DNA of 64,000 bases from Rhodobacteraceae bacterium IMCC1909. GTDB lineage: Bacteria; Pseudomonadota; Alphaproteobacteria; Rhodobacterales; Rhodobacteraceae. The stretch is from contig JAPDHM010000001.1 of the NCBI GenBank assembly GCA_030704425.1, forward strand, positions 372,001 through 436,000. The letters run 5' to 3'. Each line of letters opens with the position of its first letter. The first letter of the stretch is position 1. The translations under genes and the position numbers were made by a program. Below are positions 1-64,000 of this stretch, piece by piece. A model generated the notes under the pieces. That model was not told where the DNA came from. It searched no databases and saw nothing but the letters and a program-made list of their open reading frames with translations.

Positions 1-3000
1 CAGGCTAAGTCAGTTGGTGTGGGTACGCTAACAAAGTCTATTACCCAACAATTTTCGCAAGGTAATATAGCTACGTCTTCCAATTCACTGGACATGGCAA
101 TTTCGGGGCAAGGATTTTTTGCGTTGCAAGCTGGTGGTAACGCGCAGCAAACTGTCTACACAAGAAATGGTGCATTTAACGTCGATGATACCGGTTTTAT
201 TGTTGATAGTAATGGTCAGTTCTTGTTGGGTTATCCAGTTGACGATGACGGTGCGGTTTCAGATAAGACACTTGCCGGGGCGAACAAACTGCAACTTAAG
301 TCTGAATATGGTGCTCCAAAGCAGACTGGTAATATTATGATGGGTGTTAATCTGGCCTCAGATACGCCCGCGCTACCAGCTGACAATATTTTTGATGCAA
401 ATGATCCAGATACTTACACTTCTAATTCGTCAGTCACCATCTTTGATAGTGCTGGCAACCCGCAGTCTGCAACTGTCTTTTATCTAAAAACACAAAATTC
501 AACAGATGCAGATCCAACATTTAAATATGATACAAAGCTAATAGTAGATGGTTTGGAGATTACTCCGCAGCTTACGCGCGCGGTTGATCCTCAAGAAGCC
601 CCTTTGTACATAGATAAGTTCGGTCAGCAGACAACCGTTCCTCAAGATCCAGCCTACATACTTGAAGGTAAGGGGTTTCCCCTCTACAAAGCTGATGACC
701 TTGGGGCCGCTGTGGAGTCTACACCTGCGAAGCTTGTTTCAAGGGGGATCGAAACTATTTTGGGAGAAGGTCGATCTGTTACAATTGTAACCGATCCACT
801 ATTGTTTAAATCGACCAATGAGTATGCTGCGTTAACTGGAGCTGACCAAACAGGGACAACGTTTTGGGGGAAAGACTTCCTGTTAATTGATATCGATGCG
901 AGTGGCCCGGTATCAATCGACATTCCTCCTGGCACTTACAATGGCACACAATTGGCTGCCGCTGTGGAAATTGCCACTAAAAATGCGTTTGGTGATGACA
1001 AAAGAATCCTACTTACAGACAATGTCGATAATAAATTCAGCATTGATTTGAAGATTACTTCTGGTGACGGTTTGTCTACCGGTCTACCCACTGCAATTGA
1101 AGTGGATCTGCATGCAGACTCTATGGTAAGCACAGCCGCCGATGCGAGACTTGGCATGACAAGGGACACGTTCTTAAGTCATGCGCAAGTGCGGACGAAC
1201 GACGCAATGAATGGATATATTCAAGCGGCTGGTACAGCCACGACCGGTGCTACTGGCGCTGGTGCGGGTGTGAATGCTACTAGGGTGGCTGATTTAAACG
1301 CTGATGGGAAACTTTTTAAGAAATTAGCTGGTAGCGAAATTTCTAAAACAGACATTCCTAAATTAGGTATTCCCACTGCCGCTGCCGGCGCTCCTGGCAC
1401 TTTGCGAATGACGGGTAATGATATTTTTACCGTCACTCAAAAAATAGGTGCTGGAACTGGAGGCGCTGGCGTCGAATCTTTCACTAGATACGTAGCATAT
1501 TCTAATGATACGACCGGTGCTTTAGCTGATACGCCTCAAGTAAAAGCATATGACATCAACGTAGCCGCCAACATAACTGCTGGCACGGGCGTCCATCCAG
1601 CGGGCCATGCTCTGGCAGGGAAGCCATATTTCAATGTGCCAATAACTGGGTTCTCTACTACAACACCAGAGACAGTACGATTTATGCAATTCCCAACAAC
1701 AGCGGAGGTTAACGCTGGGGCTGTAAATGGTACTAGTAAGAATGATTGGACGACTGCGTTTGGCGATAAAGATATCGCGGTTGCGAGTGTGAGTACGAGC
1801 GGACAAGTTGATGCTAACCATTACGTCGTAACGCTTGATCTTGACTATACTGGTCAAACATTTCCAACCATAACAGGCGATGAACGTGCCGTACAAGTAT
1901 TGGCTAAACCATCGGATCATATTGTCGCCTATTTCGAAAATACTGAAGGTCTAGTGGAAGGTGTTAACGAAGCTTTCTACTCCAATAAGATTGTCGTACA
2001 AGAAATTGGCGCTTCAGCGCTTAGAACGGCTGCGCAGGATACTACAAATGACACTGTAACGGCACTAGAGTTTGGGACAACTCTAGCATCCCATCAGGAT
2101 GTATCCACATTGGGCTTAACTGCAGCAAACTCTGTTCTGACGACAAATTGGGTTGATGACCGGGATCCAGCGATTAAAATTGGCTACGACGAGACGGAGC
2201 AACGCCTGACTTTTGACGGTGATAATGCTCAACTAGGTTTGGGTACCGGCATCGGCATGAATAATTTTACAGTTTATAGCCAAGTTCTTGATGCTGGCAC
2301 CAATGGAATAGGTATCCAAGCTTACGGCGACAATGTCGATGTGAGTTTGTCAACCAATGATATGTTTATTGGTAACTCGTTCATTAACGATGGCGCTGAT
2401 TTGCAACCTCAAAACAAGCGTTTTGGAATGGATGTTTATTTCGATACGGTCAACAGCGCGTTCGAATTCAAGAGTGGATCCACAGGCGAGACACTTGCTG
2501 CAAACAGCGCCCAGGGTGTCTCTGCAGCTCAATCTATGTCTGATATTGCAATTGGGCGATATAAACTAACAGTTTCAGGCGCTCGTGATGGCACGGATAA
2601 TGCCGATTATGCCGCTCACAAGATCGGATTAGGAACAAACCAAGTTATGGGTTTCCCGCGTGAGGGTGAAGTTGGTTACACGGCTGCCACGGGTATTATA
2701 TCCACCCCAGCAGTAGCCACGGGGGCCGAAGCACTCGTTGATATGCAAAACGCTTTTACACTCACCACAGCGGGGAACGAGAATAGGTTCAATGTTGTTG
2801 TAAATGGAGTTAGCGCTTTCATTGAGCTACCAGAGCGAAATTACACCGGCATAACTATGGCAACGGCTTTGCAGGCACGTATTAATCAAATGCAGCACCC
2901 CGCTACTGGGCAGCCAGTTGGTGGTGTTCGTGTTACCTACAATGGTGAAACTAATAATTTCGTTTTTACAACTGGTACGACTGGCGATACGTCCACGTTT

Positions 3001-3720
3001 AAAATCGAGGGAGCGTTGAGGTTTGGTCTACAGGATGTTCCCTTAGGTATTGGCAATACGACCGAAATCAAAACTCCCGTACAAGCTACAGATGATTTAG
3101 GCCGTCCACTATTTGTTTCACCGACGGGAGAAATAACCACTCGGACTGATGATTTTGCTGATAACATAGTAGAAAATTTCTATCCACTTTACCTAGATGA
3201 TGGTGAACTTACGTTTAACAAGGCTGGTACATTGATCAGCCCAATCACTCAGGTTTCTTATGATGGACTGCCTAACGCTAATATAACTGTTGACTATTCT
3301 GAGGCCACTCAATTTGCCCAACCATTTTCAGCGCAGAATGTTTCTCAGGACGGTGCTGCGTCTGGTCGGTTGACCAATCTAGAAATTGATAACTATGGCA
3401 ATGTTCTAGCTGGGTATTCTAATGGCGAAAATGTGAGCTTGGGTAAAATCATTATTGCGAACTTTAATAACAATAGTGGGCTCAAGCAAATTGGTAATTC
3501 CACGTTTACGTCGACGGCTGCGAGTGGTGATCCAGAACTAGGTGAAGCTGCTGAGGATGGCTTTGGAAATATTCTTTCGGGTTCTCTGGAGCGTTCCAAT
3601 GTGGACATTACGGAAGAACTGGTAAACTTAATAACGGCCCAACGTAATTACCAAGCTGCGGCAAAGGCAATGGAAACTACAACTAGCATGACGCAGACTA
3701 TTATTAACATTAGGCTATAA
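1..3720 (+). CDS. flgE: Flagellar hook protein FlgE, very large, 5' end off the window
   Basis: The reading frame is open from base 1, so the true start lies upstream of the window; 1239 residues are visible. FlgE polymerises into the flagellar hook. The visible N-terminal part carries the rod/hook-family stretch QQFSQGNIATSSNSLDMAI followed by GQGFFAL. The C-terminus has the family signature (NVDITEELVNLITAQRNYQAA and onward) for the terminal helix that packs in the hook core. Between them lie about 1000 residues rich in Thr, Ser, Ala and Gly, which must form an enlarged outer domain; a usual FlgE is around 400 residues. flgF follows 16 bases later. Family assignment is secure from both ends and the neighbours; the function of the insert is unknown. 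Confidence 0.93.
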   Translation, partial: QAKSVGVGTLTKSITQQFSQGNIATSSNSLDMAISGQGFFALQAGGNAQQTVYTRNGAFNVDDTGFIVDSNGQFLLGYPVDDDGAVSDKTLAGANKLQLKSEYGAPKQTGNIMMGVNLASDTPALPADNIFDANDPDTYTSNSSVTIFDSAGNPQSATVFYLKTQNSTDADPTFKYDTKLIVDGLEITPQLTRAVDPQEAPLYIDKFGQQTTVPQDPAYILEGKGFPLYKADDLGAAVESTPAKLVSRGIETILGEGRSVTIVTDPLLFKSTNEYAALTGADQTGTTFWGKDFLLIDIDASGPVSIDIPPGTYNGTQLAAAVEIATKNAFGDDKRILLTDNVDNKFSIDLKITSGDGLSTGLPTAIEVDLHADSMVSTAADARLGMTRDTFLSHAQVRTNDAMNGYIQAAGTATTGATGAGAGVNATRVADLNADGKLFKKLAGSEISKTDIPKLGIPTAAAGAPGTLRMTGNDIFTVTQKIGAGTGGAGVESFTRYVAYSNDTTGALADTPQVKAYDINVAANITAGTGVHPAGHALAGKPYFNVPITGFSTTTPETVRFMQFPTTAEVNAGAVNGTSKNDWTTAFGDKDIAVASVSTSGQVDANHYVVTLDLDYTGQTFPTITGDERAVQVLAKPSDHIVAYFENTEGLVEGVNEAFYSNKIVVQEIGASALRTAAQDTTNDTVTALEFGTTLASHQDVSTLGLTAANSVLTTNWVDDRDPAIKIGYDETEQRLTFDGDNAQLGLGTGIGMNNFTVYSQVLDAGTNGIGIQAYGDNVDVSLSTNDMFIGNSFINDGADLQPQNKRFGMDVYFDTVNSAFEFKSGSTGETLAANSAQGVSAAQSMSDIAIGRYKLTVSGARDGTDNADYAAHKIGLGTNQVMGFPREGEVGYTAATGIISTPAVATGAEALVDMQNAFTLTTAGNENRFNVVVNGVSAFIELPERNYTGITMATALQARINQMQHPATGQPVGGVRVTYNGETNNFVFTTGTTGDTSTFKIEGALRFGLQDVPLGIGNTTEIKTPVQATDDLGRPLFVSPTGEITTRTDDFADNIVENFYPLYLDDGELTFNKAGTLISPITQVSYDGLPNANITVDYSEATQFAQPFSAQNVSQDGAASGRLTNLEIDNYGNVLAGYSNGENVSLGKIIIANFNNNSGLKQIGNSTFTSTAASGDPELGEAAEDGFGNILSGSLERSNVDITEELVNLITAQRNYQAAAKAMETTTSMTQTIINIRL

Positions 3721-3736
3721 TTAAAGGTTCTACGCT

Positions 3737-4492
3737 ATGGATAGAATGGTTCAAACGGCATTAAGCTCAATTAAGGGTCTAAAGGATCTTAAATTTGATT
3801 TGGCCAATAATTTGGCAAATGCTAATGTCCCGGGCTTTCGTCGAGATTTACCGAACGAGGGTAACGCGGGATTTTTGTCATCACTGAACCAAGCTACAGC
3901 GAGAATATTTCCGCTGGAAACGGGAGATAGAATTTTCTCTAGTGAGGTAGGACAACTTCAAAATACTGGTGTAGAAACTGATGTTGCCTTGTTGAATGGT
4001 GCTTATTTGTTCATCCAACCACCGGATGGCGAAGTTGCACTATCTCGACGTGGTGACTTTGGTGTTGATACTGAAAACCGTCTAGTCGATGGTGTTGGCA
4101 ACCTTGTATTGTCTGATGGCCTCCAGCCCATAGTTTTACCTCCGTTTACTGCTATGAAGTTTAGCGATAATGGCGAGATATTAGTACATCAGCCTGGAGC
4201 TTTGCCGGGTGACTTCACCAGTATTGGATTTTTGGGCTCTGCATCCCCACCGTCCAACAGCCTGACTAAGAGTTTAGATGGCAAAATTCGTAACTTGGAT
4301 GGTTCTGTGCCTGACGTCGATCAGTCTGGGTTATTTGCCCAGGGTGTTTTGGAGGGTTCCAATGTTAATGCAATTGAAGAGATGGTATTCAACATGGATA
4401 TGCAGCGACAATTTGAAATAAATGTCAAATTGATCAAGCAGGCTGAAGAAATTGATAAATCAGGTACAAAATTAATGGGATTACCAGCATAA
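3737..4492 (+). CDS. flgF: Flagellar proximal rod protein FlgF
   Basis: A 251-residue rod protein of the FlgE/FlgF/FlgG family, part of the proximal rod that crosses the periplasm. The N-terminal helix has the family motif DLANNLANANVPGFRRD (about residues 22-38). The C-terminal helix begins after GVLEGSNVNAIEEMV and ends the protein, as in FlgF. The position between flgE and flgG supports FlgF rather than FlgG. The ATG start leaves 16 bases after flgE. Length is normal for the family. A sigma-54 promoter lies just after its stop and drives the next gene, so flgF probably ends one transcription unit. Confidence 0.93.
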   Translation: MDRMVQTALSSIKGLKDLKFDLANNLANANVPGFRRDLPNEGNAGFLSSLNQATARIFPLETGDRIFSSEVGQLQNTGVETDVALLNGAYLFIQPPDGEVALSRRGDFGVDTENRLVDGVGNLVLSDGLQPIVLPPFTAMKFSDNGEILVHQPGALPGDFTSIGFLGSASPPSNSLTKSLDGKIRNLDGSVPDVDQSGLFAQGVLEGSNVNAIEEMVFNMDMQRQFEINVKLIKQAEEIDKSGTKLMGLPA

Positions 4493-4498
4493 TATTTT

Positions 4499-4514
4499 TG
4501 GCACGATCCTTGCT
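4499..4514 (+). promoter_or_regulatory. Sigma-54 promoter upstream of flgG
   Basis: The sequence TGGCACGATCCTTGCT matches the sigma-54 consensus TGGCACG-N4-TTGCW exactly. GG (4500-4501) and GC (4512-4513) are separated by the required 10 bases. It sits in the only sizeable gap of the flgE-flgL run. A transcript start about 12 bases after the GC would give a leader of roughly 25 bases before the flgG ATG. In Rhodobacter sphaeroides fla1 flagellar genes are RpoN-dependent, which fits. The enhancer-binding activator (FleQ type) is not in the window. Confidence 0.85.
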
Positions 4515-4549
4515 CCTCTACTGCGTAAGTCAGTCGAAAGGTCAAAGAA

Positions 4550-5338
4550 ATGTCAACAGCCGCAATGCACGTAGCAAAAACTGGGCTAAACGCGCAACAA
4601 TTTAAAATGCAGGTAATTGCGAACAATTTGGCCAACGTTAATACTACTGGCTTCAAACGTGACCGGGCAAATTTTGAAACTCTTTTTTACCAAGTAATTA
4701 AGGAAGCTGGAGCACAGACTGCTGATGATACGTCACTGACGTCTCCACTGGCCGTGGGTACTGGTGTGAAGGTGGTGAGTACCCAAAAACTTTTCACTCA
4801 GGGTGGCCTAGTGGCCACAGATAATTCGCTTGATCTTGCAATTGATGGTGAGGGCTTTTTTCAAGCGTTATTGCCAGACGGTAGTGTCGGTTATACGCGC
4901 GATGGTGCGTTTTCGCGTAATGCCGAGGGTTTGCTGACTACAGCTAGCGGTTATGTCGTTCAGCCACAGGTTGCAATCCCCGATGGTGCTACAAATATTA
5001 ATATTGCTGCAAATGGAGCTGTTAATGTTACCGTGGCTGGAAATGCTTTCGCGCAAGAGGTGGGTCAGATTTCTCTGGTAAATTTTGGAAATCCGCGTGG
5101 TCTGCTTCCAATTGGACAGAACTTTTTAGTTGAATCATCTGAGAGCGGTCAGCCACAGGAGGGGGCACCCTTAGATGGTGGTTTTGGCTCGGTCGTTCAG
5201 GGTTTTGTGGAGGGCTCAAATGTAAATGTGGTGCAGCAGTTGGTTGACATGATTGAAACACAACGTGCCTACGAAGTCAGTTCTAAATCCATAACTGCTG
5301 TAGATGAAATGATGCGTTACATTTCAAATAATCTGTAG
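4550..5338 (+). CDS. flgG: Flagellar distal rod protein FlgG
   Basis: The 262-residue distal rod protein, the driveshaft segment joined to the hook. It has the FlgG-type N-terminus with NLANVNTTGFKRDRANFETL (about residues 27-46), the motif DLAIDGEGFFQ in the middle, and the closing block FVEGSNVNVVQQLVDMIETQ with the terminal helix. Length equals typical FlgG. It is the first gene after a sigma-54 promoter, and flgH follows 8 bases after its stop, so flgG-H-I-J-K-L is probably one transcript. Confidence 0.96.
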   Translation: MSTAAMHVAKTGLNAQQFKMQVIANNLANVNTTGFKRDRANFETLFYQVIKEAGAQTADDTSLTSPLAVGTGVKVVSTQKLFTQGGLVATDNSLDLAIDGEGFFQALLPDGSVGYTRDGAFSRNAEGLLTTASGYVVQPQVAIPDGATNINIAANGAVNVTVAGNAFAQEVGQISLVNFGNPRGLLPIGQNFLVESSESGQPQEGAPLDGGFGSVVQGFVEGSNVNVVQQLVDMIETQRAYEVSSKSITAVDEMMRYISNNL

Positions 5339-5346
5339 GTGAAACC

Positions 5347-6006
5347 ATGAAAAAATTAGCCACAGTATTTTTATGTATGCTTGCTGGATGCGCTCAAAAT
5401 AATGCAGATCGCATTAGTATAGATTTTGAACCATTATATCCGCAAGAAATGCCGCTTGTTGAAACGAATAATGGGTCTGGAACGATCTTTAACGCGGCCC
5501 AGGGCAATTTATTTTCGATGGAATCTAAGGCCCAGCAGCTTGGCGATATCATAACTGTTTCATTTGCAGAAAGCTTTCAGGCTACTAAATCGCAAAATGC
5601 TGCGACTTCTAGATCGTTAGATAACACCGTTAATCTGCCTGGTCTTATAACGAATGCCACAGATCTGTCGACAAAGTTGGCGGCTGGTGGTGAGAATTCT
5701 TTTTCAGGAAGTGGGTCTTCTGCACAGTCGAATTCATTAACGGGGCAGGTTTCGGTACATGTTGTTCGCGTTTTCCAGAATGGCAATCTTGAAATTTTAG
5801 GTCAAAAAAAGCTTACTTTGAACAACGGTGATGAATACATTCGCGTACACGGTATTGTGAGGCCTAAAGATATCGATGCAGAAAATGTGGTTTCTTCCGA
5901 CCGGATCGCTAACGCAAACATTCAGTATATCGGTGCAGGAGACATTGCAGAGTCAAGTAAAAAGGGCTGGTACAGCAAGATTCTTGATAACGTGAACCCC
6001 TTATAA
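5347..6006 (+). CDS. flgH: Flagellar L-ring lipoprotein FlgH
   Basis: A 219-residue outer-membrane L-ring protein that forms the bushing around the rod. The N-terminus is a lipoprotein signal peptide with lipobox LAGC (Cys15). Recognisable FlgH blocks are the stretch around [10 protein letters not shown], the [20 protein letters not shown] region and the following RVHGIVRP. The gene lies 8 bases after flgG and directly before flgI, as in flgGHI operons generally. Nothing unusual in length. Confidence 0.95.
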
Positions 6007-6017
6007 GAGATTTGAAA

Positions 6018-7142
6018 ATGCAATTAATCCTCCGATCACTTTTAATGTCCTGCGTATTGTCGTGGTTAGTTTCTGCTGCAAATGCGGACAGAATTAAAGA
6101 CATCACTTCCCTCGCTGGGATCCGCTCAAACCAACTTGTTGGTTATGGAATTGTAGTTGGTCTTGCTGGATCGGGAGATGGGAATACCGGGATTACGTTA
6201 CAATCTATGCAGTCGCTTGTGGCTCGCTTTGGTATTACTAGTGAATTAAGTGGGTTTAATGGTGATAACGCAGCAGCAGTTATGTTGACTGCCGAATTGC
6301 CACCTTTCTCCAAGCCTGGACAAACCATTGATGTCACAGTTTCTACCATTGGTGGATCTGAATCGCTAAAAGGTGGTACGCTTTTAATGTCGCCTCTATT
6401 GGGCTCTGATGGTGAAACCTACGCTATTGCTCAGGGAAATGTGGTAGTTGGCGGATTGGGAGTTGAGGGTGCGGATAATTCGTCTTTAACAGTTAATATA
6501 CCAACAGTTGGACGCATACCTGGGGGTGCATCGGTTGAGCGAATGGTGGAAACAGCCTTTCTTGATACTGATTTCGTAATTTTAAATTTGCACCAAGGTG
6601 ACTTCTCAACTGCATTGAATATTTCGCAAGCTATTAATGAAACGTTTGGCGATGGAATGGCTATGCCGTTGGATAAAAATAGTATTCGTGTTCGGGCACC
6701 AAATGATCCAAGTCAAAAGGTCGGCTTTGTTTCGATGTTAGAAAATTTAGAAGTTGAGAAAGCTTCACCGCCTGCAAAAATAATTATCAACTCCAGAACT
6801 GGTACTATAGTTATAAGTGGTGATGTTAAAGTTATGTCGGCGGCTGTTGCGCACGGATCACTAAAGGTTACGGTAAATGAAGATGTAAATGTTGATCAAG
6901 CAGATGCTTTGGCCGTTGGCGCAGGCGCCAATGCAAATGCAGGCCCTGCAGTGCAAAATCCGGATACTGAAATAGAAGTTGAAGAAGAAGTGGCCAAAGC
7001 GTTTCTATTCGGTGAGGGAGTTTCATTAAGCGACATCGTTGATTCAATCAACGCAGTTGGCGCAACATCATCAGATTTGGTCGCAATACTTGAAGCATTG
7101 AGAGAGGCTGGCGCTCTCAATGCTGAATTGATTGTGATATAG
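6018..7142 (+). CDS. flgI: Flagellar P-ring protein FlgI
   Basis: A 374-residue periplasmic P-ring subunit. The ATG at 6018 is preferred over an in-frame TTG at 6012 because an AGAG ribosome-binding site at 6007-6010 is then 7 bases away. A Sec signal peptide ends near SAANA. The mature N-terminus [20 protein letters not shown] followed by [11 protein letters not shown] is the diagnostic FlgI block. The protein ends in the usual [15 protein letters not shown]-type tail. FlgI needs the chaperone FlgA, whose gene is not in this window. Confidence 0.96.
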
Positions 7143-7154
7143 GAGTGTGGTTGA

Positions 7155-7475
7155 ATGACTAATATTCCCAGCCAAGCCGAAATGTTGACCAATTTAACAA
7201 TGTCAAAATTAAATATGAGTCCCGCAAGTGGAACCAAGCCACATGATTTAGCAGAACTAGAGGAGGCTGCCAGCCAGTTTGAAGCAATATTTCTTAAAAT
7301 GTTTCTAGATCAGGCCCGTCAAAGCAAATTGAGCGACGATCTTCTTGGTTCTACCGCAAGTGATAACTTTCAAGAGATGTTTGATAGTGAATTGTCTCAG
7401 GCTGGAAGCACATCTTTCAATTTAGGCCTAAGAGATGTGATTGTTCGTCAGTTGCGAACTGATTTGGTTAAATAG
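7155..7475 (+). CDS. flgJ: Rod-binding protein FlgJ, N-terminal domain only
   Basis: A 106-residue protein corresponding only to the rod-binding (rod cap) domain of FlgJ. The motif LEEAASQFEAIFLKMFLDQAR at about residues 34-54 is the hallmark. Enterobacterial FlgJ carries a second glucosaminidase domain that opens peptidoglycan for the rod; it is absent here and no fragment of it follows before flgK. In Rhodobacter sphaeroides FlgJ is also single-domain and a separate lytic transglycosylase (SltF) does the cutting. No such enzyme lies in the window. Position between flgI and flgK is the standard one. Confidence 0.9.
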   Translation: MTNIPSQAEMLTNLTMSKLNMSPASGTKPHDLAELEEAASQFEAIFLKMFLDQARQSKLSDDLLGSTASDNFQEMFDSELSQAGSTSFNLGLRDVIVRQLRTDLVK

Positions 7476-7484
7476 GGCGCTAAA

Positions 7485-10400
7485 ATGGGAGACTTATTTG
7501 ATATTGGCAAGGCCGGCATTAGCGCATACAAAAATAGCTTAGCAGCTACAGGCCAAAATATTGCAAACGTTGGCACGGAGGGCTACGCGCGGCGAGACGC
7601 TTCAATCGAGGAAATTACTGTAGCTAATGCTGATATTTTAACAATTTCCAAAACAAGTGGCTTGGGTGTGCGAATGGGAGGTATCACTAGAGCCTTCGAC
7701 CAGTTTTTAGATTTACAATTACAAAATGCGTCCTCGTCGTTCTCATTTTCGAAATCAAAGTCTGAAATTTTAAATCGCCTTGAAAATGTACTGATACCTA
7801 AAGGTGCCACAGTTGGTACCCGCATAGGTGAATTTTTTGATGGCATTAATAGCCTTGCTCAAGACCCTTCTAATATGAACCTCAGAACATTAGCGCTTAC
7901 TGGAGCGAAGGCTGTATCGAGAGAGATATCACAATTACATTCTGGACTGAGTGATCTTCGAACGCTCACGCACGAAACCCTGTCCCTTGCGGCAGGTGAA
8001 TTCAATACTAATTTACGTAATCTTTCGAACATACAGAACGAAATATTAGGGAATGCGAATAAAAGTGGGGCTCCAAACTCGCTTTTAGACAAGCGGGATA
8101 GCCTTCTTTCAAACATAAGCCAGCTCGCTGACATTAGTGTTGAATATCATAAAAATGGTGGCGTCACGGTATCGCTGGGTAAATTTGGTGAGGTCGCAAC
8201 GCTTTTGGAGGGTAATTCCTTTAACGAAATTTCCTTTGAAACAGATGATCATGGGGTCAAGTCGTATCTAAATGTTCCGAATGGCAATGTCTCCAGCATT
8301 CATTTTTCTTCAGGGCAATTGGCTGGATTGGTGTCTGCTGATAATTTAACTGGAAAAACTATTTCTGAAGTAAATGCTCTAGCTCAAAAATTTGTGTTGG
8401 AGATGAATTCAATTCATCGCATGGGTTTGGATTTAAATGGAGAACGGGGAACTGATTTGTTCAGTTTAGATGCCGTATCTGTACAAAAAGCTGCTGCAAA
8501 TATAGGGGCTAGTTCGTTAAGGGTAGAGGGTTTTAATGACAGTTTAGTCGGATCAAAATTACAAATGATTTTTAATGCGGAACGTGGCTCCTGGAGCGTC
8601 TCCAGCAGTAACGGTGAATCCATACCAAATTTTGTATCCCGATTAGAACTTGGAGAGTTAAGTATTTCGGTTGAGGGACAGCCAAAAAATGGAGATAAAT
8701 TTTTCATAGAGGTGACTGATACTTCTGGCGCTGACATGGCAGTTTTAATTTCTGATGCAAGTAAATTAGCAGCAGCAGGTCTTCATTCTGTTGAGCCAGA
8801 CATTAAAAACTCTGGCTCGTCTAAGTTAAATATTGGATATTTCAATGAGAGTACTTCTCTCGGTAATTCCAACTTACAAAGCTTATTTTCAGAAACACGA
8901 AATGCAGCGAATCCAGTAAGTTTTAACTCTTTGGGTGTTTTGGGCGTAATTGAAAATGTTGGCTCCATTGAAGAACTCTCGATTTTAAAATCACAGTCAA
9001 GTTTACGGATTTTTACTGACATAACTCAATTGAGCTCGTCTGACCAATTAAGCGTAACCCTTAATTCAACTAACTACACTTTTAACATTTCGTCTGTATT
9101 TGATGACTTAGACACAACGAATGATCTGGCCGAAATTTTAAATAATGGGGCGATAGTATCAAATAGTTCTTTAAATTCGTTTAGGGACCTTGGGCTTCAT
9201 GCAGTTGCATCGGGCTCAAGTTTTGTAATTTCTTCTGCAGCGCAGGCATCAAACTCTAATTTTCCGACCTTAGAATCTGGTTCGTTAGGTGGAGTTTCTG
9301 GTATCTTGGCCAGCGAGGATACGGGCCTGTCTGACTTGAGCATATTTACCAAAGAAGGCATACAAATTTCCGGAAAGACATTAAGCCAGGATGAAGTAAC
9401 GAGTTACCTGACACAAGAAAATGGATTTTCAAGCGACGCAATTTATAGAGCGAATTATTTGCCAACATCATCGAATGCAGGCTTTTCGGGTGCTAATGTC
9501 ACTAGAAAGACAACTGAAGGTCTAGATGTCATTTCTTTATCTGGCGCAGGTTTTCCTGACAGTATTAATAATAACGTTGCCGTATATGCCTCTAGTGCCT
9601 TTCCAACAAATCGAACACAACTGGCTGGTCCTGTTTCGGTAACAACCGCTAGCGGCCGAAGTGCCAGCGTTACCTTTGAAAGCGGTATGATGGCGGGGCA
9701 AATTGCTGAAAACCTATCAACGGGTCTTAGCAGTTTGGGAATAAGTGCCACTGCTTCCAATTTGGTTGAATTATCCGGAATTGCAAATGGCCTAGTGGAA
9801 TTTGAGTTGGTTGGAAACAACCTATCTACAGTGCAAATTAGTACAACCGTATCAAATGGTTCACATGCTGGCTTAATAAGTCAAATCAACTCGTTTTCAG
9901 ACACGACTGGGGTGAAAGCCTATTCGAGTGGAAATTCTGGCGTTATCTTAGAGCATGTTGACGCTGGTGATATCGCGTTGAAAAATTTAAATTTAGGCAG
10001 CGGTGTTGGGATTTCAGTAAATCAGTTAGATCGATTTGGTGATAGAATGCTAACAAATTCCAAGACACTTTCTGATGGGCAGCACCTGGTCATCGGTGGT
10101 AATGTGCAGATGAAAAGCACCTCTGACTTCACGGCTAGCTATAATGGTAACAATTTAAACAGCACTAATTCAGCCTTTGATATGGGGTTTGCCAGTAAAA
10201 GTTTTGACATCGAAAATGACCATACTGATATTAGTTTTTACGCAAATTATAAATTGGACAGCGGGTATGCAGATGCAAGTAATATTAATGTTGTATCTTC
10301 CGCATCAAAATACAGTTTAACTTTATCTGACCCAGTTTCTGGAAATTTACAAAGTAGTTTTTTGCCCCAGAAAGCTGATGAATTTTCTTCCGGTGTAATC

Positions 10401-11822
10401 TCTAGTAAACTGGCCTCAAATTTTCGAGATATGGCTACATCTACGGTATTTTATGGTGACACGTTTGACTTAACTGATGGGTTTCCCAGCGATGGATCGC
10501 AGATTCAGTTTTCTATAGGCGAGCAAACATATACCGCCACATTAAACATAGATGACGACGTCCAAGTCCAAGGTACTAATGTTATTGTCGGCGCTAACAC
10601 TTATTCCGGTTCAGCGGCCCTTTCGGAGCTCATTTCGAGTTCTAAATTTGTTGTGACTGGGCCTGAAGCGGATCGTTTAACAATGAATTTTGAATTGGAT
10701 AGTTCCGGAATCCGTCTAACTGCAACGGCTAATAATGGTGTTGTCAGCGGGCATGGCATCACCTATTCGTCTTCTAATACCAGCCAAACGGCTGCTGATT
10801 TTCACATCTCAAATACATCCAAAACTGAAATATATTCTAAGTATTTTGAGCAAACTAGTGCCAGTAACGATGACATCGGTTCCCTCATGATTGGGGATAC
10901 AGAATATGAATTTTCCTTTAATACATCGGACAATACTGTAGTTTTAAGGTCTGGTTCTCTACCGTCCTGGATGTCTTTTTCGACGGAAGTGAACCCAAAT
11001 GTAGCATCACAAATTCGTGTGAAAGTGGTGGTAAATGATGATCCTGCCAGGGATAAGAATATAAGACTAAAATCTAATGCGGTCTCCAAGAATTATGGCA
11101 TTTCCACGGTATCGGCACAGCTCATAGCTTCTAATGAAGGCTTGAGAATTTCAAATATTGGGGATCAAAGGGTTACGTCTAATGCGGCAGTGAATTCTTT
11201 GGCCAGTGAAGTTTTGTCAATTGATGGAATGCGTGGTGAAGATTTAATTTTTATTTCGAGTGGCACTCGCAATCCATTGGCTATTGGAGAAGTGAAGACT
11301 GCAACGGCAAACGAGACAAGAGAATATTCGATCGAGGTTAACACAGCGGACCCAACAAGTATCGATATTTATGATTTTCAATCTGGGCATATTGTTGGGA
11401 CGCGCTCAATTGCCAGCGATAATAACACAACGTTTCAGGGGCTGTCACTGGACTTTGATGGTGCTGTAGCGGGTGGTGACGTTTATAAGGTCTTAGTGTC
11501 AACGAATGTCGACGATGCGAGCAATCTAAATAATATGTTAGACACGTCGTTAAAGGATAGGCAAAGCGGTGTTGGTGGATATGCAGAAATTTTTGGTAAC
11601 ATTGTGTCTAGCACAGGAGCAGAAATTCAGGCTAATCAACAAACGTTAGAGAGTAACGAAGTAGCTTATCAATTGGCCGTGGATATTAAAAATGAATTCA
11701 CAGGTGTTGACCTTGATACTGAAGCTGCACGCCTGATGGAGCAACAGCAGGCCTATCAGGCGCTCGCTCGGGTGCTAACTACAGCTCGTGAATTACTAGA
11801 CACCTTATTGCGTTCAATGTAG
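7485..11822 (+). CDS. flgK: Hook-associated protein 1 FlgK, giant form
   Basis: FlgK forms the first hook-filament junction layer. The N-terminus (DIGKAGISAYKNSLAATGQN, then IANVGTEGYARRD) and the C-terminal block LMEQQQAYQALARVLTTARE are clear FlgK core helices. The protein is 1445 residues, two to three times the common 450-650. The extra length is a long Ser/Asn/Gly-rich middle, roughly residues 330-1330, with repeated beta-strand-like segments. Such inserts in axial proteins face outward, so this should form a large surface domain at the junction. The frame is intact over 4.3 kb and codon use matches the neighbours. It starts 9 bases after flgJ. Confidence 0.93.
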   Translation: MGDLFDIGKAGISAYKNSLAATGQNIANVGTEGYARRDASIEEITVANADILTISKTSGLGVRMGGITRAFDQFLDLQLQNASSSFSFSKSKSEILNRLENVLIPKGATVGTRIGEFFDGINSLAQDPSNMNLRTLALTGAKAVSREISQLHSGLSDLRTLTHETLSLAAGEFNTNLRNLSNIQNEILGNANKSGAPNSLLDKRDSLLSNISQLADISVEYHKNGGVTVSLGKFGEVATLLEGNSFNEISFETDDHGVKSYLNVPNGNVSSIHFSSGQLAGLVSADNLTGKTISEVNALAQKFVLEMNSIHRMGLDLNGERGTDLFSLDAVSVQKAAANIGASSLRVEGFNDSLVGSKLQMIFNAERGSWSVSSSNGESIPNFVSRLELGELSISVEGQPKNGDKFFIEVTDTSGADMAVLISDASKLAAAGLHSVEPDIKNSGSSKLNIGYFNESTSLGNSNLQSLFSETRNAANPVSFNSLGVLGVIENVGSIEELSILKSQSSLRIFTDITQLSSSDQLSVTLNSTNYTFNISSVFDDLDTTNDLAEILNNGAIVSNSSLNSFRDLGLHAVASGSSFVISSAAQASNSNFPTLESGSLGGVSGILASEDTGLSDLSIFTKEGIQISGKTLSQDEVTSYLTQENGFSSDAIYRANYLPTSSNAGFSGANVTRKTTEGLDVISLSGAGFPDSINNNVAVYASSAFPTNRTQLAGPVSVTTASGRSASVTFESGMMAGQIAENLSTGLSSLGISATASNLVELSGIANGLVEFELVGNNLSTVQISTTVSNGSHAGLISQINSFSDTTGVKAYSSGNSGVILEHVDAGDIALKNLNLGSGVGISVNQLDRFGDRMLTNSKTLSDGQHLVIGGNVQMKSTSDFTASYNGNNLNSTNSAFDMGFASKSFDIENDHTDISFYANYKLDSGYADASNINVVSSASKYSLTLSDPVSGNLQSSFLPQKADEFSSGVISSKLASNFRDMATSTVFYGDTFDLTDGFPSDGSQIQFSIGEQTYTATLNIDDDVQVQGTNVIVGANTYSGSAALSELISSSKFVVTGPEADRLTMNFELDSSGIRLTATANNGVVSGHGITYSSSNTSQTAADFHISNTSKTEIYSKYFEQTSASNDDIGSLMIGDTEYEFSFNTSDNTVVLRSGSLPSWMSFSTEVNPNVASQIRVKVVVNDDPARDKNIRLKSNAVSKNYGISTVSAQLIASNEGLRISNIGDQRVTSNAAVNSLASEVLSIDGMRGEDLIFISSGTRNPLAIGEVKTATANETREYSIEVNTADPTSIDIYDFQSGHIVGTRSIASDNNTTFQGLSLDFDGAVAGGDVYKVLVSTNVDDASNLNNMLDTSLKDRQSGVGGYAEIFGNIVSSTGAEIQANQQTLESNEVAYQLAVDIKNEFTGVDLDTEAARLMEQQQAYQALARVLTTARELLDTLLRSM

Positions 11823-11837
11823 CGGGAGTTGAATAAT

Positions 11838-13106
11838 ATGACGATATCTACTTCTGGATTTTATCAAAAAAATATAGATCTTTTTTCACGCTTGAATAAT
11901 GAGGTTAGTGATCTTCAAGTTCAGGTAAGTACAGGAAAAAAATCTTTATCATTAAAGCATGACGTTAAAGACATATCACTCTTAAATGCATCGGAAGATC
12001 ACAAAGTCGAGATTATTCAGTTCAAGAGTAACGCGGAACAGATAGTTTCTGATCTTGAGAAAATTGATAAAAGTTTTGAACAGTTGCAGAATGCTTCGGT
12101 GCGTTTGAAAGAAATGCATATTGAGAGTTCAAATGGTTTTTTAACTTCTGAAGAACGAAAATTGTTTAAAATTGAAATTGCTAGTATCAAACAAGAAATT
12201 CTGAGCATTGCAAATAGACAAGATGCTCTTGGAAACGGGTATTTTTCTGGCACGTCAGTGGCAACTAAACCTTTTGAGATTAATAATTTAGGTGAAGTTA
12301 ACTATATAGGTTCAGCTGTTAATAAAACTTTGCAAGTTTCGCGTGGTAGTGATTTGAGACAGAATTTTTCTGGCACAGAAGTTTTCCTTTCAGCAGATAC
12401 AGGTAGTGAGAAATTTTCTATATTTGAAGCTCTTGATGAATTTTCTAGAAGTCTAGACCATAACATTTCATCAGGAGTATCTTCAAATTTACTGTCAAAC
12501 GGAACAGCTGTGGACGTAGTACTCCCTGCTTCAGGACAAATGAACGAATATAAATTTGATCTTTCAGCTAATGGCGCAATTTATAATATTGAAGCTCATG
12601 TTTATGGAAACGATTTTAATGGGCTAGTTGCTGCGATAAACGAACATACTTCTGCCTCAGGTATAACTGCAGTGGTATCTTCGGCTAATAAAATCAGACT
12701 TTCGGGAATTGGTATCGACCTAAAAATTTCAAATTTTGTTACCGATTTGCCCAATACAACAGATCAATCTATTGGGGTACAAAAGACGGTTGGCTCAAAT
12801 TTAAGTGATGAAATAATTTTGCCACATTCACTATCGAATTCGGCCATTGAAAATAAACTGCATAATGTTTTTGAACATTTCATATTAAAGCGTACTGAGT
12901 TGGGTGTGGCTTCCAGTTCTGCTCAAAACTTTGTAGACAGCACGCAAAACACTCTCATTGATTTAAGTGAAGATATTTCAAAGATTGAAGATGCAGATAT
13001 GGCAGAGATACTTACAAAGCTTCAGGAATTGTTGACAAACAAAGAGGCTGCGCAAGCAACATTTTCTCGACTAAGTAGTAAGAATTTGTTCGATTTCATG
13101 GGATAG
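11838..13106 (+). CDS. flgL: Hook-associated protein 3 FlgL
   Basis: A 422-residue flagellin-like junction protein that connects FlgK to the filament. The ATG at 11838 is chosen over an in-frame TTG at 11829, because the CGGGAG ribosome-binding site (11823-11828) abuts the TTG but sits 9 bases from the ATG. The N-terminal coil (RLNNEVSDLQVQVSTGKK) and the C-terminal coil (DADMAEILTKLQELLTNKEA, then AAQATFSRL) are the flagellin/FlgL core pair. A middle outer domain covers about residues 180-320. The gene is very AT-rich, like the rest of the cluster. It ends the flgG-flgL run. Confidence 0.92.
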   Translation: MTISTSGFYQKNIDLFSRLNNEVSDLQVQVSTGKKSLSLKHDVKDISLLNASEDHKVEIIQFKSNAEQIVSDLEKIDKSFEQLQNASVRLKEMHIESSNGFLTSEERKLFKIEIASIKQEILSIANRQDALGNGYFSGTSVATKPFEINNLGEVNYIGSAVNKTLQVSRGSDLRQNFSGTEVFLSADTGSEKFSIFEALDEFSRSLDHNISSGVSSNLLSNGTAVDVVLPASGQMNEYKFDLSANGAIYNIEAHVYGNDFNGLVAAINEHTSASGITAVVSSANKIRLSGIGIDLKISNFVTDLPNTTDQSIGVQKTVGSNLSDEIILPHSLSNSAIENKLHNVFEHFILKRTELGVASSSAQNFVDSTQNTLIDLSEDISKIEDADMAEILTKLQELLTNKEAAQATFSRLSSKNLFDFMG

Positions 13107-13158
13107 TCTTTTATACATGTTTATCGTAATTGAAGAGCCTAATATTTTTAAATAATTC

Positions 13159-13175
13159 TGGCATAAAAATTGCTT
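13159..13175 (+). promoter_or_regulatory. Sigma-54 promoter upstream of the extra rod/hook gene
   Basis: The sequence TGGCATAAAAATTGCTT has GG (13160-13161) and GC (13172-13173) separated by exactly 10 bases, with TTGC at -12 and TGGCA at -24. It lies 28 bases before the ATG at 13203, in a gap after flgL, so the downstream gene has its own promoter of the same class as flgG. Confidence 0.82.
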
Positions 13176-13202
13176 ATAATTAACAAAAGAGGAGCTTCAG
13201 TA

Positions 13203-14045
13203 ATGTTTTCTATAATTAAGTCTGGCATGGATACTGCAATGCAGGAGCTGTCAATGATTTCAAATAATATTTCCAATTCAAATTCTATAGGGTACAAAAA
13301 AAGTTCTGTTTCGTTTTCCGAATTCTACATTGGTAGAACTGTAGGGAGCGTCGAGAGAGCGCTTGTTGGTAATGGTGCAAATGCTGAACATACAAGGCGT
13401 AGTGATGCGCAAGGTGCCTTAATCGAAATGGGCGGTGCGTTAGATACCGCGATTGTGGGTAACGGATATTTTATGACTGAGCGGCCCGCAGATGCAGACG
13501 TTGAGCTAGCAGAAGGTGAATTAGGTTTTCAGTTAACACGAAATGGAGCCTTTTCTCTTGATTCTGAAGGATTCTTAGTCTCACAAGATGGAGATTTTGT
13601 TCTGGGCTTGCCTGCTGTAGGCGGTGTCACTGCAGAACTGGAAGAATTTGATGCGATTGCATTGGAAAAAATTCAGGTTCCGATTGAAGAAAACGAAGAG
13701 CCGCTTTCAAGTATTAGAATTGAAAGCAATGGCAATATTTTAGCTGCATTTGGGCGGGGTGACGATACGGTCGTAGGAACCATTCCACTTTCAATTTTTT
13801 CAAACCCAAACAGTTTGAAACAATTAGGTAATGGTAAGTATTTGCCTACGGCTCTCGCAGGTAAATTTTTTGTTGGTATTCCAAACTCTTCAGGTTTTGG
13901 CAATTTAGAGACCGGCTATGTTGAGGGTTCTAATGTTGATATCACAACGGAAATGACAAACATGATCCGCGCACAACAACAATTTAACGGATCAGCAAGG
14001 ATGATGCAAACTAACTCTGATATGATAGAAAAAATGACCCGATAG
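13203..14045 (+). CDS. Additional flagellar rod/hook-family protein
   Basis: A 280-residue member of the FlgE/F/G axial family. The ATG at 13203 follows an AGAGGA site at 13188-13193; an upstream in-frame TTG at 13170 falls inside the promoter and is rejected. The N-terminus has ELSMISNNISNSNSIGYKKS, the core has ALDTAIVGNGYFM, and the C-terminus has the GYVEGSNVDITTEMTNMI block and terminal helix. It lacks the large outer domain of FlgE and resembles FlgF/FlgG in size, yet flgF and flgG are both already present upstream. Placement after flgL, behind a private sigma-54 promoter, is unusual. It may be a second rod or hook-cap-region component; the exact role is unknown. Confidence 0.85.
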   Translation: MFSIIKSGMDTAMQELSMISNNISNSNSIGYKKSSVSFSEFYIGRTVGSVERALVGNGANAEHTRRSDAQGALIEMGGALDTAIVGNGYFMTERPADADVELAEGELGFQLTRNGAFSLDSEGFLVSQDGDFVLGLPAVGGVTAELEEFDAIALEKIQVPIEENEEPLSSIRIESNGNILAAFGRGDDTVVGTIPLSIFSNPNSLKQLGNGKYLPTALAGKFFVGIPNSSGFGNLETGYVEGSNVDITTEMTNMIRAQQQFNGSARMMQTNSDMIEKMTR

Positions 14046-14142
14046 ATTTATACTACTTCTAGAGGATTAAACCTTTTGTTAAACACATGATCATTGTCTA
14101 TAAAAGTCTACATCCTTAAATGCTAGGGAAAGGGTTAAGAAT

Positions 14143-14646
14143 TTGGCAAAATGTCGTGAGTGCTCTATTTCAATGGGTTATGCTGAAAGTCAGGCTGCTT
14201 CGCAGTACAATGGCATGTGCATCACGTGCCATGTAAAGCATCGAGTGCAAACTAAAATAATCACCGCCAAAGATCCAGGTATTTCCACAACTCAACGATC
14301 CACTGAAAATGTGTTCAATAAATTTCAGGACATGTTGGTTACAACGGAAAGCACCACAAATATAAGAATAAAGGCACGCTGTGGGATTGTAACGACTGAT
14401 TTTCATTATGAATTTAAATCGACTCCAGTTTTAAAACGTATATGGAATTTTTTGTTAAAAAAACAAGAAAAAAAATCTGATTTTTTACAACAAGCAATCG
14501 AAATGGCCATGCTAGAGCTTAAGGCTAAAGCCATTAGGCTAGATGCCAATGCTATCATTGGCCTTAGTGTGGATTATTTAGTCCTGGGCGATTTCAAAAA
14601 AAATGGATTAATTGTTTCGTTGGTAGGCACAGGAATTAAGATTTGA
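14143..14646 (+). CDS. YbjQ/UPF0145-type putative metal-binding protein with N-terminal zinc ribbon
   Basis: A 167-residue protein. The C-terminal half (about 100-167) has the YbjQ family pattern: LKAKAIRLDANAIIGLSVDY and the closing VSLVGTGIKI. The family forms pentamers and is described as putative heavy-metal binding; no enzyme activity is established. The N-terminus holds two Cys pairs (CREC at 4-7 and CITC near 26-29), a likely zinc ribbon. No ATG is available in frame; TTG at 14143 is the best start, with a GGGAAAGGG purine run upstream. It is as AT-rich as the flagellar genes and may belong to the same acquired block. No functional link to motility can be shown. Confidence 0.75.
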   Translation: MAKCRECSISMGYAESQAASQYNGMCITCHVKHRVQTKIITAKDPGISTTQRSTENVFNKFQDMLVTTESTTNIRIKARCGIVTTDFHYEFKSTPVLKRIWNFLLKKQEKKSDFLQQAIEMAMLELKAKAIRLDANAIIGLSVDYLVLGDFKKNGLIVSLVGTGIKI

Positions 14647-14675
14647 TACGCCCTTACTTTTTATTAGATAATGGG

Positions 14676-14920
14676 TGTTGTTAGACGAATGAGAACTCGC
14701 ATCGGATTGCTGGCGCAGCCTGAAACTATGCGCTGTCTACCGTCAGCGCCTATGGGTCCAAATAGCGTTGTTTGCTAAGAGAGTGTTTCTGGCTCATCGA
14801 AATCACTGAGGAGTGGACGATGAGAAAGACAACGAAGAGCCCTGGCGAGAAGATCGTCAAAGACATCAAGCGTGCTTTGTCTGATAGTACCCGATGCGAG
14901 TTCTCATTTGTCTGACAGCA
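14676..14920 (+). mobile_element. 245-bp internally deleted IS3-family element
   Basis: The element is bounded by 30-bp inverted repeats (14676-14705 and 14891-14920) that differ at only three positions and begin TGTTGT / TGCTGT. Inside, an ATG at 14820 opens MRKTTKSPGEKIVKDIKRA, the typical start of an IS3-family OrfA, then runs straight into the right repeat. So almost all of orfA and all of orfB are gone, leaving a non-autonomous, MITE-like derivative. No clear target duplication is seen at the ends. A third copy of the same repeat stands alone at 47360-47389. Confidence 0.8.
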
Positions 14921-15837
14921 CCGTTAGGCGGGATCTGCGTGGTGCGACTTAGAATATCGACACCAAGCCCTTTCCAAAAATGCAATAGGTCAATGGAGAT
15001 CCAATTTTCACTTAATTTTTCGCCCTCACGGCGATAGATATCGATTACGCGCATTTCGCCGCGTTTGTCGCTGGCGGGCATGCCCATAAAGCCGCCGGCA
15101 TGGATGGTGGTGAAATTTGGCCAGCCGAAGAACCCGCCAAAATTGCCCTTGGCCATACGGCAGATATGGTTTGTTTTGGAGCGGTCGGTGAAAGCGGCGC
15201 GGAAGGGGCTGGAATGCTGTTTGGCATAACGCTCTATCGTGTATGTCGCGCCAATACCGGCCGGACCCCACCAAATCATATCGTCATTCCAAGAGCGGGC
15301 CAATTCCTCTTCCAAAGGCAATCCCAGCCCTCATGTACCCAAGTCGCTGATCATTGCATTGATGGATGCAAGGGTGGCTGCGCCTTGGGCTTCGGGTTGC
15401 GCATCATATAGCAACCCATCATGGGTCATTGGGCCGGGCTGGACCAAATGCGTAGCGGTTTGAGGCGGGAAAGGATTAACCCCCGCCTGAATCATCAGAT
15501 GGGGAATGTCGAAATACATGGCGGTCTCAACAATTTTGCCCTGTTCAACCCGGTTAAACTCACAATAGCGCAGAAAAGCCATTTTGCCTGTGCAGGGTAT
15601 TCCGAGCCACTCTTGATCGAACAACCCCATCAAATGTCCCATCGACATCACCCATGTCGATTGAAACCCATCCATTTCATTCTTGCCAACTAAGAAGATA
15701 TCCATGCGCCGTTGCATACGGGGGAGGGAGGCACGCAATGGCAGCCAAAAGCATTCAGCCACAGTCTGAGCTGAGGTTTGCTCATTGGAGGGATAAAAGC
15801 CGCGCCAGAGATAATCTTGCGCGCAATGGCGCTGCAT
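14921..15837 (-). pseudogene. SnoaL-like (ester cyclase type) gene, broken
   Basis: A minus-strand frame with two SnoaL/NTF2-like halves. It is interrupted by an in-frame TGA at 15331-15333 (after residues ISDLGT); the frame continues unchanged as GLGLPLEEELARSW on the other side. The first half contains AMYFDIPHLMIQAGVNPFPP and the second WWGPAGIGATYTIERYAKQH, typical of the roughly 330-residue two-domain ester cyclase group. Both ends touch IS debris: the 3' end runs into the IS3 derivative ending at 14920, and the 5' end abuts an IS3 orfB tail near 15870. The gene therefore appears dead. Family call is moderately sure; no substrate can be named. Confidence 0.7.
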
Positions 15838-15869
15838 GACCAGTGCGATTGGCTACAGAAAGAGAACGA

Positions 15870-15954
15870 GCGCCTACGCCAGAAGCCATGACACCGATGG
15901 ACCAAAGGCCAATCATTCACTAACATTCTTGGACCACTTAAGTAAGGCTGCTCA
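15870..15954 (+). mobile_element. 3' end of an IS3-family element (orfB tail plus terminal repeat)
   Basis: The frame before the TAA at 15921-15923 reads TPEAMTPMDQRPIIH, nearly the same as the OrfB tail at 45450 onward (APEATTPMDQRPIMH). It is followed by a terminal sequence at 15931-15954 starting GGACCACTT and ending GCTCA. The same end recurs at 45416-45439 (opposite strand) and, with an indel, at 52776-52800. Only this end of the element is left. Confidence 0.7.
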
Positions 15955-16011
15955 CGTCCTTCCATCTATAAAAAGGTTTATTTTTAATGCAAAGCAATAG
16001 AAGATTATTTT

Positions 16012-16446
16012 ATGAAATCTACCATCATAATTTCTGCTGTTGTGGTCGCAGCTGTCCTTAGCTATTCATTTTGGCCGGATGGACAAAAAACGAGCGCTTT
16101 TGACCATGTCGAAAGCGTCGAAGCTGCACCGCTGGCCACGGTTCTGTTGCCTGGCAGCCTGTCACAGCACGCTCAGATCGGCAAACTTGGTTTTGAAGCA
16201 AAATGCGCGAGTTGCCACGGCGTAAACGCGGCAGGCAAGGATGGGTTAGCGCCACCTTTGATACATAAGATTTACGAGCCCAGCCATCACGCTGACGAGA
16301 GCTTTCAACGGGCCGTTGCATTGGGTGTTCAGGCCCACCATTGGCGCTTTGGTAAAATGCCAGCGATTGAAGGTTTGAATAGAGTTGATGTCACCATAAT
16401 CATCACTTATATTCGAGAGTTACAACGTGCTAATGGGATCAATTGA
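16012..16446 (+). CDS. Small secreted c-type cytochrome
   Basis: A 144-residue protein with an N-terminal signal or anchor segment (about residues 3-22), one haem c site CASCHG near residue 65, and a downstream Met in FGKMPAIEGL as likely sixth ligand. It ends in the helix VDVTIIITYIRELQRAN usual for class I cytochromes c. It should sit in the periplasm. copC begins 34 bases downstream on the same strand, so a shared role in periplasmic copper redox or handling is plausible but inferred from position only. Confidence 0.85.
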   Translation: MKSTIIISAVVVAAVLSYSFWPDGQKTSAFDHVESVEAAPLATVLLPGSLSQHAQIGKLGFEAKCASCHGVNAAGKDGLAPPLIHKIYEPSHHADESFQRAVALGVQAHHWRFGKMPAIEGLNRVDVTIIITYIRELQRANGIN

Positions 16447-16480
16447 TCCTCTGTCACAAAACAAATAGCGGGGACTAACG

Positions 16481-16825
16481 ATGAAGAATATTCTATGCGC
16501 TGGAGCTATCGCAATTTGGGCAACAACCGCTGTAGCCCACTCCCCCCTCGATGGAACAACACCCGCCAATGGGTCAATCGTGTCGGAAATACCAGTCGAA
16601 GTTTTGATGGACTTCAAAGGTGATATTCGCCTTACGCGGGTCACACTATCTCATGCCGGCAGTCGCGCAATCAACGTGGATCTAGGTGGACAAAAAACCT
16701 TTGCTCAAGAATTTGCTTTGCCCATGCAAGATATGGGGCCGGGGAGCTATGTGGTTGAGTGGCGCGGACTTGGGGCGGATGGTCATGCCTTAAATGGCAC
16801 GTTCAATTTCACTGTAAAACAATGA
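16481..16825 (+). CDS. copC: CopC-type periplasmic copper-binding protein
   Basis: A 114-residue protein with signal peptide cleaved near AVA, leaving a mature N-terminus HSPLDGTTPANGS. An N-terminal His is the first ligand of the CopC Cu(II) site. The later GLGADGHALNGTFNF block with its conserved Asp-Gly-His is also characteristic. CopC passes copper in the periplasm to the membrane protein CopD. The stop overlaps the copD start (ATGA), so the two are translationally coupled. Confidence 0.9.
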   Translation: MKNILCAGAIAIWATTAVAHSPLDGTTPANGSIVSEIPVEVLMDFKGDIRLTRVTLSHAGSRAINVDLGGQKTFAQEFALPMQDMGPGSYVVEWRGLGADGHALNGTFNFTVKQ

Positions 16826-17673
16826 TGCCTGATCTTTTTGGTCTGGCGGCCATCATTACGAAATTTGTACTTTATCTTGGTGTTTTAACGGCAACCGGGA
16901 CGGTCATGGCGACGCGAATATTTCAACTGGATCGAACAAATGGTCTGGCTGCGGCATTTGCGTGTCTAGGGCTGATTGCCGCGATTTTTGCGTTTTTACT
17001 GCGCGGTGCCAACCTGACCGGTGATGCCAGCGGTATGATTGATCCTGAAATGCTCGGCCTTCTATGGGCGACCCCAGTTGGTACAGCGTTAATCGCGCGT
17101 GTTTTAGGCCTAAGTCTTCTCATCCTAGGTTTATTCCTTGGGCGCGTTGGGATTTGGATTTCCGTGTTGGGGGGCGTCATTGCCGTTGGGTCTTTCGGCC
17201 AGGTCGGCCATATCTCTGACCGCGCGGCTTTGCTTTTAGACATCACACTGCTGATACACTTGTTAGCAATTGCGCTTTGGATTGGCATTCTTACACCGCT
17301 GAGACGTTTGGCATCATCTGGCAAAACCTATGTTGCGGCTGCGACCGTTGGGTATCAGTTTGGTGTTATCGCGTCGTTTACTGTTCCCGGGCTGATTGTC
17401 GCGGGGGTCTACATGAGTTACCATCTGCTTGGCTCCCTCGCAGCGCTTATAGAAACTGAATATGGGCAGGCGTTGATTGTCAAAACTTTGCTGCTGGGCT
17501 TGCTTCTGGTGCTTGCCGCTGCAAATAAACTTAGGTTCGTTCCTGCGCTTCGCTCGGGCGATCCATCCGCAGCGCGCCATCTATCCAAATCCATACAGGT
17601 TGAATGGGTGATTATAAGTGCCTTGCTCGGTACGACAGCCGTTTTGACAACAAATCTTACTTTACCCCTATGA
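16822..17673 (+). CDS. copD: CopD-type copper transport membrane protein
   Basis: About 283 residues and at least eight hydrophobic segments, of the CopD family that works with CopC in copper uptake across the inner membrane. The start at 16822 (or the adjacent ATG at 16825) overlaps the copC stop. Conserved features include ITKFVLYLGVLTATG at the N-terminus, HISDRAALLLDITLLIHLLA and GVYMSYHLLG, with His residues in membrane segments that may bind copper. Length is normal for single-domain CopD. Confidence 0.88.
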   Translation: MMPDLFGLAAIITKFVLYLGVLTATGTVMATRIFQLDRTNGLAAAFACLGLIAAIFAFLLRGANLTGDASGMIDPEMLGLLWATPVGTALIARVLGLSLLILGLFLGRVGIWISVLGGVIAVGSFGQVGHISDRAALLLDITLLIHLLAIALWIGILTPLRRLASSGKTYVAAATVGYQFGVIASFTVPGLIVAGVYMSYHLLGSLAALIETEYGQALIVKTLLLGLLLVLAAANKLRFVPALRSGDPSAARHLSKSIQVEWVIISALLGTTAVLTTNLTLPL

Positions 17674-18014
17674 TATATAATATGCGACGATACCCCTGTT
17701 ATCGACCTGCGCCGCTTTAAGCGGCCCGTATTCGGGATGCAGCTTTCATGCGCTTTGGCGAGGTCCAAATCCTCTAGCGACGGCGGACGTCACCCGCTGT
17801 TGATTGCCATAGTCTGTGTGCTGTGGTGCAGCTCGTGCCATCAAAGCCGCGGCATTATACCGGGACAGGTCAAAATTGATGGTGTCGAGCCGGGGCCGGT
17901 CCGGGCGATCAAATGCCTGCGCTGAAACACTGGACGCAGACCGTCAAGCAGGCTGGCTTTTTTAAATCTCCCTCCATAAGTTCATACTTAACCTAACTAG
18001 GTGAGTTTAAACGC
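17674..18014. other. Intergenic stretch, no supported gene
   Basis: Holds a short hairpin (GCCGC at 17711-17715, GCGGC at 17721-17725) shortly after copD without a T-run, a weak terminator at best. A 62-codon frame at 17737-17925 contains a CxxCH but has no other gene features. Confidence 0.4.
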
Positions 18015-18452
18015 ATGATCAAAAATATATATATCGCAGGCCCATTGTTCAACGCGCATGAGAGAAGCTATCTCGAGCTTATAGCTGCTGAATTGGAAAA
18101 ACGTGGCTACAAATGCTTTTTGCCCCATCGGGATCAATCCGGAATTGATGGCTCTGAGTTGGAAGGCACGAATTTGAGCCAAGGCACAAAAGATAAAATC
18201 TTTAATGCTGATCTGACGGCATTGAAGGCGGCGGACTTAACAGTTGCGCTGATAACGGGTCAGGACATCGACTCCGGTACGGCGGCTGAAATTGGCTTCA
18301 CCTACGCGAAGGATCGACCCATCATAGCAATTACAGCCTATGAAAGACGATTTAGGAACTTGTTTGTGGACGGAATGATCAGCAAAACTGTAAATGATGT
18401 TGATGACCTTCTTCCTGCGATTTCATCCATCAACCTGCAGGGCTTACCCTGA
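18015..18452 (+). CDS. Nucleoside 2-deoxyribosyltransferase family protein
   Basis: A 145-residue protein. It opens with MIKNIYIAGPLFNAHERSY, the nucleoside deoxyribosyltransferase strand-loop, and contains the DIDSGTAAEIGFTYAKDRP block that holds the catalytic Glu. The family cleaves or transfers the deoxyribose of purine and pyrimidine deoxynucleosides or hydrolyses deoxynucleotides. Length fits. It stands alone; a link to the pyrimidine degradation cluster at 34-44 kb (release of free bases) is possible but only inferred. Confidence 0.85.
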   Translation: MIKNIYIAGPLFNAHERSYLELIAAELEKRGYKCFLPHRDQSGIDGSELEGTNLSQGTKDKIFNADLTALKAADLTVALITGQDIDSGTAAEIGFTYAKDRPIIAITAYERRFRNLFVDGMISKTVNDVDDLLPAISSINLQGLP

Positions 18453-18536
18453 AGGCACAAAACATCTCTCCTTATTGACGTTGCTGAGTGCCTGTAAGAC
18501 AACGCAAACTTGCTTAGGGGATTCGGGAGAGCTTGA

Positions 18537-18794
18537 TTAATCCCGCTTCATAACGGGAGTGGCTTCAAAATGACCCATCTCAAGGATTGGATCAAAAGCT
18601 GCATCTAATGACTCAAAGCTGTCTGTTTCACATATGATGAAGTTTGTATGGATGAGCCGATTTGAGTATTGCCCATGAACTTTAATTCCATGATCACCCA
18701 AGTTCGCTAACGTATTTTTATAAAGGTCTGCTTTTGTTGGGTGATGCGCCTGACACGTCGAGTAATCGTGCGTAACTTTTACCATAAATAACAT
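18537..18794 (-). CDS. Small DUF3303-like protein
   Basis: 85 residues starting at an ATG preceded by AAGAAAGG at good distance; a longer in-frame TTG start at 18833 is rejected. The pattern MLFMVKVTHDYSTCQAHHP, then GIKVHGQYSNRLIHTNFI and a closing F-A-T-P-V resembles the DUF3303/ferredoxin-like group of small proteins of unknown function. It is the last of three short minus-strand genes that follow one another closely. Confidence 0.65.
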   Translation of the reverse strand: MLFMVKVTHDYSTCQAHHPTKADLYKNTLANLGDHGIKVHGQYSNRLIHTNFIICETDSFESLDAAFDPILEMGHFEATPVMKRD

Positions 18795-18833
18795 CGATAA
18801 TTTACCTTTCTTAGGGGAGCCATAAGCTCGCAA

Positions 18834-19121
18834 TTATTTCACGGTGGTGTAAACTAAATCTCCACTTAACGGGATTGTATGCCTGTTTACGGAATCGAAT
18901 TCCTGTAGAAGATGTCGCTGACTGTCCAGGAACGTAACGCCCTTGGCAGCATCCTGAGCCAGGATATTGGCATCTCGTATTACGATCGCGTGCAACTCGT
19001 CGCCCGATTTTATTAAGTGGAAAACTCGGTGCTTTGTTTCATTGTATGCGCTTAAGTTGGCAGCAAATTCATCAAGACACCCTGGCTTAGGTTTGAACCT
19101 GATGATTGATAGCTTTTGCAT
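18834..19121 (-). CDS. Small hypothetical protein, possible dimeric alpha+beta barrel fold
   Basis: 95 residues from an ATG preceded by TTGGAGGCCCAC (GGAGG as ribosome-binding site). It begins MQKLSIIRFKPKPGCLDEFA, which resembles the first strand and helix of small monooxygenase-like or dimeric ferredoxin-like proteins. No catalytic residues can be named. It sits between two other small genes in the same direction and probably shares a transcript with them. Confidence 0.6.
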   Translation of the reverse strand: MQKLSIIRFKPKPGCLDEFAANLSAYNETKHRVFHLIKSGDELHAIVIRDANILAQDAAKGVTFLDSQRHLLQEFDSVNRHTIPLSGDLVYTTVK

Positions 19122-19160
19122 GTGGGCCTCCAAGAGTTAACATTTCATCTACTTGTCAAA

Positions 19161-19490
19161 TTAACGACGACTATCGTAGATCAAAGTCGGCATTGGCGGT
19201 GGTGGTACCGCCATATCTAGACCATGGACTTCCATAGCACCCGCAGCGAATTCTGGTGGCAGATAGGCCATCATTTTCGCAAAACCAGCAGCTGGATCAT
19301 CGCCTTCAAACGTTAAGATCACGAAATCTCTTTCGGGTGTTTCTTGGAGAAATGACCGTTCATGCAATCCAGCTCCAGTCCTAACAGCGTCCGCTGCAGC
19401 TTTGTTATCGCCGGTCATCTGCGCCATCATTGCAAGCCAAGTGTCTTTCTTTCCTGGCAAAATGGGCATCATCATTGCGATCTTCGCCAT
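19161..19490 (-). CDS. Small hypothetical protein
   Basis: 109 residues, ATG start with GGGAGAAG upstream. Features are MAKIAMMMPILPGKKDTW at the start and the central segment LQETPERDFVILTFEGDDPA, which looks like a strand-turn-helix of a ferredoxin-like fold. It ends with a Pro-rich tail. Family not recognised with certainty. First gene of the three-gene minus-strand run. Confidence 0.65.
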   Translation of the reverse strand: MAKIAMMMPILPGKKDTWLAMMAQMTGDNKAAADAVRTGAGLHERSFLQETPERDFVILTFEGDDPAAGFAKMMAYLPPEFAAGAMEVHGLDMAVPPPPMPTLIYDSRR

Positions 19491-19660
19491 ATTCGCTTCT
19501 CCCTGAAGTGGATTTGCGGCTCAATTAAAAACGTTTAAAAATAAAAATCGACGGCATATGTTGAACTGGTTTTGCAGAAATTCAGACATAAGCCGATGAT
19601 TGCTAAGGCGGCATATTGAAGTGTAAAATTGCGAAAATTTTGCGTTGAAATAGAGCCGCC

Positions 19661-19963
19661 TTAAACACGCCCAGTGAAATCGAGTTCAACAGAGCTTGAA
19701 TAGTGAACTTGGCGGTTCGGTAAAGCCTGAGTGAATTTCGCTTTTTCAGTCTCAATCAGCGCTTCAATCTCTTTTTGTACCTCAACGCTTGAGAATTCCC
19801 AAACCACCGTTGATACGTTAGGTGTGCTTTCATTGTGTAACAGCCTAAAGCGTGCTCACGCTATGGACGCAATCATGTCAGGCCATTTCGTATGTGACAC
19901 ACTGTTGAACATCTGTGCGTCAACCGGTGTTGTAAATGTGCGAATATAAATTTTCATTTGCAT
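19661..19963 (-). pseudogene. Small gene interrupted by an in-frame TGA
   Basis: From an ATG at 19963 the frame reads MQMKIYIRTFTTPVDAQMF and stops at a TGA at 19856-19858 (codon 36). The same frame then continues for 64 more codons, including STVVWEFSSVEVQKEIEALI, to a TAA at 19661. Both parts look like real protein of the same small alpha+beta type as the neighbours. The simplest reading is a nonsense mutation. Confidence 0.55.
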
Positions 19964-20241
19964 CTCAGGATACCCTCATCTTAAGTCATAATATTCCGTA
20001 TCTCTTTAGTGGCGATAACATTGCTACTTATGTCAATGTTAAATTACCTTTCGACCGTAAAATTCTAATATTAAACTTTCACAAACAAAACGTTACCAGG
20101 AAAACTCGCATAAGAAAGGAAAAATTATAATCGCTCTACTTTGACATTAAGGGTATGGAAAAAGCATATTTAGCAACCTTGATTGCAATAATGTATGTAG
20201 AGATCAAGCTTCCACTACCGTCACGCAATGGGAGAAGAGAC

Positions 20242-20502
20242 ATGAATGTTTGTATGCGCGCAACTTTCAAATGCACTTGGGAGGAGATGATCGCCAGGCT
20301 TTAACATAACATGTCCACTATAAGTGCGGCGCACACTGGTTGGATTGTCGCAAAAGAAAGCGATCACTCCTTGGTATTCCTGGCGAGTATAACAGATTTT
20401 TCAGCACTCAGTGAACCGATGATGAATGAAGAGCAGGTGCAGTGGGATAAAAATAACGGCGTCGAGTACATCGCCTATACGATGCAGCCAATGGGTGGGT
20501 GA
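20242..20502 (+). pseudogene. Small gene interrupted by an in-frame TAA
   Basis: An ATG at 20242 preceded by GGGAGAAGAG opens MNVCMRATFKCTWEEMIARL and meets TAA at 20302-20304. The frame continues with GWIVAKESDHSLVFLASITD and NNGVEYIAYTMQP to a stop at 20500-20502. The halves together look like one roughly 86-residue small alpha+beta protein. An alternative is that only the 63-codon part from ATG 20311 is translated. Confidence 0.5.
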
Positions 20503-20669
20503 GCCAACGGTAATGCTCCCCGTTACGCCCTTTGCAAAGACGTGGGGCTTGTCCGAAGGCACCTTGAGAATGTGTATTTTGAGCGAATTTTCGTGAGAAT
20601 GTTTTAGGTGCGGATGACGCACGGTAGAAAATATCTAACATATCCCCATCATCTGTCGTTGCTTCAAGT

Positions 20670-20882
20670 ATGACAGATAAAGAACGCATAATTATCACCT
20701 CCGTCTGGAACGACATGGGGCTTCGTATGAGGTTAGAGGATGATCCTTATAGCTTAACGCAAGATGAGCTTATGGCGTTGAAAAGCAATGATCAGCTGAA
20801 CTCTAAACTCACCGGCTTGCTGAAAGATGCCTTTGTTCAAAAGGCGGTTCTTCCGGCTCGTAATCATTGGCACAAACTTTGA
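20670..20882 (+). CDS. Short hypothetical protein, weakly supported
   Basis: A 70-codon frame, MTDKERIIITSVWNDMGLRM, with helical content (SLTQDELMALKSNDQLNSKL). No convincing ribosome-binding site and no recognised family. It could be chance. Confidence 0.3.
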   Translation: MTDKERIIITSVWNDMGLRMRLEDDPYSLTQDELMALKSNDQLNSKLTGLLKDAFVQKAVLPARNHWHKL

Positions 20883-20967
20883 ACGGCTTTGTGTCGCGCA
20901 AATTTTTGCGATAAAATCCCCAAACGCAAAAATGAGCATTTTAAAAACAGTGTTGAGAAATCTTCCT

Positions 20968-22338
20968 TCAACCTCTCGAGGCGCTCCCAGCGATGCGGCC
21001 AAGAACCGCTGCGGCAAGCAGGCCATTCCCTGACAAATATCCACGATCACCGCTGCCCGAGACACCACAGGCTGCGCCGCCACCGGCGTATAAATTCGAG
21101 ATCACCCCGCCATTTTTTCGGATCACCCGTGCGAATGCGTCCACCTGCAGCCCGCCCTGCGTGTGAAAAAGTGCGCCCGTGACGCGCACCCCGCAAAAGG
21201 GGGGGCTGAGTAGCGTTTCACCAAAGGTTCGGCCAAAACGGTCAGTGTAGTTTGGCGAGATATCTGCAATCGTTTTGCTTAGGGTGTCAGCAGGTAGACC
21301 AAGTGCTTGGGCCAGCCCTTCGAGAGTGCCTGAACTCTTGATAGCCCCCTCAGATTTGGCGCGTTTAAAGTCCTCAAATTGCTCTGCGATTTCTGCGATG
21401 CGCTCGTCAAAAATAGCATAGGCTACACCGTGTGCTTGCGATAGCACTGCCCGCGCTGCTTCGGAGTAGCCTTGAGCCTCATTCCAAAACCGCTCGCCCG
21501 CAGCGTTTACTTGCACACCGCCCTCTGTGATGGTTGCCCATGTGATGAGAATACCATGCGGATGGGCGACATTTCCGTGCCCCTGAAAAGCCCCGAGATG
21601 TTCAGTTGCCGCGCCTATCTGAGTGGCCCAAAGCACAGCTTCGCCTCGGTTGCCGTCGTGGCCGAACCAAAGCCCATTTTCAATTTCAGGCATATGCTCC
21701 GACACCAGCGCGCGATTGCCGCCAAAGCCGTTGCAGGCGAGGATCAGCCGGTCGCAGCCAATCGTCTCAATGCCGCCATCAGGGCGCAGGGTAGCTACGC
21801 CATGAACCAAGCCATCAGCGAAATAAAGCGTTTCTGCACGACGCCCACAAATAATGTCGATACCCGCCCGTTCGGCTGCGCTTCGCAGAGCATCAATCAA
21901 CTCACTGCCCGCTCGGGTCGGCAAGCCATGCATTCGGCGGCTTGAATGGCCAGGGTAATCAAAATCGTCGACCAGCGAAAACGCAAGATCATGCGTTTGT
22001 GTCAACCAGTCGATCACCTCAGCTGCATTTTGCGCCAAAAGATCGACCAGCGCTTGGTTGTTTTCTTGATGGGCCTTCGCTTGAATATCGGCTGCAAACA
22101 GGGCGGTGCTATCCATTATTCCTGCTGCCTGTTGAATTTTTGTCCCCGCGGCGGGGATCAATCCAGCAGAGAGCGCCGTCGATCCAGACGGAACTGCATC
22201 CGCTTCTATCACCAGAACTTCTTGTCCCGCCTCCATTGCTGACAGGGCGGCGATCAGGCCGCAGGCACCAGCTCCGACGATCAGAGTTTCGACCGTAAAG
22301 TCGAATTTCTGGGGGGGCTCCTTAACCGTTGGAGCCAT
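20968..22338 (-). CDS. FAD-dependent oxidoreductase, fumarate-reductase/flavocytochrome c flavoprotein type
   Basis: 456 residues from the ATG at 22338, which overlaps the end of the upstream gene by 17 bases. N-terminal Rossmann motif LIVGAGACGLIAALSAMEAG (about 18-37) followed by Glu (VLVIEAD) binds FAD. The C-terminus has NLYAGGGAACGVSGSGDRGY and a closing LAAAVLGRIAG, the usual FAD_binding_2 ending. Relatives reduce or oxidise a C-C bond next to a carbonyl (fumarate and urocanate reductases, ketosteroid dehydrogenases). As last gene of the operon starting at 28118 it could reduce an activated double bond of the pathway substrate or an intermediate. Substrate not determinable from sequence. 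Confidence 0.85.
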   Translation of the reverse strand: MAPTVKEPPQKFDFTVETLIVGAGACGLIAALSAMEAGQEVLVIEADAVPSGSTALSAGLIPAAGTKIQQAAGIMDSTALFAADIQAKAHQENNQALVDLLAQNAAEVIDWLTQTHDLAFSLVDDFDYPGHSSRRMHGLPTRAGSELIDALRSAAERAGIDIICGRRAETLYFADGLVHGVATLRPDGGIETIGCDRLILACNGFGGNRALVSEHMPEIENGLWFGHDGNRGEAVLWATQIGAATEHLGAFQGHGNVAHPHGILITWATITEGGVQVNAAGERFWNEAQGYSEAARAVLSQAHGVAYAIFDERIAEIAEQFEDFKRAKSEGAIKSSGTLEGLAQALGLPADTLSKTIADISPNYTDRFGRTFGETLLSPPFCGVRVTGALFHTQGGLQVDAFARVIRKNGGVISNLYAGGGAACGVSGSGDRGYLSGNGLLAAAVLGRIAGSASRG

Positions 22339-23188
22339 AATAACGCGCACCTTTTTTGAGCATATCAGCCGTACCAATCATAGCGTTGAGGCCATCAAAA
22401 TCAAACATCCGCTCTCCAAATGGCTTGTTGGAGCCATGTTTGGCGAGGCTTTGGTAATAGTCTTGTGCCGTGCGTGCGATTGCGCGCACGATGCCACCAG
22501 GGAAAATTACAATTGAGAAACCAAGATCTTCCAGATCATCGGCGCTCGTGATGGGGGTTGCCCCCCCTTCAACCATATTCGCCAAAAGTGGGATGCGCTT
22601 AGAGAAGCGCGCTGCAATTTGTTCCAATTGAGCTCGGTCCTGTGGTGCTTCAATGAACAACACATCCGCGCCGGCTTCAAGATAGGCCTCAGCACGATCT
22701 TCGGCAGCGCCGAAGCCCTCCACGGCAATGGCGTCAGTTCGCGCAATGATCAGTGTTTCGTCAGAGCTTCGGGCGTCGGCCATGGCCGCAATTTTCCCAA
22801 CCATTTCCCCGGTGGAGATCAGCAACTTTTCGGACAGATGACCACAGCGTTTTGGGAAAGTTTGGTCTTCGATTTGCAGAGCAGATGCGCCTGCGCGCTC
22901 ATAAAGCCGCATTGTGCGTTGTGCGTTGAGCGCATTTCCAAAACCTGTATCTGCATCAATGATCACAGGTAAAGATGTGCGATCTGCAATCAGCGTCATT
23001 GTGTCCGCCATTTCAGAGGCAGTTGTCAGCCCAATATCAGGTCGCCCCAGGCGCGTATAGGCGACAGCAGCCCCGCTTAAGTAAAGCGCCTCAAAGCCTG
23101 CCGACTCTGCAAGCGAGGCTGTAAGCCCGTCATAAACGCCTGGCATAACGACGATTTTTTTATTCTGAAAACGAGTTTTAAGGCTCAT
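22322..23188 (-). CDS. Isocitrate lyase/PEP mutase family lyase
   Basis: 288 residues, a TIM-barrel enzyme of the PEP mutase/isocitrate lyase superfamily. It has the metal-binding DADTGFG loop (78-84), IEDQTFPKRCGH (about 106-117) with the catalytic-loop KRCGH (113-117), and IARTDA. KRCGH is the lyase version, found in methylisocitrate lyase, 2,3-dimethylmalate lyase and related 2-alkylmalate-cleaving enzymes; true PEP mutases differ here. It probably cleaves a C-C bond in a malate-like acid, giving pyruvate or oxaloacetate-type products. Start overlaps the previous gene (ATGA). Its partner in logic is the aconitase-like enzyme on the opposite arm (29060-31077). Confidence 0.88.
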   Translation of the reverse strand: MSLKTRFQNKKIVVMPGVYDGLTASLAESAGFEALYLSGAAVAYTRLGRPDIGLTTASEMADTMTLIADRTSLPVIIDADTGFGNALNAQRTMRLYERAGASALQIEDQTFPKRCGHLSEKLLISTGEMVGKIAAMADARSSDETLIIARTDAIAVEGFGAAEDRAEAYLEAGADVLFIEAPQDRAQLEQIAARFSKRIPLLANMVEGGATPITSADDLEDLGFSIVIFPGGIVRAIARTAQDYYQSLAKHGSNKPFGERMFDFDGLNAMIGTADMLKKGARYYGSNG

Positions 23189-23805
23189 GATCTTCCCTCG
23201 ATCAGGGCTAAGGCTTCCGCGCAGCTCATTTGTTTGGTGACAGTATCAAGCGACAGGAGTGTTGCGTCATGCACCTCGGTTTTGAAGGCGGCGCAGCCGT
23301 CTGTCAGCATGAGTGTTTCAATGTTGCGTAGGTGCGCGTCGCGTAGTGTTGAGGCCACGCCCCCATTGGTGACGATCCCGCCCACAATCAGATGATCAAT
23401 GCCTGTGGCCCGCATCAAATACTCGAGACGCGTTTGGAAAAACGCTGAATAAGCCACTTTTTCGATGACGAAATCCGCAGGGTGAAGCGCGTCGACAAGC
23501 CTGTGCCCGAAACTGCCTGGCGCAAAATCTCCTTTGTCAAGGAATGGGCGAAGCTCCTTGAGGTGCGCGGCGATCAGCGGCTCTCCGTCTTTGTCAGGGA
23601 CAAGCGTGAACTGCGCCGAGAAATAGCGCCCCCCTTTAGATCGCAAGGCGCGCGCCAAGGGAGCAATGCGACCTGGTAGGGCTGCGATCTTCGCAGAACT
23701 CTGGCCGGCGCGCCCGTAGGCTCCTTCGGGGTGGAGGAAGTCATTTTGCAAGTCGATGGTCAGCAAGGCTGTGCGCGACAGGTTCCAGGTACTCAGATCA
23801 CTCAT
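23185..23805 (-). CDS. Isochorismatase-fold hydrolase lacking the nucleophilic Cys
   Basis: 206 residues from an ATG with a perfect AGGAGG site. The cysteine-hydrolase family catalytic Asp (LLTIDLQNDF, Asp18) and Lys (FVIEKVAYSAF, Lys116) are present. The motif that normally reads TNxCVxST with the nucleophile reads TNGGVAST, so Gly149 replaces Cys. Amidases of this family (N-carbamoylsarcosine amidase, maleamate amidase, RutB) need that Cys; isochorismatases such as PhzD do not have it. It is placed between hyuA and a lyase gene, one base from the hyuA stop. A C-N hydrolase role would be expected from context but the missing Cys argues for a different hydrolysis. Confidence 0.88.
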   Translation of the reverse strand: MSDLSTWNLSRTALLTIDLQNDFLHPEGAYGRAGQSSAKIAALPGRIAPLARALRSKGGRYFSAQFTLVPDKDGEPLIAAHLKELRPFLDKGDFAPGSFGHRLVDALHPADFVIEKVAYSAFFQTRLEYLMRATGIDHLIVGGIVTNGGVASTLRDAHLRNIETLMLTDGCAAFKTEVHDATLLSLDTVTKQMSCAEALALIEGRS

Positions 23806-23806
23806 T

Positions 23807-25864
23807 TCATTCCTCCTGAGGTTCAATAATGGTATTGCCAAACCGATCTACGCGGCCTTGCAGTTGGGGCTCGATCAAGACAGTTGTGTCAGGTTGGGTC
23901 AAAATGGCGGGGCCAACTATTTTGGTTCCTGAGGGCAAGGCAAGGCGATCATATATGGCCGTGTCATACCATTTGTCGCCAAAGTGCACTCTGCGCACCC
24001 CGACTTTTTCCGCCCGTTCGCCTTCGGGCGGTGCAAGGGTGGTCAGGTCAAACTTGGGGCGTTTGCCTGTAACCGCGCTGCGCAGGTTCAAAATGCGCCG
24101 CACGCCGTTTTGCAATAATCTGCCATAGGTTGCTTTATATGTGGCATCAAAGGCAGTCTCGATTTCAGCACGCGTGACGGCTGTCACAGTGCTTCTGTCT
24201 GTTTTGATAGTGAGCGGAACCGAAACAGTATGAGTTTGTCCGACATAGGCCATATCAAGCTCAAAGCTTAGCTCGCGGGCTTCGAAATTTGTTCTTGCGG
24301 CATCAAGCAACGCCAGGCCTTGATCTACATGCGCGTGCATGAAGGCAGCCAATGCCGCCTCATCCAGCATATCAACGCGCGAATTTATGGTCTGCACAAA
24401 ATCTTGCCTCATATCGGCAATAACGCAGCCCATAGCGGAGGTCACGCCCGGGTAGCGTGGGACAATCGCCCGCGCGATACCAACTTCGGCCAGCATCGCG
24501 CCAGCGTGCAATGCACCGCCGCCGCCAAAAGGCATAAAGGCAAAATTTTTCGGGTCAAATCCTCGTTCGATGCTCACGAGCCGAATAGCGCCAGCCATAC
24601 GGCTGTTTGCAACTTTCAAGATGGCTTCGGCGGCCTCCACTGTTGTGAGACCCAATTGCTTGCCAACATGCTCGTCAATTGCGCGGCCCGCGGCGTCTAT
24701 ATCCAGGCGCTCAAGTTCCCCACCAATTGGGCTGTCAGGGTCAATCCGTCCCAAGAAGACATTGGCGTCTGTCACCGTCGGTCTTGTATTGCCAAGGCCA
24801 TAGGCCACTGGTCCCGGGTTGCTCCCTGCGCTTTGTGGGCCGATATTGAGCAGGCCGCCCTTGTCCACCCAAGCGATAGATCCGCCGCCCGCGCCGATTG
24901 TGGTTATCTCGATCATCGGGTTGCGCACGACCATTCCAAAATCAATGGAGGTCTGAGGCGAGAGCATCGAGCGCCCCGCTGAAACCAACGACACGTCAAA
25001 ACTTGTGCCCCCCATATCGCCGGTGATTACATTTTCAAAGCCTGCCGATTGTGCAATGTAGGCTGCGGCTATGACCCCCGCAGCCGGCCCGGACAGGGCT
25101 GTGCGTACTGGCAGACGGCAGGCCGTATCAACCGCCATTACGCCGCCATTGGATTGAACGATCATGAACTCGCCCTCAAAGCAATCGGCCTTAAGCGCGT
25201 TTTCCAAGCGGGCAAAGTAACCTGAAACCTCTGGCTGTAGATAGGCATTCAGCGCCGTCGTTGAAAAGCGTTCAAATTCGCGTATTTCAGGTAGTATTTC
25301 GGATGAAGCGGAGACATGCTGATTGTGCCAAATATCGCGGAGCAAAGCGACTGCTGCCTCTTCATTTGCCGTATTGGCATAGGAATTGGCAAATAGGATT
25401 GCCACGCTTTCACAGCCATTGGCTTGCAATGCCTGCGCGGCGCTGCGTACCGCCTCAAGATCAACGGGGGTGCGCACAGTGCCATCTGCCAGCGTGCGCT
25501 CAGGCACTTCAAGGCGGTTTCTGCGGTCAACCACAGGCTCGAAATTCCCGCGAAGGCCCCAGGTGCGAGGGCGATCTCGGCGGCGCATTTCTAGCACATC
25601 GCGCAGTCCTTGCGTGCAGATGACGCCGGTCTTGGCGCCCTTGCGCTCCAAGAGCGCATTGGTGCCTGCGGTTGTTCCATGAACAACAACAGAAATTTTC
25701 GAAAAATCGCTGACCTCTTGTTTAATCCCATCTAGGAAGCCCGCCGATTGGTCAGGGCGCGTGGTGGGTACTTTTGCAACCCGGGCTGTGCCGGCTGTTT
25801 CGTTGAGAACAAAAATATCCGTAAATGTGCCGCCAACATCGACACCGATCATGAGGCTGCTCAT
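23807..25864 (-). CDS. hyuA: HyuA-type subunit of ATP-dependent hydantoinase/oxoprolinase family
   Basis: 685 residues from the ATG at 25864, which overlaps the hyuB stop (ATGA) and has GGGAGGG upstream. The N-terminus MIGVDVGGTFTDIFVL is the actin-like ATP-binding motif of HyuA/oxoprolinase. Further motifs are VVHGTTAGTNALLERKGAK, GDMGGTSFDVSLV and TTIGAGGGSIAWVD. With HyuB it uses ATP to open a cyclic amide or imide (hydantoin, oxoproline, caprolactam), though relatives also carboxylate ketones (acetone and acetophenone carboxylases). The substrate cannot be read from sequence; the neighbours suggest a ring that yields a dicarboxylic acid. Confidence 0.92.
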   Translation of the reverse strand: MSSLMIGVDVGGTFTDIFVLNETAGTARVAKVPTTRPDQSAGFLDGIKQEVSDFSKISVVVHGTTAGTNALLERKGAKTGVICTQGLRDVLEMRRRDRPRTWGLRGNFEPVVDRRNRLEVPERTLADGTVRTPVDLEAVRSAAQALQANGCESVAILFANSYANTANEEAAVALLRDIWHNQHVSASSEILPEIREFERFSTTALNAYLQPEVSGYFARLENALKADCFEGEFMIVQSNGGVMAVDTACRLPVRTALSGPAAGVIAAAYIAQSAGFENVITGDMGGTSFDVSLVSAGRSMLSPQTSIDFGMVVRNPMIEITTIGAGGGSIAWVDKGGLLNIGPQSAGSNPGPVAYGLGNTRPTVTDANVFLGRIDPDSPIGGELERLDIDAAGRAIDEHVGKQLGLTTVEAAEAILKVANSRMAGAIRLVSIERGFDPKNFAFMPFGGGGALHAGAMLAEVGIARAIVPRYPGVTSAMGCVIADMRQDFVQTINSRVDMLDEAALAAFMHAHVDQGLALLDAARTNFEARELSFELDMAYVGQTHTVSVPLTIKTDRSTVTAVTRAEIETAFDATYKATYGRLLQNGVRRILNLRSAVTGKRPKFDLTTLAPPEGERAEKVGVRRVHFGDKWYDTAIYDRLALPSGTKIVGPAILTQPDTTVLIEPQLQGRVDRFGNTIIEPQEE

Positions 25865-27555
25865 AGGGTGCCCTCCCGCCACTTTGTTCCGTAGACGGCG
25901 TCAGCCTCGACGTCGCTCATTAATCCGTGCGCCACATCGCGGGCGATTGCCTCATGGCTGCGTTCATCGGCCTTGCCGTAGCCTCCACCTCCCGGTGTTT
26001 GTAGGCGTACAGCTTGCCCAGCTTTTAGAGTAATTCCACGCATCTTTGAGGTCAGCGGGGGGCTGTGCCATCCGTCATCTTGTTCGTATTGAAAAACATT
26101 GAGCGCAGCATCGCCACCGCCTGCGATTCCCTTGGGTGCGAAGCAACCACGCTCTCCGAAGAGGAAGGCTTCTGCGCCATTTTCTTCTAGAACTTCAATT
26201 TCATAGATCGCGCCTAAGCCGCCGCGATGCGCCCCAGCTCCTGCGCTATCGGGACGCAGAGCCCATGTTCGGAACATCACAGGATAGGCCGCTTCTAAAA
26301 TTTCCATTGGCGGAATTGTTGCGGTTGAAATTGGCGCGTTGCCATGGTTGAGGCCGTCTGTCTCGATAGAGCCGCCGTGACCGCCTCCGTAGAAGGAAAA
26401 CATGACCCATGGCTGGCCGTTTTTGCGCTTGCCTGCAATGGAAAGCGCATTGATTGTTCCGTATGCATTTGCAACCACTCGCTCCGGGGCAGCCTGCGCA
26501 AAGGCAGAAAATACAACGTCAATCATACGCAGGATGGTTTCCGTATATCCGCCCGTTGGCGCGGGGAACTTCGCGGCTAGAAGGCTGTCTTCGGGCACGA
26601 CGACCTCAATAGGGCGCATGACCCCAGCATTCGCAGGTAGCGCGGGAAAGATATGTTTGATTGCCACATAGGCTGTTGCCACGGCTGTCGGCAGGGCAAT
26701 GTTTACCGGACCGGCGCATTGAGGAGCTGAACCTGTGAAATCAAGAAGCATGGTGTCATCCTTGATTTCAAGAGCGATTTTGATCTTAAGCGGCGCATCA
26801 TTGATCCCGTCGTTATCCAGGTAATCTTCTGCTTCCCAGCGACCATCTGGCAGCTCCGTCAACTCTGAGCGCATGAGCGCCTCAGCGCGGTGGCCCAAAG
26901 CCTCAAGTGCGGCTGTGATCGTCACACCACCATATTCATCTAGCAGCTCATCCATCCGCGTCACACCAAGATCGAGCGCGCCCAACTGACCGTTGAGATC
27001 GCCCATGGCTGATTGTGGCAGGCGGGTGTTTCGCATCAAAATGTCGATGATGTCTTGGTTCACCTTGCCTGCACGCGCAAGTTTTACTGGTGGCAAGTTA
27101 AAGGCTTCTTGGAAAACATCGGTGGCGGCCGGGTTGTAATTGCCGGGAACAGCGCCGCCCACATCGTGCCAATGGCCGACCGAGGCGAGATAGCAAAACA
27201 GCTTACCAGCGTGATAATATGGACGCACCAAACGCATATCTGACAGATGTGTGCCGCCAATATGGGCATCATTGAATATGTAAATGTCACCATCTTGCAA
27301 ATCGCCGTCTTCGGCAGCTTTCTCGATCACCGCTTTGACCGCAAAAGACATCACACCAACGAATATTGGCAATCCCGATTTGCCTTGCACCAAAGTGTCG
27401 CCAGAGACCGCATGATAAACTCCGTGGCTGGCATCATGCGCCTCGGCGATGATGGGATTAAAGGCCGCACGAAAGAGGGTTGCGTCCATTTCATCTGCAA
27501 TTTGTTCCATCCTGCCCGCAAGCACCGATAGGGTTATTGGATCAATTTCACTCAT
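25861..27555 (-). CDS. hyuB: HyuB-type subunit of ATP-dependent hydantoinase/oxoprolinase family
   Basis: 564 residues from the ATG at 27555, overlapping the preceding stop. The start MSEIDPITLSVLAGRMEQIA and the blocks FNDAHIGGTHLSDMRLVRP, GHWHDVGGAVPGNYNP and the final LQTPGGGGYGKADER are diagnostic of HyuB/HydB. The His and Asp residues in the HIGGTH and HWHD motifs are the likely metal ligands. It forms the hydrolase with HyuA. Length is normal. Confidence 0.93.
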   Translation of the reverse strand: MSEIDPITLSVLAGRMEQIADEMDATLFRAAFNPIIAEAHDASHGVYHAVSGDTLVQGKSGLPIFVGVMSFAVKAVIEKAAEDGDLQDGDIYIFNDAHIGGTHLSDMRLVRPYYHAGKLFCYLASVGHWHDVGGAVPGNYNPAATDVFQEAFNLPPVKLARAGKVNQDIIDILMRNTRLPQSAMGDLNGQLGALDLGVTRMDELLDEYGGVTITAALEALGHRAEALMRSELTELPDGRWEAEDYLDNDGINDAPLKIKIALEIKDDTMLLDFTGSAPQCAGPVNIALPTAVATAYVAIKHIFPALPANAGVMRPIEVVVPEDSLLAAKFPAPTGGYTETILRMIDVVFSAFAQAAPERVVANAYGTINALSIAGKRKNGQPWVMFSFYGGGHGGSIETDGLNHGNAPISTATIPPMEILEAAYPVMFRTWALRPDSAGAGAHRGGLGAIYEIEVLEENGAEAFLFGERGCFAPKGIAGGGDAALNVFQYEQDDGWHSPPLTSKMRGITLKAGQAVRLQTPGGGGYGKADERSHEAIARDVAHGLMSDVEADAVYGTKWREGTL

Positions 27556-28118
27556 GTATTTGCCCTCACTTCGGCCATATCGTTCCAAACATCCTGCTTG
27601 GTAATCTTTCCATCAACGACTTCGAAGCGGTCAATAAAGCGGATACCTTCAAACCAGCTGCCATCGTGGTATTCGCCTTGCAGCGTGCCGCGGCAATATA
27701 CGATGGAGGCATCGTCTGGGCTCTGAAGTGCATCAAAACCTTCATATGTTTTCGTGACAAATTTGTAGCGTGGCTTCGACCATTGTATCAGCGCGTCAAG
27801 CGTCTTCATTGGCCCGGTGCCGGGGAAAGACATTGTAAAGTCCCGAGCCAACAGTGAGCTTGCCTTTGTCATATCACGCGCTTCCATCGCTGAGAGATAA
27901 TCTTTGATGATGAGCTCTGGGTCCAGCCTTGCCGCTGCCGGTCTGCGCTGGATACGACCGCGATAGTAATTTTCGGTTGGCATGTCATGGATCATGATCG
28001 TGACAAGCTCTGGGGTGGCTGGGACCACGAATCGCACAGCATCTGTCAAAGCCTGGCCAAGACGTTGTTTTTCTGATGAATTATAGCCTTCTAATACGTG
28101 CAATTCGACCACAGGCAT
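27552..28118 (-). CDS. 4-oxalocrotonate-tautomerase domain fused to a SnoaL-like domain
   Basis: 188 residues. Residues 1 to about 62 are a 4-OT-family tautomerase: MPVVELHVLEGYNSSEKQRL with the catalytic Pro2 exposed after Met removal. Residues from about 66 on form a SnoaL/NTF2-like domain (LIIKDYLSAMEARDMTKASS to GKITKQDVWND). Both parts are usually separate proteins; the fusion suggests keto-enol isomerisation and a second step on the same substrate, or SnoaL serving as a binding pocket. It is the first gene of the minus-strand operon, divergent from gntR. The intact frame and ATGA coupling to hyuB show it is functional. Confidence 0.85.
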   Translation of the reverse strand: MPVVELHVLEGYNSSEKQRLGQALTDAVRFVVPATPELVTIMIHDMPTENYYRGRIQRRPAAARLDPELIIKDYLSAMEARDMTKASSLLARDFTMSFPGTGPMKTLDALIQWSKPRYKFVTKTYEGFDALQSPDDASIVYCRGTLQGEYHDGSWFEGIRFIDRFEVVDGKITKQDVWNDMAEVRANT

Positions 28119-28152
28119 CGCCGTCTCCCTCGCATAAACTGTACTATCTGTA

Positions 28153-28167
28153 ATACATATATTGTAT
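28153..28167. promoter_or_regulatory. Candidate GntR operator in the divergent promoter region
   Basis: A perfect inverted repeat ATACA-TATAT-TGTAT lies 34 bases upstream of the tautomerase-fusion start, within the 144-base AT-rich region shared with gntR. HutC-type GntR proteins bind short AT-rich palindromes beside their own genes. Assignment is inferred from position and symmetry. Confidence 0.5.
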
Positions 28168-28262
28168 CTTTCCAGAATTTTTTTTCAGATCTTCTGAATA
28201 CTAATACTTGCTTTTGTAAGAAACATATTTACGCTCAACTGGGTACGGTTGAGGAATCATGA

Positions 28263-29063
28263 ATGCGGGCTGAGTCTGTTCAGATATTGCCAAAGGGGAC
28301 CAAGGCGCTCCGTGTTTACCTTTCAGTGCGCGATCAGATTACGGTCGGTGATTTGCGAGATGGTGAAACGCTGCCCAGCGAGCAGAAACTCGCCGAGGCT
28401 TTTGGTGTCAGTCGAGTCACTGTCCGTCGTGGGCTGGACGCATTGGCGCAGGGAGGCTTTATAGAGCGCCGGGCTGGAAGCGGAACGAAGGTTCGCGCCC
28501 GCCCAGCGGTGGCCCAGCGCGCTGCCATGAATTTCAACACACTCATGCCGCAACTGGTCGAGATGGGCCAAAAGACGACCGCGCGGCTGTTATCATTTAC
28601 CTACGGTGGCGCGCCCGATTTCGTTTCCCTCGCGCTGGGGTTTAAGCGAGATATTGAAGTTCAGATTGCGACGCGGGTTCGGCTTGCGGGCACTGTTCCA
28701 TTTTCTCATTTGACGACTTATGTGCCGGCTCAGATTGCGCAAAACTATTCCGAGAATGACCTGGCCACAACGCCGCTCTTTCAGCTTTTGGAGCGAAGTG
28801 GCGTGCAGATAAAGGAGGCGCATCAATCCGTAAGCGCAACTTTGGCCGGTCCTGAAGTGGCCAAGGCTCTTGATGTTGAAGTTGGCTCCGCATTGCTCTC
28901 ATTGCGGCGGGTTGTGCGGGATGTGCATGGAGACGGTGTCGAGTACCTAGCAGGGCTCTACAGACCGGATATGTTCCGGCTCGAAATGCCGCTCATGCGT
29001 GTTGGGCATGGCTCCGCGCGCCATTGGGAACCTGCCATTGGCAAGGATGAGGGCGGCATATGA
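28263..29063 (+). CDS. GntR-family (HutC type) transcriptional regulator
   Basis: 266 residues. N-terminal winged helix: LPSEQKLAEAFGVSRVTVRR (about 37-56). C-terminal UTRA effector domain, from about residue 95 to 245, with the usual ALLSLRRVVRDVHGDGVEYL segment. GAGGAATC is the ribosome-binding site. It is divergent from the tautomerase/hyuBA operon and is the first gene of the aconitase/TRAP operon, whose next gene starts inside its stop codon (ATGA). It therefore very likely controls both arms. The ligand would be the substrate or an intermediate. Confidence 0.9.
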   Translation: MRAESVQILPKGTKALRVYLSVRDQITVGDLRDGETLPSEQKLAEAFGVSRVTVRRGLDALAQGGFIERRAGSGTKVRARPAVAQRAAMNFNTLMPQLVEMGQKTTARLLSFTYGGAPDFVSLALGFKRDIEVQIATRVRLAGTVPFSHLTTYVPAQIAQNYSENDLATTPLFQLLERSGVQIKEAHQSVSATLAGPEVAKALDVEVGSALLSLRRVVRDVHGDGVEYLAGLYRPDMFRLEMPLMRVGHGSARHWEPAIGKDEGGI

Positions 29064-30466
29064 AGCCGATTTCTCAAACCATGTTGGACAAGCTCTGGAC
29101 TGCGCATGAAGTGTTGCGGCGTGAGGACGGTGTTTCGCTGCTTTGGATTGACCGCCATCTGGTTCATGAGGGGTCGCATCATGCTTTTGCCAAACTCAAA
29201 GAGCGGGGACTATCTGTTTGCGAGCCAGATCTGACGTTTGCTTTCGTTGACCATTATGCGCCGACGCGACGCAGTTTTCAGACCTGTGACCCGCAGATAT
29301 TAGGCATGATCCAGACACTGCGCCAGAACACCCATGATCATGGGGTCCGCCTCTATGATCTGGATGATCCAAGGCAGGGCATCGCCCATGTGGTAGGGCC
29401 AGAAGAGGGCTTAACGCTGCCCGGTTTGCTCATCAATTGCGGCGATAGCCATACGTCAACCCACGGTGCCTTTGGTGCGCTGGCCTTTGGTATTGGCGCG
29501 ACAGAAGTGGCCCATGTGCTGGCCACGCAAACCATATGGCAGCGCAAACCAAAATCCATGCGCATAAGCGTCGAAGGCGCCTTGGGTTTCGGCGTCGCGG
29601 CTAAGGATATAGCCCTTGGCTGGATTGGGAAGCTCGGAACTGATGGGGCGCAAGGCTATGCCGTGGAATACGCAGGCGCCGTCATCAGAGGTCTGTCCAT
29701 GGAAGGCCGGATGACGCTGTGCAACATGTCGATTGAGGGCGGCGCACGATTTGGGATCATAGCGCCAGACGAGACAACCTTCGCTTATATCAAAGACCGT
29801 CCCTTTGCCCCGAAAGCTGAGGCATGGAAACAAGTCTGTGCGGACTGGCGCGCGCTTTCCAGCGATAAAGATGCTCAGTTTGACCGTGAGGTGGTGTTGG
29901 ATGCCTCTGAGATCGCGCCGACAGTGACTTGGGGCACCAGTCCAGAGCAAGCGCTGCCGATAACGGCCGCAGTGCCGGTGGCGGATGATGTGACGCCCGC
30001 CAAACGGGAGGCTGTCTGTGATGCGCTCGAGTATATGGGGCTCAAGGCTGGTCATAAGCTTGAGGGCACGGCAGTAGATCAAGTCTTTATCGGCTCTTGC
30101 ACCAATGGGCGAATAGAGGACTTGCGCGAAGCGGCGCATGTGCTCAAGGGCCGTAAGGCAAAGATACCTGGTCAGGTCTCTCCCGGTTCTGCCAAGGTCA
30201 AAGCTCAGGCTGAAGCGGAGGGGCTTGACCAGATATTCAGGTCAGCTGGCCTGGATTGGGTCGACTCTGGTTGCTCAATGTGTGTTGGGATGAATGGTGA
30301 TCTTGTTGAGAAAGGCCAGCGCTGCGCATCCTCAACCAACCGCAATTTCAAGGGGCGCCAAGGGCGCGGCGCGCGCACACATCTCATGAGCCCGGCGATG
30401 GTTGCTGCGGCTTCAGTAACGGGCATGCTAACGGATGTGCGCCGGCTTCTTGAGGGGCGCCAGTGA
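29060..30466 (+). CDS. Aconitase-family hydro-lyase, large subunit (LeuC-like)
   Basis: 468 residues, the length of isopropylmalate isomerase LeuC. It has VDHYAPT, the CGDSHTSTHGAFGALAFGIG block, and Cys residues for a [4Fe-4S] cluster in CGDSH, IGSCTNGR and SGCSMCVGMN. The family dehydrates or hydrates malate/maleate-type acids: isopropylmalate, citraconate, 2,3-dimethylmaleate. The catabolic setting (GntR, TRAP transporter, HyuAB, lyase) argues against leucine synthesis. I infer hydration of a maleate derivative to feed the lyase at 22322-23188. Confidence 0.9.
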   Translation: MKPISQTMLDKLWTAHEVLRREDGVSLLWIDRHLVHEGSHHAFAKLKERGLSVCEPDLTFAFVDHYAPTRRSFQTCDPQILGMIQTLRQNTHDHGVRLYDLDDPRQGIAHVVGPEEGLTLPGLLINCGDSHTSTHGAFGALAFGIGATEVAHVLATQTIWQRKPKSMRISVEGALGFGVAAKDIALGWIGKLGTDGAQGYAVEYAGAVIRGLSMEGRMTLCNMSIEGGARFGIIAPDETTFAYIKDRPFAPKAEAWKQVCADWRALSSDKDAQFDREVVLDASEIAPTVTWGTSPEQALPITAAVPVADDVTPAKREAVCDALEYMGLKAGHKLEGTAVDQVFIGSCTNGRIEDLREAAHVLKGRKAKIPGQVSPGSAKVKAQAEAEGLDQIFRSAGLDWVDSGCSMCVGMNGDLVEKGQRCASSTNRNFKGRQGRGARTHLMSPAMVAAASVTGMLTDVRRLLEGRQ

Positions 30467-31077
30467 TGGCTGGCTGGAGCACACATATAGGCATGGCCGT
30501 GTGTCTGCCACAGGCGAATATCGATACCGACCAACTGATCCCTGCGCGCTTTATGTCAGTGCCACGGGCGCAAGGTTACGGGCGCTTTCTTTTGCATGAC
30601 ATGCGCCGCGAGGAGGCGGGTGATTTGAAGGCTGATTTCCCGTTCAATGCCCAGGAAGGCATGAGCGTGTTGATCGCGGGCCGTAATTTTGGCAGCGGAT
30701 CCTCGCGGGAGGCAGCGGTCTATGCGCTGGTTGATTCAGGCATCCGTGCCGTGTTTGCGCCAAGTTTTGGGGATATTTTTGCGTCAAATGCCGTGAACAA
30801 TGGGTTGCTACCGGCTCAGATTGACGAAGCTACTTACGAGACACTTTCGCAGACCTTAGAGCGGAGGCCACAAACCATCACGATAGATCTTGGCGCCCGC
30901 AGTCTTCAGCTCGGGTCTGTTGGGGCGCGTTTCTCAATCGATGACAGTTGGGCGCTGAAATTGATCAATGGCTGGGACGACATTGATCTTACGCGCCATC
31001 ACAGGGCGGCCATCGCTGCATTCAAAAATACTCGATATCAAACCACCGCTTGGGCCTGGCCCAACGGCGCGGATTGA
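30466..31077 (+). CDS. Aconitase-family hydro-lyase, small subunit (LeuD-like)
   Basis: 203 residues, starting at the ATG that overlaps the last base of the large-subunit stop (a GTG three bases upstream is possible). It has the swivelling-domain signature NFGSGSSREAAVYALVDSGI and the N-terminal NIDTDQLIPARFM. It forms the active hydro-lyase with the preceding gene. It contains the loop that fixes substrate side-chain specificity, but I cannot assign the substrate from it. Confidence 0.9.
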   Translation: MAGWSTHIGMAVCLPQANIDTDQLIPARFMSVPRAQGYGRFLLHDMRREEAGDLKADFPFNAQEGMSVLIAGRNFGSGSSREAAVYALVDSGIRAVFAPSFGDIFASNAVNNGLLPAQIDEATYETLSQTLERRPQTITIDLGARSLQLGSVGARFSIDDSWALKLINGWDDIDLTRHHRAAIAAFKNTRYQTTAWAWPNGAD

Positions 31078-31137
31078 AAAAGCCGCCATTTGCGCGGGCA
31101 ATGGGGGTGCAAGCCTCAAAACAGGGAGAAAGAAACG

Positions 31138-32151
31138 ATGAAGATGAAACTACTGGGGAGCCTCCTAGCCGGGGCCACACTCGTTGCGGGCACGCTTAAA
31201 GCTGAAGAGACAATATCGGCCGTGCACGCATTTCCTGAAACTCTAATTTACACAAAGAGCTTTTTGAGCTTTGTCGATAAGGTCAATGCAAAAGGCGCGG
31301 GCGTGATCCAGATTGACGTTCGCGGTGGGCCTGAAGCGATTGGCATGTTCCAGCAGCCTGACGCTGTGCGCGATGGTATCGTCGATATGGTCTATACGCC
31401 CGGCTCGTTTTACGGAGGGGCTCTTCCAGAGAAAGACGCTATGGTGTCCTCAAATCTGACAGCGGTTGAAACGCGTAAAAATGGTGGCACTGCGTTTATC
31501 GACCAGATCCATCAAGAAAAAATGGGCCTTAAGTACCTCGGTTGGTTCGACAGTGGTGTTTGCTACAATCTGTGGACGCGTGAGGAACCCACCTTCGATG
31601 CGGCGGGCAATCTCGAAGTCAATGGTTTGAAGCTACGTGGGAATAATGTTTATAATGCATTCTTCACTAACTATCTCGGCGCGCAGGTCATTGATTTGCC
31701 AACAGGTGAAGTCTACTCTGCGCTTCAGCGGGGCGTTGTCGATGCGACAGGTTGGACCCAGATTGGCCTGATTGATCTTAAGTGGAACGAGTTTTTGAAC
31801 TACCGCATCGAACCTTGCTTCTTTTCGACAGATCTCGGTGTGATTGTGAACAACGAAAAGTGGAACTCGCTTTCTGATGAGGCCAAGAAAATCCTTCAAG
31901 ATGTGGCAATTCAGCACGAGCAAGACAGTGTTAAAGCCTTGCGCGCCAAGCGGGATGACGACTTTGCCGCGCTTGATGCTGCGGGCATGAAAGTCGTGTC
32001 GCTCGAAGGCACAGCAAAAGCCAATTACCTTGCCGCGGCACGGGAAAAAACATTGGAGCGTATGAAGGAAGTTATGTCCGGACAGCCCGGCGGCACAGGC
32101 AATTATGATCGCTTGGTTGAGCTGTTTTACGATCTCGATGCAGCAAAATAA
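31138..32151 (+). CDS. dctP: TRAP transporter periplasmic substrate-binding protein, DctP type
   Basis: 337 residues from the ATG at 31138 behind GGGAGA; a longer in-frame start at 31090 is rejected. A signal peptide ends near LKA. The family core LKLRGNNVYNAFFTNYLGAQ contains the conserved Arg that binds the carboxylate of the ligand, followed by LPTGEVYSALQRGVVDATG. This indicates an organic acid or similar anionic ligand. It is placed with DctQ and DctM in the GntR operon, so it probably delivers the pathway substrate. Confidence 0.92.
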   Translation: MKMKLLGSLLAGATLVAGTLKAEETISAVHAFPETLIYTKSFLSFVDKVNAKGAGVIQIDVRGGPEAIGMFQQPDAVRDGIVDMVYTPGSFYGGALPEKDAMVSSNLTAVETRKNGGTAFIDQIHQEKMGLKYLGWFDSGVCYNLWTREEPTFDAAGNLEVNGLKLRGNNVYNAFFTNYLGAQVIDLPTGEVYSALQRGVVDATGWTQIGLIDLKWNEFLNYRIEPCFFSTDLGVIVNNEKWNSLSDEAKKILQDVAIQHEQDSVKALRAKRDDDFAALDAAGMKVVSLEGTAKANYLAAAREKTLERMKEVMSGQPGGTGNYDRLVELFYDLDAAK

Positions 32152-32159
32152 GCCCTTTC

Positions 32160-32187
32160 GCAGGTCCACCCTTTCGGGTGGACCTGC
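32160..32187 (+). terminator. Strong hairpin between dctP and dctQ
   Basis: A perfect 12-bp stem (GCAGGTCCACCC with GGGTGGACCTGC) with loop TTTC stands in the 57-base gap. No T-run follows, so it is more likely a partial terminator or mRNA 3'-end stabiliser that lifts binding-protein levels over the membrane subunits than a full stop. Confidence 0.7.
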
Positions 32188-32208
32188 GTTGTTCATGAAA
32201 GACGATCT

Positions 32209-32709
32209 ATGATCAATACCACATATAGAATACTGCTATACGTGATGGCCGGGATTTCGGGTCTCACATTGGTCTGGATTATGGTGTCTGTGATCGCTTC
32301 GGTGTTGATGCGCAATTTTGGGCTTCAGCCTTTTGCTTGGCTTTTTACTTCAGCAGAATATGGTCTTCTATACATGACGATGTTGGGTGCACCCTGGCTG
32401 GTCCGTGAGAAAGGGCATGTTCATATCGAATTGCTCACATCCGCCTTGTCAGAGGGGCCGCGCCAATTCCTGAGCCGCGCTGTTGCGCTCGCCTGCGTTG
32501 TGGTCTGTGCAATTCTCGCATGGAAAGGAATAGAGCTGGTGTTGACCAATCTGGAACGCGGCGACTTTGATACCCGCGCCTATTACTATCCGCGCTGGCT
32601 GCTCAGCATTACTTTTCCGCTCTCATTTGGCCTAATGGCCGTCGAATTTTCCCGTTTCGTCTTTGGCTCCAAGCTGATGCATAGCGGTGAAGCTGGGATA
32701 CATGAATAA
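32209..32709 (+). CDS. dctQ: TRAP transporter small membrane subunit, DctQ type
   Basis: 166 residues with four membrane segments, as in DctQ. Typical features are VLMRNFGLQPFAW at the start of the second segment and the MTMLGAPWLVREKGHVHIEL stretch. It is downstream of dctP and overlaps dctM by one base (TAATG). Confidence 0.9.
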   Translation: MINTTYRILLYVMAGISGLTLVWIMVSVIASVLMRNFGLQPFAWLFTSAEYGLLYMTMLGAPWLVREKGHVHIELLTSALSEGPRQFLSRAVALACVVVCAILAWKGIELVLTNLERGDFDTRAYYYPRWLLSITFPLSFGLMAVEFSRFVFGSKLMHSGEAGIHE

Positions 32710-34016
32710 TGGAATGGTTTGAGGCGCTCGCCCTGCTGCTCGGCACAATTATGCTTCTCATGGCAGTTGGCATGCCCATAGCTCTAGCCTTTTTGGCAGC
32801 CAATATCATCGGTGCATGGGTGTTCATGGGTGGAGAGCGTGGCATCACCCAACTTTTAAACAACGGGCTTGGCTCGCTTACAAAATACGCGCTGATGCCG
32901 ATCCCATTGTTTTTACTTATGGGGGAAATATTCTTCCATACGGGACTTGGTGGCCGTATGTTCACTGCAATTGACAAATTGCTAGGTCGCCTTCCGGGGC
33001 GCTTAAGTTATGTAACAGTTTTGGGCGGTACTGCTTTTTCAACCTTGTCGGGCTCGTCCATGGGGTCAACCGCGCTTTTAGGGTCGCTAATGGTTCCAGA
33101 GATGAGCCGTCGTGGCTATAAATCCCATATGAGTATTGGCCCGATCCTGGGAACAGGAGGTCTGGCGATTATTATTCCGCCATCGGCTTTGGCTGTTCTT
33201 CTCGCAACGCTGGCGCAGATTGATGTGGCGGCTCTGCTGCTTGCGGGTGTGATACCGGGTCTCGTTCTTGCTGGTTTTTATATCGCCACCATTTGGGTTC
33301 AGACTCAGATCGACCCAACGGCCGCGCCAGCCTATGAGGTTGAACGGCTGTCTTTTGCCAAAAAGATTGGCCTGCTCCTGCGGGAGGTCATCCCAATGGT
33401 GAGTGTGATGATCATTATCATTGTGCTGATGATCCAGGGTTTTGTGACCCCTTCGGAAGCCGCTGCCTTTGGCGCTTTGGGTGTACTTATTCTTGCAGCA
33501 GTGTTTCATTGTCTCACTTGGGAGGCTATGAAAAAGTCTGTCATCGGGGCTTTGAGGGTAACAATCATGGCTTATTTGATTGTCTTCGGGTCGGCAACAT
33601 TCAGTCAGCTGCTCGCTTTCTCGGGTGCGTCGCGTGGGCTGGTCAGCTGGGCGACCAGTTTTGATTTGGCGCCCCTGGCCATGCTGATGGTGATGTTTGC
33701 TGTGCTATTGCTGCTGGGCATGTTCATGGAGCAGATCTCAATTATGCTGCTGACTGTGCCGATCTTTTTCCCTCTGGCCCAAACACTCGGTTTTGATCTG
33801 ATTTGGTTTGCGCTGATCATGCTGCTCTCCTTGGAGATTAGCTTTACAACCCCACCATTCGGGCTGTTATTGTTCGTGATGAAGGGGGTATCTCCGCCAG
33901 AAACGACGATGCGAGAGATATACACCTCAGCTTTCCCCTACATATTTTGCTCGCTATTACTAGTGATATTGCTGATTGTCTTTCCACAAATAGCGCTGTG
34001 GTTGCCGGCATTGTGA
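32709..34016 (+). CDS. dctM: TRAP transporter large membrane subunit, DctM type
   Basis: 435 residues, about twelve membrane segments. DctM hallmarks include MPIPLFLLMGEIFFHTGLGG, GGTAFSTLSGSSMGSTALLG and the GPILGTGGLAIIIPPSALAV stretch. It couples sodium gradient to import with DctPQ. Last gene of the GntR-led plus-strand operon. Confidence 0.93.
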   Translation: MEWFEALALLLGTIMLLMAVGMPIALAFLAANIIGAWVFMGGERGITQLLNNGLGSLTKYALMPIPLFLLMGEIFFHTGLGGRMFTAIDKLLGRLPGRLSYVTVLGGTAFSTLSGSSMGSTALLGSLMVPEMSRRGYKSHMSIGPILGTGGLAIIIPPSALAVLLATLAQIDVAALLLAGVIPGLVLAGFYIATIWVQTQIDPTAAPAYEVERLSFAKKIGLLLREVIPMVSVMIIIIVLMIQGFVTPSEAAAFGALGVLILAAVFHCLTWEAMKKSVIGALRVTIMAYLIVFGSATFSQLLAFSGASRGLVSWATSFDLAPLAMLMVMFAVLLLLGMFMEQISIMLLTVPIFFPLAQTLGFDLIWFALIMLLSLEISFTTPPFGLLLFVMKGVSPPETTMREIYTSAFPYIFCSLLLVILLIVFPQIALWLPAL

Positions 34017-34261
34017 ATGGGCAGCAAAGCCGAAAGCACACCATTGCTGGGACGGTTGAAACGGCACCATTTTCTGAGTTAATATATTGATTATGAATAA
34101 TTTTTAATAAATATAGCCATATTCTATTTTGAGGCATATGTTTTTGTTTGCATTGGTCGAAAATGTCGAGAGTTTCAGTTTCTCCACCGCCAAAATTTTA
34201 CCGTTTGATAAAAAAATAATCTGTGCAATAGTGATTCTGTAATTTGATCTACGGAGGATCT

Positions 34262-35599
34262 ATGACCAGTCCTATGACGCCAGGCATTGCAGCGGATCGC
34301 CTAAGCAACGAAGCGCTTGCACAAAACTTTGCAGACCTACATGTGCCGCTCGAACCGCATGAAGTGCGGGTTGCGGCTGATCGCTGTTACTTTTGCTATG
34401 ATGCACCCTGTGTGACCGCCTGCCCGACGGATATCGATATTCCGCTATTCATCCGTCAAATTAGTACGGACAGGTCAGAGGCTGCGGCCAAAACGATTCT
34501 TGATATGAATATTTTGGGCGGAATGTGTGCCCGTGTTTGCCCAACGGAAGTGCTCTGCGAACAGGCCTGCGTGCGTGAAGTTTCAGAGGGCAAGCCTGTT
34601 GAAATTGGCCGCCTTCAACGCCACGCCACTGATAGTTTGATGGCAAAAAACATTCATCCCTTTAGTCGTGCAGCCTCCACCGGAAAGAAGGTTGCAGTGG
34701 TTGGGGCGGGACCTGCGGGGCTATCCTGCGCCCACCGATTGGCATTAAAGGGGATCGATGTGACGATCTATGATACCCGTTCTAAAGCAGGCGGCCTGAA
34801 TGAATACGGGATCGCCGCCTATAAATCCACAAATGACTTTGCCGCGAAGGAAGTGGCGTGGTTGCTGTCTATCGGTGGTATCACGATTGAAAACAACAAA
34901 ACGCTGGGCATGGACATGACGCTGGACGGCCTCAGCTCTGATTTCGATGCGGTTTTTCTGAGTGTTGGTTTGGGCGGCGTTAACGCCCTGAGCATGTCGA
35001 ATGAAGATGATATATGTATGTCAGACGCAGTTGGGTTCATTGAAACATTGAGACAAACGACTGACCTGGCCAGCATACCCATTGGGCGCAACGTGGTTGT
35101 TATCGGTGGCGGAATGACAGCGGTTGATGCTGCTGTGCAGTCGAAACTGCTTGGTGCCGAGCAGGTCACTATTGCCTACCGACGGGGCCGCGAAGCGATG
35201 AGTGCGAGCCGCTATGAACAAGACCTCGCAGCGTCACATGGCGTGAAGCTTTTGTTCAATGTCCAACCGGTTACACTTGAGGCTTTGGGAACAAGCGCGG
35301 CGCTTGTCCTGGAATATACGGCGACAAAAGATGGTCGGTTGACAGGTACAGGGGAGACCATGCGTATTTCTGCGGATCAAGTATTTTCTGCCATCGGTCA
35401 AACACTTACCACTGATGGTGGACTGGCACTTGATGGGCGCAAGATTTCTGTGACAGGTGCAGGTCGCACGAGCCGCGATCGGGTTTGGGCAGGTGGCGAT
35501 TGCGCCTCCGGTGGTGATGATCTGACTGTAACTGCGGTCGCTGAAGGGCGTGACGCAGCAATGGATATTTATGCAACCGTAATGGGAGGGGCAAACTAA
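34262..35599 (+). CDS. preT: Dihydropyrimidine dehydrogenase, FAD/NAD subunit PreT
   Basis: 445 residues from ATG 34262 with GGAGG upstream; a TTG at 34244 is rejected. The N-terminal Cys-rich domain (CYFCYDAPCVTACPTDIDIP and MCARVCPTEVLCEQACV) carries Fe-S clusters. Then come the FAD motif KVAVVGAGPAGLSCAHRLAL and the NAD(P) motif VVVIGGGMTAVDAAVQ. It passes electrons from NAD(P)H to PreA to reduce uracil and thymine. It overlaps preA by one base. The gap upstream (34017-34261) is AT-rich and may hold its promoter. Confidence 0.93.
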   Translation: MTSPMTPGIAADRLSNEALAQNFADLHVPLEPHEVRVAADRCYFCYDAPCVTACPTDIDIPLFIRQISTDRSEAAAKTILDMNILGGMCARVCPTEVLCEQACVREVSEGKPVEIGRLQRHATDSLMAKNIHPFSRAASTGKKVAVVGAGPAGLSCAHRLALKGIDVTIYDTRSKAGGLNEYGIAAYKSTNDFAAKEVAWLLSIGGITIENNKTLGMDMTLDGLSSDFDAVFLSVGLGGVNALSMSNEDDICMSDAVGFIETLRQTTDLASIPIGRNVVVIGGGMTAVDAAVQSKLLGAEQVTIAYRRGREAMSASRYEQDLAASHGVKLLFNVQPVTLEALGTSAALVLEYTATKDGRLTGTGETMRISADQVFSAIGQTLTTDGGLALDGRKISVTGAGRTSRDRVWAGGDCASGGDDLTVTAVAEGRDAAMDIYATVMGGAN

Positions 35600-36903
35600 T
35601 GGCTGATCTAACGACAGATTTCTTGGGTATCAAAAGTCCAAATCCATTCTGGCTCGCTTCTGCGCCGCCAACTGATAAAGAATATAATGTGCGCCGCGCA
35701 TTTGAAGCCGGTTGGGGTGGCGTTGTTTGGAAAACCTTAGGGGCTGAAGGTCCACCAGTGGTAAATGTGAATGGCCCACGCTACGGCGTCATCCACGGCC
35801 CAGATCGCCGCGTTCTTGGGCTGAACAATATTGAGCTGATAACCGACCGACCACTCGAAGTGAACCTAGAAGAAATCACCCGTGTCAAGAAAGATTACCC
35901 AAACCACGCTGTGATCGTGTCCATCATGGTGCCTTGTGAAGAACAGGCATGGAAAGACATTCTACCTAGGGTCGAAGCGACAGGTGCGGATGGGATCGAG
36001 CTTAACTTCGGTTGCCCACACGGAATGTCCGAAAGGGGTATGGGCGCGGCTGTTGGACAGGTTCCTGAGTATATTGAAATGGTCACAGGCTGGTGTAAAA
36101 AATACTATTCCAAACCAGTGATCGTCAAGCTGACGCCGAACATCACAGACGTGCGTTTGCCGGCCGCGGCAGCGAAACGGGGTGGCGCGGACGCTGTGTC
36201 ATTGATCAATACAATAAATTCTATCGTCTCAGTGGATCTAGATAGCATGAGCCCAGAACCATCCATAAATGGCAAGGGTACGCATGGGGGCTATTGTGGT
36301 CCTGCGGTTAAGCCGATTGCAATGTCTATGGTGTCTGAAATTGCGCGCGCTCCCGCAACTGCTGGACTCCCCATCTCAGGTATTGGCGGAGTCACAACAT
36401 GGCGGGATGCGGCTGAATATATAGCGCTCGGCTGCGGCAACGTCCAGGTTTGCACTGCTGCGATGACTTATGGTTTCAAGGTTGTGCAAGAAATGATCAC
36501 GGGTCTGTCTCAGTGGATGGATGAAAAAGGGCATAAAAGTATTCAAGATTTTATGGGCGCTGCGATCCCCAACACGACCGATTGGCAATATCTTGATCTT
36601 AATTATGTCGCCAAAGCAGTGATTAACCAAGATGACTGCATCAGCTGTGGTCGTTGCTTTGCCGCATGCGAAGATACATCGCATCAAGCTATTGTAATGT
36701 CTGAAGATCGTAAGTTCTCTGTGCTTGATGCGGAATGTGTGGCATGTAACCTTTGTGTCGAAGTGTGCCCCGTTGAAAATTGCATAACCATGGTTCAGCA
36801 GCCTGCCGGCACTGTTGATCCGCGCACAGGTCAAACCATTTTGGATGGATACGCCAATTGGACAACGCACCCGAATAATCCGGATTCTGTCGCGGCTGAA
36901 TAA
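35599..36903 (+). CDS. preA: Dihydropyrimidine dehydrogenase, catalytic subunit PreA
   Basis: 434 residues. An FMN-binding barrel related to dihydroorotate dehydrogenase (LTTDFLGIKSPNPFWLASAP at the start, ELNFGCPHGMSERGMG around the active site). It is followed by two C-terminal ferredoxin clusters (CISCGRCFAAC and CVACNLCVEVC). It reduces uracil or thymine to the 5,6-dihydro form, the first step of the reductive pathway. Genes for the next two steps lie at 37732-40473. Confidence 0.94.
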   Translation: MADLTTDFLGIKSPNPFWLASAPPTDKEYNVRRAFEAGWGGVVWKTLGAEGPPVVNVNGPRYGVIHGPDRRVLGLNNIELITDRPLEVNLEEITRVKKDYPNHAVIVSIMVPCEEQAWKDILPRVEATGADGIELNFGCPHGMSERGMGAAVGQVPEYIEMVTGWCKKYYSKPVIVKLTPNITDVRLPAAAAKRGGADAVSLINTINSIVSVDLDSMSPEPSINGKGTHGGYCGPAVKPIAMSMVSEIARAPATAGLPISGIGGVTTWRDAAEYIALGCGNVQVCTAAMTYGFKVVQEMITGLSQWMDEKGHKSIQDFMGAAIPNTTDWQYLDLNYVAKAVINQDDCISCGRCFAACEDTSHQAIVMSEDRKFSVLDAECVACNLCVEVCPVENCITMVQQPAGTVDPRTGQTILDGYANWTTHPNNPDSVAAE

Positions 36904-36918
36904 AGGATGATCAAATCG

Positions 36919-36940
36919 GCGTGTGGGTAAACCCACGCGC
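36919..36940. terminator. Hairpin between convergent preA and rutR
   Basis: A 9-bp stem (GCGTGTGGG with CCCACGCGC, one G-T pair) and loop TAAA lie in the 41-base gap between the two converging stops. No long T-run is present, so it is a moderate bidirectional terminator candidate. Confidence 0.5.
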
Positions 36941-36944
36941 TGTA

Positions 36945-37547
36945 TTAAACAGTCAACATGCGTCGTAGCATATCTTCTAAATATTGCTCGGCATCCTCAA
37001 AATGATCTCGTTCTCCCAAGATCGCCTTCACTTGAACATCAAAGTCAGCATAATGTTGCGTTATGGCCCAGATCGAAAATATGAGATGATAAGGATCAAC
37101 AGCACGAATCAATCCCGAGTCTGCCCAGTGGTTAATTAACAGCGCTGAGTTCTCTACAATCTCACGCAGTTCACTGGTTAAAACGGATTTAATCCGCGGG
37201 GCGCCTTGGATGATTTCAGTGGCGTAAAGGCGACTTTCTCGGGGGTAGAGCCGGCTCATTTTCAGTTTGTGTTTGGCGTATTTCAGTATTTCTTCAACAG
37301 GGTCGCCAGCGGGGTCAATATCGCGAACAGGCTGCAACCAATCGGTCAATAACTGGGCCAATAATGCCTCGTAAATAGCGTCTTTGGATGCGAAGTAATA
37401 CAGGATGTTGGGTTTTGACAGACCAGACTCCGCTGCGATCTGATCTAGTGTCGAGCCGCGAAACCCAAATTGGGCAAAGACCTTTAGCCCAGCGGATTTG
37501 ATAGCTGAGTGGTTTTTTTTCTGGATACGGGTCTCTGTCTTTTTCAT
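36945..37547 (-). CDS. rutR: TetR-family regulator RutR
   Basis: 200 residues. N-terminal helix-turn-helix: LDQIAAESGLSKPNILYYFA (about 34-53), then a RutR-like body (YPRESRLYATEIIQGAPRIK). RutR is a pyrimidine-responsive repressor binding TTGACCANNTGGTCAA. A perfect match to that site is present in the divergent region (37668-37685), which supports the name strongly. Confidence 0.9.
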   Translation of the reverse strand: MKKTETRIQKKNHSAIKSAGLKVFAQFGFRGSTLDQIAAESGLSKPNILYYFASKDAIYEALLAQLLTDWLQPVRDIDPAGDPVEEILKYAKHKLKMSRLYPRESRLYATEIIQGAPRIKSVLTSELREIVENSALLINHWADSGLIRAVDPYHLIFSIWAITQHYADFDVQVKAILGERDHFEDAEQYLEDMLRRMLTV

Positions 37548-37636
37548 ACGGGTCTATCACATGGAACAGTTGAGGGAGTAAATGACTAATTCGAAGGCAG
37601 TTGGGCAATGGATTGGCAAATTATAAAAGCAATTCC

Positions 37637-37664
37637 TTGACACATGTCTGGCCTCTGCTAGCGT
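37637..37664 (+). promoter_or_regulatory. Promoter of the hydrolase/dihydropyrimidinase/ABC operon
   Basis: TTGACA at 37637-37642 and TAGCGT at 37659-37664 with a 16-base spacer resemble a housekeeping promoter. The RutR site follows directly and would cover the transcription start, which fits repression. Confidence 0.5.
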
Positions 37665-37667
37665 CAG

Positions 37668-37685
37668 TTTGACCAGTTGGTCAAA
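37668..37685. promoter_or_regulatory. RutR operator
   Basis: TTTGACCAGTTGGTCAAA is a perfect palindrome that contains the known RutR consensus TTGACCANNTGGTCAA without mismatch. It lies between rutR and the amidohydrolase gene and can serve both directions. Uracil or thymine would release RutR. Confidence 0.9.
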
Positions 37686-37731
37686 TTATTAATTGAGCAA
37701 CCGTAAAAATTCGAAAGTGAAGGACCGTCTC

Positions 37732-38982
37732 ATGGCTGCTATTGGCGAAAATCTGAAGATTAACAGCGAACGTCTTTGGGACAGTCTGATGGAGATGGCC
37801 AAGATTGGGCCGGGTGTGGCAGGCGGCAACAACCGACAAACTCTGACGGATGAAGATAACGAAGGCCGTCAATTGTTTCTCGATTGGTGCAAGGCTGCTG
37901 GATGCACGATGGGCCTTGATCAAATGGGCAATATGTTTGCGCGTCGTGAGGGAACAGACCCTGAGGCCCTGCCAGTTTATGTGGGGTCGCATTTAGATAC
38001 CCAACCCACTGGTGGGAAATATGATGGGGTGCTTGGGGTTCTCGGAGGCCTCGAAATTTTGCGCACCATGAATGATCTGGATATCAAAACCAAACACCCA
38101 ATTGTTGTGGTTAATTGGACGAATGAGGAGGGAACACGTTTTGCTCCGCCGATGTTGTCCTCAGGTGTATTTGCTGGTGTTCACACCCAAGATTGGGCCT
38201 ATGATCGTGTGGATGCTGAGGGCAAAGCCTTTGGGGATGAATTGCAGCGCATTGGCTGGCGTGGTGATGAAGACGTGGGCGCGCGCAAAATGCACGCCTT
38301 CTTTGAGCTGCACATCGAACAAGGTCCGATCCTAGAGGCAGAAAATACGCAAATTGGGATTGTGACACATGGGCAGGGTTTGTCCTGGACCCAAGTGACG
38401 ATTACAGGCAAAGACGCGCACACAGGATCAACCCCGATGCCCATGCGCAAAAATGCAGGGCTCGCCATGGCACGGGTTTTGGATAAAGTTGAGGCAATTG
38501 CGTTGTCTTACGCACCTCATGCGGTCGGGGCGGCGGGTCATATCGATGTTTACCCCAATTCACGCAACGTGATCCCTGGCAAAGTCGTGTTTACGATTGA
38601 TTTTCGCTCTCCCGATTTGACTGTCATCAATGACATGGAGGCGCGTTTGCGGATAGAAGCCCAGGCCATCTGTGAAGAGATGGGGATGAATATTGAGTTT
38701 GAAAAGGTCGGTGGGTTTGATCCTGTCGCCTTTGACGCAACATGTGTTCAGGCCGTGCGCCGCGCGGCAGAGCGTTTGGGATATAGCCATATGGATCTCA
38801 TTTCAGGCGCGGGTCATGACGCCTGTTGGATCAATAAGGTTGCGCCCACGGCAATGATCATGTGCCCTTGTGTCGATGGCCTGAGCCACAATGAGGCCGA
38901 GGACATCAGCCAGGAATGGGCAGCGGCGGGCGCAGATGTCTTGTTGCATGCCGTTTTGGAGACGGCCGTAATTACACCTTAA
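37732..38982 (+). CDS. Zn-dependent N-carbamoyl-amino acid hydrolase, probable beta-ureidopropionase
   Basis: 416 residues from ATG 37732 with GAAGGA upstream; a TTG at 37693 next to the operator is rejected. An M20-family amidohydrolase with metal-binding motifs YVGSHLDTQPTGGKYDGVLG and WTNEEGTRFAP, plus GAGHDACW near the end. The allantoate/ureidopropionase group shares this pattern. Neighbouring dihydropyrimidinase, PreTA and the RutR site point to N-carbamoyl-beta-alanine as substrate, giving beta-alanine, ammonia and CO2. An L-carbamoylase activity cannot be excluded from sequence. Confidence 0.87.
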   Translation: MAAIGENLKINSERLWDSLMEMAKIGPGVAGGNNRQTLTDEDNEGRQLFLDWCKAAGCTMGLDQMGNMFARREGTDPEALPVYVGSHLDTQPTGGKYDGVLGVLGGLEILRTMNDLDIKTKHPIVVVNWTNEEGTRFAPPMLSSGVFAGVHTQDWAYDRVDAEGKAFGDELQRIGWRGDEDVGARKMHAFFELHIEQGPILEAENTQIGIVTHGQGLSWTQVTITGKDAHTGSTPMPMRKNAGLAMARVLDKVEAIALSYAPHAVGAAGHIDVYPNSRNVIPGKVVFTIDFRSPDLTVINDMEARLRIEAQAICEEMGMNIEFEKVGGFDPVAFDATCVQAVRRAAERLGYSHMDLISGAGHDACWINKVAPTAMIMCPCVDGLSHNEAEDISQEWAAAGADVLLHAVLETAVITP

Positions 38983-39018
38983 GCCGCGGCGCAGATACCA
39001 ATAGACAGGGAGATTATC

Positions 39019-40473
39019 ATGAGCACAGTAATCAAGAACGGTACAATAGTCACGCATGATTTGACATATGAAGCAGATGTTTTGATTGAAGATGGTAAGA
39101 TCATCGAGATTGGAAAAAACCTATCTGGCACGGATGAATTGGATGCAACAGACTGCTACGTGATGCCGGGTGGCATTGACCCCCATACCCACCTTGAGAT
39201 GCCATTCATGGGCACATATTCTTCGGATGATTTCGAAAGCGGCACCCGCGCGGCATTGGCTGGGGGCACTACGATGGTTGTCGATTTCGCACTGCCGAGC
39301 CCAGGGCAAGGACTGCATGATGCGCTGAAAATGTGGGACAATAAATCCACCCGCGCCAACTGCGATTATTCCTTCCACATGGCCGTGACCTGGTGGGGCG
39401 AACAGGTGTTTGACGAGATGGAGAGCGTGATCAAAGACCGGGGCATTAATACGTTCAAGCACTTCTTGGCCTACAAAGGCGCCTTGATGGTTAATGACGA
39501 CGAGCTGTTCGCAAGCTTTAATCGCCTTTCCGAATTGGGAGGCATCGCGATGGTTCACGCCGAAAACGGCGATGTAGTTGCTGAACTATCCGCCAAATTA
39601 TTGGCTGAGGGCAATACGGGACCAGAAGCGCATGCCTATTCCAGGCCGCCGCAAGTTGAGGGCGAAGCCACCAATCGCGCAATTATGATCGCCGATATGG
39701 CAGGGGTGCCGCTCTATGTTGTTCATACCTCTTGCGAAGAGTCCCACGAGGCAATTCGCCGGGCACGTCAACAGGGCAAACGGGTTTGGGGCGAGCCATT
39801 GATCCAGCACCTAACACTGGACGAAAGCGAATACTTTAACAAGGACTGGGACCACGCCGCGCGTCGCGTTATGTCTCCACCCTTTCGCAACAAACATCAC
39901 CAAGATAGCCTTTGGGCTGGCCTTCAGTCCGGCTCCTTGAGCGTTGTGGCCACCGATCACTGCGCATTTTCGACAGAACAAAAACGGTTCGGCCTGGGGG
40001 ACTTCACTAAGATCCCTAATGGCACAGGTGGTCTGGAAGATCGCATGCCGATGCTATGGACCTATGGCGTTGCGACGGGTCGCCTAACGCTGAATGAATT
40101 CGTGGCTGTCACATCAACCAATATCGCCAAGATCCTGAATTGTTATCCGCGCAAGGGGGCAATCCTTGTCGGTGCGGATGCGGATATTGTTGTCTGGGAC
40201 CCGAAGAAAGAAAAGACGATTGCAGCAGGTGCGCAGCAATCGGCCATTGATTACAATGTATTCGAGGGTAAAAAGGTCAAAGGCCTGCCGCGCTTTACCT
40301 TGACGCGTGGGCATGTTGCGACCTATGATGGTGAGATGCGCACCCAGGAAGGGCATGGCAATTTCGTAAAACGCGCCGGCAATACCGCAACGAACAAAGC
40401 TCTATCATCATGGAAAGCTCTGACGTCACCGCGCCCTATTGAGCGTTCAGGAATTCCCGCCAGTGGAGTCTAA
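39019..40473 (+). CDS. hydA: Dihydropyrimidinase (D-hydantoinase family)
   Basis: 484 residues, the usual length. Metal site: MPGGIDPHTHLEMPFMG (HxH), the carboxylated Lys in FKHFLAYKGALMV, later His residues, and the catalytic Asp in VVATDHCAFS. It opens the dihydrouracil ring to N-carbamoyl-beta-alanine, which the preceding enzyme cleaves. It follows that gene by 36 bases and is followed by the ABC transporter. Confidence 0.94.
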   Translation: MSTVIKNGTIVTHDLTYEADVLIEDGKIIEIGKNLSGTDELDATDCYVMPGGIDPHTHLEMPFMGTYSSDDFESGTRAALAGGTTMVVDFALPSPGQGLHDALKMWDNKSTRANCDYSFHMAVTWWGEQVFDEMESVIKDRGINTFKHFLAYKGALMVNDDELFASFNRLSELGGIAMVHAENGDVVAELSAKLLAEGNTGPEAHAYSRPPQVEGEATNRAIMIADMAGVPLYVVHTSCEESHEAIRRARQQGKRVWGEPLIQHLTLDESEYFNKDWDHAARRVMSPPFRNKHHQDSLWAGLQSGSLSVVATDHCAFSTEQKRFGLGDFTKIPNGTGGLEDRMPMLWTYGVATGRLTLNEFVAVTSTNIAKILNCYPRKGAILVGADADIVVWDPKKEKTIAAGAQQSAIDYNVFEGKKVKGLPRFTLTRGHVATYDGEMRTQEGHGNFVKRAGNTATNKALSSWKALTSPRPIERSGIPASGV

Positions 40474-40515
40474 GGCCGTGATTGGAATTTCGGTGACCCA
40501 TTTTCAGGATGCAAT

Positions 40516-41298
40516 ATGACGCAAGAGCCAACCATCGATGCCAAAGGGCTTCATCTGACTTTTGAGACCAATGATGGTCCTGTCCACGCGCTTCAGGACG
40601 TGAACCTTGAGATCAATAAGGGCGATTTTGTTAGCTTTATCGGTCCGTCCGGCTGCGGTAAAACCACGTTCTTACGCTGTATTGCAGGGCTTGAAACACC
40701 CACTTCAGGTCATATTTCGGTCAATGGCCTGACGCCGGATGAGGCACGTCGCGCGCGCGCCTATGGTTATGTATTTCAGGCGGCGGGGCTTTATCCGTGG
40801 CGTACAATTGGAGGCAACATCCGCCTACCACTTGAGATTATGGGCTTTTCCAAATTTGAAATGTCAGAGCGGGTCGAACGGGTCTTGGAATTGGTCGACT
40901 TGACCGGATTTGATAAAAAATTTCCCTGGCAATTGTCTGGGGGAATGCAGCAGCGGGCCAGTATTGCGCGAGCGCTTGCCTTTGACGCTGATATCTTGCT
41001 GATGGATGAACCCTTTGGTGCGCTTGATGAAATTGTGCGTGATCACTTAAATGAACAGTTGTTGCAGCTTTGGGCGCGCACGGAAAAGACGATCGGGTTC
41101 GTGACACATTCGATCTCTGAGGCGGTTTACCTATCGACTAAGATCGTTGTGATGAGCCCACGACCAGGCCGCATCACGGACGTTATTGACAGCAGTTTGC
41201 CAAAGGAGCGACCGCTCGACATTCGCGACAGTCCTGAATTCATCTCTATTGCTCAACGCGTGCGTGATGGGCTGCGGGCAGGGCACGCCCATGTGTAA
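40516..41298 (+). CDS. ABC transporter ATP-binding protein (nitrate/sulfonate/pyrimidine importer type)
   Basis: 260 residues. Walker A GPSGCGKTT, signature LSGGMQQRASIARAL, Walker B ILLMDEPFGALDE and H-loop VTHSISEAVYL. These fit the TauB/SsuB/ThiZ group. It energises the two permeases that follow and belongs to the RutR-controlled operon, so it probably imports pyrimidines or dihydropyrimidines. Confidence 0.92.
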   Translation: MTQEPTIDAKGLHLTFETNDGPVHALQDVNLEINKGDFVSFIGPSGCGKTTFLRCIAGLETPTSGHISVNGLTPDEARRARAYGYVFQAAGLYPWRTIGGNIRLPLEIMGFSKFEMSERVERVLELVDLTGFDKKFPWQLSGGMQQRASIARALAFDADILLMDEPFGALDEIVRDHLNEQLLQLWARTEKTIGFVTHSISEAVYLSTKIVVMSPRPGRITDVIDSSLPKERPLDIRDSPEFISIAQRVRDGLRAGHAHV

Positions 41299-41325
41299 GT
41301 CAATCACCCAAAAAGGACGGATCGT

Positions 41326-42246
41326 GTGAAGTCAATTCTACCTGTTCTTACCATTATTGCAGCTGTGCTATTCATCTGGACCTTGGCGGTTGTTCCGATG
41401 AATATGCATCTGACTGCTGATCAAGCACAACGCAGTGGCGCGATTGTGACGCCTGACACTCCGATTGCGCGTAAGGAGACAAATGGTATTGTCCTTGCGC
41501 TCAAAAATCCACATTTGATCGCGCTGACCTACGTTGGGAAACGCCCAAATTTGCCGTCTCCCCATCAAGTTGGGCTGGAAATGTTTGACACAATTTTTGG
41601 GAAAAAGGTCACCTCAAAACGCAGCCTTGTTTACCATGGTTGGATCACACTGGCGCCAACTTTGCTGGGTTTCGCGATTGGCACCTTGCTCGGTGTGCTG
41701 CTCGCGGTTGGTATCGTTTTTAGCCGTGTGATGGACAAATCGGTCATGCCATGGGCCATCGTCAGTCAAACCATTCCGATCCTTGCTCTGGCTCCTATGA
41801 TCATTGTTGTCCTCGGAGCCGCCGGCATTCATGGTGTCTTACCTAAATCTGTTATTGCGGCTTATCTGTCTTTCTTTCCTGTGGTGGTGGGCATGGTCAA
41901 AGGGCTGCGCAGTCCGGACCACATGCAGCTGGATCTGCTACGGACCTATAGCACCAACAATGTTCAAAGCTTTTGGAAGATGCGCTTACCCTCCTCGACG
42001 CCCTATTTGTTTGCCTCATTGAAAATTGGCATCTCAGCATCCTTGATTGGCACAATCGTTGCCGAATTGCCCACCGGTGCAAAGGCAGGGTTTGGGGCAC
42101 GCATGTTGGTTGGTGATCAATATGGTCAACCAATCCTGTCATGGGCAGCTCTTTTTGCGGCGGCTCTGACGGCGGCGGTATTGGTTGGGATCATTTCATT
42201 GGTTGAACGCGGTGCGCTTCGTAAAATGGGGATGAAACCGGCATGA
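41326..42246 (+). CDS. ABC transporter permease, first
   Basis: 306 residues, GTG start behind AAAAGGAC. About six membrane segments, with a long periplasmic stretch after the first (residues 25-95). The loop around VVGMVKGLRSPDHMQLDLLR and the following YSTNNVQSFWKMRLPSSTPY is the EAA-type contact with the ATPase. It overlaps the next permease by four bases. Confidence 0.9.
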   Translation: MKSILPVLTIIAAVLFIWTLAVVPMNMHLTADQAQRSGAIVTPDTPIARKETNGIVLALKNPHLIALTYVGKRPNLPSPHQVGLEMFDTIFGKKVTSKRSLVYHGWITLAPTLLGFAIGTLLGVLLAVGIVFSRVMDKSVMPWAIVSQTIPILALAPMIIVVLGAAGIHGVLPKSVIAAYLSFFPVVVGMVKGLRSPDHMQLDLLRTYSTNNVQSFWKMRLPSSTPYLFASLKIGISASLIGTIVAELPTGAKAGFGARMLVGDQYGQPILSWAALFAAALTAAVLVGIISLVERGALRKMGMKPA

Positions 42247-43085
42247 TGTATGTAATCGCTGGATTTACTATCTGGGTTCTGGGGTGGTTGCTGAATTTAT
42301 ATTTGGCAAACAGTAAGTGGTCGAACTATCGGGCGATGAATATTGCAGTTCCGCTCATCTTTGGGTTGACCGTTTTGCTTGTGTGGGAGTGCTTTGTCAT
42401 AGGCTTTGACGTGAACCCTGTGTTTTTGCCGCGTCCCTCTGACATCGTCTTGCGTATGGCGATTGAAATGCCACGGCTGTGGGCAGACTTCGTTCAAACC
42501 ATCGTTAAAGGGGCGTTGACGGGATACATTCTCGGTGGCTTGGCAGCCTTTGCCATCGCAGTCCTTGCGGATCGCTCCAAGTTTTTAACAAGCGGTGTGC
42601 TGCCTGTTGGAAGCTTTATGGCCGCTTTGCCCATCGTTGGGATAGCCCCGATTTTCGTTAAATGGTTCGGAAGTGATTGGGAATCTAAGGCTGCCGTCGT
42701 GGCTGTTATGGTGTTCTTTCCCATCCTGGTTAATGTCGTCGCCGGGATGCGCGACACCACATCGATGCAGCGTGATCTCATGCGCACATATGGGGCTGGC
42801 TATTGGCCAACCTTGCTCAAACTGCGCCTTCCAGCTGCAATGCCATTTATTTTCAATGGCTTAAAGGTCGCCACAACATTATCTCTGATCGGTGCGATCG
42901 TTGCTGAGTTCTTTGGTTCCCCAACCGTTGGAATGGGATTTCGCATTTCCACCAGCTTTGGCCAACTCGCCCTTGATATGGTTTGGGCTGAGATCGTCAT
43001 CGCTGCAATCGCGGGGACCACATTTTACGGTATTGTGACATTAATCGAAAAGGGCGTTACTTTCTGGCACCCATCACAACGCTGA
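42243..43085 (+). CDS. ABC transporter permease, second
   Basis: 280 residues and six to seven membrane segments, similar in design to the first permease. It has its own EAA loop (NVVAGMRDTTSMQRDLMRTY and LLKLRLPAAMPFIFNGLKV). The two probably form a heterodimer, as in the RibX/ThiX type of riboflavin and pyrimidine importers. Confidence 0.9.
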   Translation: MMYVIAGFTIWVLGWLLNLYLANSKWSNYRAMNIAVPLIFGLTVLLVWECFVIGFDVNPVFLPRPSDIVLRMAIEMPRLWADFVQTIVKGALTGYILGGLAAFAIAVLADRSKFLTSGVLPVGSFMAALPIVGIAPIFVKWFGSDWESKAAVVAVMVFFPILVNVVAGMRDTTSMQRDLMRTYGAGYWPTLLKLRLPAAMPFIFNGLKVATTLSLIGAIVAEFFGSPTVGMGFRISTSFGQLALDMVWAEIVIAAIAGTTFYGIVTLIEKGVTFWHPSQR

Positions 43086-43133
43086 CAGTCCTATGAAGAT
43101 TGCAGCAAAACCACAGACTAGGAGGTCTAAAAG

Positions 43134-44129
43134 ATGAAAAAGATGATTATTGCCGCCGCTATCGCAGTGGGGCTGGGGGGCACGTCTGCCATTGCAGACG
43201 GTCACGCGAACTCCGTTTCATTGCAATTGCAGTGGGTGACGCAAGCACAATTTGCAGGCTACTATGTGGCCTTGGACAAAGGGTTTTATGAGGCCGAAGG
43301 TCTGGATGTGACGATATTGGCCGGTGGCCCGGATATTGCCCCTCCACAGGTTCTCGCAGGTGGCGGCGCGGATGCGATGCTGAACTGGATGCCTTCCGCC
43401 TTGTCGGCACGTGAAAAAGGTCTGCCGGTTGTGAACATTGCGCAGCCATTCAAGAGATCTGGCTTGATGTTAACATGTTGGAAAGACACCGGCATCACCA
43501 AGGTGGAAGACTTCCGTGGCAAGACCATTGGTGTTTGGTTCTTTGGCAACGAATATCCGTTCCTAAGCTGGATGAGCCAAGTGGGCATTCCAACCGAGGG
43601 CGGTGCTGATGGTGTCACTGTTCTGAAGCAAGGCTTTAATGTTGATCCACTTTTGAACCGTGAAGCAGACTGCATTTCGACCATGACGTATAATGAATAC
43701 GGCCAGGTGATTGATGCCGGGGTGAATCCAGATGAATTGGTGACGTTCAAATACGAAGAACAAGGTGTGGCCACGCTTGAGGACGGTATATACGTTCTTG
43801 AAGAGAACCTAAATGATCCAGTGTTCGTAGACAAAATGGTGCGCTTCGTGCGCGCGTCTATGGAGGGTTGGAAATATGCCGAAGCCAACGCAGAAGAAGC
43901 TGCTGGAATTATTCTTGATAACGACGAAACAGGCGCACAGAATGAAGCCGCTCAAATTCGGATGATGGGCGAAATTGCCAAACTCACAGCCGGTTCCAAC
44001 GGTGCGTTGGATGTGGCTGATTTTGATCGTACGGTTGCGACTTTGTTGTCAGGTGGATCTGATCCGGTTATTTCTGCCGTTCCAGAAGGTGCGTGGACGC
44101 ATAAAATTACGGACCTCGCGTTGAAGTAG
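43134..44129 (+). CDS. THI5/NMT1-like periplasmic substrate-binding protein
   Basis: 331 residues with a Sec signal peptide ending near AIADG. The mature start VSLQLQWVTQAQFAGYYVAL and the next residues DKGFYEAEGLDVTI are the classic THI5/NMT1-like opening, found in binding proteins for pyrimidine precursors and riboflavin. An AGGAGG-like site (ACTAGGAGGTC) lies upstream. It is the last gene of the operon and is followed by a clear terminator. Ligand inferred as a pyrimidine from the operon. Confidence 0.9.
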   Translation: MKKMIIAAAIAVGLGGTSAIADGHANSVSLQLQWVTQAQFAGYYVALDKGFYEAEGLDVTILAGGPDIAPPQVLAGGGADAMLNWMPSALSAREKGLPVVNIAQPFKRSGLMLTCWKDTGITKVEDFRGKTIGVWFFGNEYPFLSWMSQVGIPTEGGADGVTVLKQGFNVDPLLNREADCISTMTYNEYGQVIDAGVNPDELVTFKYEEQGVATLEDGIYVLEENLNDPVFVDKMVRFVRASMEGWKYAEANAEEAAGIILDNDETGAQNEAAQIRMMGEIAKLTAGSNGALDVADFDRTVATLLSGGSDPVISAVPEGAWTHKITDLALK

Positions 44130-44155
44130 TGACACCGATCATGGTGAAAATTTGA

Positions 44156-44185
44156 AACGCCCTGCACCGTGTAGGGCGTTTTTTT
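44156..44185 (+). terminator. Rho-independent terminator of the pyrimidine operon
   Basis: An 8-bp stem (AACGCCCT with AGGGCGTT) with a 9-base loop is followed directly by TTTTT. It lies 26 bases after the binding-protein stop. Confidence 0.9.
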
Positions 44186-44336
44186 GTAATTTGTGCGAAA
44201 TTTGAAGAAATATAAGCGTCGCGGACGGTTGGACTCTTTGCTCTGGCTGATCCGTTCTGGCAAAAATCAACCACGCAGAAATACTTGAGAAATTCGATGA
44301 GTCACACGCAAATTATGTGTGACCAAGCCTAATAAT

Positions 44337-45230
44337 TTATGCTCGAGATTTCAGGGATGTGCATAAGAGGATGACAACCGAAATGATTGACAAGGCAATG
44401 CCGCCGCTGATCCAAATCGGCGGATTCTCGTGGTCCAAGAGCCGCTCCCAAACCAGCACCCAAATGGGGGTCAAATAGGTGTAGGCCATGACATTCGTTG
44501 CCGGCAGATGCATCGACGCGAATTGTAGGCAGAGGAAGGAGAGCGATGTGGCAAATACCGCAAGATAGATAATTGTTCCCCAGATCAAGAGCGGTAATCC
44601 GGTCCAATTCGTTTGCAAAATTTCTGGGGCACCGTAAATGCTCAGTATGATTGTGCCGCTTGTGAGCATTCCAAAGGTGACCATGATGGCGTTTTCGCCG
44701 CGGTTCAATTGGCGAAAAAGGATTGGTAAAAAGGCATGGGCGATGCATCCAAGAAAATACATCAGTTCTCCTGCGCCAACCTTAAATTGTGCTATGGCAA
44801 GAATATCCGCTCGGAAAATAACCCACACAGATCCAATGGTTCCAATAAGAATTGCTACCAGGCCATGCAGTCTTATTTTTTGCTTTAAAATAATAAACCC
44901 GAGCAAGCTGGACATCGCCGGCATCAGCGTAAACACAGCTGCAGTAGAAATTGGCGTCGCGCTCTTTAGGCCTTCGAACATCAAGGTAAAATATATGCCA
45001 AATGTACCGCCAAGAATGAAATAACGCCAAGACGCTTGCATTGCCCGTTGAGTAATTGCTCCGGTAAAAAATGCAATCAGCCCCATAATGCAGGCAGCCA
45101 ACCCAAAACGCACTGCCGTTAACGCAACGGGAGAAATATCATTTGCGATCATCGACCCAAAAGAAAAGGATCCTCCAATGAGCATGGAAAAACCAAGCAT
45201 CGCGGCATGACTTTGAAAAATTCTATTCAC
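44337..45230 (-). CDS. EamA/DMT-family exporter
   Basis: 297 residues with ten hydrophobic segments in two EamA halves (about 8-140 and 150-290). Typical strand FTLMPAMSSLLGFIILKQKI closes the first half and YTYLTPIWVLVWERLLDHEN the second. These are drug/metabolite exporters; substrate unknown. GTG start; its first 8 bases overlap the end of a truncated upstream frame, so it was once the second gene of an operon. Confidence 0.9.
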   Translation of the reverse strand: MNRIFQSHAAMLGFSMLIGGSFSFGSMIANDISPVALTAVRFGLAACIMGLIAFFTGAITQRAMQASWRYFILGGTFGIYFTLMFEGLKSATPISTAAVFTLMPAMSSLLGFIILKQKIRLHGLVAILIGTIGSVWVIFRADILAIAQFKVGAGELMYFLGCIAHAFLPILFRQLNRGENAIMVTFGMLTSGTIILSIYGAPEILQTNWTGLPLLIWGTIIYLAVFATSLSFLCLQFASMHLPATNVMAYTYLTPIWVLVWERLLDHENPPIWISGGIALSIISVVILLCTSLKSRA

Positions 45231-45415
45231 AGACAGTTTTAGCCTTTGGGTTGTTATAGGTGACCATCATCCGATCACCGGTCGTGAGAAAATTATCTTT
45301 CCTGAGGGCTTCAAATAGACGGGCAGAATGTTTGATATCGTTGAATAGCCTTTTAAACGCGCCATTTTGGCTTTTCGATTGGATGGTTTCCACTGCGAGC
45401 CGTTCTTGATACTGC
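45223..45415 (-). pseudogene. 3' remnant of a gene cut by an IS3 derivative
   Basis: The frame reads AAQQYQERLAVETIQSKSQN, continues through FNDIKHSARLFEALRKDNFL and ends at a TAG (45223-45225) that overlaps the exporter start by 8 bases. It runs without a stop into the IS3 end at 45416-45439, so the 5' part is lost. The product family was not recognised. Confidence 0.6.
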
Positions 45416-45662
45416 TGAGCCGCCCCACTTGAGTGGTCTAATTTAAATGTTAGTGCATGATTGGCCTTTGGTCCATCGGTGTCGTGGCTTCTGGCGCGGG
45501 TGGGCCATAGCCATATCGACCGTATTGACGGGTCAACTCGATCATGTCTGCGACCAAGCGTTTTTCATCGGCGCGGCCTTTGGGTAATCGCCGTTGTGTG
45601 GATCGATGTTGGCCCAACACGCGGCACACTCGACGCTCAGAAAGCTTCATCTGACTGCACAC
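45416..45662 (-). mobile_element. IS3-family remnant with internally deleted orfB
   Basis: The minus-strand frame 45662-45450 starts MCSQMKLSERRVCRVLGQHR, continues as KRLVADMIELTRQYGRYGYG (OrfB, N-terminal integrase part) and then jumps directly to PPAPEATTPMDQRPIMH, the extreme OrfB C-terminus. The DDE catalytic core is missing. The terminal repeat is at 45416-45439. The same element end occurs at 15931-15954 and 52776-52800. Confidence 0.8.
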
Positions 45663-45827
45663 AAGATCAATGCAAGCCCCCTCTCATCGTTTGCTTGCAA
45701 ACGACTGCCGGGCCGTGGGACGATGCGAAGGGCTTAGAAGTTTCCCGATGCAGCCGCCTTTAGGATCATCTGGGATGATACCGTCGACACCTATTTCTGC
45801 CAGACCTATGATATCGCCCAATGAGTT

Positions 45828-45986
45828 TTAGCTGAAATCCAGCATCAATTCGCCTGCAGTCGTCGCTGTAGCTTTGGTATCTGTCATGGTCATGGCTGTG
45901 GCTCTCAAGCCATCGATCGCGGCCTGTGCTGTCGCTGCATCTGGCCAGACTATCATTGTTCTGGCGGTGTTTGCTCCGCCCCTTCA
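45828..45986 (-). pseudogene. Possible fragment of a small alpha+beta (monooxygenase-like) gene
   Basis: A short frame ending in TAA at 45828 reads MIVWPDAATAQAAIDGLRAT and then ATATTAGELMLDFS. This resembles the C-terminal half of small dimeric alpha+beta proteins. The 5' part is absent. The rest of 45663-46149 shows nothing else recognisable. Confidence 0.3.
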
Positions 45987-46149
45987 TTCCCTCTGGTCCG
46001 CAACTGGCGCAACACTTGCACGCGAAACCGTGCCGATGCTCTTGCAGAGCGGCGAAAATAACAGGGCGGTTCGATTTAAACGATGACGGAAGTCTAATGT
46101 CTATGCGAATGAGGCTGACAGTCGCGACAACGAGTAAGGTTAGAGATCT

Positions 46150-47028
46150 CTACGCCTTGTTTCTTTCTTCGCGCCAAAGAATTGTTAACCCTGAAAGAAC
46201 AATTAATATTACACCGGGGAATAACTTATCTAAGGGAAGTTCGTCAAAAACTATCCAACCTAAACCAAATGCTGTTAAAATTCCGAAGTAGCTAAATGGG
46301 GCTAAAACGGAGGCTGGAGCCTGTCGAAACGCATACATTAGAAAAACGACTCCAAAGCCACCGCACAGAGACATGCTAAATATGAGAAGTGCATCACTAA
46401 TTGATTGGATCGGACTGAAATCAGTAGTTCCAGTAGCCAAAAGGATCGCTCCAAGCGCAGCAGCTACGGAGGAATACAAATAAATTATTGCACTTGAAAT
46501 AGAAACATCGAAACTTCGAAGTGTCACCATAGAAGCGGCATAGCAAAAGGCTGCACCGATGGGTAAAGCTGCTGTCCAGGTAAACATGTTGGAGCCTGGC
46601 TGCATGATCCAAACTGCGCCGCCAAATCCTATAATGACAGCGCTCCAGCGCCACGCGCCCACCTTTTCTCTGTAAAAAATGACTGCAATTAAAACTATAA
46701 AAATTGCATTGGTTTGGCCCAAGGCCGACACTGTCGCCAACTCTAAGTCCGCCAAAGCTGTGTAAAATAAAAGCTGAGCTAATGCGACTAATAGGCCGCG
46801 GCCAAAAGCCAATTTCCATTTTTTTATTTTATAATCTTTGATGTCAAAACTTAATTCGCGCGTATAAATAAGTAATAAAATTGATGGCAATACACCCAAA
46901 ACATTCCGATAAACTGAAAGCTCTTGAGGCGAATATCTTACTGATAAAATTCGGACGTGAACGCTCATGAGATCAAAGCAAAGATAAGCGAGCAAGCAAA
47001 CAAGAATTGCGCGAATATTGGTCGTCAT
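46150..47028 (-). CDS. EamA/DMT-family exporter
   Basis: 292 residues, ten membrane segments in two EamA repeats, ending in a Lys/Arg-rich tail (LTILWREERNKA). Features are AQLLFYTALADLELATVSAL in the first half and FSYFGILTAFGLGWIVFDEL in the second. It is distinctly AT-richer than the exporter at 44337 and not its close copy. Substrate unknown. Confidence 0.9.
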   Translation of the reverse strand: MTTNIRAILVCLLAYLCFDLMSVHVRILSVRYSPQELSVYRNVLGVLPSILLLIYTRELSFDIKDYKIKKWKLAFGRGLLVALAQLLFYTALADLELATVSALGQTNAIFIVLIAVIFYREKVGAWRWSAVIIGFGGAVWIMQPGSNMFTWTAALPIGAAFCYAASMVTLRSFDVSISSAIIYLYSSVAAALGAILLATGTTDFSPIQSISDALLIFSMSLCGGFGVVFLMYAFRQAPASVLAPFSYFGILTAFGLGWIVFDELPLDKLFPGVILIVLSGLTILWREERNKA

Positions 47029-47123
47029 TAAACCTCAAAACTTAAGGCAAATACGCCTTATCGATGGACAGTCTGCCCCTAATTGATCGAAGTCAAGTTT
47101 CATAAATGAATTGAGATGAGTGA

Positions 47124-47173
47124 AAATGGCACTGTCAGATTAAACTTGGGTGAAGCGGGCAGGGTGGCTTTAT
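47124..47173 (+). repeat. Degenerate copy of the ureG 3' end
   Basis: Bases 47124-47153 read KWHCQIKLG-stop and match the ureG end NWDGQIKLG-stop (52486-52515) at 24 of 30 positions. The next ten bases, AGCGGGCAGG, are identical in both places, and a TTTAT follows in each. The two copies flank the urease operon as direct repeats about 5.4 kb apart. Confidence 0.75.
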
Positions 47174-47359
47174 AGGTATTTATGACGCATCACAGATTTC
47201 GAGGCAGATTGTGCATGTTGAACTTAGAGGCTTTGCACTGTTTGCGTTAAGCACGCTGCAAAGAGACCGCTCTAAGTGCGCGTTCAAGCTGAACCGCGCT
47301 ACAGCTCTCACCGAGTGGCGTCAATTATTAAGCGCATTGATCAAGGCTGCACCAGCAAT

Positions 47360-47389
47360 CCGTTGCGAGTTCTCATTCGTCTGACAGCA
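47360..47389 (-). repeat. Solo IS3-family terminal inverted repeat
   Basis: Thirty bases nearly identical to the right repeat of the element at 14676-14920 (core GCGAGTTCTCATT, ending CTGACAGCA). No transposase sequence could be recognised beside it, so only the end remains. Confidence 0.7.
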
Positions 47390-47630
47390 GCAACCGGCAC
47401 CATATGCTAACTTTTTAGAGTGCTTGTTTAATAGAATTCTCCGCTTAAAATTTAATCAAAAAACCAAAAAATAGATAAAATCCATGGCCACCTAATTCGA
47501 TCCTTGTTCGCCAAAAGAATCCCAGTCACGCTAAAAAAAATCGAAGCGTGCTGAGGACTGAACGATAAAACATCTTTCCCTAGATAGAGAAGGCATCTTT
47601 CAGCGCGCGCGCGGGACACTCAACATAAAC

Positions 47631-48395
47631 GTGGTGTTTGCTGATGGAGATCAGTCGCGCTTGAAAGATCTACGCCAACAAGGGTCCTATCGTGCCATCT
47701 TTCCACGCGGGAAAAAGGACACGATCGAAGCCGTAATAATTAACACGGCAGGTGGCATCACAGGCGGTGATAAATTCTCAACTGAAGTCACTGCCAACAG
47801 TCACGCTAAGATCAGCGTTACGACTCAAACGGCTGAACGCATTTACCGCGCTTCAAATACAATAGCAGGATCGATGCAAACGCGGCTCAAAGTGAAGTCA
47901 AACGCGCAACTTTATTGGCTGCCTCAAGAGACGATCCTGTTTGAAGGCTCCCGCTTGTGCCGGCGCTTAGAAGTTGAAGTCACAAGGGATGCAAAGTTTC
48001 TAATGGTCGAGCCACTCGTCTTCGGTAGAGAGGCTTCTGGAGAAGTCCTCCAACATTGCTCACTGGACGACAGAGTTTGCATTACCAGTGAAGGAACACC
48101 AATTTATGTTGATCGCGTCAAACTGGACGGCGACATCGCATTTATCCTGAAGCGGCCTGCAGTCGCAGCTGGCGCAGGTGCCATGGCCAGTATTGTTCTT
48201 GTCGATCAAATGGCCAAATCGATGATTGATGGCGTACGCGCCCTGCTTCCTTCCTCTGGTGGGGCAAGTCTTTTGGCAGACAACATCCTCGTTATTCGAT
48301 TGCTTTGCTCTGACAGCTTCGCGCTGCGCACTGCCTTGCTCCCGATCCTGACCCATCTAACCCACAACGCAGTTCCCAAAAACTGGAGGCTATGA
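47631..48395 (+). CDS. ureD: Urease accessory protein UreD
   Basis: UreD docks on apo-urease with UreF and UreG for nickel insertion. Family blocks: INTAGGITGGDKFSTEV, TTQTAERIYRAS, WLPQETILFEGSRL. The given GTG start is formal. Upstream in frame the conserved segment GIFQRARGTLNIN is present and the frame is open back to 47562, but it holds no ATG, GTG or TTG; an AGGA sits just right for ATA at 47565. So the true N-terminus is about 22 residues longer and its start codon is either non-standard or mutated. ureA follows after 3 bases. Confidence 0.88.
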   Translation: MVFADGDQSRLKDLRQQGSYRAIFPRGKKDTIEAVIINTAGGITGGDKFSTEVTANSHAKISVTTQTAERIYRASNTIAGSMQTRLKVKSNAQLYWLPQETILFEGSRLCRRLEVEVTRDAKFLMVEPLVFGREASGEVLQHCSLDDRVCITSEGTPIYVDRVKLDGDIAFILKRPAVAAGAGAMASIVLVDQMAKSMIDGVRALLPSSGGASLLADNILVIRLLCSDSFALRTALLPILTHLTHNAVPKNWRL

Positions 48396-48398
48396 ACG

Positions 48399-48701
48399 AT
48401 GCATTTGACCCCACGTGAAAAAGATAAACTGCTGGTTGCAATGGCCGCCGAAGTAGCCCGTAAGCGGCTCGCCCGTGGTGTGAAGCTAAATTATCCAGAG
48501 GCGATTGCATTGATTGCTGACGCTGTTGTTGAGGGCGCGCGTGACGGGCGCTCTGTCGCAGACATGATGGAGAGCGGTGCCCATGTGATCACCCGTGATC
48601 AATGCATGGAGGGCATCCCAGAGATGATCCACGATGTTCAGGTAGAGGCTACTTTTCCTGATGGGACCAAATTGGTCACCGTTCACAACCCCATTAGATA
48701 G
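48399..48701 (+). CDS. ureA: Urease gamma subunit UreA
   Basis: 100 residues, normal length. [20 protein letters not shown] and [18 protein letters not shown] are the standard ends. GGAGG lies upstream inside the ureD end. Part of the (alpha-beta-gamma)3 enzyme in the cytoplasm. Confidence 0.97.
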
Positions 48702-48710
48702 GAGAGTGCT

Positions 48711-49016
48711 ATGATCCCCGGAGAAATTTTCCCAGCCGATGGCGACCTCATCCTAAATGCAGACCGTGAGGCGATCATCTTGATAGTGGCAAACACTGGC
48801 GACCGCCCAGTGCAGGTTGGCAGCCATTACCATTTTGCTGAAAGTAACGCCGCGTTGGATTTTGATCGCCTAGCCGCCTTTGGCCGTCGCCTTGATATCG
48901 CACCCGGCACCGCAGTCCGGTTTGAACCTGGTCAACGGCGCGAGGTCAATTTGATCGAGATATCAGGCGCGCGGCGTGTCTTTGGGTTCAACACTCAAGT
49001 TATGGGAGATTTATAA
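48711..49016 (+). CDS. ureB: Urease beta subunit UreB
   Basis: 101 residues. [16 protein letters not shown] at the start, the [19 protein letters not shown] block and the end [17 protein letters not shown] are diagnostic. Overlaps ureC by one base (TAATG). Confidence 0.97.
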
Positions 49017-50755
49017 TGGCCACATCGATTAATCGCGCCGATTACGCTGCCATGTTTGGGCCAACTGTGGGTGACAAAATACGCCTTGCTGACAGTGATC
49101 TTATTATTGAGGTCGAACGTGATCTGACCGCAGAACGCACCAATGGCCGCAATGGCATGACCTATGGCGAGGAGGTAAAATTCGGTGGTGGTAAAGTCAT
49201 TCGTGATGGCATGGGCCAATCCCAAGTCACCCGTGCTGCAGGTGCTGTGGATACTGTTATTACCAACGCTTTGATCATTGATCATAGCGGCATCTACAAA
49301 GCGGATGTGGGTTTGCGCGATGGTCGCATTCATAAGATCGGCAAGGCCGGCAACCCAGACACGCAACCGGGTGTAGATATCATCATAGGCCCGGGAACCG
49401 AAGTCATTGCTTGTGAGGGGCGCATCCTGACAGCAGGCGGTTTTGACAGCCACATACACTTCATCTGCCCGCAACAGATTGAGGATGCCTTGCATTCTGG
49501 TATTACCACAATGCTCGGAGGGGGCACTGGCCCAGCACATGGTACTTTGGCCACTACTTGTACGCCGGGACCATGGCACATTGGGCGCATGTTGCAGGCT
49601 GCAGATGCTTTTCCCATGAACCTCGCTTTTGCAGGCAAAGGCAACGCCAGCCAACCGGACGCATTGGTCGAGATGGTAAGAGGTGGTGTCTGTGCCCTAA
49701 AGTTGCATGAAGATTGGGGCACGACTCCTGCTGCGATTGATTGCTGCCTTTCTGTGGCTGATGACATGGATGTGCAGGTTATGATCCATACTGACACACT
49801 CAATGAATCTGGCTTTGTTGAAACCACGGTAGCAGCATTGAAAGGGCGCACAATTCACGCTTTTCATACCGAAGGTGCAGGCGGCGGGCATGCTCCGGAC
49901 ATCATCAAAATCTGTGGTGAAGAGTATGTTTTGCCGTCCTCTACCAACCCAACGCGGCCCTATACTGTGAACACATTAGAAGAGCATTTGGATATGCTGA
50001 TGGTCTGCCACCACCTCGACAAATCCATCCCAGAGGATGTTGCGTTTGCAGAAAGTCGTATCCGCCGCGAAACCATTGCGGCAGAAGATATTCTGCATGA
50101 CATGGGTGCCTTTTCGATCATAGCCTCTGACAGTCAGGCGATGGGCCGTGTGGGTGAGGTGTTGATCCGCACATGGCAAACCGCTGACAAAATGAAAAAG
50201 CAGCGCGGCCGGCTGTCTGAAGAAACAGGCGACAACGATAATTTCCGTGTGCGCCGCTATATTGCAAAGTACACGATCAACCCTGCGATTGCTCATGGGA
50301 TTAGTCGCGAAATTGGCAGCATCACTGAGGGTAAACGTGCCGATCTGGTGCTATGGGCCCCTGCGTTTTTTGGCGTAAAACCTGAGATGGTTCTAATGGC
50401 AGGCACAATCGTTTGTGCGCAAATGGGCGACCCCAACGCCTCAATCCCGACCCCGCAGCCAGTTTATTCACGCCCAATGTTTGGGGCCTATGGAAAGTCG
50501 GTCGAGCATTCAGCCGTCTGTTTTGTTTCCGCCGCTGCGCAAGCGGATGGGATTGGTGACAAGTTGGGTCTGTCAAAGCAAACCGTTGCTGTGGAAAACA
50601 CCCGCAAAATTGGCAAATCCCATCTGATACACAACACCGCCACGCCACATATGGAGGTCAATCCAGAAACCTACGAGGTGCGCGCCGATGGTGAACTTCT
50701 AACCTGTGAACCCGCTACAAAACTTCCGATGGCCCAAAGGTATTTTTTATTTTGA
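49016..50755 (+). CDS. ureC: Urease alpha subunit UreC, catalytic
   Basis: 579 residues, slightly longer than the usual 567-570. All nickel ligands are visible: [12 protein letters not shown] (His pair), the carbamylated Lys in [11 protein letters not shown], His in [11 protein letters not shown] and [14 protein letters not shown], and Asp in [14 protein letters not shown]. The flap Cys-His-His is in [13 protein letters not shown]. Urea is hydrolysed to ammonia and carbamate. Nothing suggests inactivation. The extra residues are mainly near [15 protein letters not shown]. Confidence 0.98.
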
Positions 50756-51228
50756 TGACTGATTATATTTCTCAAACAATCTTAAAAATGGGCGCTTGGT
50801 CTAATGCTTCTGACAGGTGTTTTCTCCGGTATGAGGACAGATTTTTGCGCCGCAAGGTTCTAAAAACTGTCAAAGGCGCGAGTCTTTTGGTGGATCTTGC
50901 ACATACTACATCTTTGGACAATGGCGAAGCGTTCGCATTAACCGACGGTCGGGCCATTGAAGTCGTCGCTGCGCCCGAGCCATTGCTGGAAATCACCGGT
51001 GATCTGGTCCAACTCGCATGGCATATCGGCAATCGCCATACCCCTTGCCAGATAGAGAGGGATCGCCTTTTGATCCAAAACGACGCCGTCATAGGCCATA
51101 TGCTTGAGCATCTGGGTGCAACAGTGACGCAGATTGAATCCCCCTTCATGCCGGAGGGTGGTGCCTATGGCCACGGGCGCACCCATTCGCATGAACATGG
51201 TGCAACTGCGCATGACCATGACCACTGA
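50755..51228 (+). CDS. ureE: Urease nickel metallochaperone UreE
   Basis: 157 residues from the ATG that overlaps the ureC stop (TGATG). Contains HIGNRHTPCQIERDRLLI and the metal-binding HMLEHLGA segment. It ends in a His-rich tail ([18 protein letters not shown]), which stores or presents nickel. Confidence 0.95.
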   Translation: MTDYISQTILKMGAWSNASDRCFLRYEDRFLRRKVLKTVKGASLLVDLAHTTSLDNGEAFALTDGRAIEVVAAPEPLLEITGDLVQLAWHIGNRHTPCQIERDRLLIQNDAVIGHMLEHLGATVTQIESPFMPEGGAYGHGRTHSHEHGATAHDHDH

Positions 51229-51856
51229 CATATTAACCCTATCACAGCTTTTGTCGCCCAGCTTCCCTGTAGGTGCTTTCGCCTACTCACATGGGCTGGA
51301 GACGGCTATAAGCGAGGGGCAGATTGTGTCCGCACCTTCACTACAGTCATGGCTGATGGACTTGTTAGAACATGGTGGCGCGCAGTCGGACGCTCTATTG
51401 TTGAATGCAGCCTTTGGTTCGGCTGAAGACGGAGTTCAGAACATAGACACCCATGCACGCGCATTTGCTGCATCCGCAGAACGTTTGAGGGAAACGGATC
51501 TGCAAGGCGCGGCCTTTTGTGAAACCGTTCAGACGATGTTGGGCATAGAACTTGGACGGCTTTGCTATCCAGTGGCTGTTGGCCGCGTGGCTGCAATACT
51601 TGCGCTTGATTCTGAACTTACAACTGCAATGTATCTACAATCTTTTATCGCAAACCTAACAGCCGCTGCAATGCGGTTGGTCCCTTTAGGCCAAGTGGAT
51701 GGGCAGAAAACACAAATCGCTTTGAAGCAGCAATGCACTGAAATTGCCAAACAGCTGCAGGGTGCAACATTAGACGATCTTCATAACAGTGCATGGATGT
51801 CAGATATCACATCTATGCGTCACGAAACTCAATATTCACGCGTCTTTCGCACATAA
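51212..51856 (+). CDS. ureF: Urease accessory protein UreF
   Basis: About 214 residues. The core begins [20 protein letters not shown] and GLETAI, a clear UreF start, with [18 protein letters not shown] later. The exact start is uncertain: ATG 51212 and 51218 both lie inside the His-rich end of ureE. UreF acts with UreD and UreG as the GTPase-activating part of the maturation complex. Confidence 0.92.
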
Positions 51857-51867
51857 GGAGACAGCCC

Positions 51868-52515
51868 ATGGCGTCGAAAAACGGCCCTCTGCGCATTGGT
51901 ATTGGTGGCCCTGTTGGAGCAGGAAAAACAACTTTGACAGCTGCACTGGCAAAAATCCTTCATCCTCAGACATCCATCGCTGTAATCACGAACGACATCT
52001 ACACCCAAGAGGACGCCGAAGCTTTGATGCGGATGCAAATTCTGCCTCAAGATCGCGTGATCGGTGTGGAAACAGGGGGCTGTCCACATACGGCTATTCG
52101 CGAGGATGCCTCGATCAATTTGGCAGCTATTGCTGAAATACGCGAGCGTCACCCCGATGTTGAGATCGTTCTAATCGAGAGTGGTGGGGACAACCTGTCT
52201 GCCACTTTCAGCCCTGAATTGGCAGATGTTACAGTTTATGTGATTGATGTTGCGGCAGGTGAAGAGATACCACGCAAGGGGGGACCTGCAATCACCAAGT
52301 CAGATGTATTGGTCATCAACAAAACGGATCTTGCGCCCCACGTTGGGGCCTCACTTGAAGTGATGGAACGCGATGCAATACGAATGCGTGGGGATAAGCC
52401 CTTTTGTTTCACGAGCCTGCGCAATGGAGTTGGTGCAGATAAAGTGATCAGCCTTTTGGCGGCTATTGGTGGGTTTGAAGACCCTAACTGGGACGGTCAG
52501 ATCAAACTCGGTTGA
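51868..52515 (+). CDS. ureG: Urease maturation GTPase UreG
   Basis: 215 residues from ATG 51868 behind AAGGAGA. P-loop [13 protein letters not shown], then [18 protein letters not shown], and the G-motif [14 protein letters not shown]. It delivers nickel in a GTP-dependent step. Its last codons have a degenerate copy upstream of the operon. Confidence 0.97.
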
Positions 52516-52578
52516 AGCGGGCAGGCGAGTTTATCGGACGCGTCAATGAGACAACACTTCCCATTCCGCTATTTTGAA

Positions 52579-52760
52579 ATGACAACATGTTCTCCCTTCA
52601 AATATTTCAAGACTTCACCTACAAATCATCCCAATGGCAGTGATCTATCACATGCGCTATCCATTGAATTTTCGTCAGGTGGAAGACATCTTCCATGAAC
52701 GTGGCATCGACATCTTTCACGAAACAGTTCGGTGTCTTGATGGCCATTTATGGTCCTCCA
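52579..52760 (+). pseudogene. IS6-family transposase N-terminal remnant, frameshifted
   Basis: From ATG 52579 the frame reads MTTCSPFKYFKTSP. After a one-base shift near 52618 it continues as QIIPMAVIYHMRYPLNFRQV and EDIFHERGIDIFHETVR. This is the typical start of IS6-type transposases (KYFKTSP, then a VEDLLxERGIDxxHETVR helix-turn-helix). The DDE domain is absent. Confidence 0.7.
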
Positions 52761-52775
52761 TTTCCGAATAGCGGT

Positions 52776-52800
52776 GGACCACTTCAAAGGGGGAGGCTCA
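52776..52800 (+). repeat. IS3-family terminal sequence, solo copy
   Basis: GGACCACTTCAAAGGGGGAG followed by GCTCA, similar to the element ends at 15931-15954 and, reversed, at 45416-45439. No transposase is attached. Confidence 0.55.
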
Positions 52801-52816
52801 GTGGCCCTTTGCAGGC

Positions 52817-54463
52817 TCATTTGCCCTTGATAGACACAGCATCAGCTTTGATCATATCCGCTGCTTTTTCTGCGATCATAATGGTTGGTGCATTCGTATT
52901 TCCGGAGATTAACTCTGGCATGATGGAGGCATCAACCACGCGTAAATTATGAATGCCATACACGCGAAGTCTACTGTCGACCACGTCGCCCGCGTCCGGG
53001 CTTGGCCCCATGCGGCAGGTTGATACGGGATGATAGAGCGTGACGCCCGTTGCGAGCGCATAGTTCAGCAGATCCGCATCACTCAATCTATCAATCCCTG
53101 GGGCAATCTCACGATCAACCCACTGTGACATTATTGGGGTTGCCATGAGATCGCGCGCAATTTTCATACCGGCGATATGCACGGATTGATCTCTTTGATC
53201 CTCTAAGTAATTCGGGACGATATGCGGCGCGTCTGACGGGTTTGGCGATTGAATATGCACATGACCACGACTGAAGGGGCGCAATTGGCAAGGTCCAATC
53301 GTCAGGCCTGGAAAGCGGTCAAACACCCGTTCCGCTGGATTTTCAAAACTTGCATTTGCGATATGATACTGAATATCTGGCCGTGGTTGTGAGGGATCCG
53401 ATTTCACAAATCCCGCCAGCATTCCCGCCGGGAGCGACAGCGTGCCTCTGCGGGTCAAGCCAAACCGCAAGATTTCAGCCAAAAGGCGCAGCCCCCTAGA
53501 ATTTTTGTTGATAGAAAGATCCGCCGACAGCTGCCACGACAGGCGGGAAATATAATGGTCGGACAAATGCTCTCCTACGCCGCTGAGCGGATGTGTGACA
53601 GCGAGGCCGTGTTTTTGCAAAATTTTCGGATCGCCAATGCCGGACAATTCGAGCAGCTGCGGGGATTGTATGGCACCGGCGGATAGAATGACCTCGCGGG
53701 TTGCCTGCAAGTTCTGACTCCGCCCGCCGCGAAAGACATGCACGCCGCGCGCCGTTTTGTTGTGGTCAATATCGAGGCCAATGACCTGACATTTGGTCAG
53801 AACCGTCAAATTGGAACGGCGCCGAACCGGTGCGAGATAAGCCTTTTTTGCGGAAAATCGTAACCCGTGGCTTTGCGTCAATTGGTAGTAGCCAAACCCT
53901 TCTTGCGTCTGGCCATTATAGTCGGCGTTTATCGGAAATTGCAAAGACTGGGCCGACTCCATAAGCCGGTCCAATATGGGATATGTCGAGCGAATAGCGT
54001 TGACTTTTAAAGGCCCATCAGCGCCGCGAAACTGCATGTCTCCTGGCTCCTGCAAAGATGCAATTTGGCAATTTTCGGATTTCTTGAAGTAAGGCAAAAC
54101 GTCCAAATAGGACCAGCCAGCGTTGCCCCGCGCCGCCCAAGCGTCATAATCTTCCGCTTGACCGCGCACATAGAGCATCGCGTTTATTGCAGAAGACCCG
54201 CCCAGAACTTTGCCCCGCGGCATCGCAATTTTTCGATCCGCCGTGCGTGCATCCGGCGCAGTGTTGAACATCCAATTCACCTTTGGATTGACCATGGTTT
54301 TGATATAGCCGGCGGGTATATGGATCAGCGGATTCCAATCCTCGCCCCCAGCTTCAATCAACGTGACATGCACATTGGGGTTTTCGCTCAAACGGTTGGC
54401 CAAGACGCAGCCAGCCGATCCCCCGCCAACAATGATGTAGTCTGTTTGCACGTCATATTCCAA
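52817..54463 (-). CDS. GMC-family FAD oxidoreductase (choline dehydrogenase-like)
   Basis: 548 residues. FAD motif DYIIVGGGSAGCVLANRLSE (8-27), GMC signature MPRGKVLGGSSAINAMLYVR, and C-terminal catalytic region TLYHPVSTCRMGPSPDAGDV with the active-site His, ending NTNAPTIMIAEKAADMI. Oxidises an alcohol to an aldehyde. BetA-like in layout, but many GMC paralogs exist and no betaine genes are next to it, so the substrate is open. Confidence 0.9.
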   Translation of the reverse strand: MEYDVQTDYIIVGGGSAGCVLANRLSENPNVHVTLIEAGGEDWNPLIHIPAGYIKTMVNPKVNWMFNTAPDARTADRKIAMPRGKVLGGSSAINAMLYVRGQAEDYDAWAARGNAGWSYLDVLPYFKKSENCQIASLQEPGDMQFRGADGPLKVNAIRSTYPILDRLMESAQSLQFPINADYNGQTQEGFGYYQLTQSHGLRFSAKKAYLAPVRRRSNLTVLTKCQVIGLDIDHNKTARGVHVFRGGRSQNLQATREVILSAGAIQSPQLLELSGIGDPKILQKHGLAVTHPLSGVGEHLSDHYISRLSWQLSADLSINKNSRGLRLLAEILRFGLTRRGTLSLPAGMLAGFVKSDPSQPRPDIQYHIANASFENPAERVFDRFPGLTIGPCQLRPFSRGHVHIQSPNPSDAPHIVPNYLEDQRDQSVHIAGMKIARDLMATPIMSQWVDREIAPGIDRLSDADLLNYALATGVTLYHPVSTCRMGPSPDAGDVVDSRLRVYGIHNLRVVDASIMPELISGNTNAPTIMIAEKAADMIKADAVSIKGK

Positions 54464-54686
54464 ATCTGTAGATCGCTACCGAATTAAAGACACAGTCCAG
54501 CTTAAACTCATTTGATACAAATATGCGATACATAAATAATAAGGTTATAAGGTTGAAAAGGGCGCCCACTTCGCCAGTGTTTTAAACCTTAGAGCTGAGA
54601 ATTATTTTACCAGTTAGCTATTTCTATTCTATCAAAAAAAGGCAGGAGCGCTTAAGCTGGTTCCAACTTTCATGGACCGGACAAAA

Positions 54687-55223
54687 ATGGCGCAAAAATC
54701 CACGATCTATAAAGCCGAGCTCTCCGTTTCTGATATGGATCGCCATTACTACGAAACCCACAAGCTTACGGTGGCGAAGCATCCTTCCGAAACCGACGAG
54801 CGTATGATGCTGCGCTTGCTCGCCTTTGCATTGCACGCAAGCGAACGTCTGGAGTTTTCCAAAGGCATTTCCACCGATGACGAACCGGACCTTTGGGAAA
54901 AAAGCTTGAATGGTGAGACAGATCTATGGATTGCGCTAGGGTTGCCCAGCGAGAAACTTATTCGGCAATCCTGTGGCAAAGCTAAGACCGTCATCATCTA
55001 TTCTTACGGTGGAAAATCTGCCGAAGTGTGGTGGGATAAAGTTCAAAACGGCACCACAAGATTCAAAAACCTAAGTGTCATGAATATTTCAGAAACCAAT
55101 TGTGCCCAATTGGGGGATCTGGCCAGCCGTTCCATGCAGTTGCAAGTGAATATTCAAGACGGCGATGTCATGGTAAGTGTGGGGGACACTATGCTCTATG
55201 TCACACCGAGTAGGTGGAAATAG
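54687..55223 (+). CDS. yaeQ: YaeQ family protein
   Basis: 178 residues from ATG 54687; an earlier ATG at 54672 is less likely. Starts MAQKSTIYKAELSVSDMDRH with HPSETDERMMLRLLAFALHA, the YaeQ family pattern of a PD-(D/E)XK nuclease-like fold. Cellular role not established. Confidence 0.92.
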   Translation: MAQKSTIYKAELSVSDMDRHYYETHKLTVAKHPSETDERMMLRLLAFALHASERLEFSKGISTDDEPDLWEKSLNGETDLWIALGLPSEKLIRQSCGKAKTVIIYSYGGKSAEVWWDKVQNGTTRFKNLSVMNISETNCAQLGDLASRSMQLQVNIQDGDVMVSVGDTMLYVTPSRWK

Positions 55224-55298
55224 CGTTTTTAATTTGAAATCTAGCTTCTCTGGTCCCCAATATCTTGCAGCGCGCGTATTGTTCTGTCCAATGCTCGT

Positions 55299-55709
55299 CT
55301 ATTTAGGAGGAGGCGTTTTTTCAAAGCTTGGCAGACCCTTTGGGATCTGATGAAAGGGCTGCTTGTCTACACAAAAAATTGCGGATTGCGGCTGAAACCA
55401 TGAGTGATCATCTAACGTACCAATTTTTAAAACCAACATGCCAGGTCGAGGTGGGCTTTTGACGCAGATGTGAGTTCCGCAATTGCCGCAAAAATATCGA
55501 ACACGGGGCTCGTTTAAATCGCGCCTTGCGAAGGTTTTGAGTTCGCCGCGTATGACCGTAAACGTGTTTTCGGAAATCACAATTGAGGCATTGGGTTCAC
55601 CGCCTGAAAGATAACGGCATTCCCTACAATGACATAAAATTTGCGAATGTATTGGCTCCTTAAACTCAAACTCAATATCTCCGCAATAACATCTGCCCCT
55701 ATGTTTCAT
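55299..55709 (-). CDS. GFA/CENP-V family zinc protein
   Basis: 136 residues. Zinc-ligand pattern of the glutathione-dependent formaldehyde-activating family: CYCGDIEFEF, CHCRECR and CGNCGTHIC. Members are small carbon-sulphur lyase-like folds; most have no known substrate. Stands alone. Confidence 0.88.
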   Translation of the reverse strand: MKHRGRCYCGDIEFEFKEPIHSQILCHCRECRYLSGGEPNASIVISENTFTVIRGELKTFARRDLNEPRVRYFCGNCGTHICVKSPPRPGMLVLKIGTLDDHSWFQPQSAIFCVDKQPFHQIPKGLPSFEKTPPPK

Positions 55710-55918
55710 CTCTACCGCCTTTACCCGTTTTGGTACCGTAACTCTTGCACCATCTCATAAAATACCCAAGAAAAATCTGGTTCCTGATGATAAGGTTTGC
55801 AGATAACCTCAAACCAGACCCAATATTGTATGACGCAATTGGGGTTGAATAGAGATTGCACCCGTTAACTCTATTGAACCTTCTAGGATCGCATACTGCG
55901 CTGTATCGACGCCAATAT

Positions 55919-56836
55919 TCATGGGGAGGTGATTGGCGGGGGTTTTCTTCTCTTGCCTGAGAGGGCATTGCCCGCAATCGCTGCAAGCAAAACCATTCCG
56001 CCGATCAGCGTGTTCAGACTTGCGGTTTCGCCGAGAAATAACCAAACCCAAATTGGACCCAATAGGACTTCGGCGAGCGACAATAAGGCAAGTTCTGCGG
56101 CGGGCAGGCTGCGAGAGCCTAACGTATATAGGATGAGACCGGCCCCAACTTGAAACACCCCCATTCCCATTGATATCACGCCATCGTTCGGGCTCAAAAT
56201 GAGTGGGAGCTGAAGGCTGACGCAGATGACAAGGGTAATAATGATTGCAAAGAGGCCTGAAAGAAACACTGCGGGCAGCATTTCGCCTGTTCGACCCCAG
56301 CGCAATGCGACCGTAAAAATAGCGAAGCCAAAGGCCGATCCGAGCGCCGCTAAACTGCCCTTAATCGCAACGCTGCCGGACTTGTCTGCAACCATGAGCG
56401 CGATTCCGGCAATAGCAATGACAATCGCAATCCAGGTTGCAAGGCGTACGCGTTCCCGCAGAACAACCCATCCCAGGACGGCCGCCATAAACGGGGCTGT
56501 TGCAAATAAAAGCATGGCATTTGCGACTGAAGTATTTTGGATGGAGTAAATACCGCCAGAATATGCTGCGACCAGTGAGAGTCCGGCTATAATGACTGGA
56601 TAGCCAATGCGTCGAATTTGAGCAAAAGGGCTTTCGCCTGAGCGAATTTTAATAAGCACGTAAAGAAACAGCGACATGCTTACCGACCGATAAAGCAAGA
56701 TCTGCCAAACAAAGGCATCTTCGATCATGCGAATCCCGAGCCCGACTGTCGACCATAAAATTCCCGCTGCGAAAACGAAAAATACGCCATATTTGTGAGC
56801 ATCTGCGCTAACCGGAGTGGAGGATAGGATTGTCAT
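55919..56836 (-). CDS. EamA/DMT-family exporter
   Basis: 305 residues, ten membrane segments in two EamA repeats. First half ends NAMLLFATAPFMAAVLGWVV; second half contains LLSLAEVLLGPIWVWLFLGE. ATG at 56836 is preferred over a TTG at 56851. Third DMT exporter in the window; substrate unknown. Confidence 0.9.
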   Translation of the reverse strand: MTILSSTPVSADAHKYGVFFVFAAGILWSTVGLGIRMIEDAFVWQILLYRSVSMSLFLYVLIKIRSGESPFAQIRRIGYPVIIAGLSLVAAYSGGIYSIQNTSVANAMLLFATAPFMAAVLGWVVLRERVRLATWIAIVIAIAGIALMVADKSGSVAIKGSLAALGSAFGFAIFTVALRWGRTGEMLPAVFLSGLFAIIITLVICVSLQLPLILSPNDGVISMGMGVFQVGAGLILYTLGSRSLPAAELALLSLAEVLLGPIWVWLFLGETASLNTLIGGMVLLAAIAGNALSGKRRKPPPITSP

Positions 56837-56851
56837 TTTAGGGCCGATCAA

Positions 56852-57195
56852 AAAATGTTATTTAAATCTAGGTTAGCTTTTTAATCACAGTCTTGGCCCG
56901 TCAAATGCGACACTGCAAGAGATATAGTGAAGGGCTGGGTTTAAGCGGGCTTGTTTAAGATTGCCAATGACCTCGCTTGAACTTTTGAGCACATACGACG
57001 ACGGCTGCACAAGGGCATGGTGGTGACTTGGTCGCCCCCGGCATAGGGGTAAATTTTTTATAATGGGGCTGTACATTTTTAGGAAAATCCGAAAAAAGGC
57101 CTATCGTTTTGATAGATTGATAAATAAGCGCCGATATTGGGGCATATAATATTATCCGTGATGCAGATTTTGGCGTGCGGTCCTAGGAGTTTTAA
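56852..57195. other. Intergenic stretch upstream of ugd
   Basis: No gene supported. Contains a TATAAT at 57143-57148 in an AT-rich segment that may be the -10 box for ugd; no good -35 box is placed at the right distance. Confidence 0.35.
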
Positions 57196-58362
57196 TTGAG
57201 AATTGCCGTTGCTGGGATTGGCTATGTTGGATTAACCAACGCCGTTCTGCTTGCCCAAAATAATCCAGTTATTGCCTTGGATATTGATGCTGCTTGGGTG
57301 GAATTGGTCAATGCGCGCCAATCCCCAATTGCCGATCCAGAGCTAGAAGAATTCTTGAGAAATTGTGCGTTGGACCTTAGCGCCACCGTGGATGCGCAGC
57401 GTGCCTATAGTCAGGCAGATTATGTCATCGTGGCCACATCCACCAATTATGATCCGCTCACACATTTCTTTGACACCTCCTCTGTGGAAGCGGTGATTGA
57501 GCAGGTGAGCGCGATCAACCCGTCTGCGGTGATCGTAATAAAATCGACCATTCCTGTGGGGTTTGTGGAGCAAGCGCGGGCAAGGTTTGCCTCTAATAAT
57601 ATAATTTTTTCGCCGGAATTTTTGCGCGAAGGCCGGGCTCTTTTTGACGATCTGCACCCCTCGCGGATCATTGTCGGTGAGAGGTCTGAGCGGGCCAAGG
57701 TATTTGCCAATTTACTCTTGGAGGGTGCGCAAACGCGGGAGGTGCCCTTGCTCTTCACGGATGCGCAGGAGGCGGAAGCGATCAAACTCTTTGCCAATAG
57801 CTATTTGGACATGCGGGTTGGTTTTTTTAATGAGCTGGACAGCTATGCCATGGCGCGCGATTTGCAGACACGCCAGATCATTGACGGCGTCTGCCTCGAT
57901 GCGCGCATTGGGAGCCATTATAACAACCCGTCTTTTGGCTATGGCGGGTATTGCTTGCCGAAGGACAGCAAGCAATTGTCTGCAAATTTTGCCCAGGTCC
58001 CGCAAAATCTCATTCAAGAGATTGTGGATGCCAATGACACTCGGAAGGCGTTCCTGGCCGAGAAAATTTTGGAGCGCGCGCCCAAAACAGTTGGGGTGTT
58101 CCGTTTGGTGATGAAGACAGGTTCTGACAATTACCGCGAGTCGGCGATCCAAGGGATTATGGATCGGTTAAAGGCGCGGAATGTTGAGGTGATCATCTAC
58201 GAGCCAACACTTTCAGTTGGGCGGTTTGACGGCGCGCGCGTGGATCTTGATTTGGCGGCCTTTAAGGCGCAATCAGACGTCATATTGGCAAATAGAGCCG
58301 ATGCCACCCTGGCCGATGTTGAGGATAAACTGTTCACCCGCGATGTGTACGACATTGATTGA
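57196..58362 (+). CDS. ugd: UDP-glucose 6-dehydrogenase
   Basis: 388 residues, TTG start with AGGAG six bases upstream. NAD motif [20 protein letters not shown], the substrate loop [20 protein letters not shown] and the catalytic Cys in [14 protein letters not shown]. Makes UDP-glucuronate for capsule or LPS. Same length as the short bacterial Ugd form. The 3' end overlaps the open frame of the neuA fragment that follows. Confidence 0.95.
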
Positions 58363-58600
58363 TTGGTCTTTGGATCAATTGCTGAACAACAGCCGTATTG
58401 AGGCGGTGGGTGTCTCAACCGATGATGAAGAGATTTATGCCTACGTCCGCGCCAAAAACACGGTGGATATCGGCTGTCGCCCCGCAGAGCTTTGCACTGA
58501 TACGGCGGCAAAATGGCCAGTTTGGCAACATTCACTGGCCACTGTTGAAGAAAAATTGGTCAATTTTCGGTCTTTGTTGACCTTGATGGTACCGCTCCGC
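58343..58600 (+). pseudogene. neuA-like fragment (CMP-nonulosonate cytidylyltransferase)
   Basis: The frame reads [52 protein letters not shown], matching the middle of CMP-sialic acid synthetases. In the next frame FSVFVDLDGTAP follows, the family strand around the conserved Asp, so there is a frameshift near 58565. The N-terminal IPARGGSKGIPRKN-type CTP site and the C-terminal half are missing. A longer open frame runs to 58777 but lacks family features beyond about 58620. Confidence 0.7.
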
Positions 58601-58766
58601 AAGCTCGGAAAAATCCAATTTCTCACAAAGACCCGCTGTAATGGCTTCACGGGCTGGAAACTCGATAGTGCTGTCATTGATGCCGATGATAACAGGCTTT
58701 TTGAGGCAGATCCACCACATCACGCGCAAGTTCATAGGTATTTTCTGCAAGATTACGTCACTCGCT

Positions 58767-60038
58767 TTAAGATCTGATCCGTTCGAGCAGCTGGCCTGTC
58801 AAATCGTCCAGCTTGGCCCGGTAATCCGTTTGTAAGCGTTCAAATCCTTCAAGTCCCCGCGCTGCGGGCGCCTGCAGCGCCGCATAGAGATCTTCGGGTC
58901 GCAGGGTAGGGGTGGCCGCTTGCGCTGCGTTGAGGGCGGCATAATCGGCCGCAAAATTGGCCACCCGCGGGCCGTGCATTACGGCACAGCCCAATTGCAG
59001 AGCCTCCCAAGGGTTATGCCCTTCCACTGCGCAAAAACTGCCCCCGATCAGCGCGTGATCGCTACAGGCATACCAAAGCCCCATTTCAGAAAACGTATCG
59101 GCGAGATAGACTTGCGTCTGAGCATCTGGTGCTTCGTCCTGGCTGCGTTGCGCATGACGCAGGCCCGAAAGTTTGGCCAAAATTTCCTTGCGGCGGTCTG
59201 GAAACCGGGGGGCAAGGATGAGCAAATGCGATCCGCCTTGCTCTACAACCTGCCTTTGCACCTGCAGGGCGATATCTTCGTCTGCCGCATGGCAAGACGC
59301 GGCAAGCCAAATTGGGCGCTTACCGATTTGCTTCAAAAATGCCTGTTTTGCGGCGGATGTATAGGCCAGCGGTGGGCAATGGGGCTTTAGGGAGCCGCCA
59401 ATTTGAATGTCCTGCCTTTGCGACAGTTTGGCCACGGCAGCGGCACTTTGGGCCTCTTGAGCGGAGATCAGATCAAATTTCTGATAAAGGGCCCGAAACA
59501 AGATCCGGGCCATGCGCTTGCGCCGAAAAGAGCTGGGCGCCATGCGCAGATTGATCAGTGCTTGTGGGATGCGGTGCCGGGCGGTCTGTACCACGAGACC
59601 AGGCCAAATGTCCTGTTCTGACCACAACGCCAGATCTGGCCGCCAATGATCTAAAAATCGACGATTGTAGAGCGGCGTGTCCAGGGGCAAAAACTGGTGC
59701 AGGGTTCGAGGCGGAAGATTTTTCTCAAAAGTTTCCGCTGAAGCCAGAGTTGTTGAGGTAACCAAGAAATGCAGCTCTGGACGGGCTGCGTGAAGCGCCG
59801 CGATCAGGCCGCGCAGTGCCATGACCTCTCCCAGCCCAACAGCGTTGATCCAGATCAAAGGCCCTTGGGGCCGCGGCTGGCGGGCATGGCCAAGTTTTTC
59901 GCGCCAACGCTTGGGGTGTTCTTTGGCGTTGTTTTTCCGGCGCTTAAGATGCCAAGGCAGAATAGGGGTGATGAGGGCCGTGGCCCCGTGGTACATCGCC
60001 AAGCTGATGCGGCCGAAGAGATTAGGACGCAATGTCAT
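58767..60038 (-). CDS. Kdo-transferase-like glycosyltransferase (WaaA family)
   Basis: 423 residues from the ATG at 60038, which overlaps the neuC end by 17 bases. N-terminal domain has WINAVGLGEVMALRGLIAAL and the PLDTPLYNRRFLDHWRPDLA segment; C-terminal part has LIGGSFCAVEGHNPWEALQL. This is the pattern of 3-deoxy-manno-octulosonate transferases. In the usual enzyme the first motif reads ASVGE; here it is NAVGLGE, with the catalytic Glu kept. Next to neuB and neuC it could move Kdo or another 2-keto acid sugar to the lipid A or a capsule anchor. Confidence 0.85.
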   Translation of the reverse strand: MTLRPNLFGRISLAMYHGATALITPILPWHLKRRKNNAKEHPKRWREKLGHARQPRPQGPLIWINAVGLGEVMALRGLIAALHAARPELHFLVTSTTLASAETFEKNLPPRTLHQFLPLDTPLYNRRFLDHWRPDLALWSEQDIWPGLVVQTARHRIPQALINLRMAPSSFRRKRMARILFRALYQKFDLISAQEAQSAAAVAKLSQRQDIQIGGSLKPHCPPLAYTSAAKQAFLKQIGKRPIWLAASCHAADEDIALQVQRQVVEQGGSHLLILAPRFPDRRKEILAKLSGLRHAQRSQDEAPDAQTQVYLADTFSEMGLWYACSDHALIGGSFCAVEGHNPWEALQLGCAVMHGPRVANFAADYAALNAAQAATPTLRPEDLYAALQAPAARGLEGFERLQTDYRAKLDDLTGQLLERIRS

Positions 60039-61152
60039 GGAATTGTTTTTGCATGGATCTTTGCCAAAACGCATCGGAATTCAGCAGGGTGATGAAATGC
60101 TCTGTTGCATTGCCATCGCCAAATTCAGCGCCGCGGGCAAAGCGTTTGTGCCAATTAGTTTCAATAAATTGCAAAATTCCCTGCATGTCTGAAGCGGGGA
60201 GCTTGGAGATGGAAGGACCGAAGGCCCGATCCGTTTGCCGCGTGCCCACGTCAAGAGAGGCAACCCCCAAAAATGGCGCCTCGCGCACCCCCGCAGAAGA
60301 GTTGCCAACCAGGCAGCCGGCGTTGCGCAAAAGCTCGGAGAACCGGCCAAAGCGCATGGATGGGATAATTTGAAACTGTGATCTTGGCAGGTTTTCCAGG
60401 ACTTTGAGGATGCCTTCTGAACCGGGATCATTATTGGGCTTTATCACGACGAAATATTTGCCGCTGGCTTGTAAGGCTGCACATAAGTCCTGGGCCTGCT
60501 GGCCCATGGTGGCAGCTTCGGATGTGACGGGGTGCAAAATGCAAATGCCATAATCCGCTGTGCGGATCTCGTAATGGCTCAAGACATGTTGCAAGGTAAA
60601 GCCAGAGGGCTGGCCGTGAATGTCCAATTCAGGCGAGCCGATCACATGAATAGAGCTGTCATCTTCCCCCAAAGCCTGCACGCGGCGGGCTGCGGTTTGA
60701 GAACTGACAAAGTGGCAATAGGCCAGTTTGGAATTGCAGTGGCGCAGAATTTCATCAATGGTCCCAGAAACTTCACCACCTTCGATATGGGCGCATTTCA
60801 CATAGTTTGTCGCGCATACGAGAGCGCAGGCGAGGGCCTCCACCCGATCCCCATGCACCAGCACGAGATCCGGCTTGTCTTCCATAATAAAGTCAGAAAA
60901 TCCGAGCATGGTCTTGGCTAGGATCACGTCTTGGGGATCACCAGGCCTTTGGTTGACAAATTCATGGACTGAAGCCCCCGCAAGGCGGTTTACTTCGATT
61001 TTGGTGAGACCATAGCTTTCCAGCATATGCATGCCGGTGACGAAAAAAGAGACTGAAAACCCATCCGCAATTGCGGCTTTGGCCAGCGGTTCGATTTTTC
61101 CGAAATCGGCCCGTGTTCCGGTGACAAAGAGAAGGCGCTGTTTTTGGATCAT
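60022..61152 (-). CDS. neuC: UDP-GlcNAc 2-epimerase, hydrolysing (NeuC type)
   Basis: 376 residues from the ATG at 61152 (an upstream in-frame start at 61182 is less likely). LLFVTGTRADFGKIEPLAKA at the start, then DLVLVHGDRVEALACALVC, the HIEGGEVSGTIDEILRHCNS block and GNSSAGVREAPFLGV. Converts UDP-GlcNAc (or a modified form) to ManNAc-type sugar plus UDP, supplying NeuB. 57 bases from the neuB stop. Confidence 0.92.
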   Translation of the reverse strand: MIQKQRLLFVTGTRADFGKIEPLAKAAIADGFSVSFFVTGMHMLESYGLTKIEVNRLAGASVHEFVNQRPGDPQDVILAKTMLGFSDFIMEDKPDLVLVHGDRVEALACALVCATNYVKCAHIEGGEVSGTIDEILRHCNSKLAYCHFVSSQTAARRVQALGEDDSSIHVIGSPELDIHGQPSGFTLQHVLSHYEIRTADYGICILHPVTSEAATMGQQAQDLCAALQASGKYFVVIKPNNDPGSEGILKVLENLPRSQFQIIPSMRFGRFSELLRNAGCLVGNSSAGVREAPFLGVASLDVGTRQTDRAFGPSISKLPASDMQGILQFIETNWHKRFARGAEFGDGNATEHFITLLNSDAFWQRSMQKQFHDIAS

Positions 61153-61208
61153 GAGGCTCAATACTCTAAATCGCGCGACCATAAAAGACGTGCGGTAGGG
61201 TCGCGGGG

Positions 61209-62243
61209 CTAATCAGTCAAATCGCTCCAGGTCAGTTGGTCGTTTCGGTTGACCGGCCGGGTGAGGCATTTGCCCAAAACCTTGTCAAATTCAAAGCCAG
61301 GGATTTCGCCATTGCCGGGACGACGGGCCCAGATATCTTGCTCCGTGATGCGGTGGCCCTTGGGCAAATCTTTGTCGGCAACAATGCTGGCCCGGGCGAA
61401 GCGATAGACATCTTCCTCCGGTCCGGTGCGTTGTTTGGGATTGTGCAGCGCGGTGTGGATTTCCTGCGACCGATCGATCAGGTGGCGCAATTCGGAAGGG
61501 TCCATCGAACACGCGATATCGGGTCCTTTTCGGTAGCGGCTGTCCGTGTAATGGCGTTCCAAAATTGAGGCGCCCAAAGCCACTGAGGCCAAAGCCATTT
61601 CTGGGCCAATGGAGTGATCGGAAAAGCCAATAATGGCATTGGGGAAAGCCGCTTTAAGATCGCTCACGCCCCGCAGAGAGACAATTTCCGGTGGCGAGGG
61701 GTAGAGATTGGTGCACTCTAACAGCGCATAATCGACGCCAGAGTCTTCAAGAATTTGAACGCTTTGGCGAATCGTCTCGATCGTCTGCATGCCCGTGGAC
61801 AGGATCACCGGCTTACCTTTTTTGGCAATGTGTCGGATCAGTGGCAGATTATCTGCCTCGCCCGAGCCAATTTTGAATCCAGGCACGCCAATTTCTTCGA
61901 GAAAGTCCGAGGCCGCGCGTGAGAAAGGGGTAGATAGGTAGATCAAACCGAGATCTTCCGTATAGGCCTTGAGGGCAATTTCATCGTCTTTGGACAGGGC
62001 GCAGCTGGCCATCACGTCCCAAATCGACATATCTGCATTGGGAGGGAAAATCTGCTTGGCGGCCTCTGTCATCTCATCTTCGACAAAATGCGTCTGATGT
62101 TTGATGCACTCGCAGCCCGAGCGCGCGGCCAGCTCCACCATATGTTTGGCAACCGCAAGATCGCCTCCATGGTTGATACCAATTTCTGCAATCACCAATG
62201 GCTTTTCATTGGGTCCTATTTTTCGATGTCCGATTTGCATGTG
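61209..62243 (-). CDS. neuB: N-acetylneuraminate (nonulosonate) synthase NeuB
   Basis: 344 residues from ATG 62243 with GGAG upstream; the frame extends further but without support. PLVIAEIGINHGGDLAVAKH, KHQTHFVEDEM, VILSTGMQTIETIR and GFSDHSIGPEMALASVALGA are NeuB blocks. A C-terminal antifreeze-like SAF domain (about 280-344) binds the sugar. Condenses PEP with a ManNAc-type sugar. Whether the product is neuraminate or a legionaminate/pseudaminate relative cannot be decided from these blocks. Confidence 0.93.
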   Translation of the reverse strand, partial: HMQIGHRKIGPNEKPLVIAEIGINHGGDLAVAKHMVELAARSGCECIKHQTHFVEDEMTEAAKQIFPPNADMSIWDVMASCALSKDDEIALKAYTEDLGLIYLSTPFSRAASDFLEEIGVPGFKIGSGEADNLPLIRHIAKKGKPVILSTGMQTIETIRQSVQILEDSGVDYALLECTNLYPSPPEIVSLRGVSDLKAAFPNAIIGFSDHSIGPEMALASVALGASILERHYTDSRYRKGPDIACSMDPSELRHLIDRSQEIHTALHNPKQRTGPEEDVYRFARASIVADKDLPKGHRITEQDIWARRPGNGEIPGFEFDKVLGKCLTRPVNRNDQLTWSDLTD

Positions 62244-62319
62244 CCGCTCCGGTGAAACTTGCCGCAACTTAGACCGAAGCCCGGTTAAGGTGAAGTCAAA
62301 ACCACTCTTAAGCGGGTTG

Positions 62320-63222
62320 CTAGCCGGCATCTGCCTCTGTTTTGTCAGAATAATAAGCAATGATTTTTTGACGCATGCTGCCGAGGGCGAAGTCAGTCCA
62401 GACCAAGAACCGACCTTTGGGGTCAGAGATATGAGCACCGAGCTCAAGTTTCATCAAGTTCTCTGGCTTGTTCCCAACGTCACACAGGGTGACCACCGTC
62501 AGCTTGTCCCGCCGTTTGCGCACCCAAGGCAGGCAGGATTTTGTATAGGTAAGCAGCCAATGATGCTGCATAAATTCCGTGGGAAATTTTATTGCAAAAT
62601 GTTTGGGCAGTGCAATCATATGCTCCTGTGCGACCCAGCTGATGAAGCGCTCATCGGCAATGATTGGGCGGAATTTTAAAAACTTTCCCGCGTCGTAAGT
62701 TTTGAGAAATTCGTCAGAAATCCTGCTGCAATGCTTGGGGTGAAAGAAGATAAAAGACGAATTGCCCTGCGCATAGCGTTTGCCCTTGGTCAGGCGGTAG
62801 ATCATAGGCGCCAAGCCTGAAAAGGGCAGGAGCGCACTTTGAAACATCACAATGGACCTGTCGTCTTTGCGAAACTGAAAGGCCTGTTCAATCGGCCCCA
62901 AGATCACTGTATCCAAATCAATATAAATGGCCGACATGTCAGGTTTTAAAACGCCTGATTTGAACATGCCCAATTTGGCTTGGCATCCGTCGGTCATGAA
63001 TTCAGGTTTGAGATAGACTTCTGGCAAGGCGGTATGTTCGACCCTTGGGTCAATCCCCTCATGCTGGCGATCCGAAACCAGCACAAAGCGCGCGACAGAG
63101 CTGTTTTGATCCGCCACCCGTTTGACCAATCTATTGACATCAGCCGCGCCATATTTTGTCCCCCAACAGATCAAAACGCATTGCCAGACTTTGGGTAGAT
63201 AGGGGCGCATGTCTTCATCCAT
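62320..63222 (-). CDS. Glycosyltransferase-like protein with DxD motif
   Basis: About 300 residues; start uncertain between 63234 (GTG), 63222 and 63210. Has a nucleotide-sugar-type core: LICWGTKYGAADVNRLVKRV, then AIYIDLDTVILGP, where DLD is the metal-binding DxD, and WVAQEHMIALPKHFAIKFPT. Belongs to the wider galactosyl/glycogenin-like GT8-type set. First gene of the minus-strand run leading to neuB-neuC-waaA, so it probably builds the same polysaccharide. Confidence 0.7.
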   Translation of the reverse strand: MDEDMRPYLPKVWQCVLICWGTKYGAADVNRLVKRVADQNSSVARFVLVSDRQHEGIDPRVEHTALPEVYLKPEFMTDGCQAKLGMFKSGVLKPDMSAIYIDLDTVILGPIEQAFQFRKDDRSIVMFQSALLPFSGLAPMIYRLTKGKRYAQGNSSFIFFHPKHCSRISDEFLKTYDAGKFLKFRPIIADERFISWVAQEHMIALPKHFAIKFPTEFMQHHWLLTYTKSCLPWVRKRRDKLTVVTLCDVGNKPENLMKLELGAHISDPKGRFLVWTDFALGSMRQKIIAYYSDKTEADAG

Positions 63223-63419
63223 AATGTTGTCCACGCAGAGCTGCCGTCGCCGGAAGGTCTTGCGAGGTTCTGATAAAGTTTGCGGCCCAATGAGTGCTGC
63301 GGTTCACCTGCGCGGGGCAAGGGTGCGGTGTGAGAATTTTGCCTCGTTGCGGCAGATTGGCCGCTGGTCTTCGGCACAGGCATCTGCCAGACTATATCCG
63401 ATCTATAGGAGTTTAGAGA

Positions 63420-64000
63420 ATGCGCGCAATCCTTTTGGCCCTTGCCTTTGCAGGCTTTGCACAGAGTGCCCCCGCCCAAAGCATGACGGAGGATCAGGTC
63501 AAACAGCTGGCGCTTGAGGCGATTTTGGAAAATCCAGAAATCATCATGCAGGCGGTCGCTATTTTGCAACAGCGCGAGAAGGAACGGGCGGCCTCTGGAG
63601 CCAATACCGTGCGTTTGGAACTCGAATCCGACCCCAACGCCCCCAATCTTGGCAACCCCGAGGGGGATGTCACCGTGGTTGAGTTTTTCGACTATAATTG
63701 CCCCTATTGCCGAAGCGCGGGTCAGACGGTGCAGGCGCTCCTCGCGGCCGATGAAAATGTACGGGTCATCTATCGCGAATGGCCAATTTTGGGCGATGAC
63801 AGCGTGATTGCGGCCCGTGCTGCTTTGGCCGCACGCGAGCAGGGCAAATATGAAGCCTTCCATTGGGCTTTGATGAATGGGGAAGGGCGTGTCACGGAGG
63901 CTCTTATTTTCAAAGTGGCGCGAGATCTGGGCATGGATGTGGCCCAACTTGAAGCGGATATGGTGAGCCCGGCTGTGGAGGCGCATATCGCCTTGAGCAA
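63420..64000 (+). CDS. DsbA/Com1-type thioredoxin-fold oxidoreductase, 3' end off the window
   Basis: Start ATG 63420 with AGGAG upstream; 193 codons are visible and the frame is still open at the right edge. Signal peptide ends near APA. Active site CPYC in VVEFFDYNCPYCRSAGQTV (about residues 87-105), followed by IYREWPILGDDSVIAARAAL with the conserved cis-Pro region expected further on. Periplasmic disulphide exchange. It converges with nothing; it is divergent from the glycosyltransferase at 63222. Confidence 0.9.
   Translation, partial: MRAILLALAFAGFAQSAPAQSMTEDQVKQLALEAILENPEIIMQAVAILQQREKERAASGANTVRLELESDPNAPNLGNPEGDVTVVEFFDYNCPYCRSAGQTVQALLAADENVRVIYREWPILGDDSVIAARAALAAREQGKYEAFHWALMNGEGRVTEALIFKVARDLGMDVAQLEADMVSPAVEAHIALS

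Follow-up and report, generated by a model that had tools for sequence, protein, structure and literature searches.

A recurrent GntR-linked gene cassette in a Rhodobacteraceae bacterium: a candidate route for the uptake and breakdown of hematinic acid

Cyclic imides are degraded in Blastobacter by the cyclic imide transforming pathway, which consists of an imidase and a half-amidase. The N-methylhydantoin (creatinine) pathway uses HyuAB with an isochorismatase-fold partner, nicotinate fermentation includes a 2,3-dimethylmaleate hydratase and a dimethylmalate lyase, and the methylcitrate cycle ends with PrpD/AcnD followed by PrpB. A cyclic imidase, HxnM, acts in the nicotinate route of Aspergillus, according to the available part of the source (PMC9304392). 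The locus analyzed here would share with the Blastobacter and HxnM routes the sequence of cyclic imide, half-amide, nitrogen release and dicarboxylate, but it has an ATP-type HyuAB, no Cys amidase, and an added hydratase and C-C lyase. Like the N-methylhydantoin pathway, it pairs HyuAB with an isochorismatase-fold partner, whereas this partner lacks the catalytic Cys, and the hydratase, lyase, and FAD enzyme are extra. As in nicotinate fermentation (lyase 3fa3), a LeuCD-type hydratase and then a KRCGH lyase would act on a disubstituted maleate, but the imide input, the glutarate-type product, and the host bacteria differ. Similar to the end of the methylcitrate cycle with its PrpD- and PrpB-type proteins, a 2-methyl-aconitate-type acid would be hydrated and split to pyruvate and a straight dicarboxylate; the proposed substrate is one CH2 longer (giving glutarate instead of succinate), and the lyase falls below the PrpB cut-off. 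No description of this cluster or of bacterial hematinic acid catabolism was found in the literature searched, in line with a sequence-only reading of this DNA that knew of no pathway with exactly this gene set.

We propose, with a probability of about 0.6, that the locus is a GntR-controlled cassette for the uptake and breakdown of hematinic acid and probably also of its dihydro (succinimide) form; we infer the substrate and every reaction from the genes. Hematinic acid is 2-methyl-3-(2-carboxyethyl)maleimide, and heme, bilins, and chlorophyll yield it and its dihydro form as the ring fragments that carry the acid group. The parts of the sources available to us report hematinic acid in leaves and in lake sediment, and as a product of ChuS (PMC7318184, PMC11442138, PMC8131568). 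The window, which is the whole stretch of 64,000 nucleotides analyzed, carries the 12 genes that had been described at 20968-34016 as two divergent arms around a GntR/UTRA gene, and all of them are present and open. The features are as follows, with gene starts refined from relatives and from ATGA overlaps.

20968..22338, minus strand: FAD_binding_2 flavoprotein with the fold of fumarate/urocanate reductases but changed active-site residues, putative dehydrogenase of the saturated (dihydro) substrate
22322..23188, minus strand: C-C lyase of the methylisocitrate lyase type, with the KRCGH motif at residues 113-117
23185..23805, minus strand: isochorismatase-fold protein without the amidase cysteine (TNGGV)
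23807..25864, minus strand: HyuA, the subunit that binds ATP in a ring hydrolase of the hydantoinase/oxoprolinase type
25861..27555, minus strand: HyuB subunit
27552..28118, minus strand: fused 4-oxalocrotonate-tautomerase domain (Pro after Met) and SnoaL/NTF2-like domain, homologue of solved structures 9mua/9mup
28140..28157, no strand: putative operator-like imperfect palindrome TGTACTATCTGTAATACA
28263..29063, plus strand: GntR/UTRA regulator, best NCBIfam match HutC, below the HutC cut-off
29060..30466, plus strand: LeuC-type (aconitase family) hydratase large subunit, the second LeuC of the genome
30463..31077, plus strand: LeuD-type small subunit, GTG start
31138..32151, plus strand: DctP substrate-binding protein, nearest solved structures 4mnc/4mni
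32209..32709, plus strand: DctQ, TRAP small permease, named from the annotation of homologues
32709..34016, plus strand: DctM, TRAP large permease, named from the annotation of homologues

The genes are tightly packed, although most neighbors do not overlap by ATGA as first stated. A 4-nt overlap was found at 5 of the 11 junctions (lyase/isochorismatase fold, HyuA/HyuB, HyuB/tautomerase, GntR/LeuC, and LeuC/LeuD), and the other 6 differ, with one 1-nt overlap, one 17-nt overlap, three gaps of 1 to 60 nt, and the divergent gap of 144 nt between the arms. The divergent gaps of relatives carry a palindrome of about CTGTATTA-N4-TAATACAG, and GTATT-N6-AATAC was exact in 33 of 64 gaps. This operator-like palindrome is a candidate operator.

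The two arms co-occur elsewhere, and the set recurs as a unit. Among the best 80 of 441 confirmed HyuB loci, the ring-opening arm was represented by HyuA in 80, the tautomerase in 76, the isochorismatase fold and the lyase in 73 each, and the FAD gene in 66. In the same best 80 of 441 loci, the other arm was represented by LeuC in 75, LeuD in 71, GntR in 67, and DctP, DctQ, and DctM in 62, 60, and 58. This recurrence is more than chance. A gene was counted as present at E 1e-8 and 30% cover, and many contigs are cut; the counts were taken from tblastn because ORF calling places frames wrongly where the GC content is high. Some loci are not independent: L033 and L034 have the same sequence, and reverse-complementing L024 gives L053. 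The composition also varies: a different TRAP set or a TRAP fragment (42-73% identity) was present in 8 loci, Paraburkholderia carries a minimal core of LeuCD-HyuBA-isochorismatase fold-lyase, and PrpD adjoins HyuAB with LeuCD absent in 2 loci. In some loci, octopine-dehydrogenase-like and 3-hydroxyacyl-CoA-dehydrogenase-like genes (named by eye) lie near the different TRAP set. Asp/Glu/hydantoin-racemase-family genes are present in some clusters. A DUF4147/MOFRL gene, to which we assign a presumed glycerate-2-kinase-like role, adjoins 3 of the best 80 of 441 HyuB loci, convergent and outside the operon. No tetrapyrrole gene was recognized in an incidental look at the genes beside the cassette, which counts against a tetrapyrrole-derived substrate.

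The ring-opener slot sharpens the reading of the substrate. A ring opener was found in 68 of 107 lyase loci, namely HyuAB in 46, a PuuE fold in 12, and a dihydropyrimidinase type in 10; 39 had none, and two opener families above threshold occurred together at 0 of the 107. These loci are not independent, and HyuAB is favored in the count because 18 of them stem from tautomerase-, HyuB-, or plasmid-led searches. The 89 loci from lyase-only genome searches gave 32 with HyuAB, 10 with the PuuE fold, 10 with the dihydropyrimidinase type, and 37 with none, 16 of which carry LeuCD. One lyase place, G953, was left out, L246 was scored as lacking an opener despite a cut HyuA, some other "none" loci are contig ends, and L277 has HyuAB plus a weaker PuuE-like match (106 bits, below the 150-bit threshold). 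Three unrelated families of cyclic-amide/imide hydrolases share one slot, which supports the cyclic amide or imide substrate proposed earlier. In the window, Pfam Hydant_A_N, Hydantoinase_A, and Hydantoinase_B scored above cut-off, placing HyuA and HyuB in the hydantoinase/oxoprolinase family, while their scores of 501.2 and 305.7 bits miss the NCBIfam equivalog cut-off of 1000 bits for caprolactamase CapAB. Allantoinase PuuE was the best family match of three PuuE-type openers (117.8 to 142.1 bits, cut-off 424.6); judged by these scores, they have a related fold and are not PuuE itself. PuuE relatives include cyclic imidases, as stated in the accessible part of PMC9304392.

The order of hydration and then C-C cleavage, also taken from the sequence-only reading, was retained, with pyruvate as a likely product. 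The window LeuC scored 636.1 bits against the LeuC equivalog cut-off of 560.25. In a comparison within the genome, the other LeuC scored higher (788.6 vs 635.8 bits); leucine synthesis thus has a further candidate besides the window copy, and a biosynthetic LeuCD was disfavored. The lyase scored 297.8 bits against PrpB, below the NCBIfam equivalog cut-off of 354.4, and keeps the KRCGH loop plus F/P residues that we take to be the methyl pocket of MICL-type enzymes. The methyl group of the proposed substrate is based mainly on this kinship.

Glutarate is suggested as the second product because gcdH and glutarate CoA-transferase-like genes recur beside the cassette. Glutaryl-CoA dehydrogenase adjoins the cluster in 15 of 187 loci, with ~0.8 expected, and 13 of these 15 also carry the CoA-transferase-like gene. 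It lies immediately downstream of the FAD gene in 10 of 60 observable loci, and it is absent beside the cassette in the window and in 172 of 187 loci, where the sequence is covered. The gcdH tree requires at least 5 label changes, which we read as separate recruitments. The cassette-side GCDH is closely homologous to human GCDH (619.9 bits) and to a solved bacterial GCDH (~735 bits), and does not reach NCBIfam model NF045552. For three cassette-side CaiB proteins, succinate-glutarate CoA-transferase was the best family at 533-542 bits, below the NCBIfam cut-off of 750; CaiB genes with 38-40% identity at or near the lyases of L223, L266, L269, and L285 were excluded from the glutarate genes. 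The glutarate idea arose after these genes had been recognized as acyl-CoA dehydrogenase and CaiB genes but before they were matched to GCDH and the CoA-transferase family. Away from the window, the host genome has a GcdH and a GcdG-like protein that are 67% and 53% identical to those of Tistrella. Genome-wide, gcdH occurred in 44 of 44 cassette genomes (including G535 and G977, without a recognized ring opener) vs 41 of 44 controls, which we selected among listed genomes that lack the lyase; this comparison is uninformative as a test.

The recurrent glutarate genes point to hematinic acid, with its methyl and propionate groups, among the tetrapyrrole imides. In this reading, the earlier suggestion of an alkylmaleimide or related ring going to pyruvate plus a short acid keeps its pyruvate, with hematinic acid in place of a simple alkylmaleimide and glutarate in place of the short acid. 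In the proposed pathway, DctPQM would import the substrate and HyuAB would open the imide ring with ATP. The disubstituted maleamate would lose NH3 spontaneously via its own neighboring carboxylate and/or with the aid of the Cys-less isochorismatase-fold protein. LeuCD would hydrate the resulting tricarboxylate, a one-carbon homologue of 2-methyl-cis-aconitate, and the methylisocitrate-lyase-type enzyme would cleave it to pyruvate and glutarate. GcdG/GcdH-type enzymes, in the operon in some relatives and elsewhere in the host genome, would convert glutarate to crotonyl-CoA. The predicted balance is C8H9NO4 + 3 H2O = NH3 + C3H4O3 + C5H8O4.

The same chemistry might instead serve another five-membered imide, either the mono-substituted carboxyethylmaleimide (giving glyoxylate and glutarate) or a dialkylmaleimide such as methylethylmaleimide (giving pyruvate and butyrate). 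The gene evidence for these is identical to that for hematinic acid, and most loci have no gcdH or gcdG beside them where the sequence is covered. However, the repeated recruitment of gcdH fits a propionate side chain, and the lyase retains the presumed methyl-pocket residues, so we consider another imide unlikely. The glycerate-2-kinase-like gene could serve glyoxylate, but given its convergent position outside the operon in just 3 of the best 80 of 441 loci, it was rejected as a hint.

Classical Cys amidases of the isochorismatase superfamily (NicF, RutB, and CSHase type) have an Asp-Lys-Cys triad. The isochorismatase-fold protein of the cassette lacks the Cys of this triad: all 119 HyuAB-linked proteins that align at this position carry Gly there, drawn from 127 HyuAB loci of which 7 are without the protein and 1 is unaligned at the site. 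The loss of nitrogen through an ordinary amidase, as first supposed, is not supported, and because the cysteine is missing, nitrogen release is probably not a classical Cys-amidase step. This also bears on a hydantoin route of the N-methylhydantoin or hydantoin-5-propionate kind, in which the product of HyuAB would be an N-carbamoyl amino acid, from which the isochorismatase-fold protein would cleave the carbamoyl group. The nearest solved HyuAB is N-methylhydantoinase, RutB and biuret hydrolase are among the nearest isochorismatase-fold proteins, hydantoin-5-propionate amidohydrolase models are among the matches of the dihydropyrimidinase-type opener, and the racemase-family genes of some clusters would fit. 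Such a route is nevertheless very improbable because the carbamoyl-amidase nucleophile is missing and an amino acid product would leave the conserved hydratase and C-C lyase idle. Least probable is that the core (hydratase, lyase, and FAD enzyme) works on a plain di- or tricarboxylate, with HyuAB and its partner acting on the input by carboxylation or another ligation. Acetone/acetophenone carboxylases share the superfamily of the window HyuAB, and LeuCD without a recognized ring opener occurs in 16 of 107 lyase loci, but the replacement of HyuAB by PuuE-fold and dihydropyrimidinase-type hydrolases is hard to reconcile with carboxylation.

Two further enzymes can be given tentative roles. The FAD enzyme scored 247.2 bits against fumarate reductase/flavocytochrome c, below the subfamily cut-off of 285.45, and its predicted model was confident (mean pLDDT 87.2), with a fold search that gave the superfamily only (urocanate and fumarate reductases). 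Y290, W266, and Y433 are invariant (numbering without the first Met), and a Tyr, invariant in 11 and 24 sequences, aligns to the catalytic Arg of FccA, presumably R402. Our guess is that this enzyme is a dehydrogenase that would oxidize the saturated (dihydro) substrate to the maleimide level. In the 107-locus lyase set, the FAD gene accompanied HyuAB in 38 of 46 loci, the PuuE-type opener in 5 of 12, and the dihydropyrimidinase type in 10 of 10; the corresponding values for the tautomerase were 16 of 46, 5 of 12, and 0 of 10. The tautomerase-SnoaL fusion might shift a double bond or a proton, also a guess; a description of its homologues 9mua/9mup was not found in the literature.

More tentatively, the cassette may represent a dedicated and widespread pathway for the propionate-bearing tetrapyrrole fragment, in which FAD-less versions would use hematinic acid from heme and bilins, FAD versions would in addition use the dihydrohematinic imide that chlorophyll yields from its reduced ring D, and nitrogen would be released by self-hydrolysis of the disubstituted maleamate. 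If so, self-hydrolysis would explain how the isochorismatase-fold partner could do without its cysteine, and why no amidase was recognized in the dihydropyrimidinase-type clusters. Chlorophyll is made and destroyed at 10^12 kg a year, according to the portion of PMC7318184 available, and the bacterial fate of its small oxidative fragments, including hematinic acid, is undescribed as far as the literature was searched. If our reading is true, a portable cassette of marine Rhodobacterales, soil Azospirillum, and Burkholderiales would turn these fragments into NH3, pyruvate, and glutarate. It would supply marker genes for use on metagenomes, add new specificities to those known for HyuAB, LeuCD, and MICL-type enzymes, and close a gap in the turnover of pigment carbon and nitrogen.

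All 12 genes that the sequence-only reading had described at 20968-34016 were found in the window by gene calls and family matches, and their starts were refined; the window covers 372001-436000 of contig 1 in a genome of 3.27 Mb. The leftward arm consists of the FAD, lyase, isochorismatase-fold, HyuA, HyuB and tautomerase-SnoaL genes, and the rightward arm of GntR/UTRA, LeuC, LeuD and DctPQM. Adjacent genes overlap by 4 nt at 5 of the 11 junctions. One feature was recognized between the arms:

28140-28157, imperfect palindrome within the 144-nt divergent gap

The motif GTATT-N6-AATAC was exact in 33 of 64 divergent gaps of relatives.

Genome contigs were scanned with an alignment of seven HyuB proteins, and the best 80 of 441 confirmed stretches were kept (75-97% identity; two of them, L033 and L034, are identical DNA). 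In these best 80 loci, tblastn recovered HyuA in 80, the near-constant tautomerase in 76, LeuC in 75, the isochorismatase fold and the lyase in 73 each, LeuD in 71, GntR in 67, FAD in 66, and DctP, DctQ and DctM in 62, 60 and 58, respectively; absences are in part contig ends, and in eight loci another TRAP set or a fragment is present. Nine Sulfitobacter plasmids were matched, and all 12 genes were present in each of the three examined, one of which was typed as conjugative. Plasmid records holding a HyuB homologue at E 1e-100 numbered 48 and split by identity into two groups separated by a gap, an upper group (at least 59.6%), whose examined members carry all or most of the cassette, and a lower group (at most 42.1%). 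Two loci of the window's genus (L030 and L031 in genomes G017 and G014) hold a divergent version in which another LeuCD type replaces that of the window, with an ABC transporter in L030. A different TRAP set lies near the cassette in L039, L059, L061 and L070, together with octopine-dehydrogenase-like and 3-hydroxyacyl-CoA-dehydrogenase-like genes (named by eye).

The proposed cyclic-imide, hydration and lyase logic of the cassette is well supported by the genome evidence. At E 1e-90, 15 of the 398 genomes searched in the phylum contained a lyase orthologue; at E 1e-85, the figures were 33 of 299 for family f66 and 46 of 385 for the class. These sets overlap, and IMCC1909 is counted in the phylum and class figures. 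We typed 111 loci, namely all lyase places of the genome searches but one plus loci from other searches, and 107 contain the lyase. Their ring openers were HyuAB (46), a PuuE fold (12) or a dihydropyrimidinase/allantoinase-type protein (10), with none recognized in 39. All three families are known to hydrolyse cyclic imides, amides or ureides. Two classes exceeded the threshold together in none of the 107 lyase loci; L277 has HyuAB plus a weaker PuuE-like match. Among the 89 loci from lyase-only genome searches, the counts were 32, 10, 10 and 37, so the lyase also exists without a recognized ring opener; 16 of these 37 loci, some of which are contig ends, retain LeuCD. The window's two-arm architecture recurs in two genomes (L158 and L159), where HyuAB gives way to a pair of PuuE-fold proteins plus a different isochorismatase-fold protein; a tautomerase match was absent from L158.

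The PuuE-fold proteins, of the polysaccharide-deacetylase family, matched the allantoinase PuuE model best (118-142 bits, well under the cut-off of 424.6), and two on a plasmid are annotated as polysaccharide deacetylases. They belong to the cyclic-imidase family. According to one report, the Aspergillus enzyme HxnM opens a cyclic imide and is 64% identical to an imidase homologue of Pseudomonas putida, and a structural relative of HxnM points to PuuE (PMC9304392). The one dihydropyrimidinase-type protein tested matched models for allantoinase, hydantoin-5-propionate amidohydrolase and dihydropyrimidinase, in each case under the cut-off. The hydratase slot is also exchangeable, being occupied by either of two LeuCD types or by an MmgE/PrpD protein; PrpD is the sole hydratase beside HyuAB in two loci and accompanies LeuCD in four. 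The smallest complete set, in Paraburkholderia, comprises GntR, an ABC transporter, LeuCD, HyuBA, the isochorismatase fold and the lyase. Two further clusters (L027 and L028 in genomes G018 and G004) contain the tautomerase fusion, a PuuE-fold protein, two isochorismatase-fold proteins, a PrpD-like protein and FAD, with no lyase match; they may represent a related pathway with a different ending.

A route from hematinic acid, the tetrapyrrole fragment 2-methyl-3-(2-carboxyethyl)maleimide, would release glutarate, and on this basis the identities of two neighbour genes were predicted before the results of their family search were known; by then the genes carried the annotations acyl-CoA dehydrogenase and CaiB. 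The first proved to be a glutaryl-CoA dehydrogenase (gcdH; 619.9 bits to the human enzyme), and its counterpart at a second locus scored about 735 bits against a bacterial glutaryl-CoA dehydrogenase of solved structure. The best family of the CaiB neighbours (gcdG) was succinate-glutarate CoA-transferase (533 and 542 bits, under the cut-off of 750). In untargeted clustering of unassigned neighbours across 151 loci, the commonest extra genes were CaiB (14 loci, of the glutarate type in some but not all), TctC-type (12) and GcdH (11). The gcdH gene directly follows the FAD gene on the same strand in 10 of 60 observable loci (71-107 nt between match ends), with gcdG next in these 10; L248 has gcdG without gcdH within the operon. 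The gcdH gene occurred in 11 of 80 loci vs. 0.33 expected (one copy per 4.5 Mb) and in 15 of 187 vs. about 0.8, a gcdG-like gene being present in 13 of these 15, which are not independent, since six are close to each other (Marivita or similar).

A tree of 36 GcdH proteins (15 cassette-adjacent, 21 others) required at least five label changes, in which gains and losses are not distinguishable. We read these as five putative recruitments, in Tistrella, Burkholderia, the pair L276/L286, Yoonia (where the gcdH/gcdG pair lies less tightly, ~1 kb past the TRAP genes) and a clade of ten. Such repeated recruitment supports glutarate as a pathway product. Whole-genome gcdH presence was non-discriminating (44/44 cassette genomes vs. 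41/44 controls), and IMCC1909 encodes, away from the window, a GcdH with 67% identity and a GcdG-like protein with 53%. Three other loci (L266, L269, L285) contain a lyase orthologue, a CaiB protein with 38-40% identity to GcdG, two CoA-transferase-like genes and one FAD-linked-oxidase-like gene (names by eye); no hydratase match reached the threshold there.

Enzymes of the lyase family convert X-CH(COOH)-C(OH)(R)-COOH to X-CH2-COOH and R-CO-COOH. With glutarate as X-CH2-COOH, X would be a carboxyethyl group. The nearest family of the lyase is methylisocitrate lyase, and its Phe and Pro are kept at the F178 and P230 positions, which we take to form the pocket for the pyruvate methyl, in 12 of 12 orthologues (loop KRCGH in 11, KKCGH in 1); R would thus most simply be CH3. 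The imide of the carboxyethyl/methyl acid is hematinic acid, the proposed substrate, with the exact balance C8H9NO4 + 3 H2O = NH3 + pyruvate + glutarate. The tricarboxylate intermediate would be a homologue of 2-methyl-cis-aconitate longer by one carbon, in keeping with the use of PrpD- and PrpB-type proteins. Published work describes hematinic acid as a chlorophyll product in leaves and lake sediments, with other maleimides undetected in the leaves of that study (PMC7318184), and as freed from heme by ChuS (PMC11442138, PMC8131568). Hematinic acid, the simplest compound fitting the gene, product and lyase evidence together, is the candidate substrate.

In the window's isochorismatase-fold protein, Gly occupies the position of the nucleophilic Cys of the fold's amidases. 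Across 127 HyuAB loci, Gly was found in 119 of 119 aligned copies (the protein is absent in 7, and 1 copy was not aligned at this position), which rules out a classical Cys amidase. In 14 PuuE-type loci, Cys was present in 11 of 11 aligned copies, and 3 loci have no copy. In the 10 dihydropyrimidinase-type loci, neither an isochorismatase-fold protein nor, in called ORFs, an amidase-signature pattern was detected. Dimethylmaleic acid amides hydrolyse readily at pH 6.8, as stated in one study (PMC8000772). The disubstituted maleamate would probably expel ammonia by means of its own carboxylate, either unaided or assisted by the isochorismatase-fold protein. Such self-expulsion would be less easy for a mono-substituted or saturated half-amide, which further hints at a disubstituted maleimide.

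Alignment, a predicted model and a fold search all assign the flavoprotein the fold shared by urocanate and fumarate reductases; PDB titles among the fold-search matches include R402, R381 and E378 mutants. Arg402, Glu378 and Arg544 of flavocytochrome c3, the first presumably catalytic and the last carboxylate-binding, correspond by eye on the alignment to Tyr290, Trp266 and Tyr433, residues that did not vary across sets of 11 and 24 sequences. The substrate may be less charged than a free dicarboxylate, for example an imide ring. Ring D is reduced in chlorophylls other than c, according to the leaf and sediment study (PMC7318184), so its fragment would be a dihydro imide, which would need a dehydrogenase such as the FAD enzyme. 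Racemase-family genes, present in some cassette variants, would fit a chiral saturated substrate. In the wider set the tautomerase occurred in 16/46 HyuAB, 5/12 PuuE-type and 0/10 dihydropyrimidinase-type loci; a homologue of the fusion is solved (9mua/9mup), for which our literature search found no paper. Two neighbouring SnoaL-like ORFs lie at 14866-15837 on the minus strand, and a nucleoside 2-deoxyribosyltransferase-like gene at 18015-18452.

Immediately downstream of the cassette, at 34244-44129, are reductive-pyrimidine-pathway-like genes and an ABC transporter, including two PreT/PreA-like proteins, TetR, a carbamoylase-like protein, a dihydropyrimidinase-like amidohydrolase and an NMT1/THI5-like binding protein (amidohydrolase and binding protein named by database search, the remainder by eye). 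With a urease gene cluster at 47631-52515, recognized by eye from translations, the cassette region looks like a nitrogen-scavenging island.
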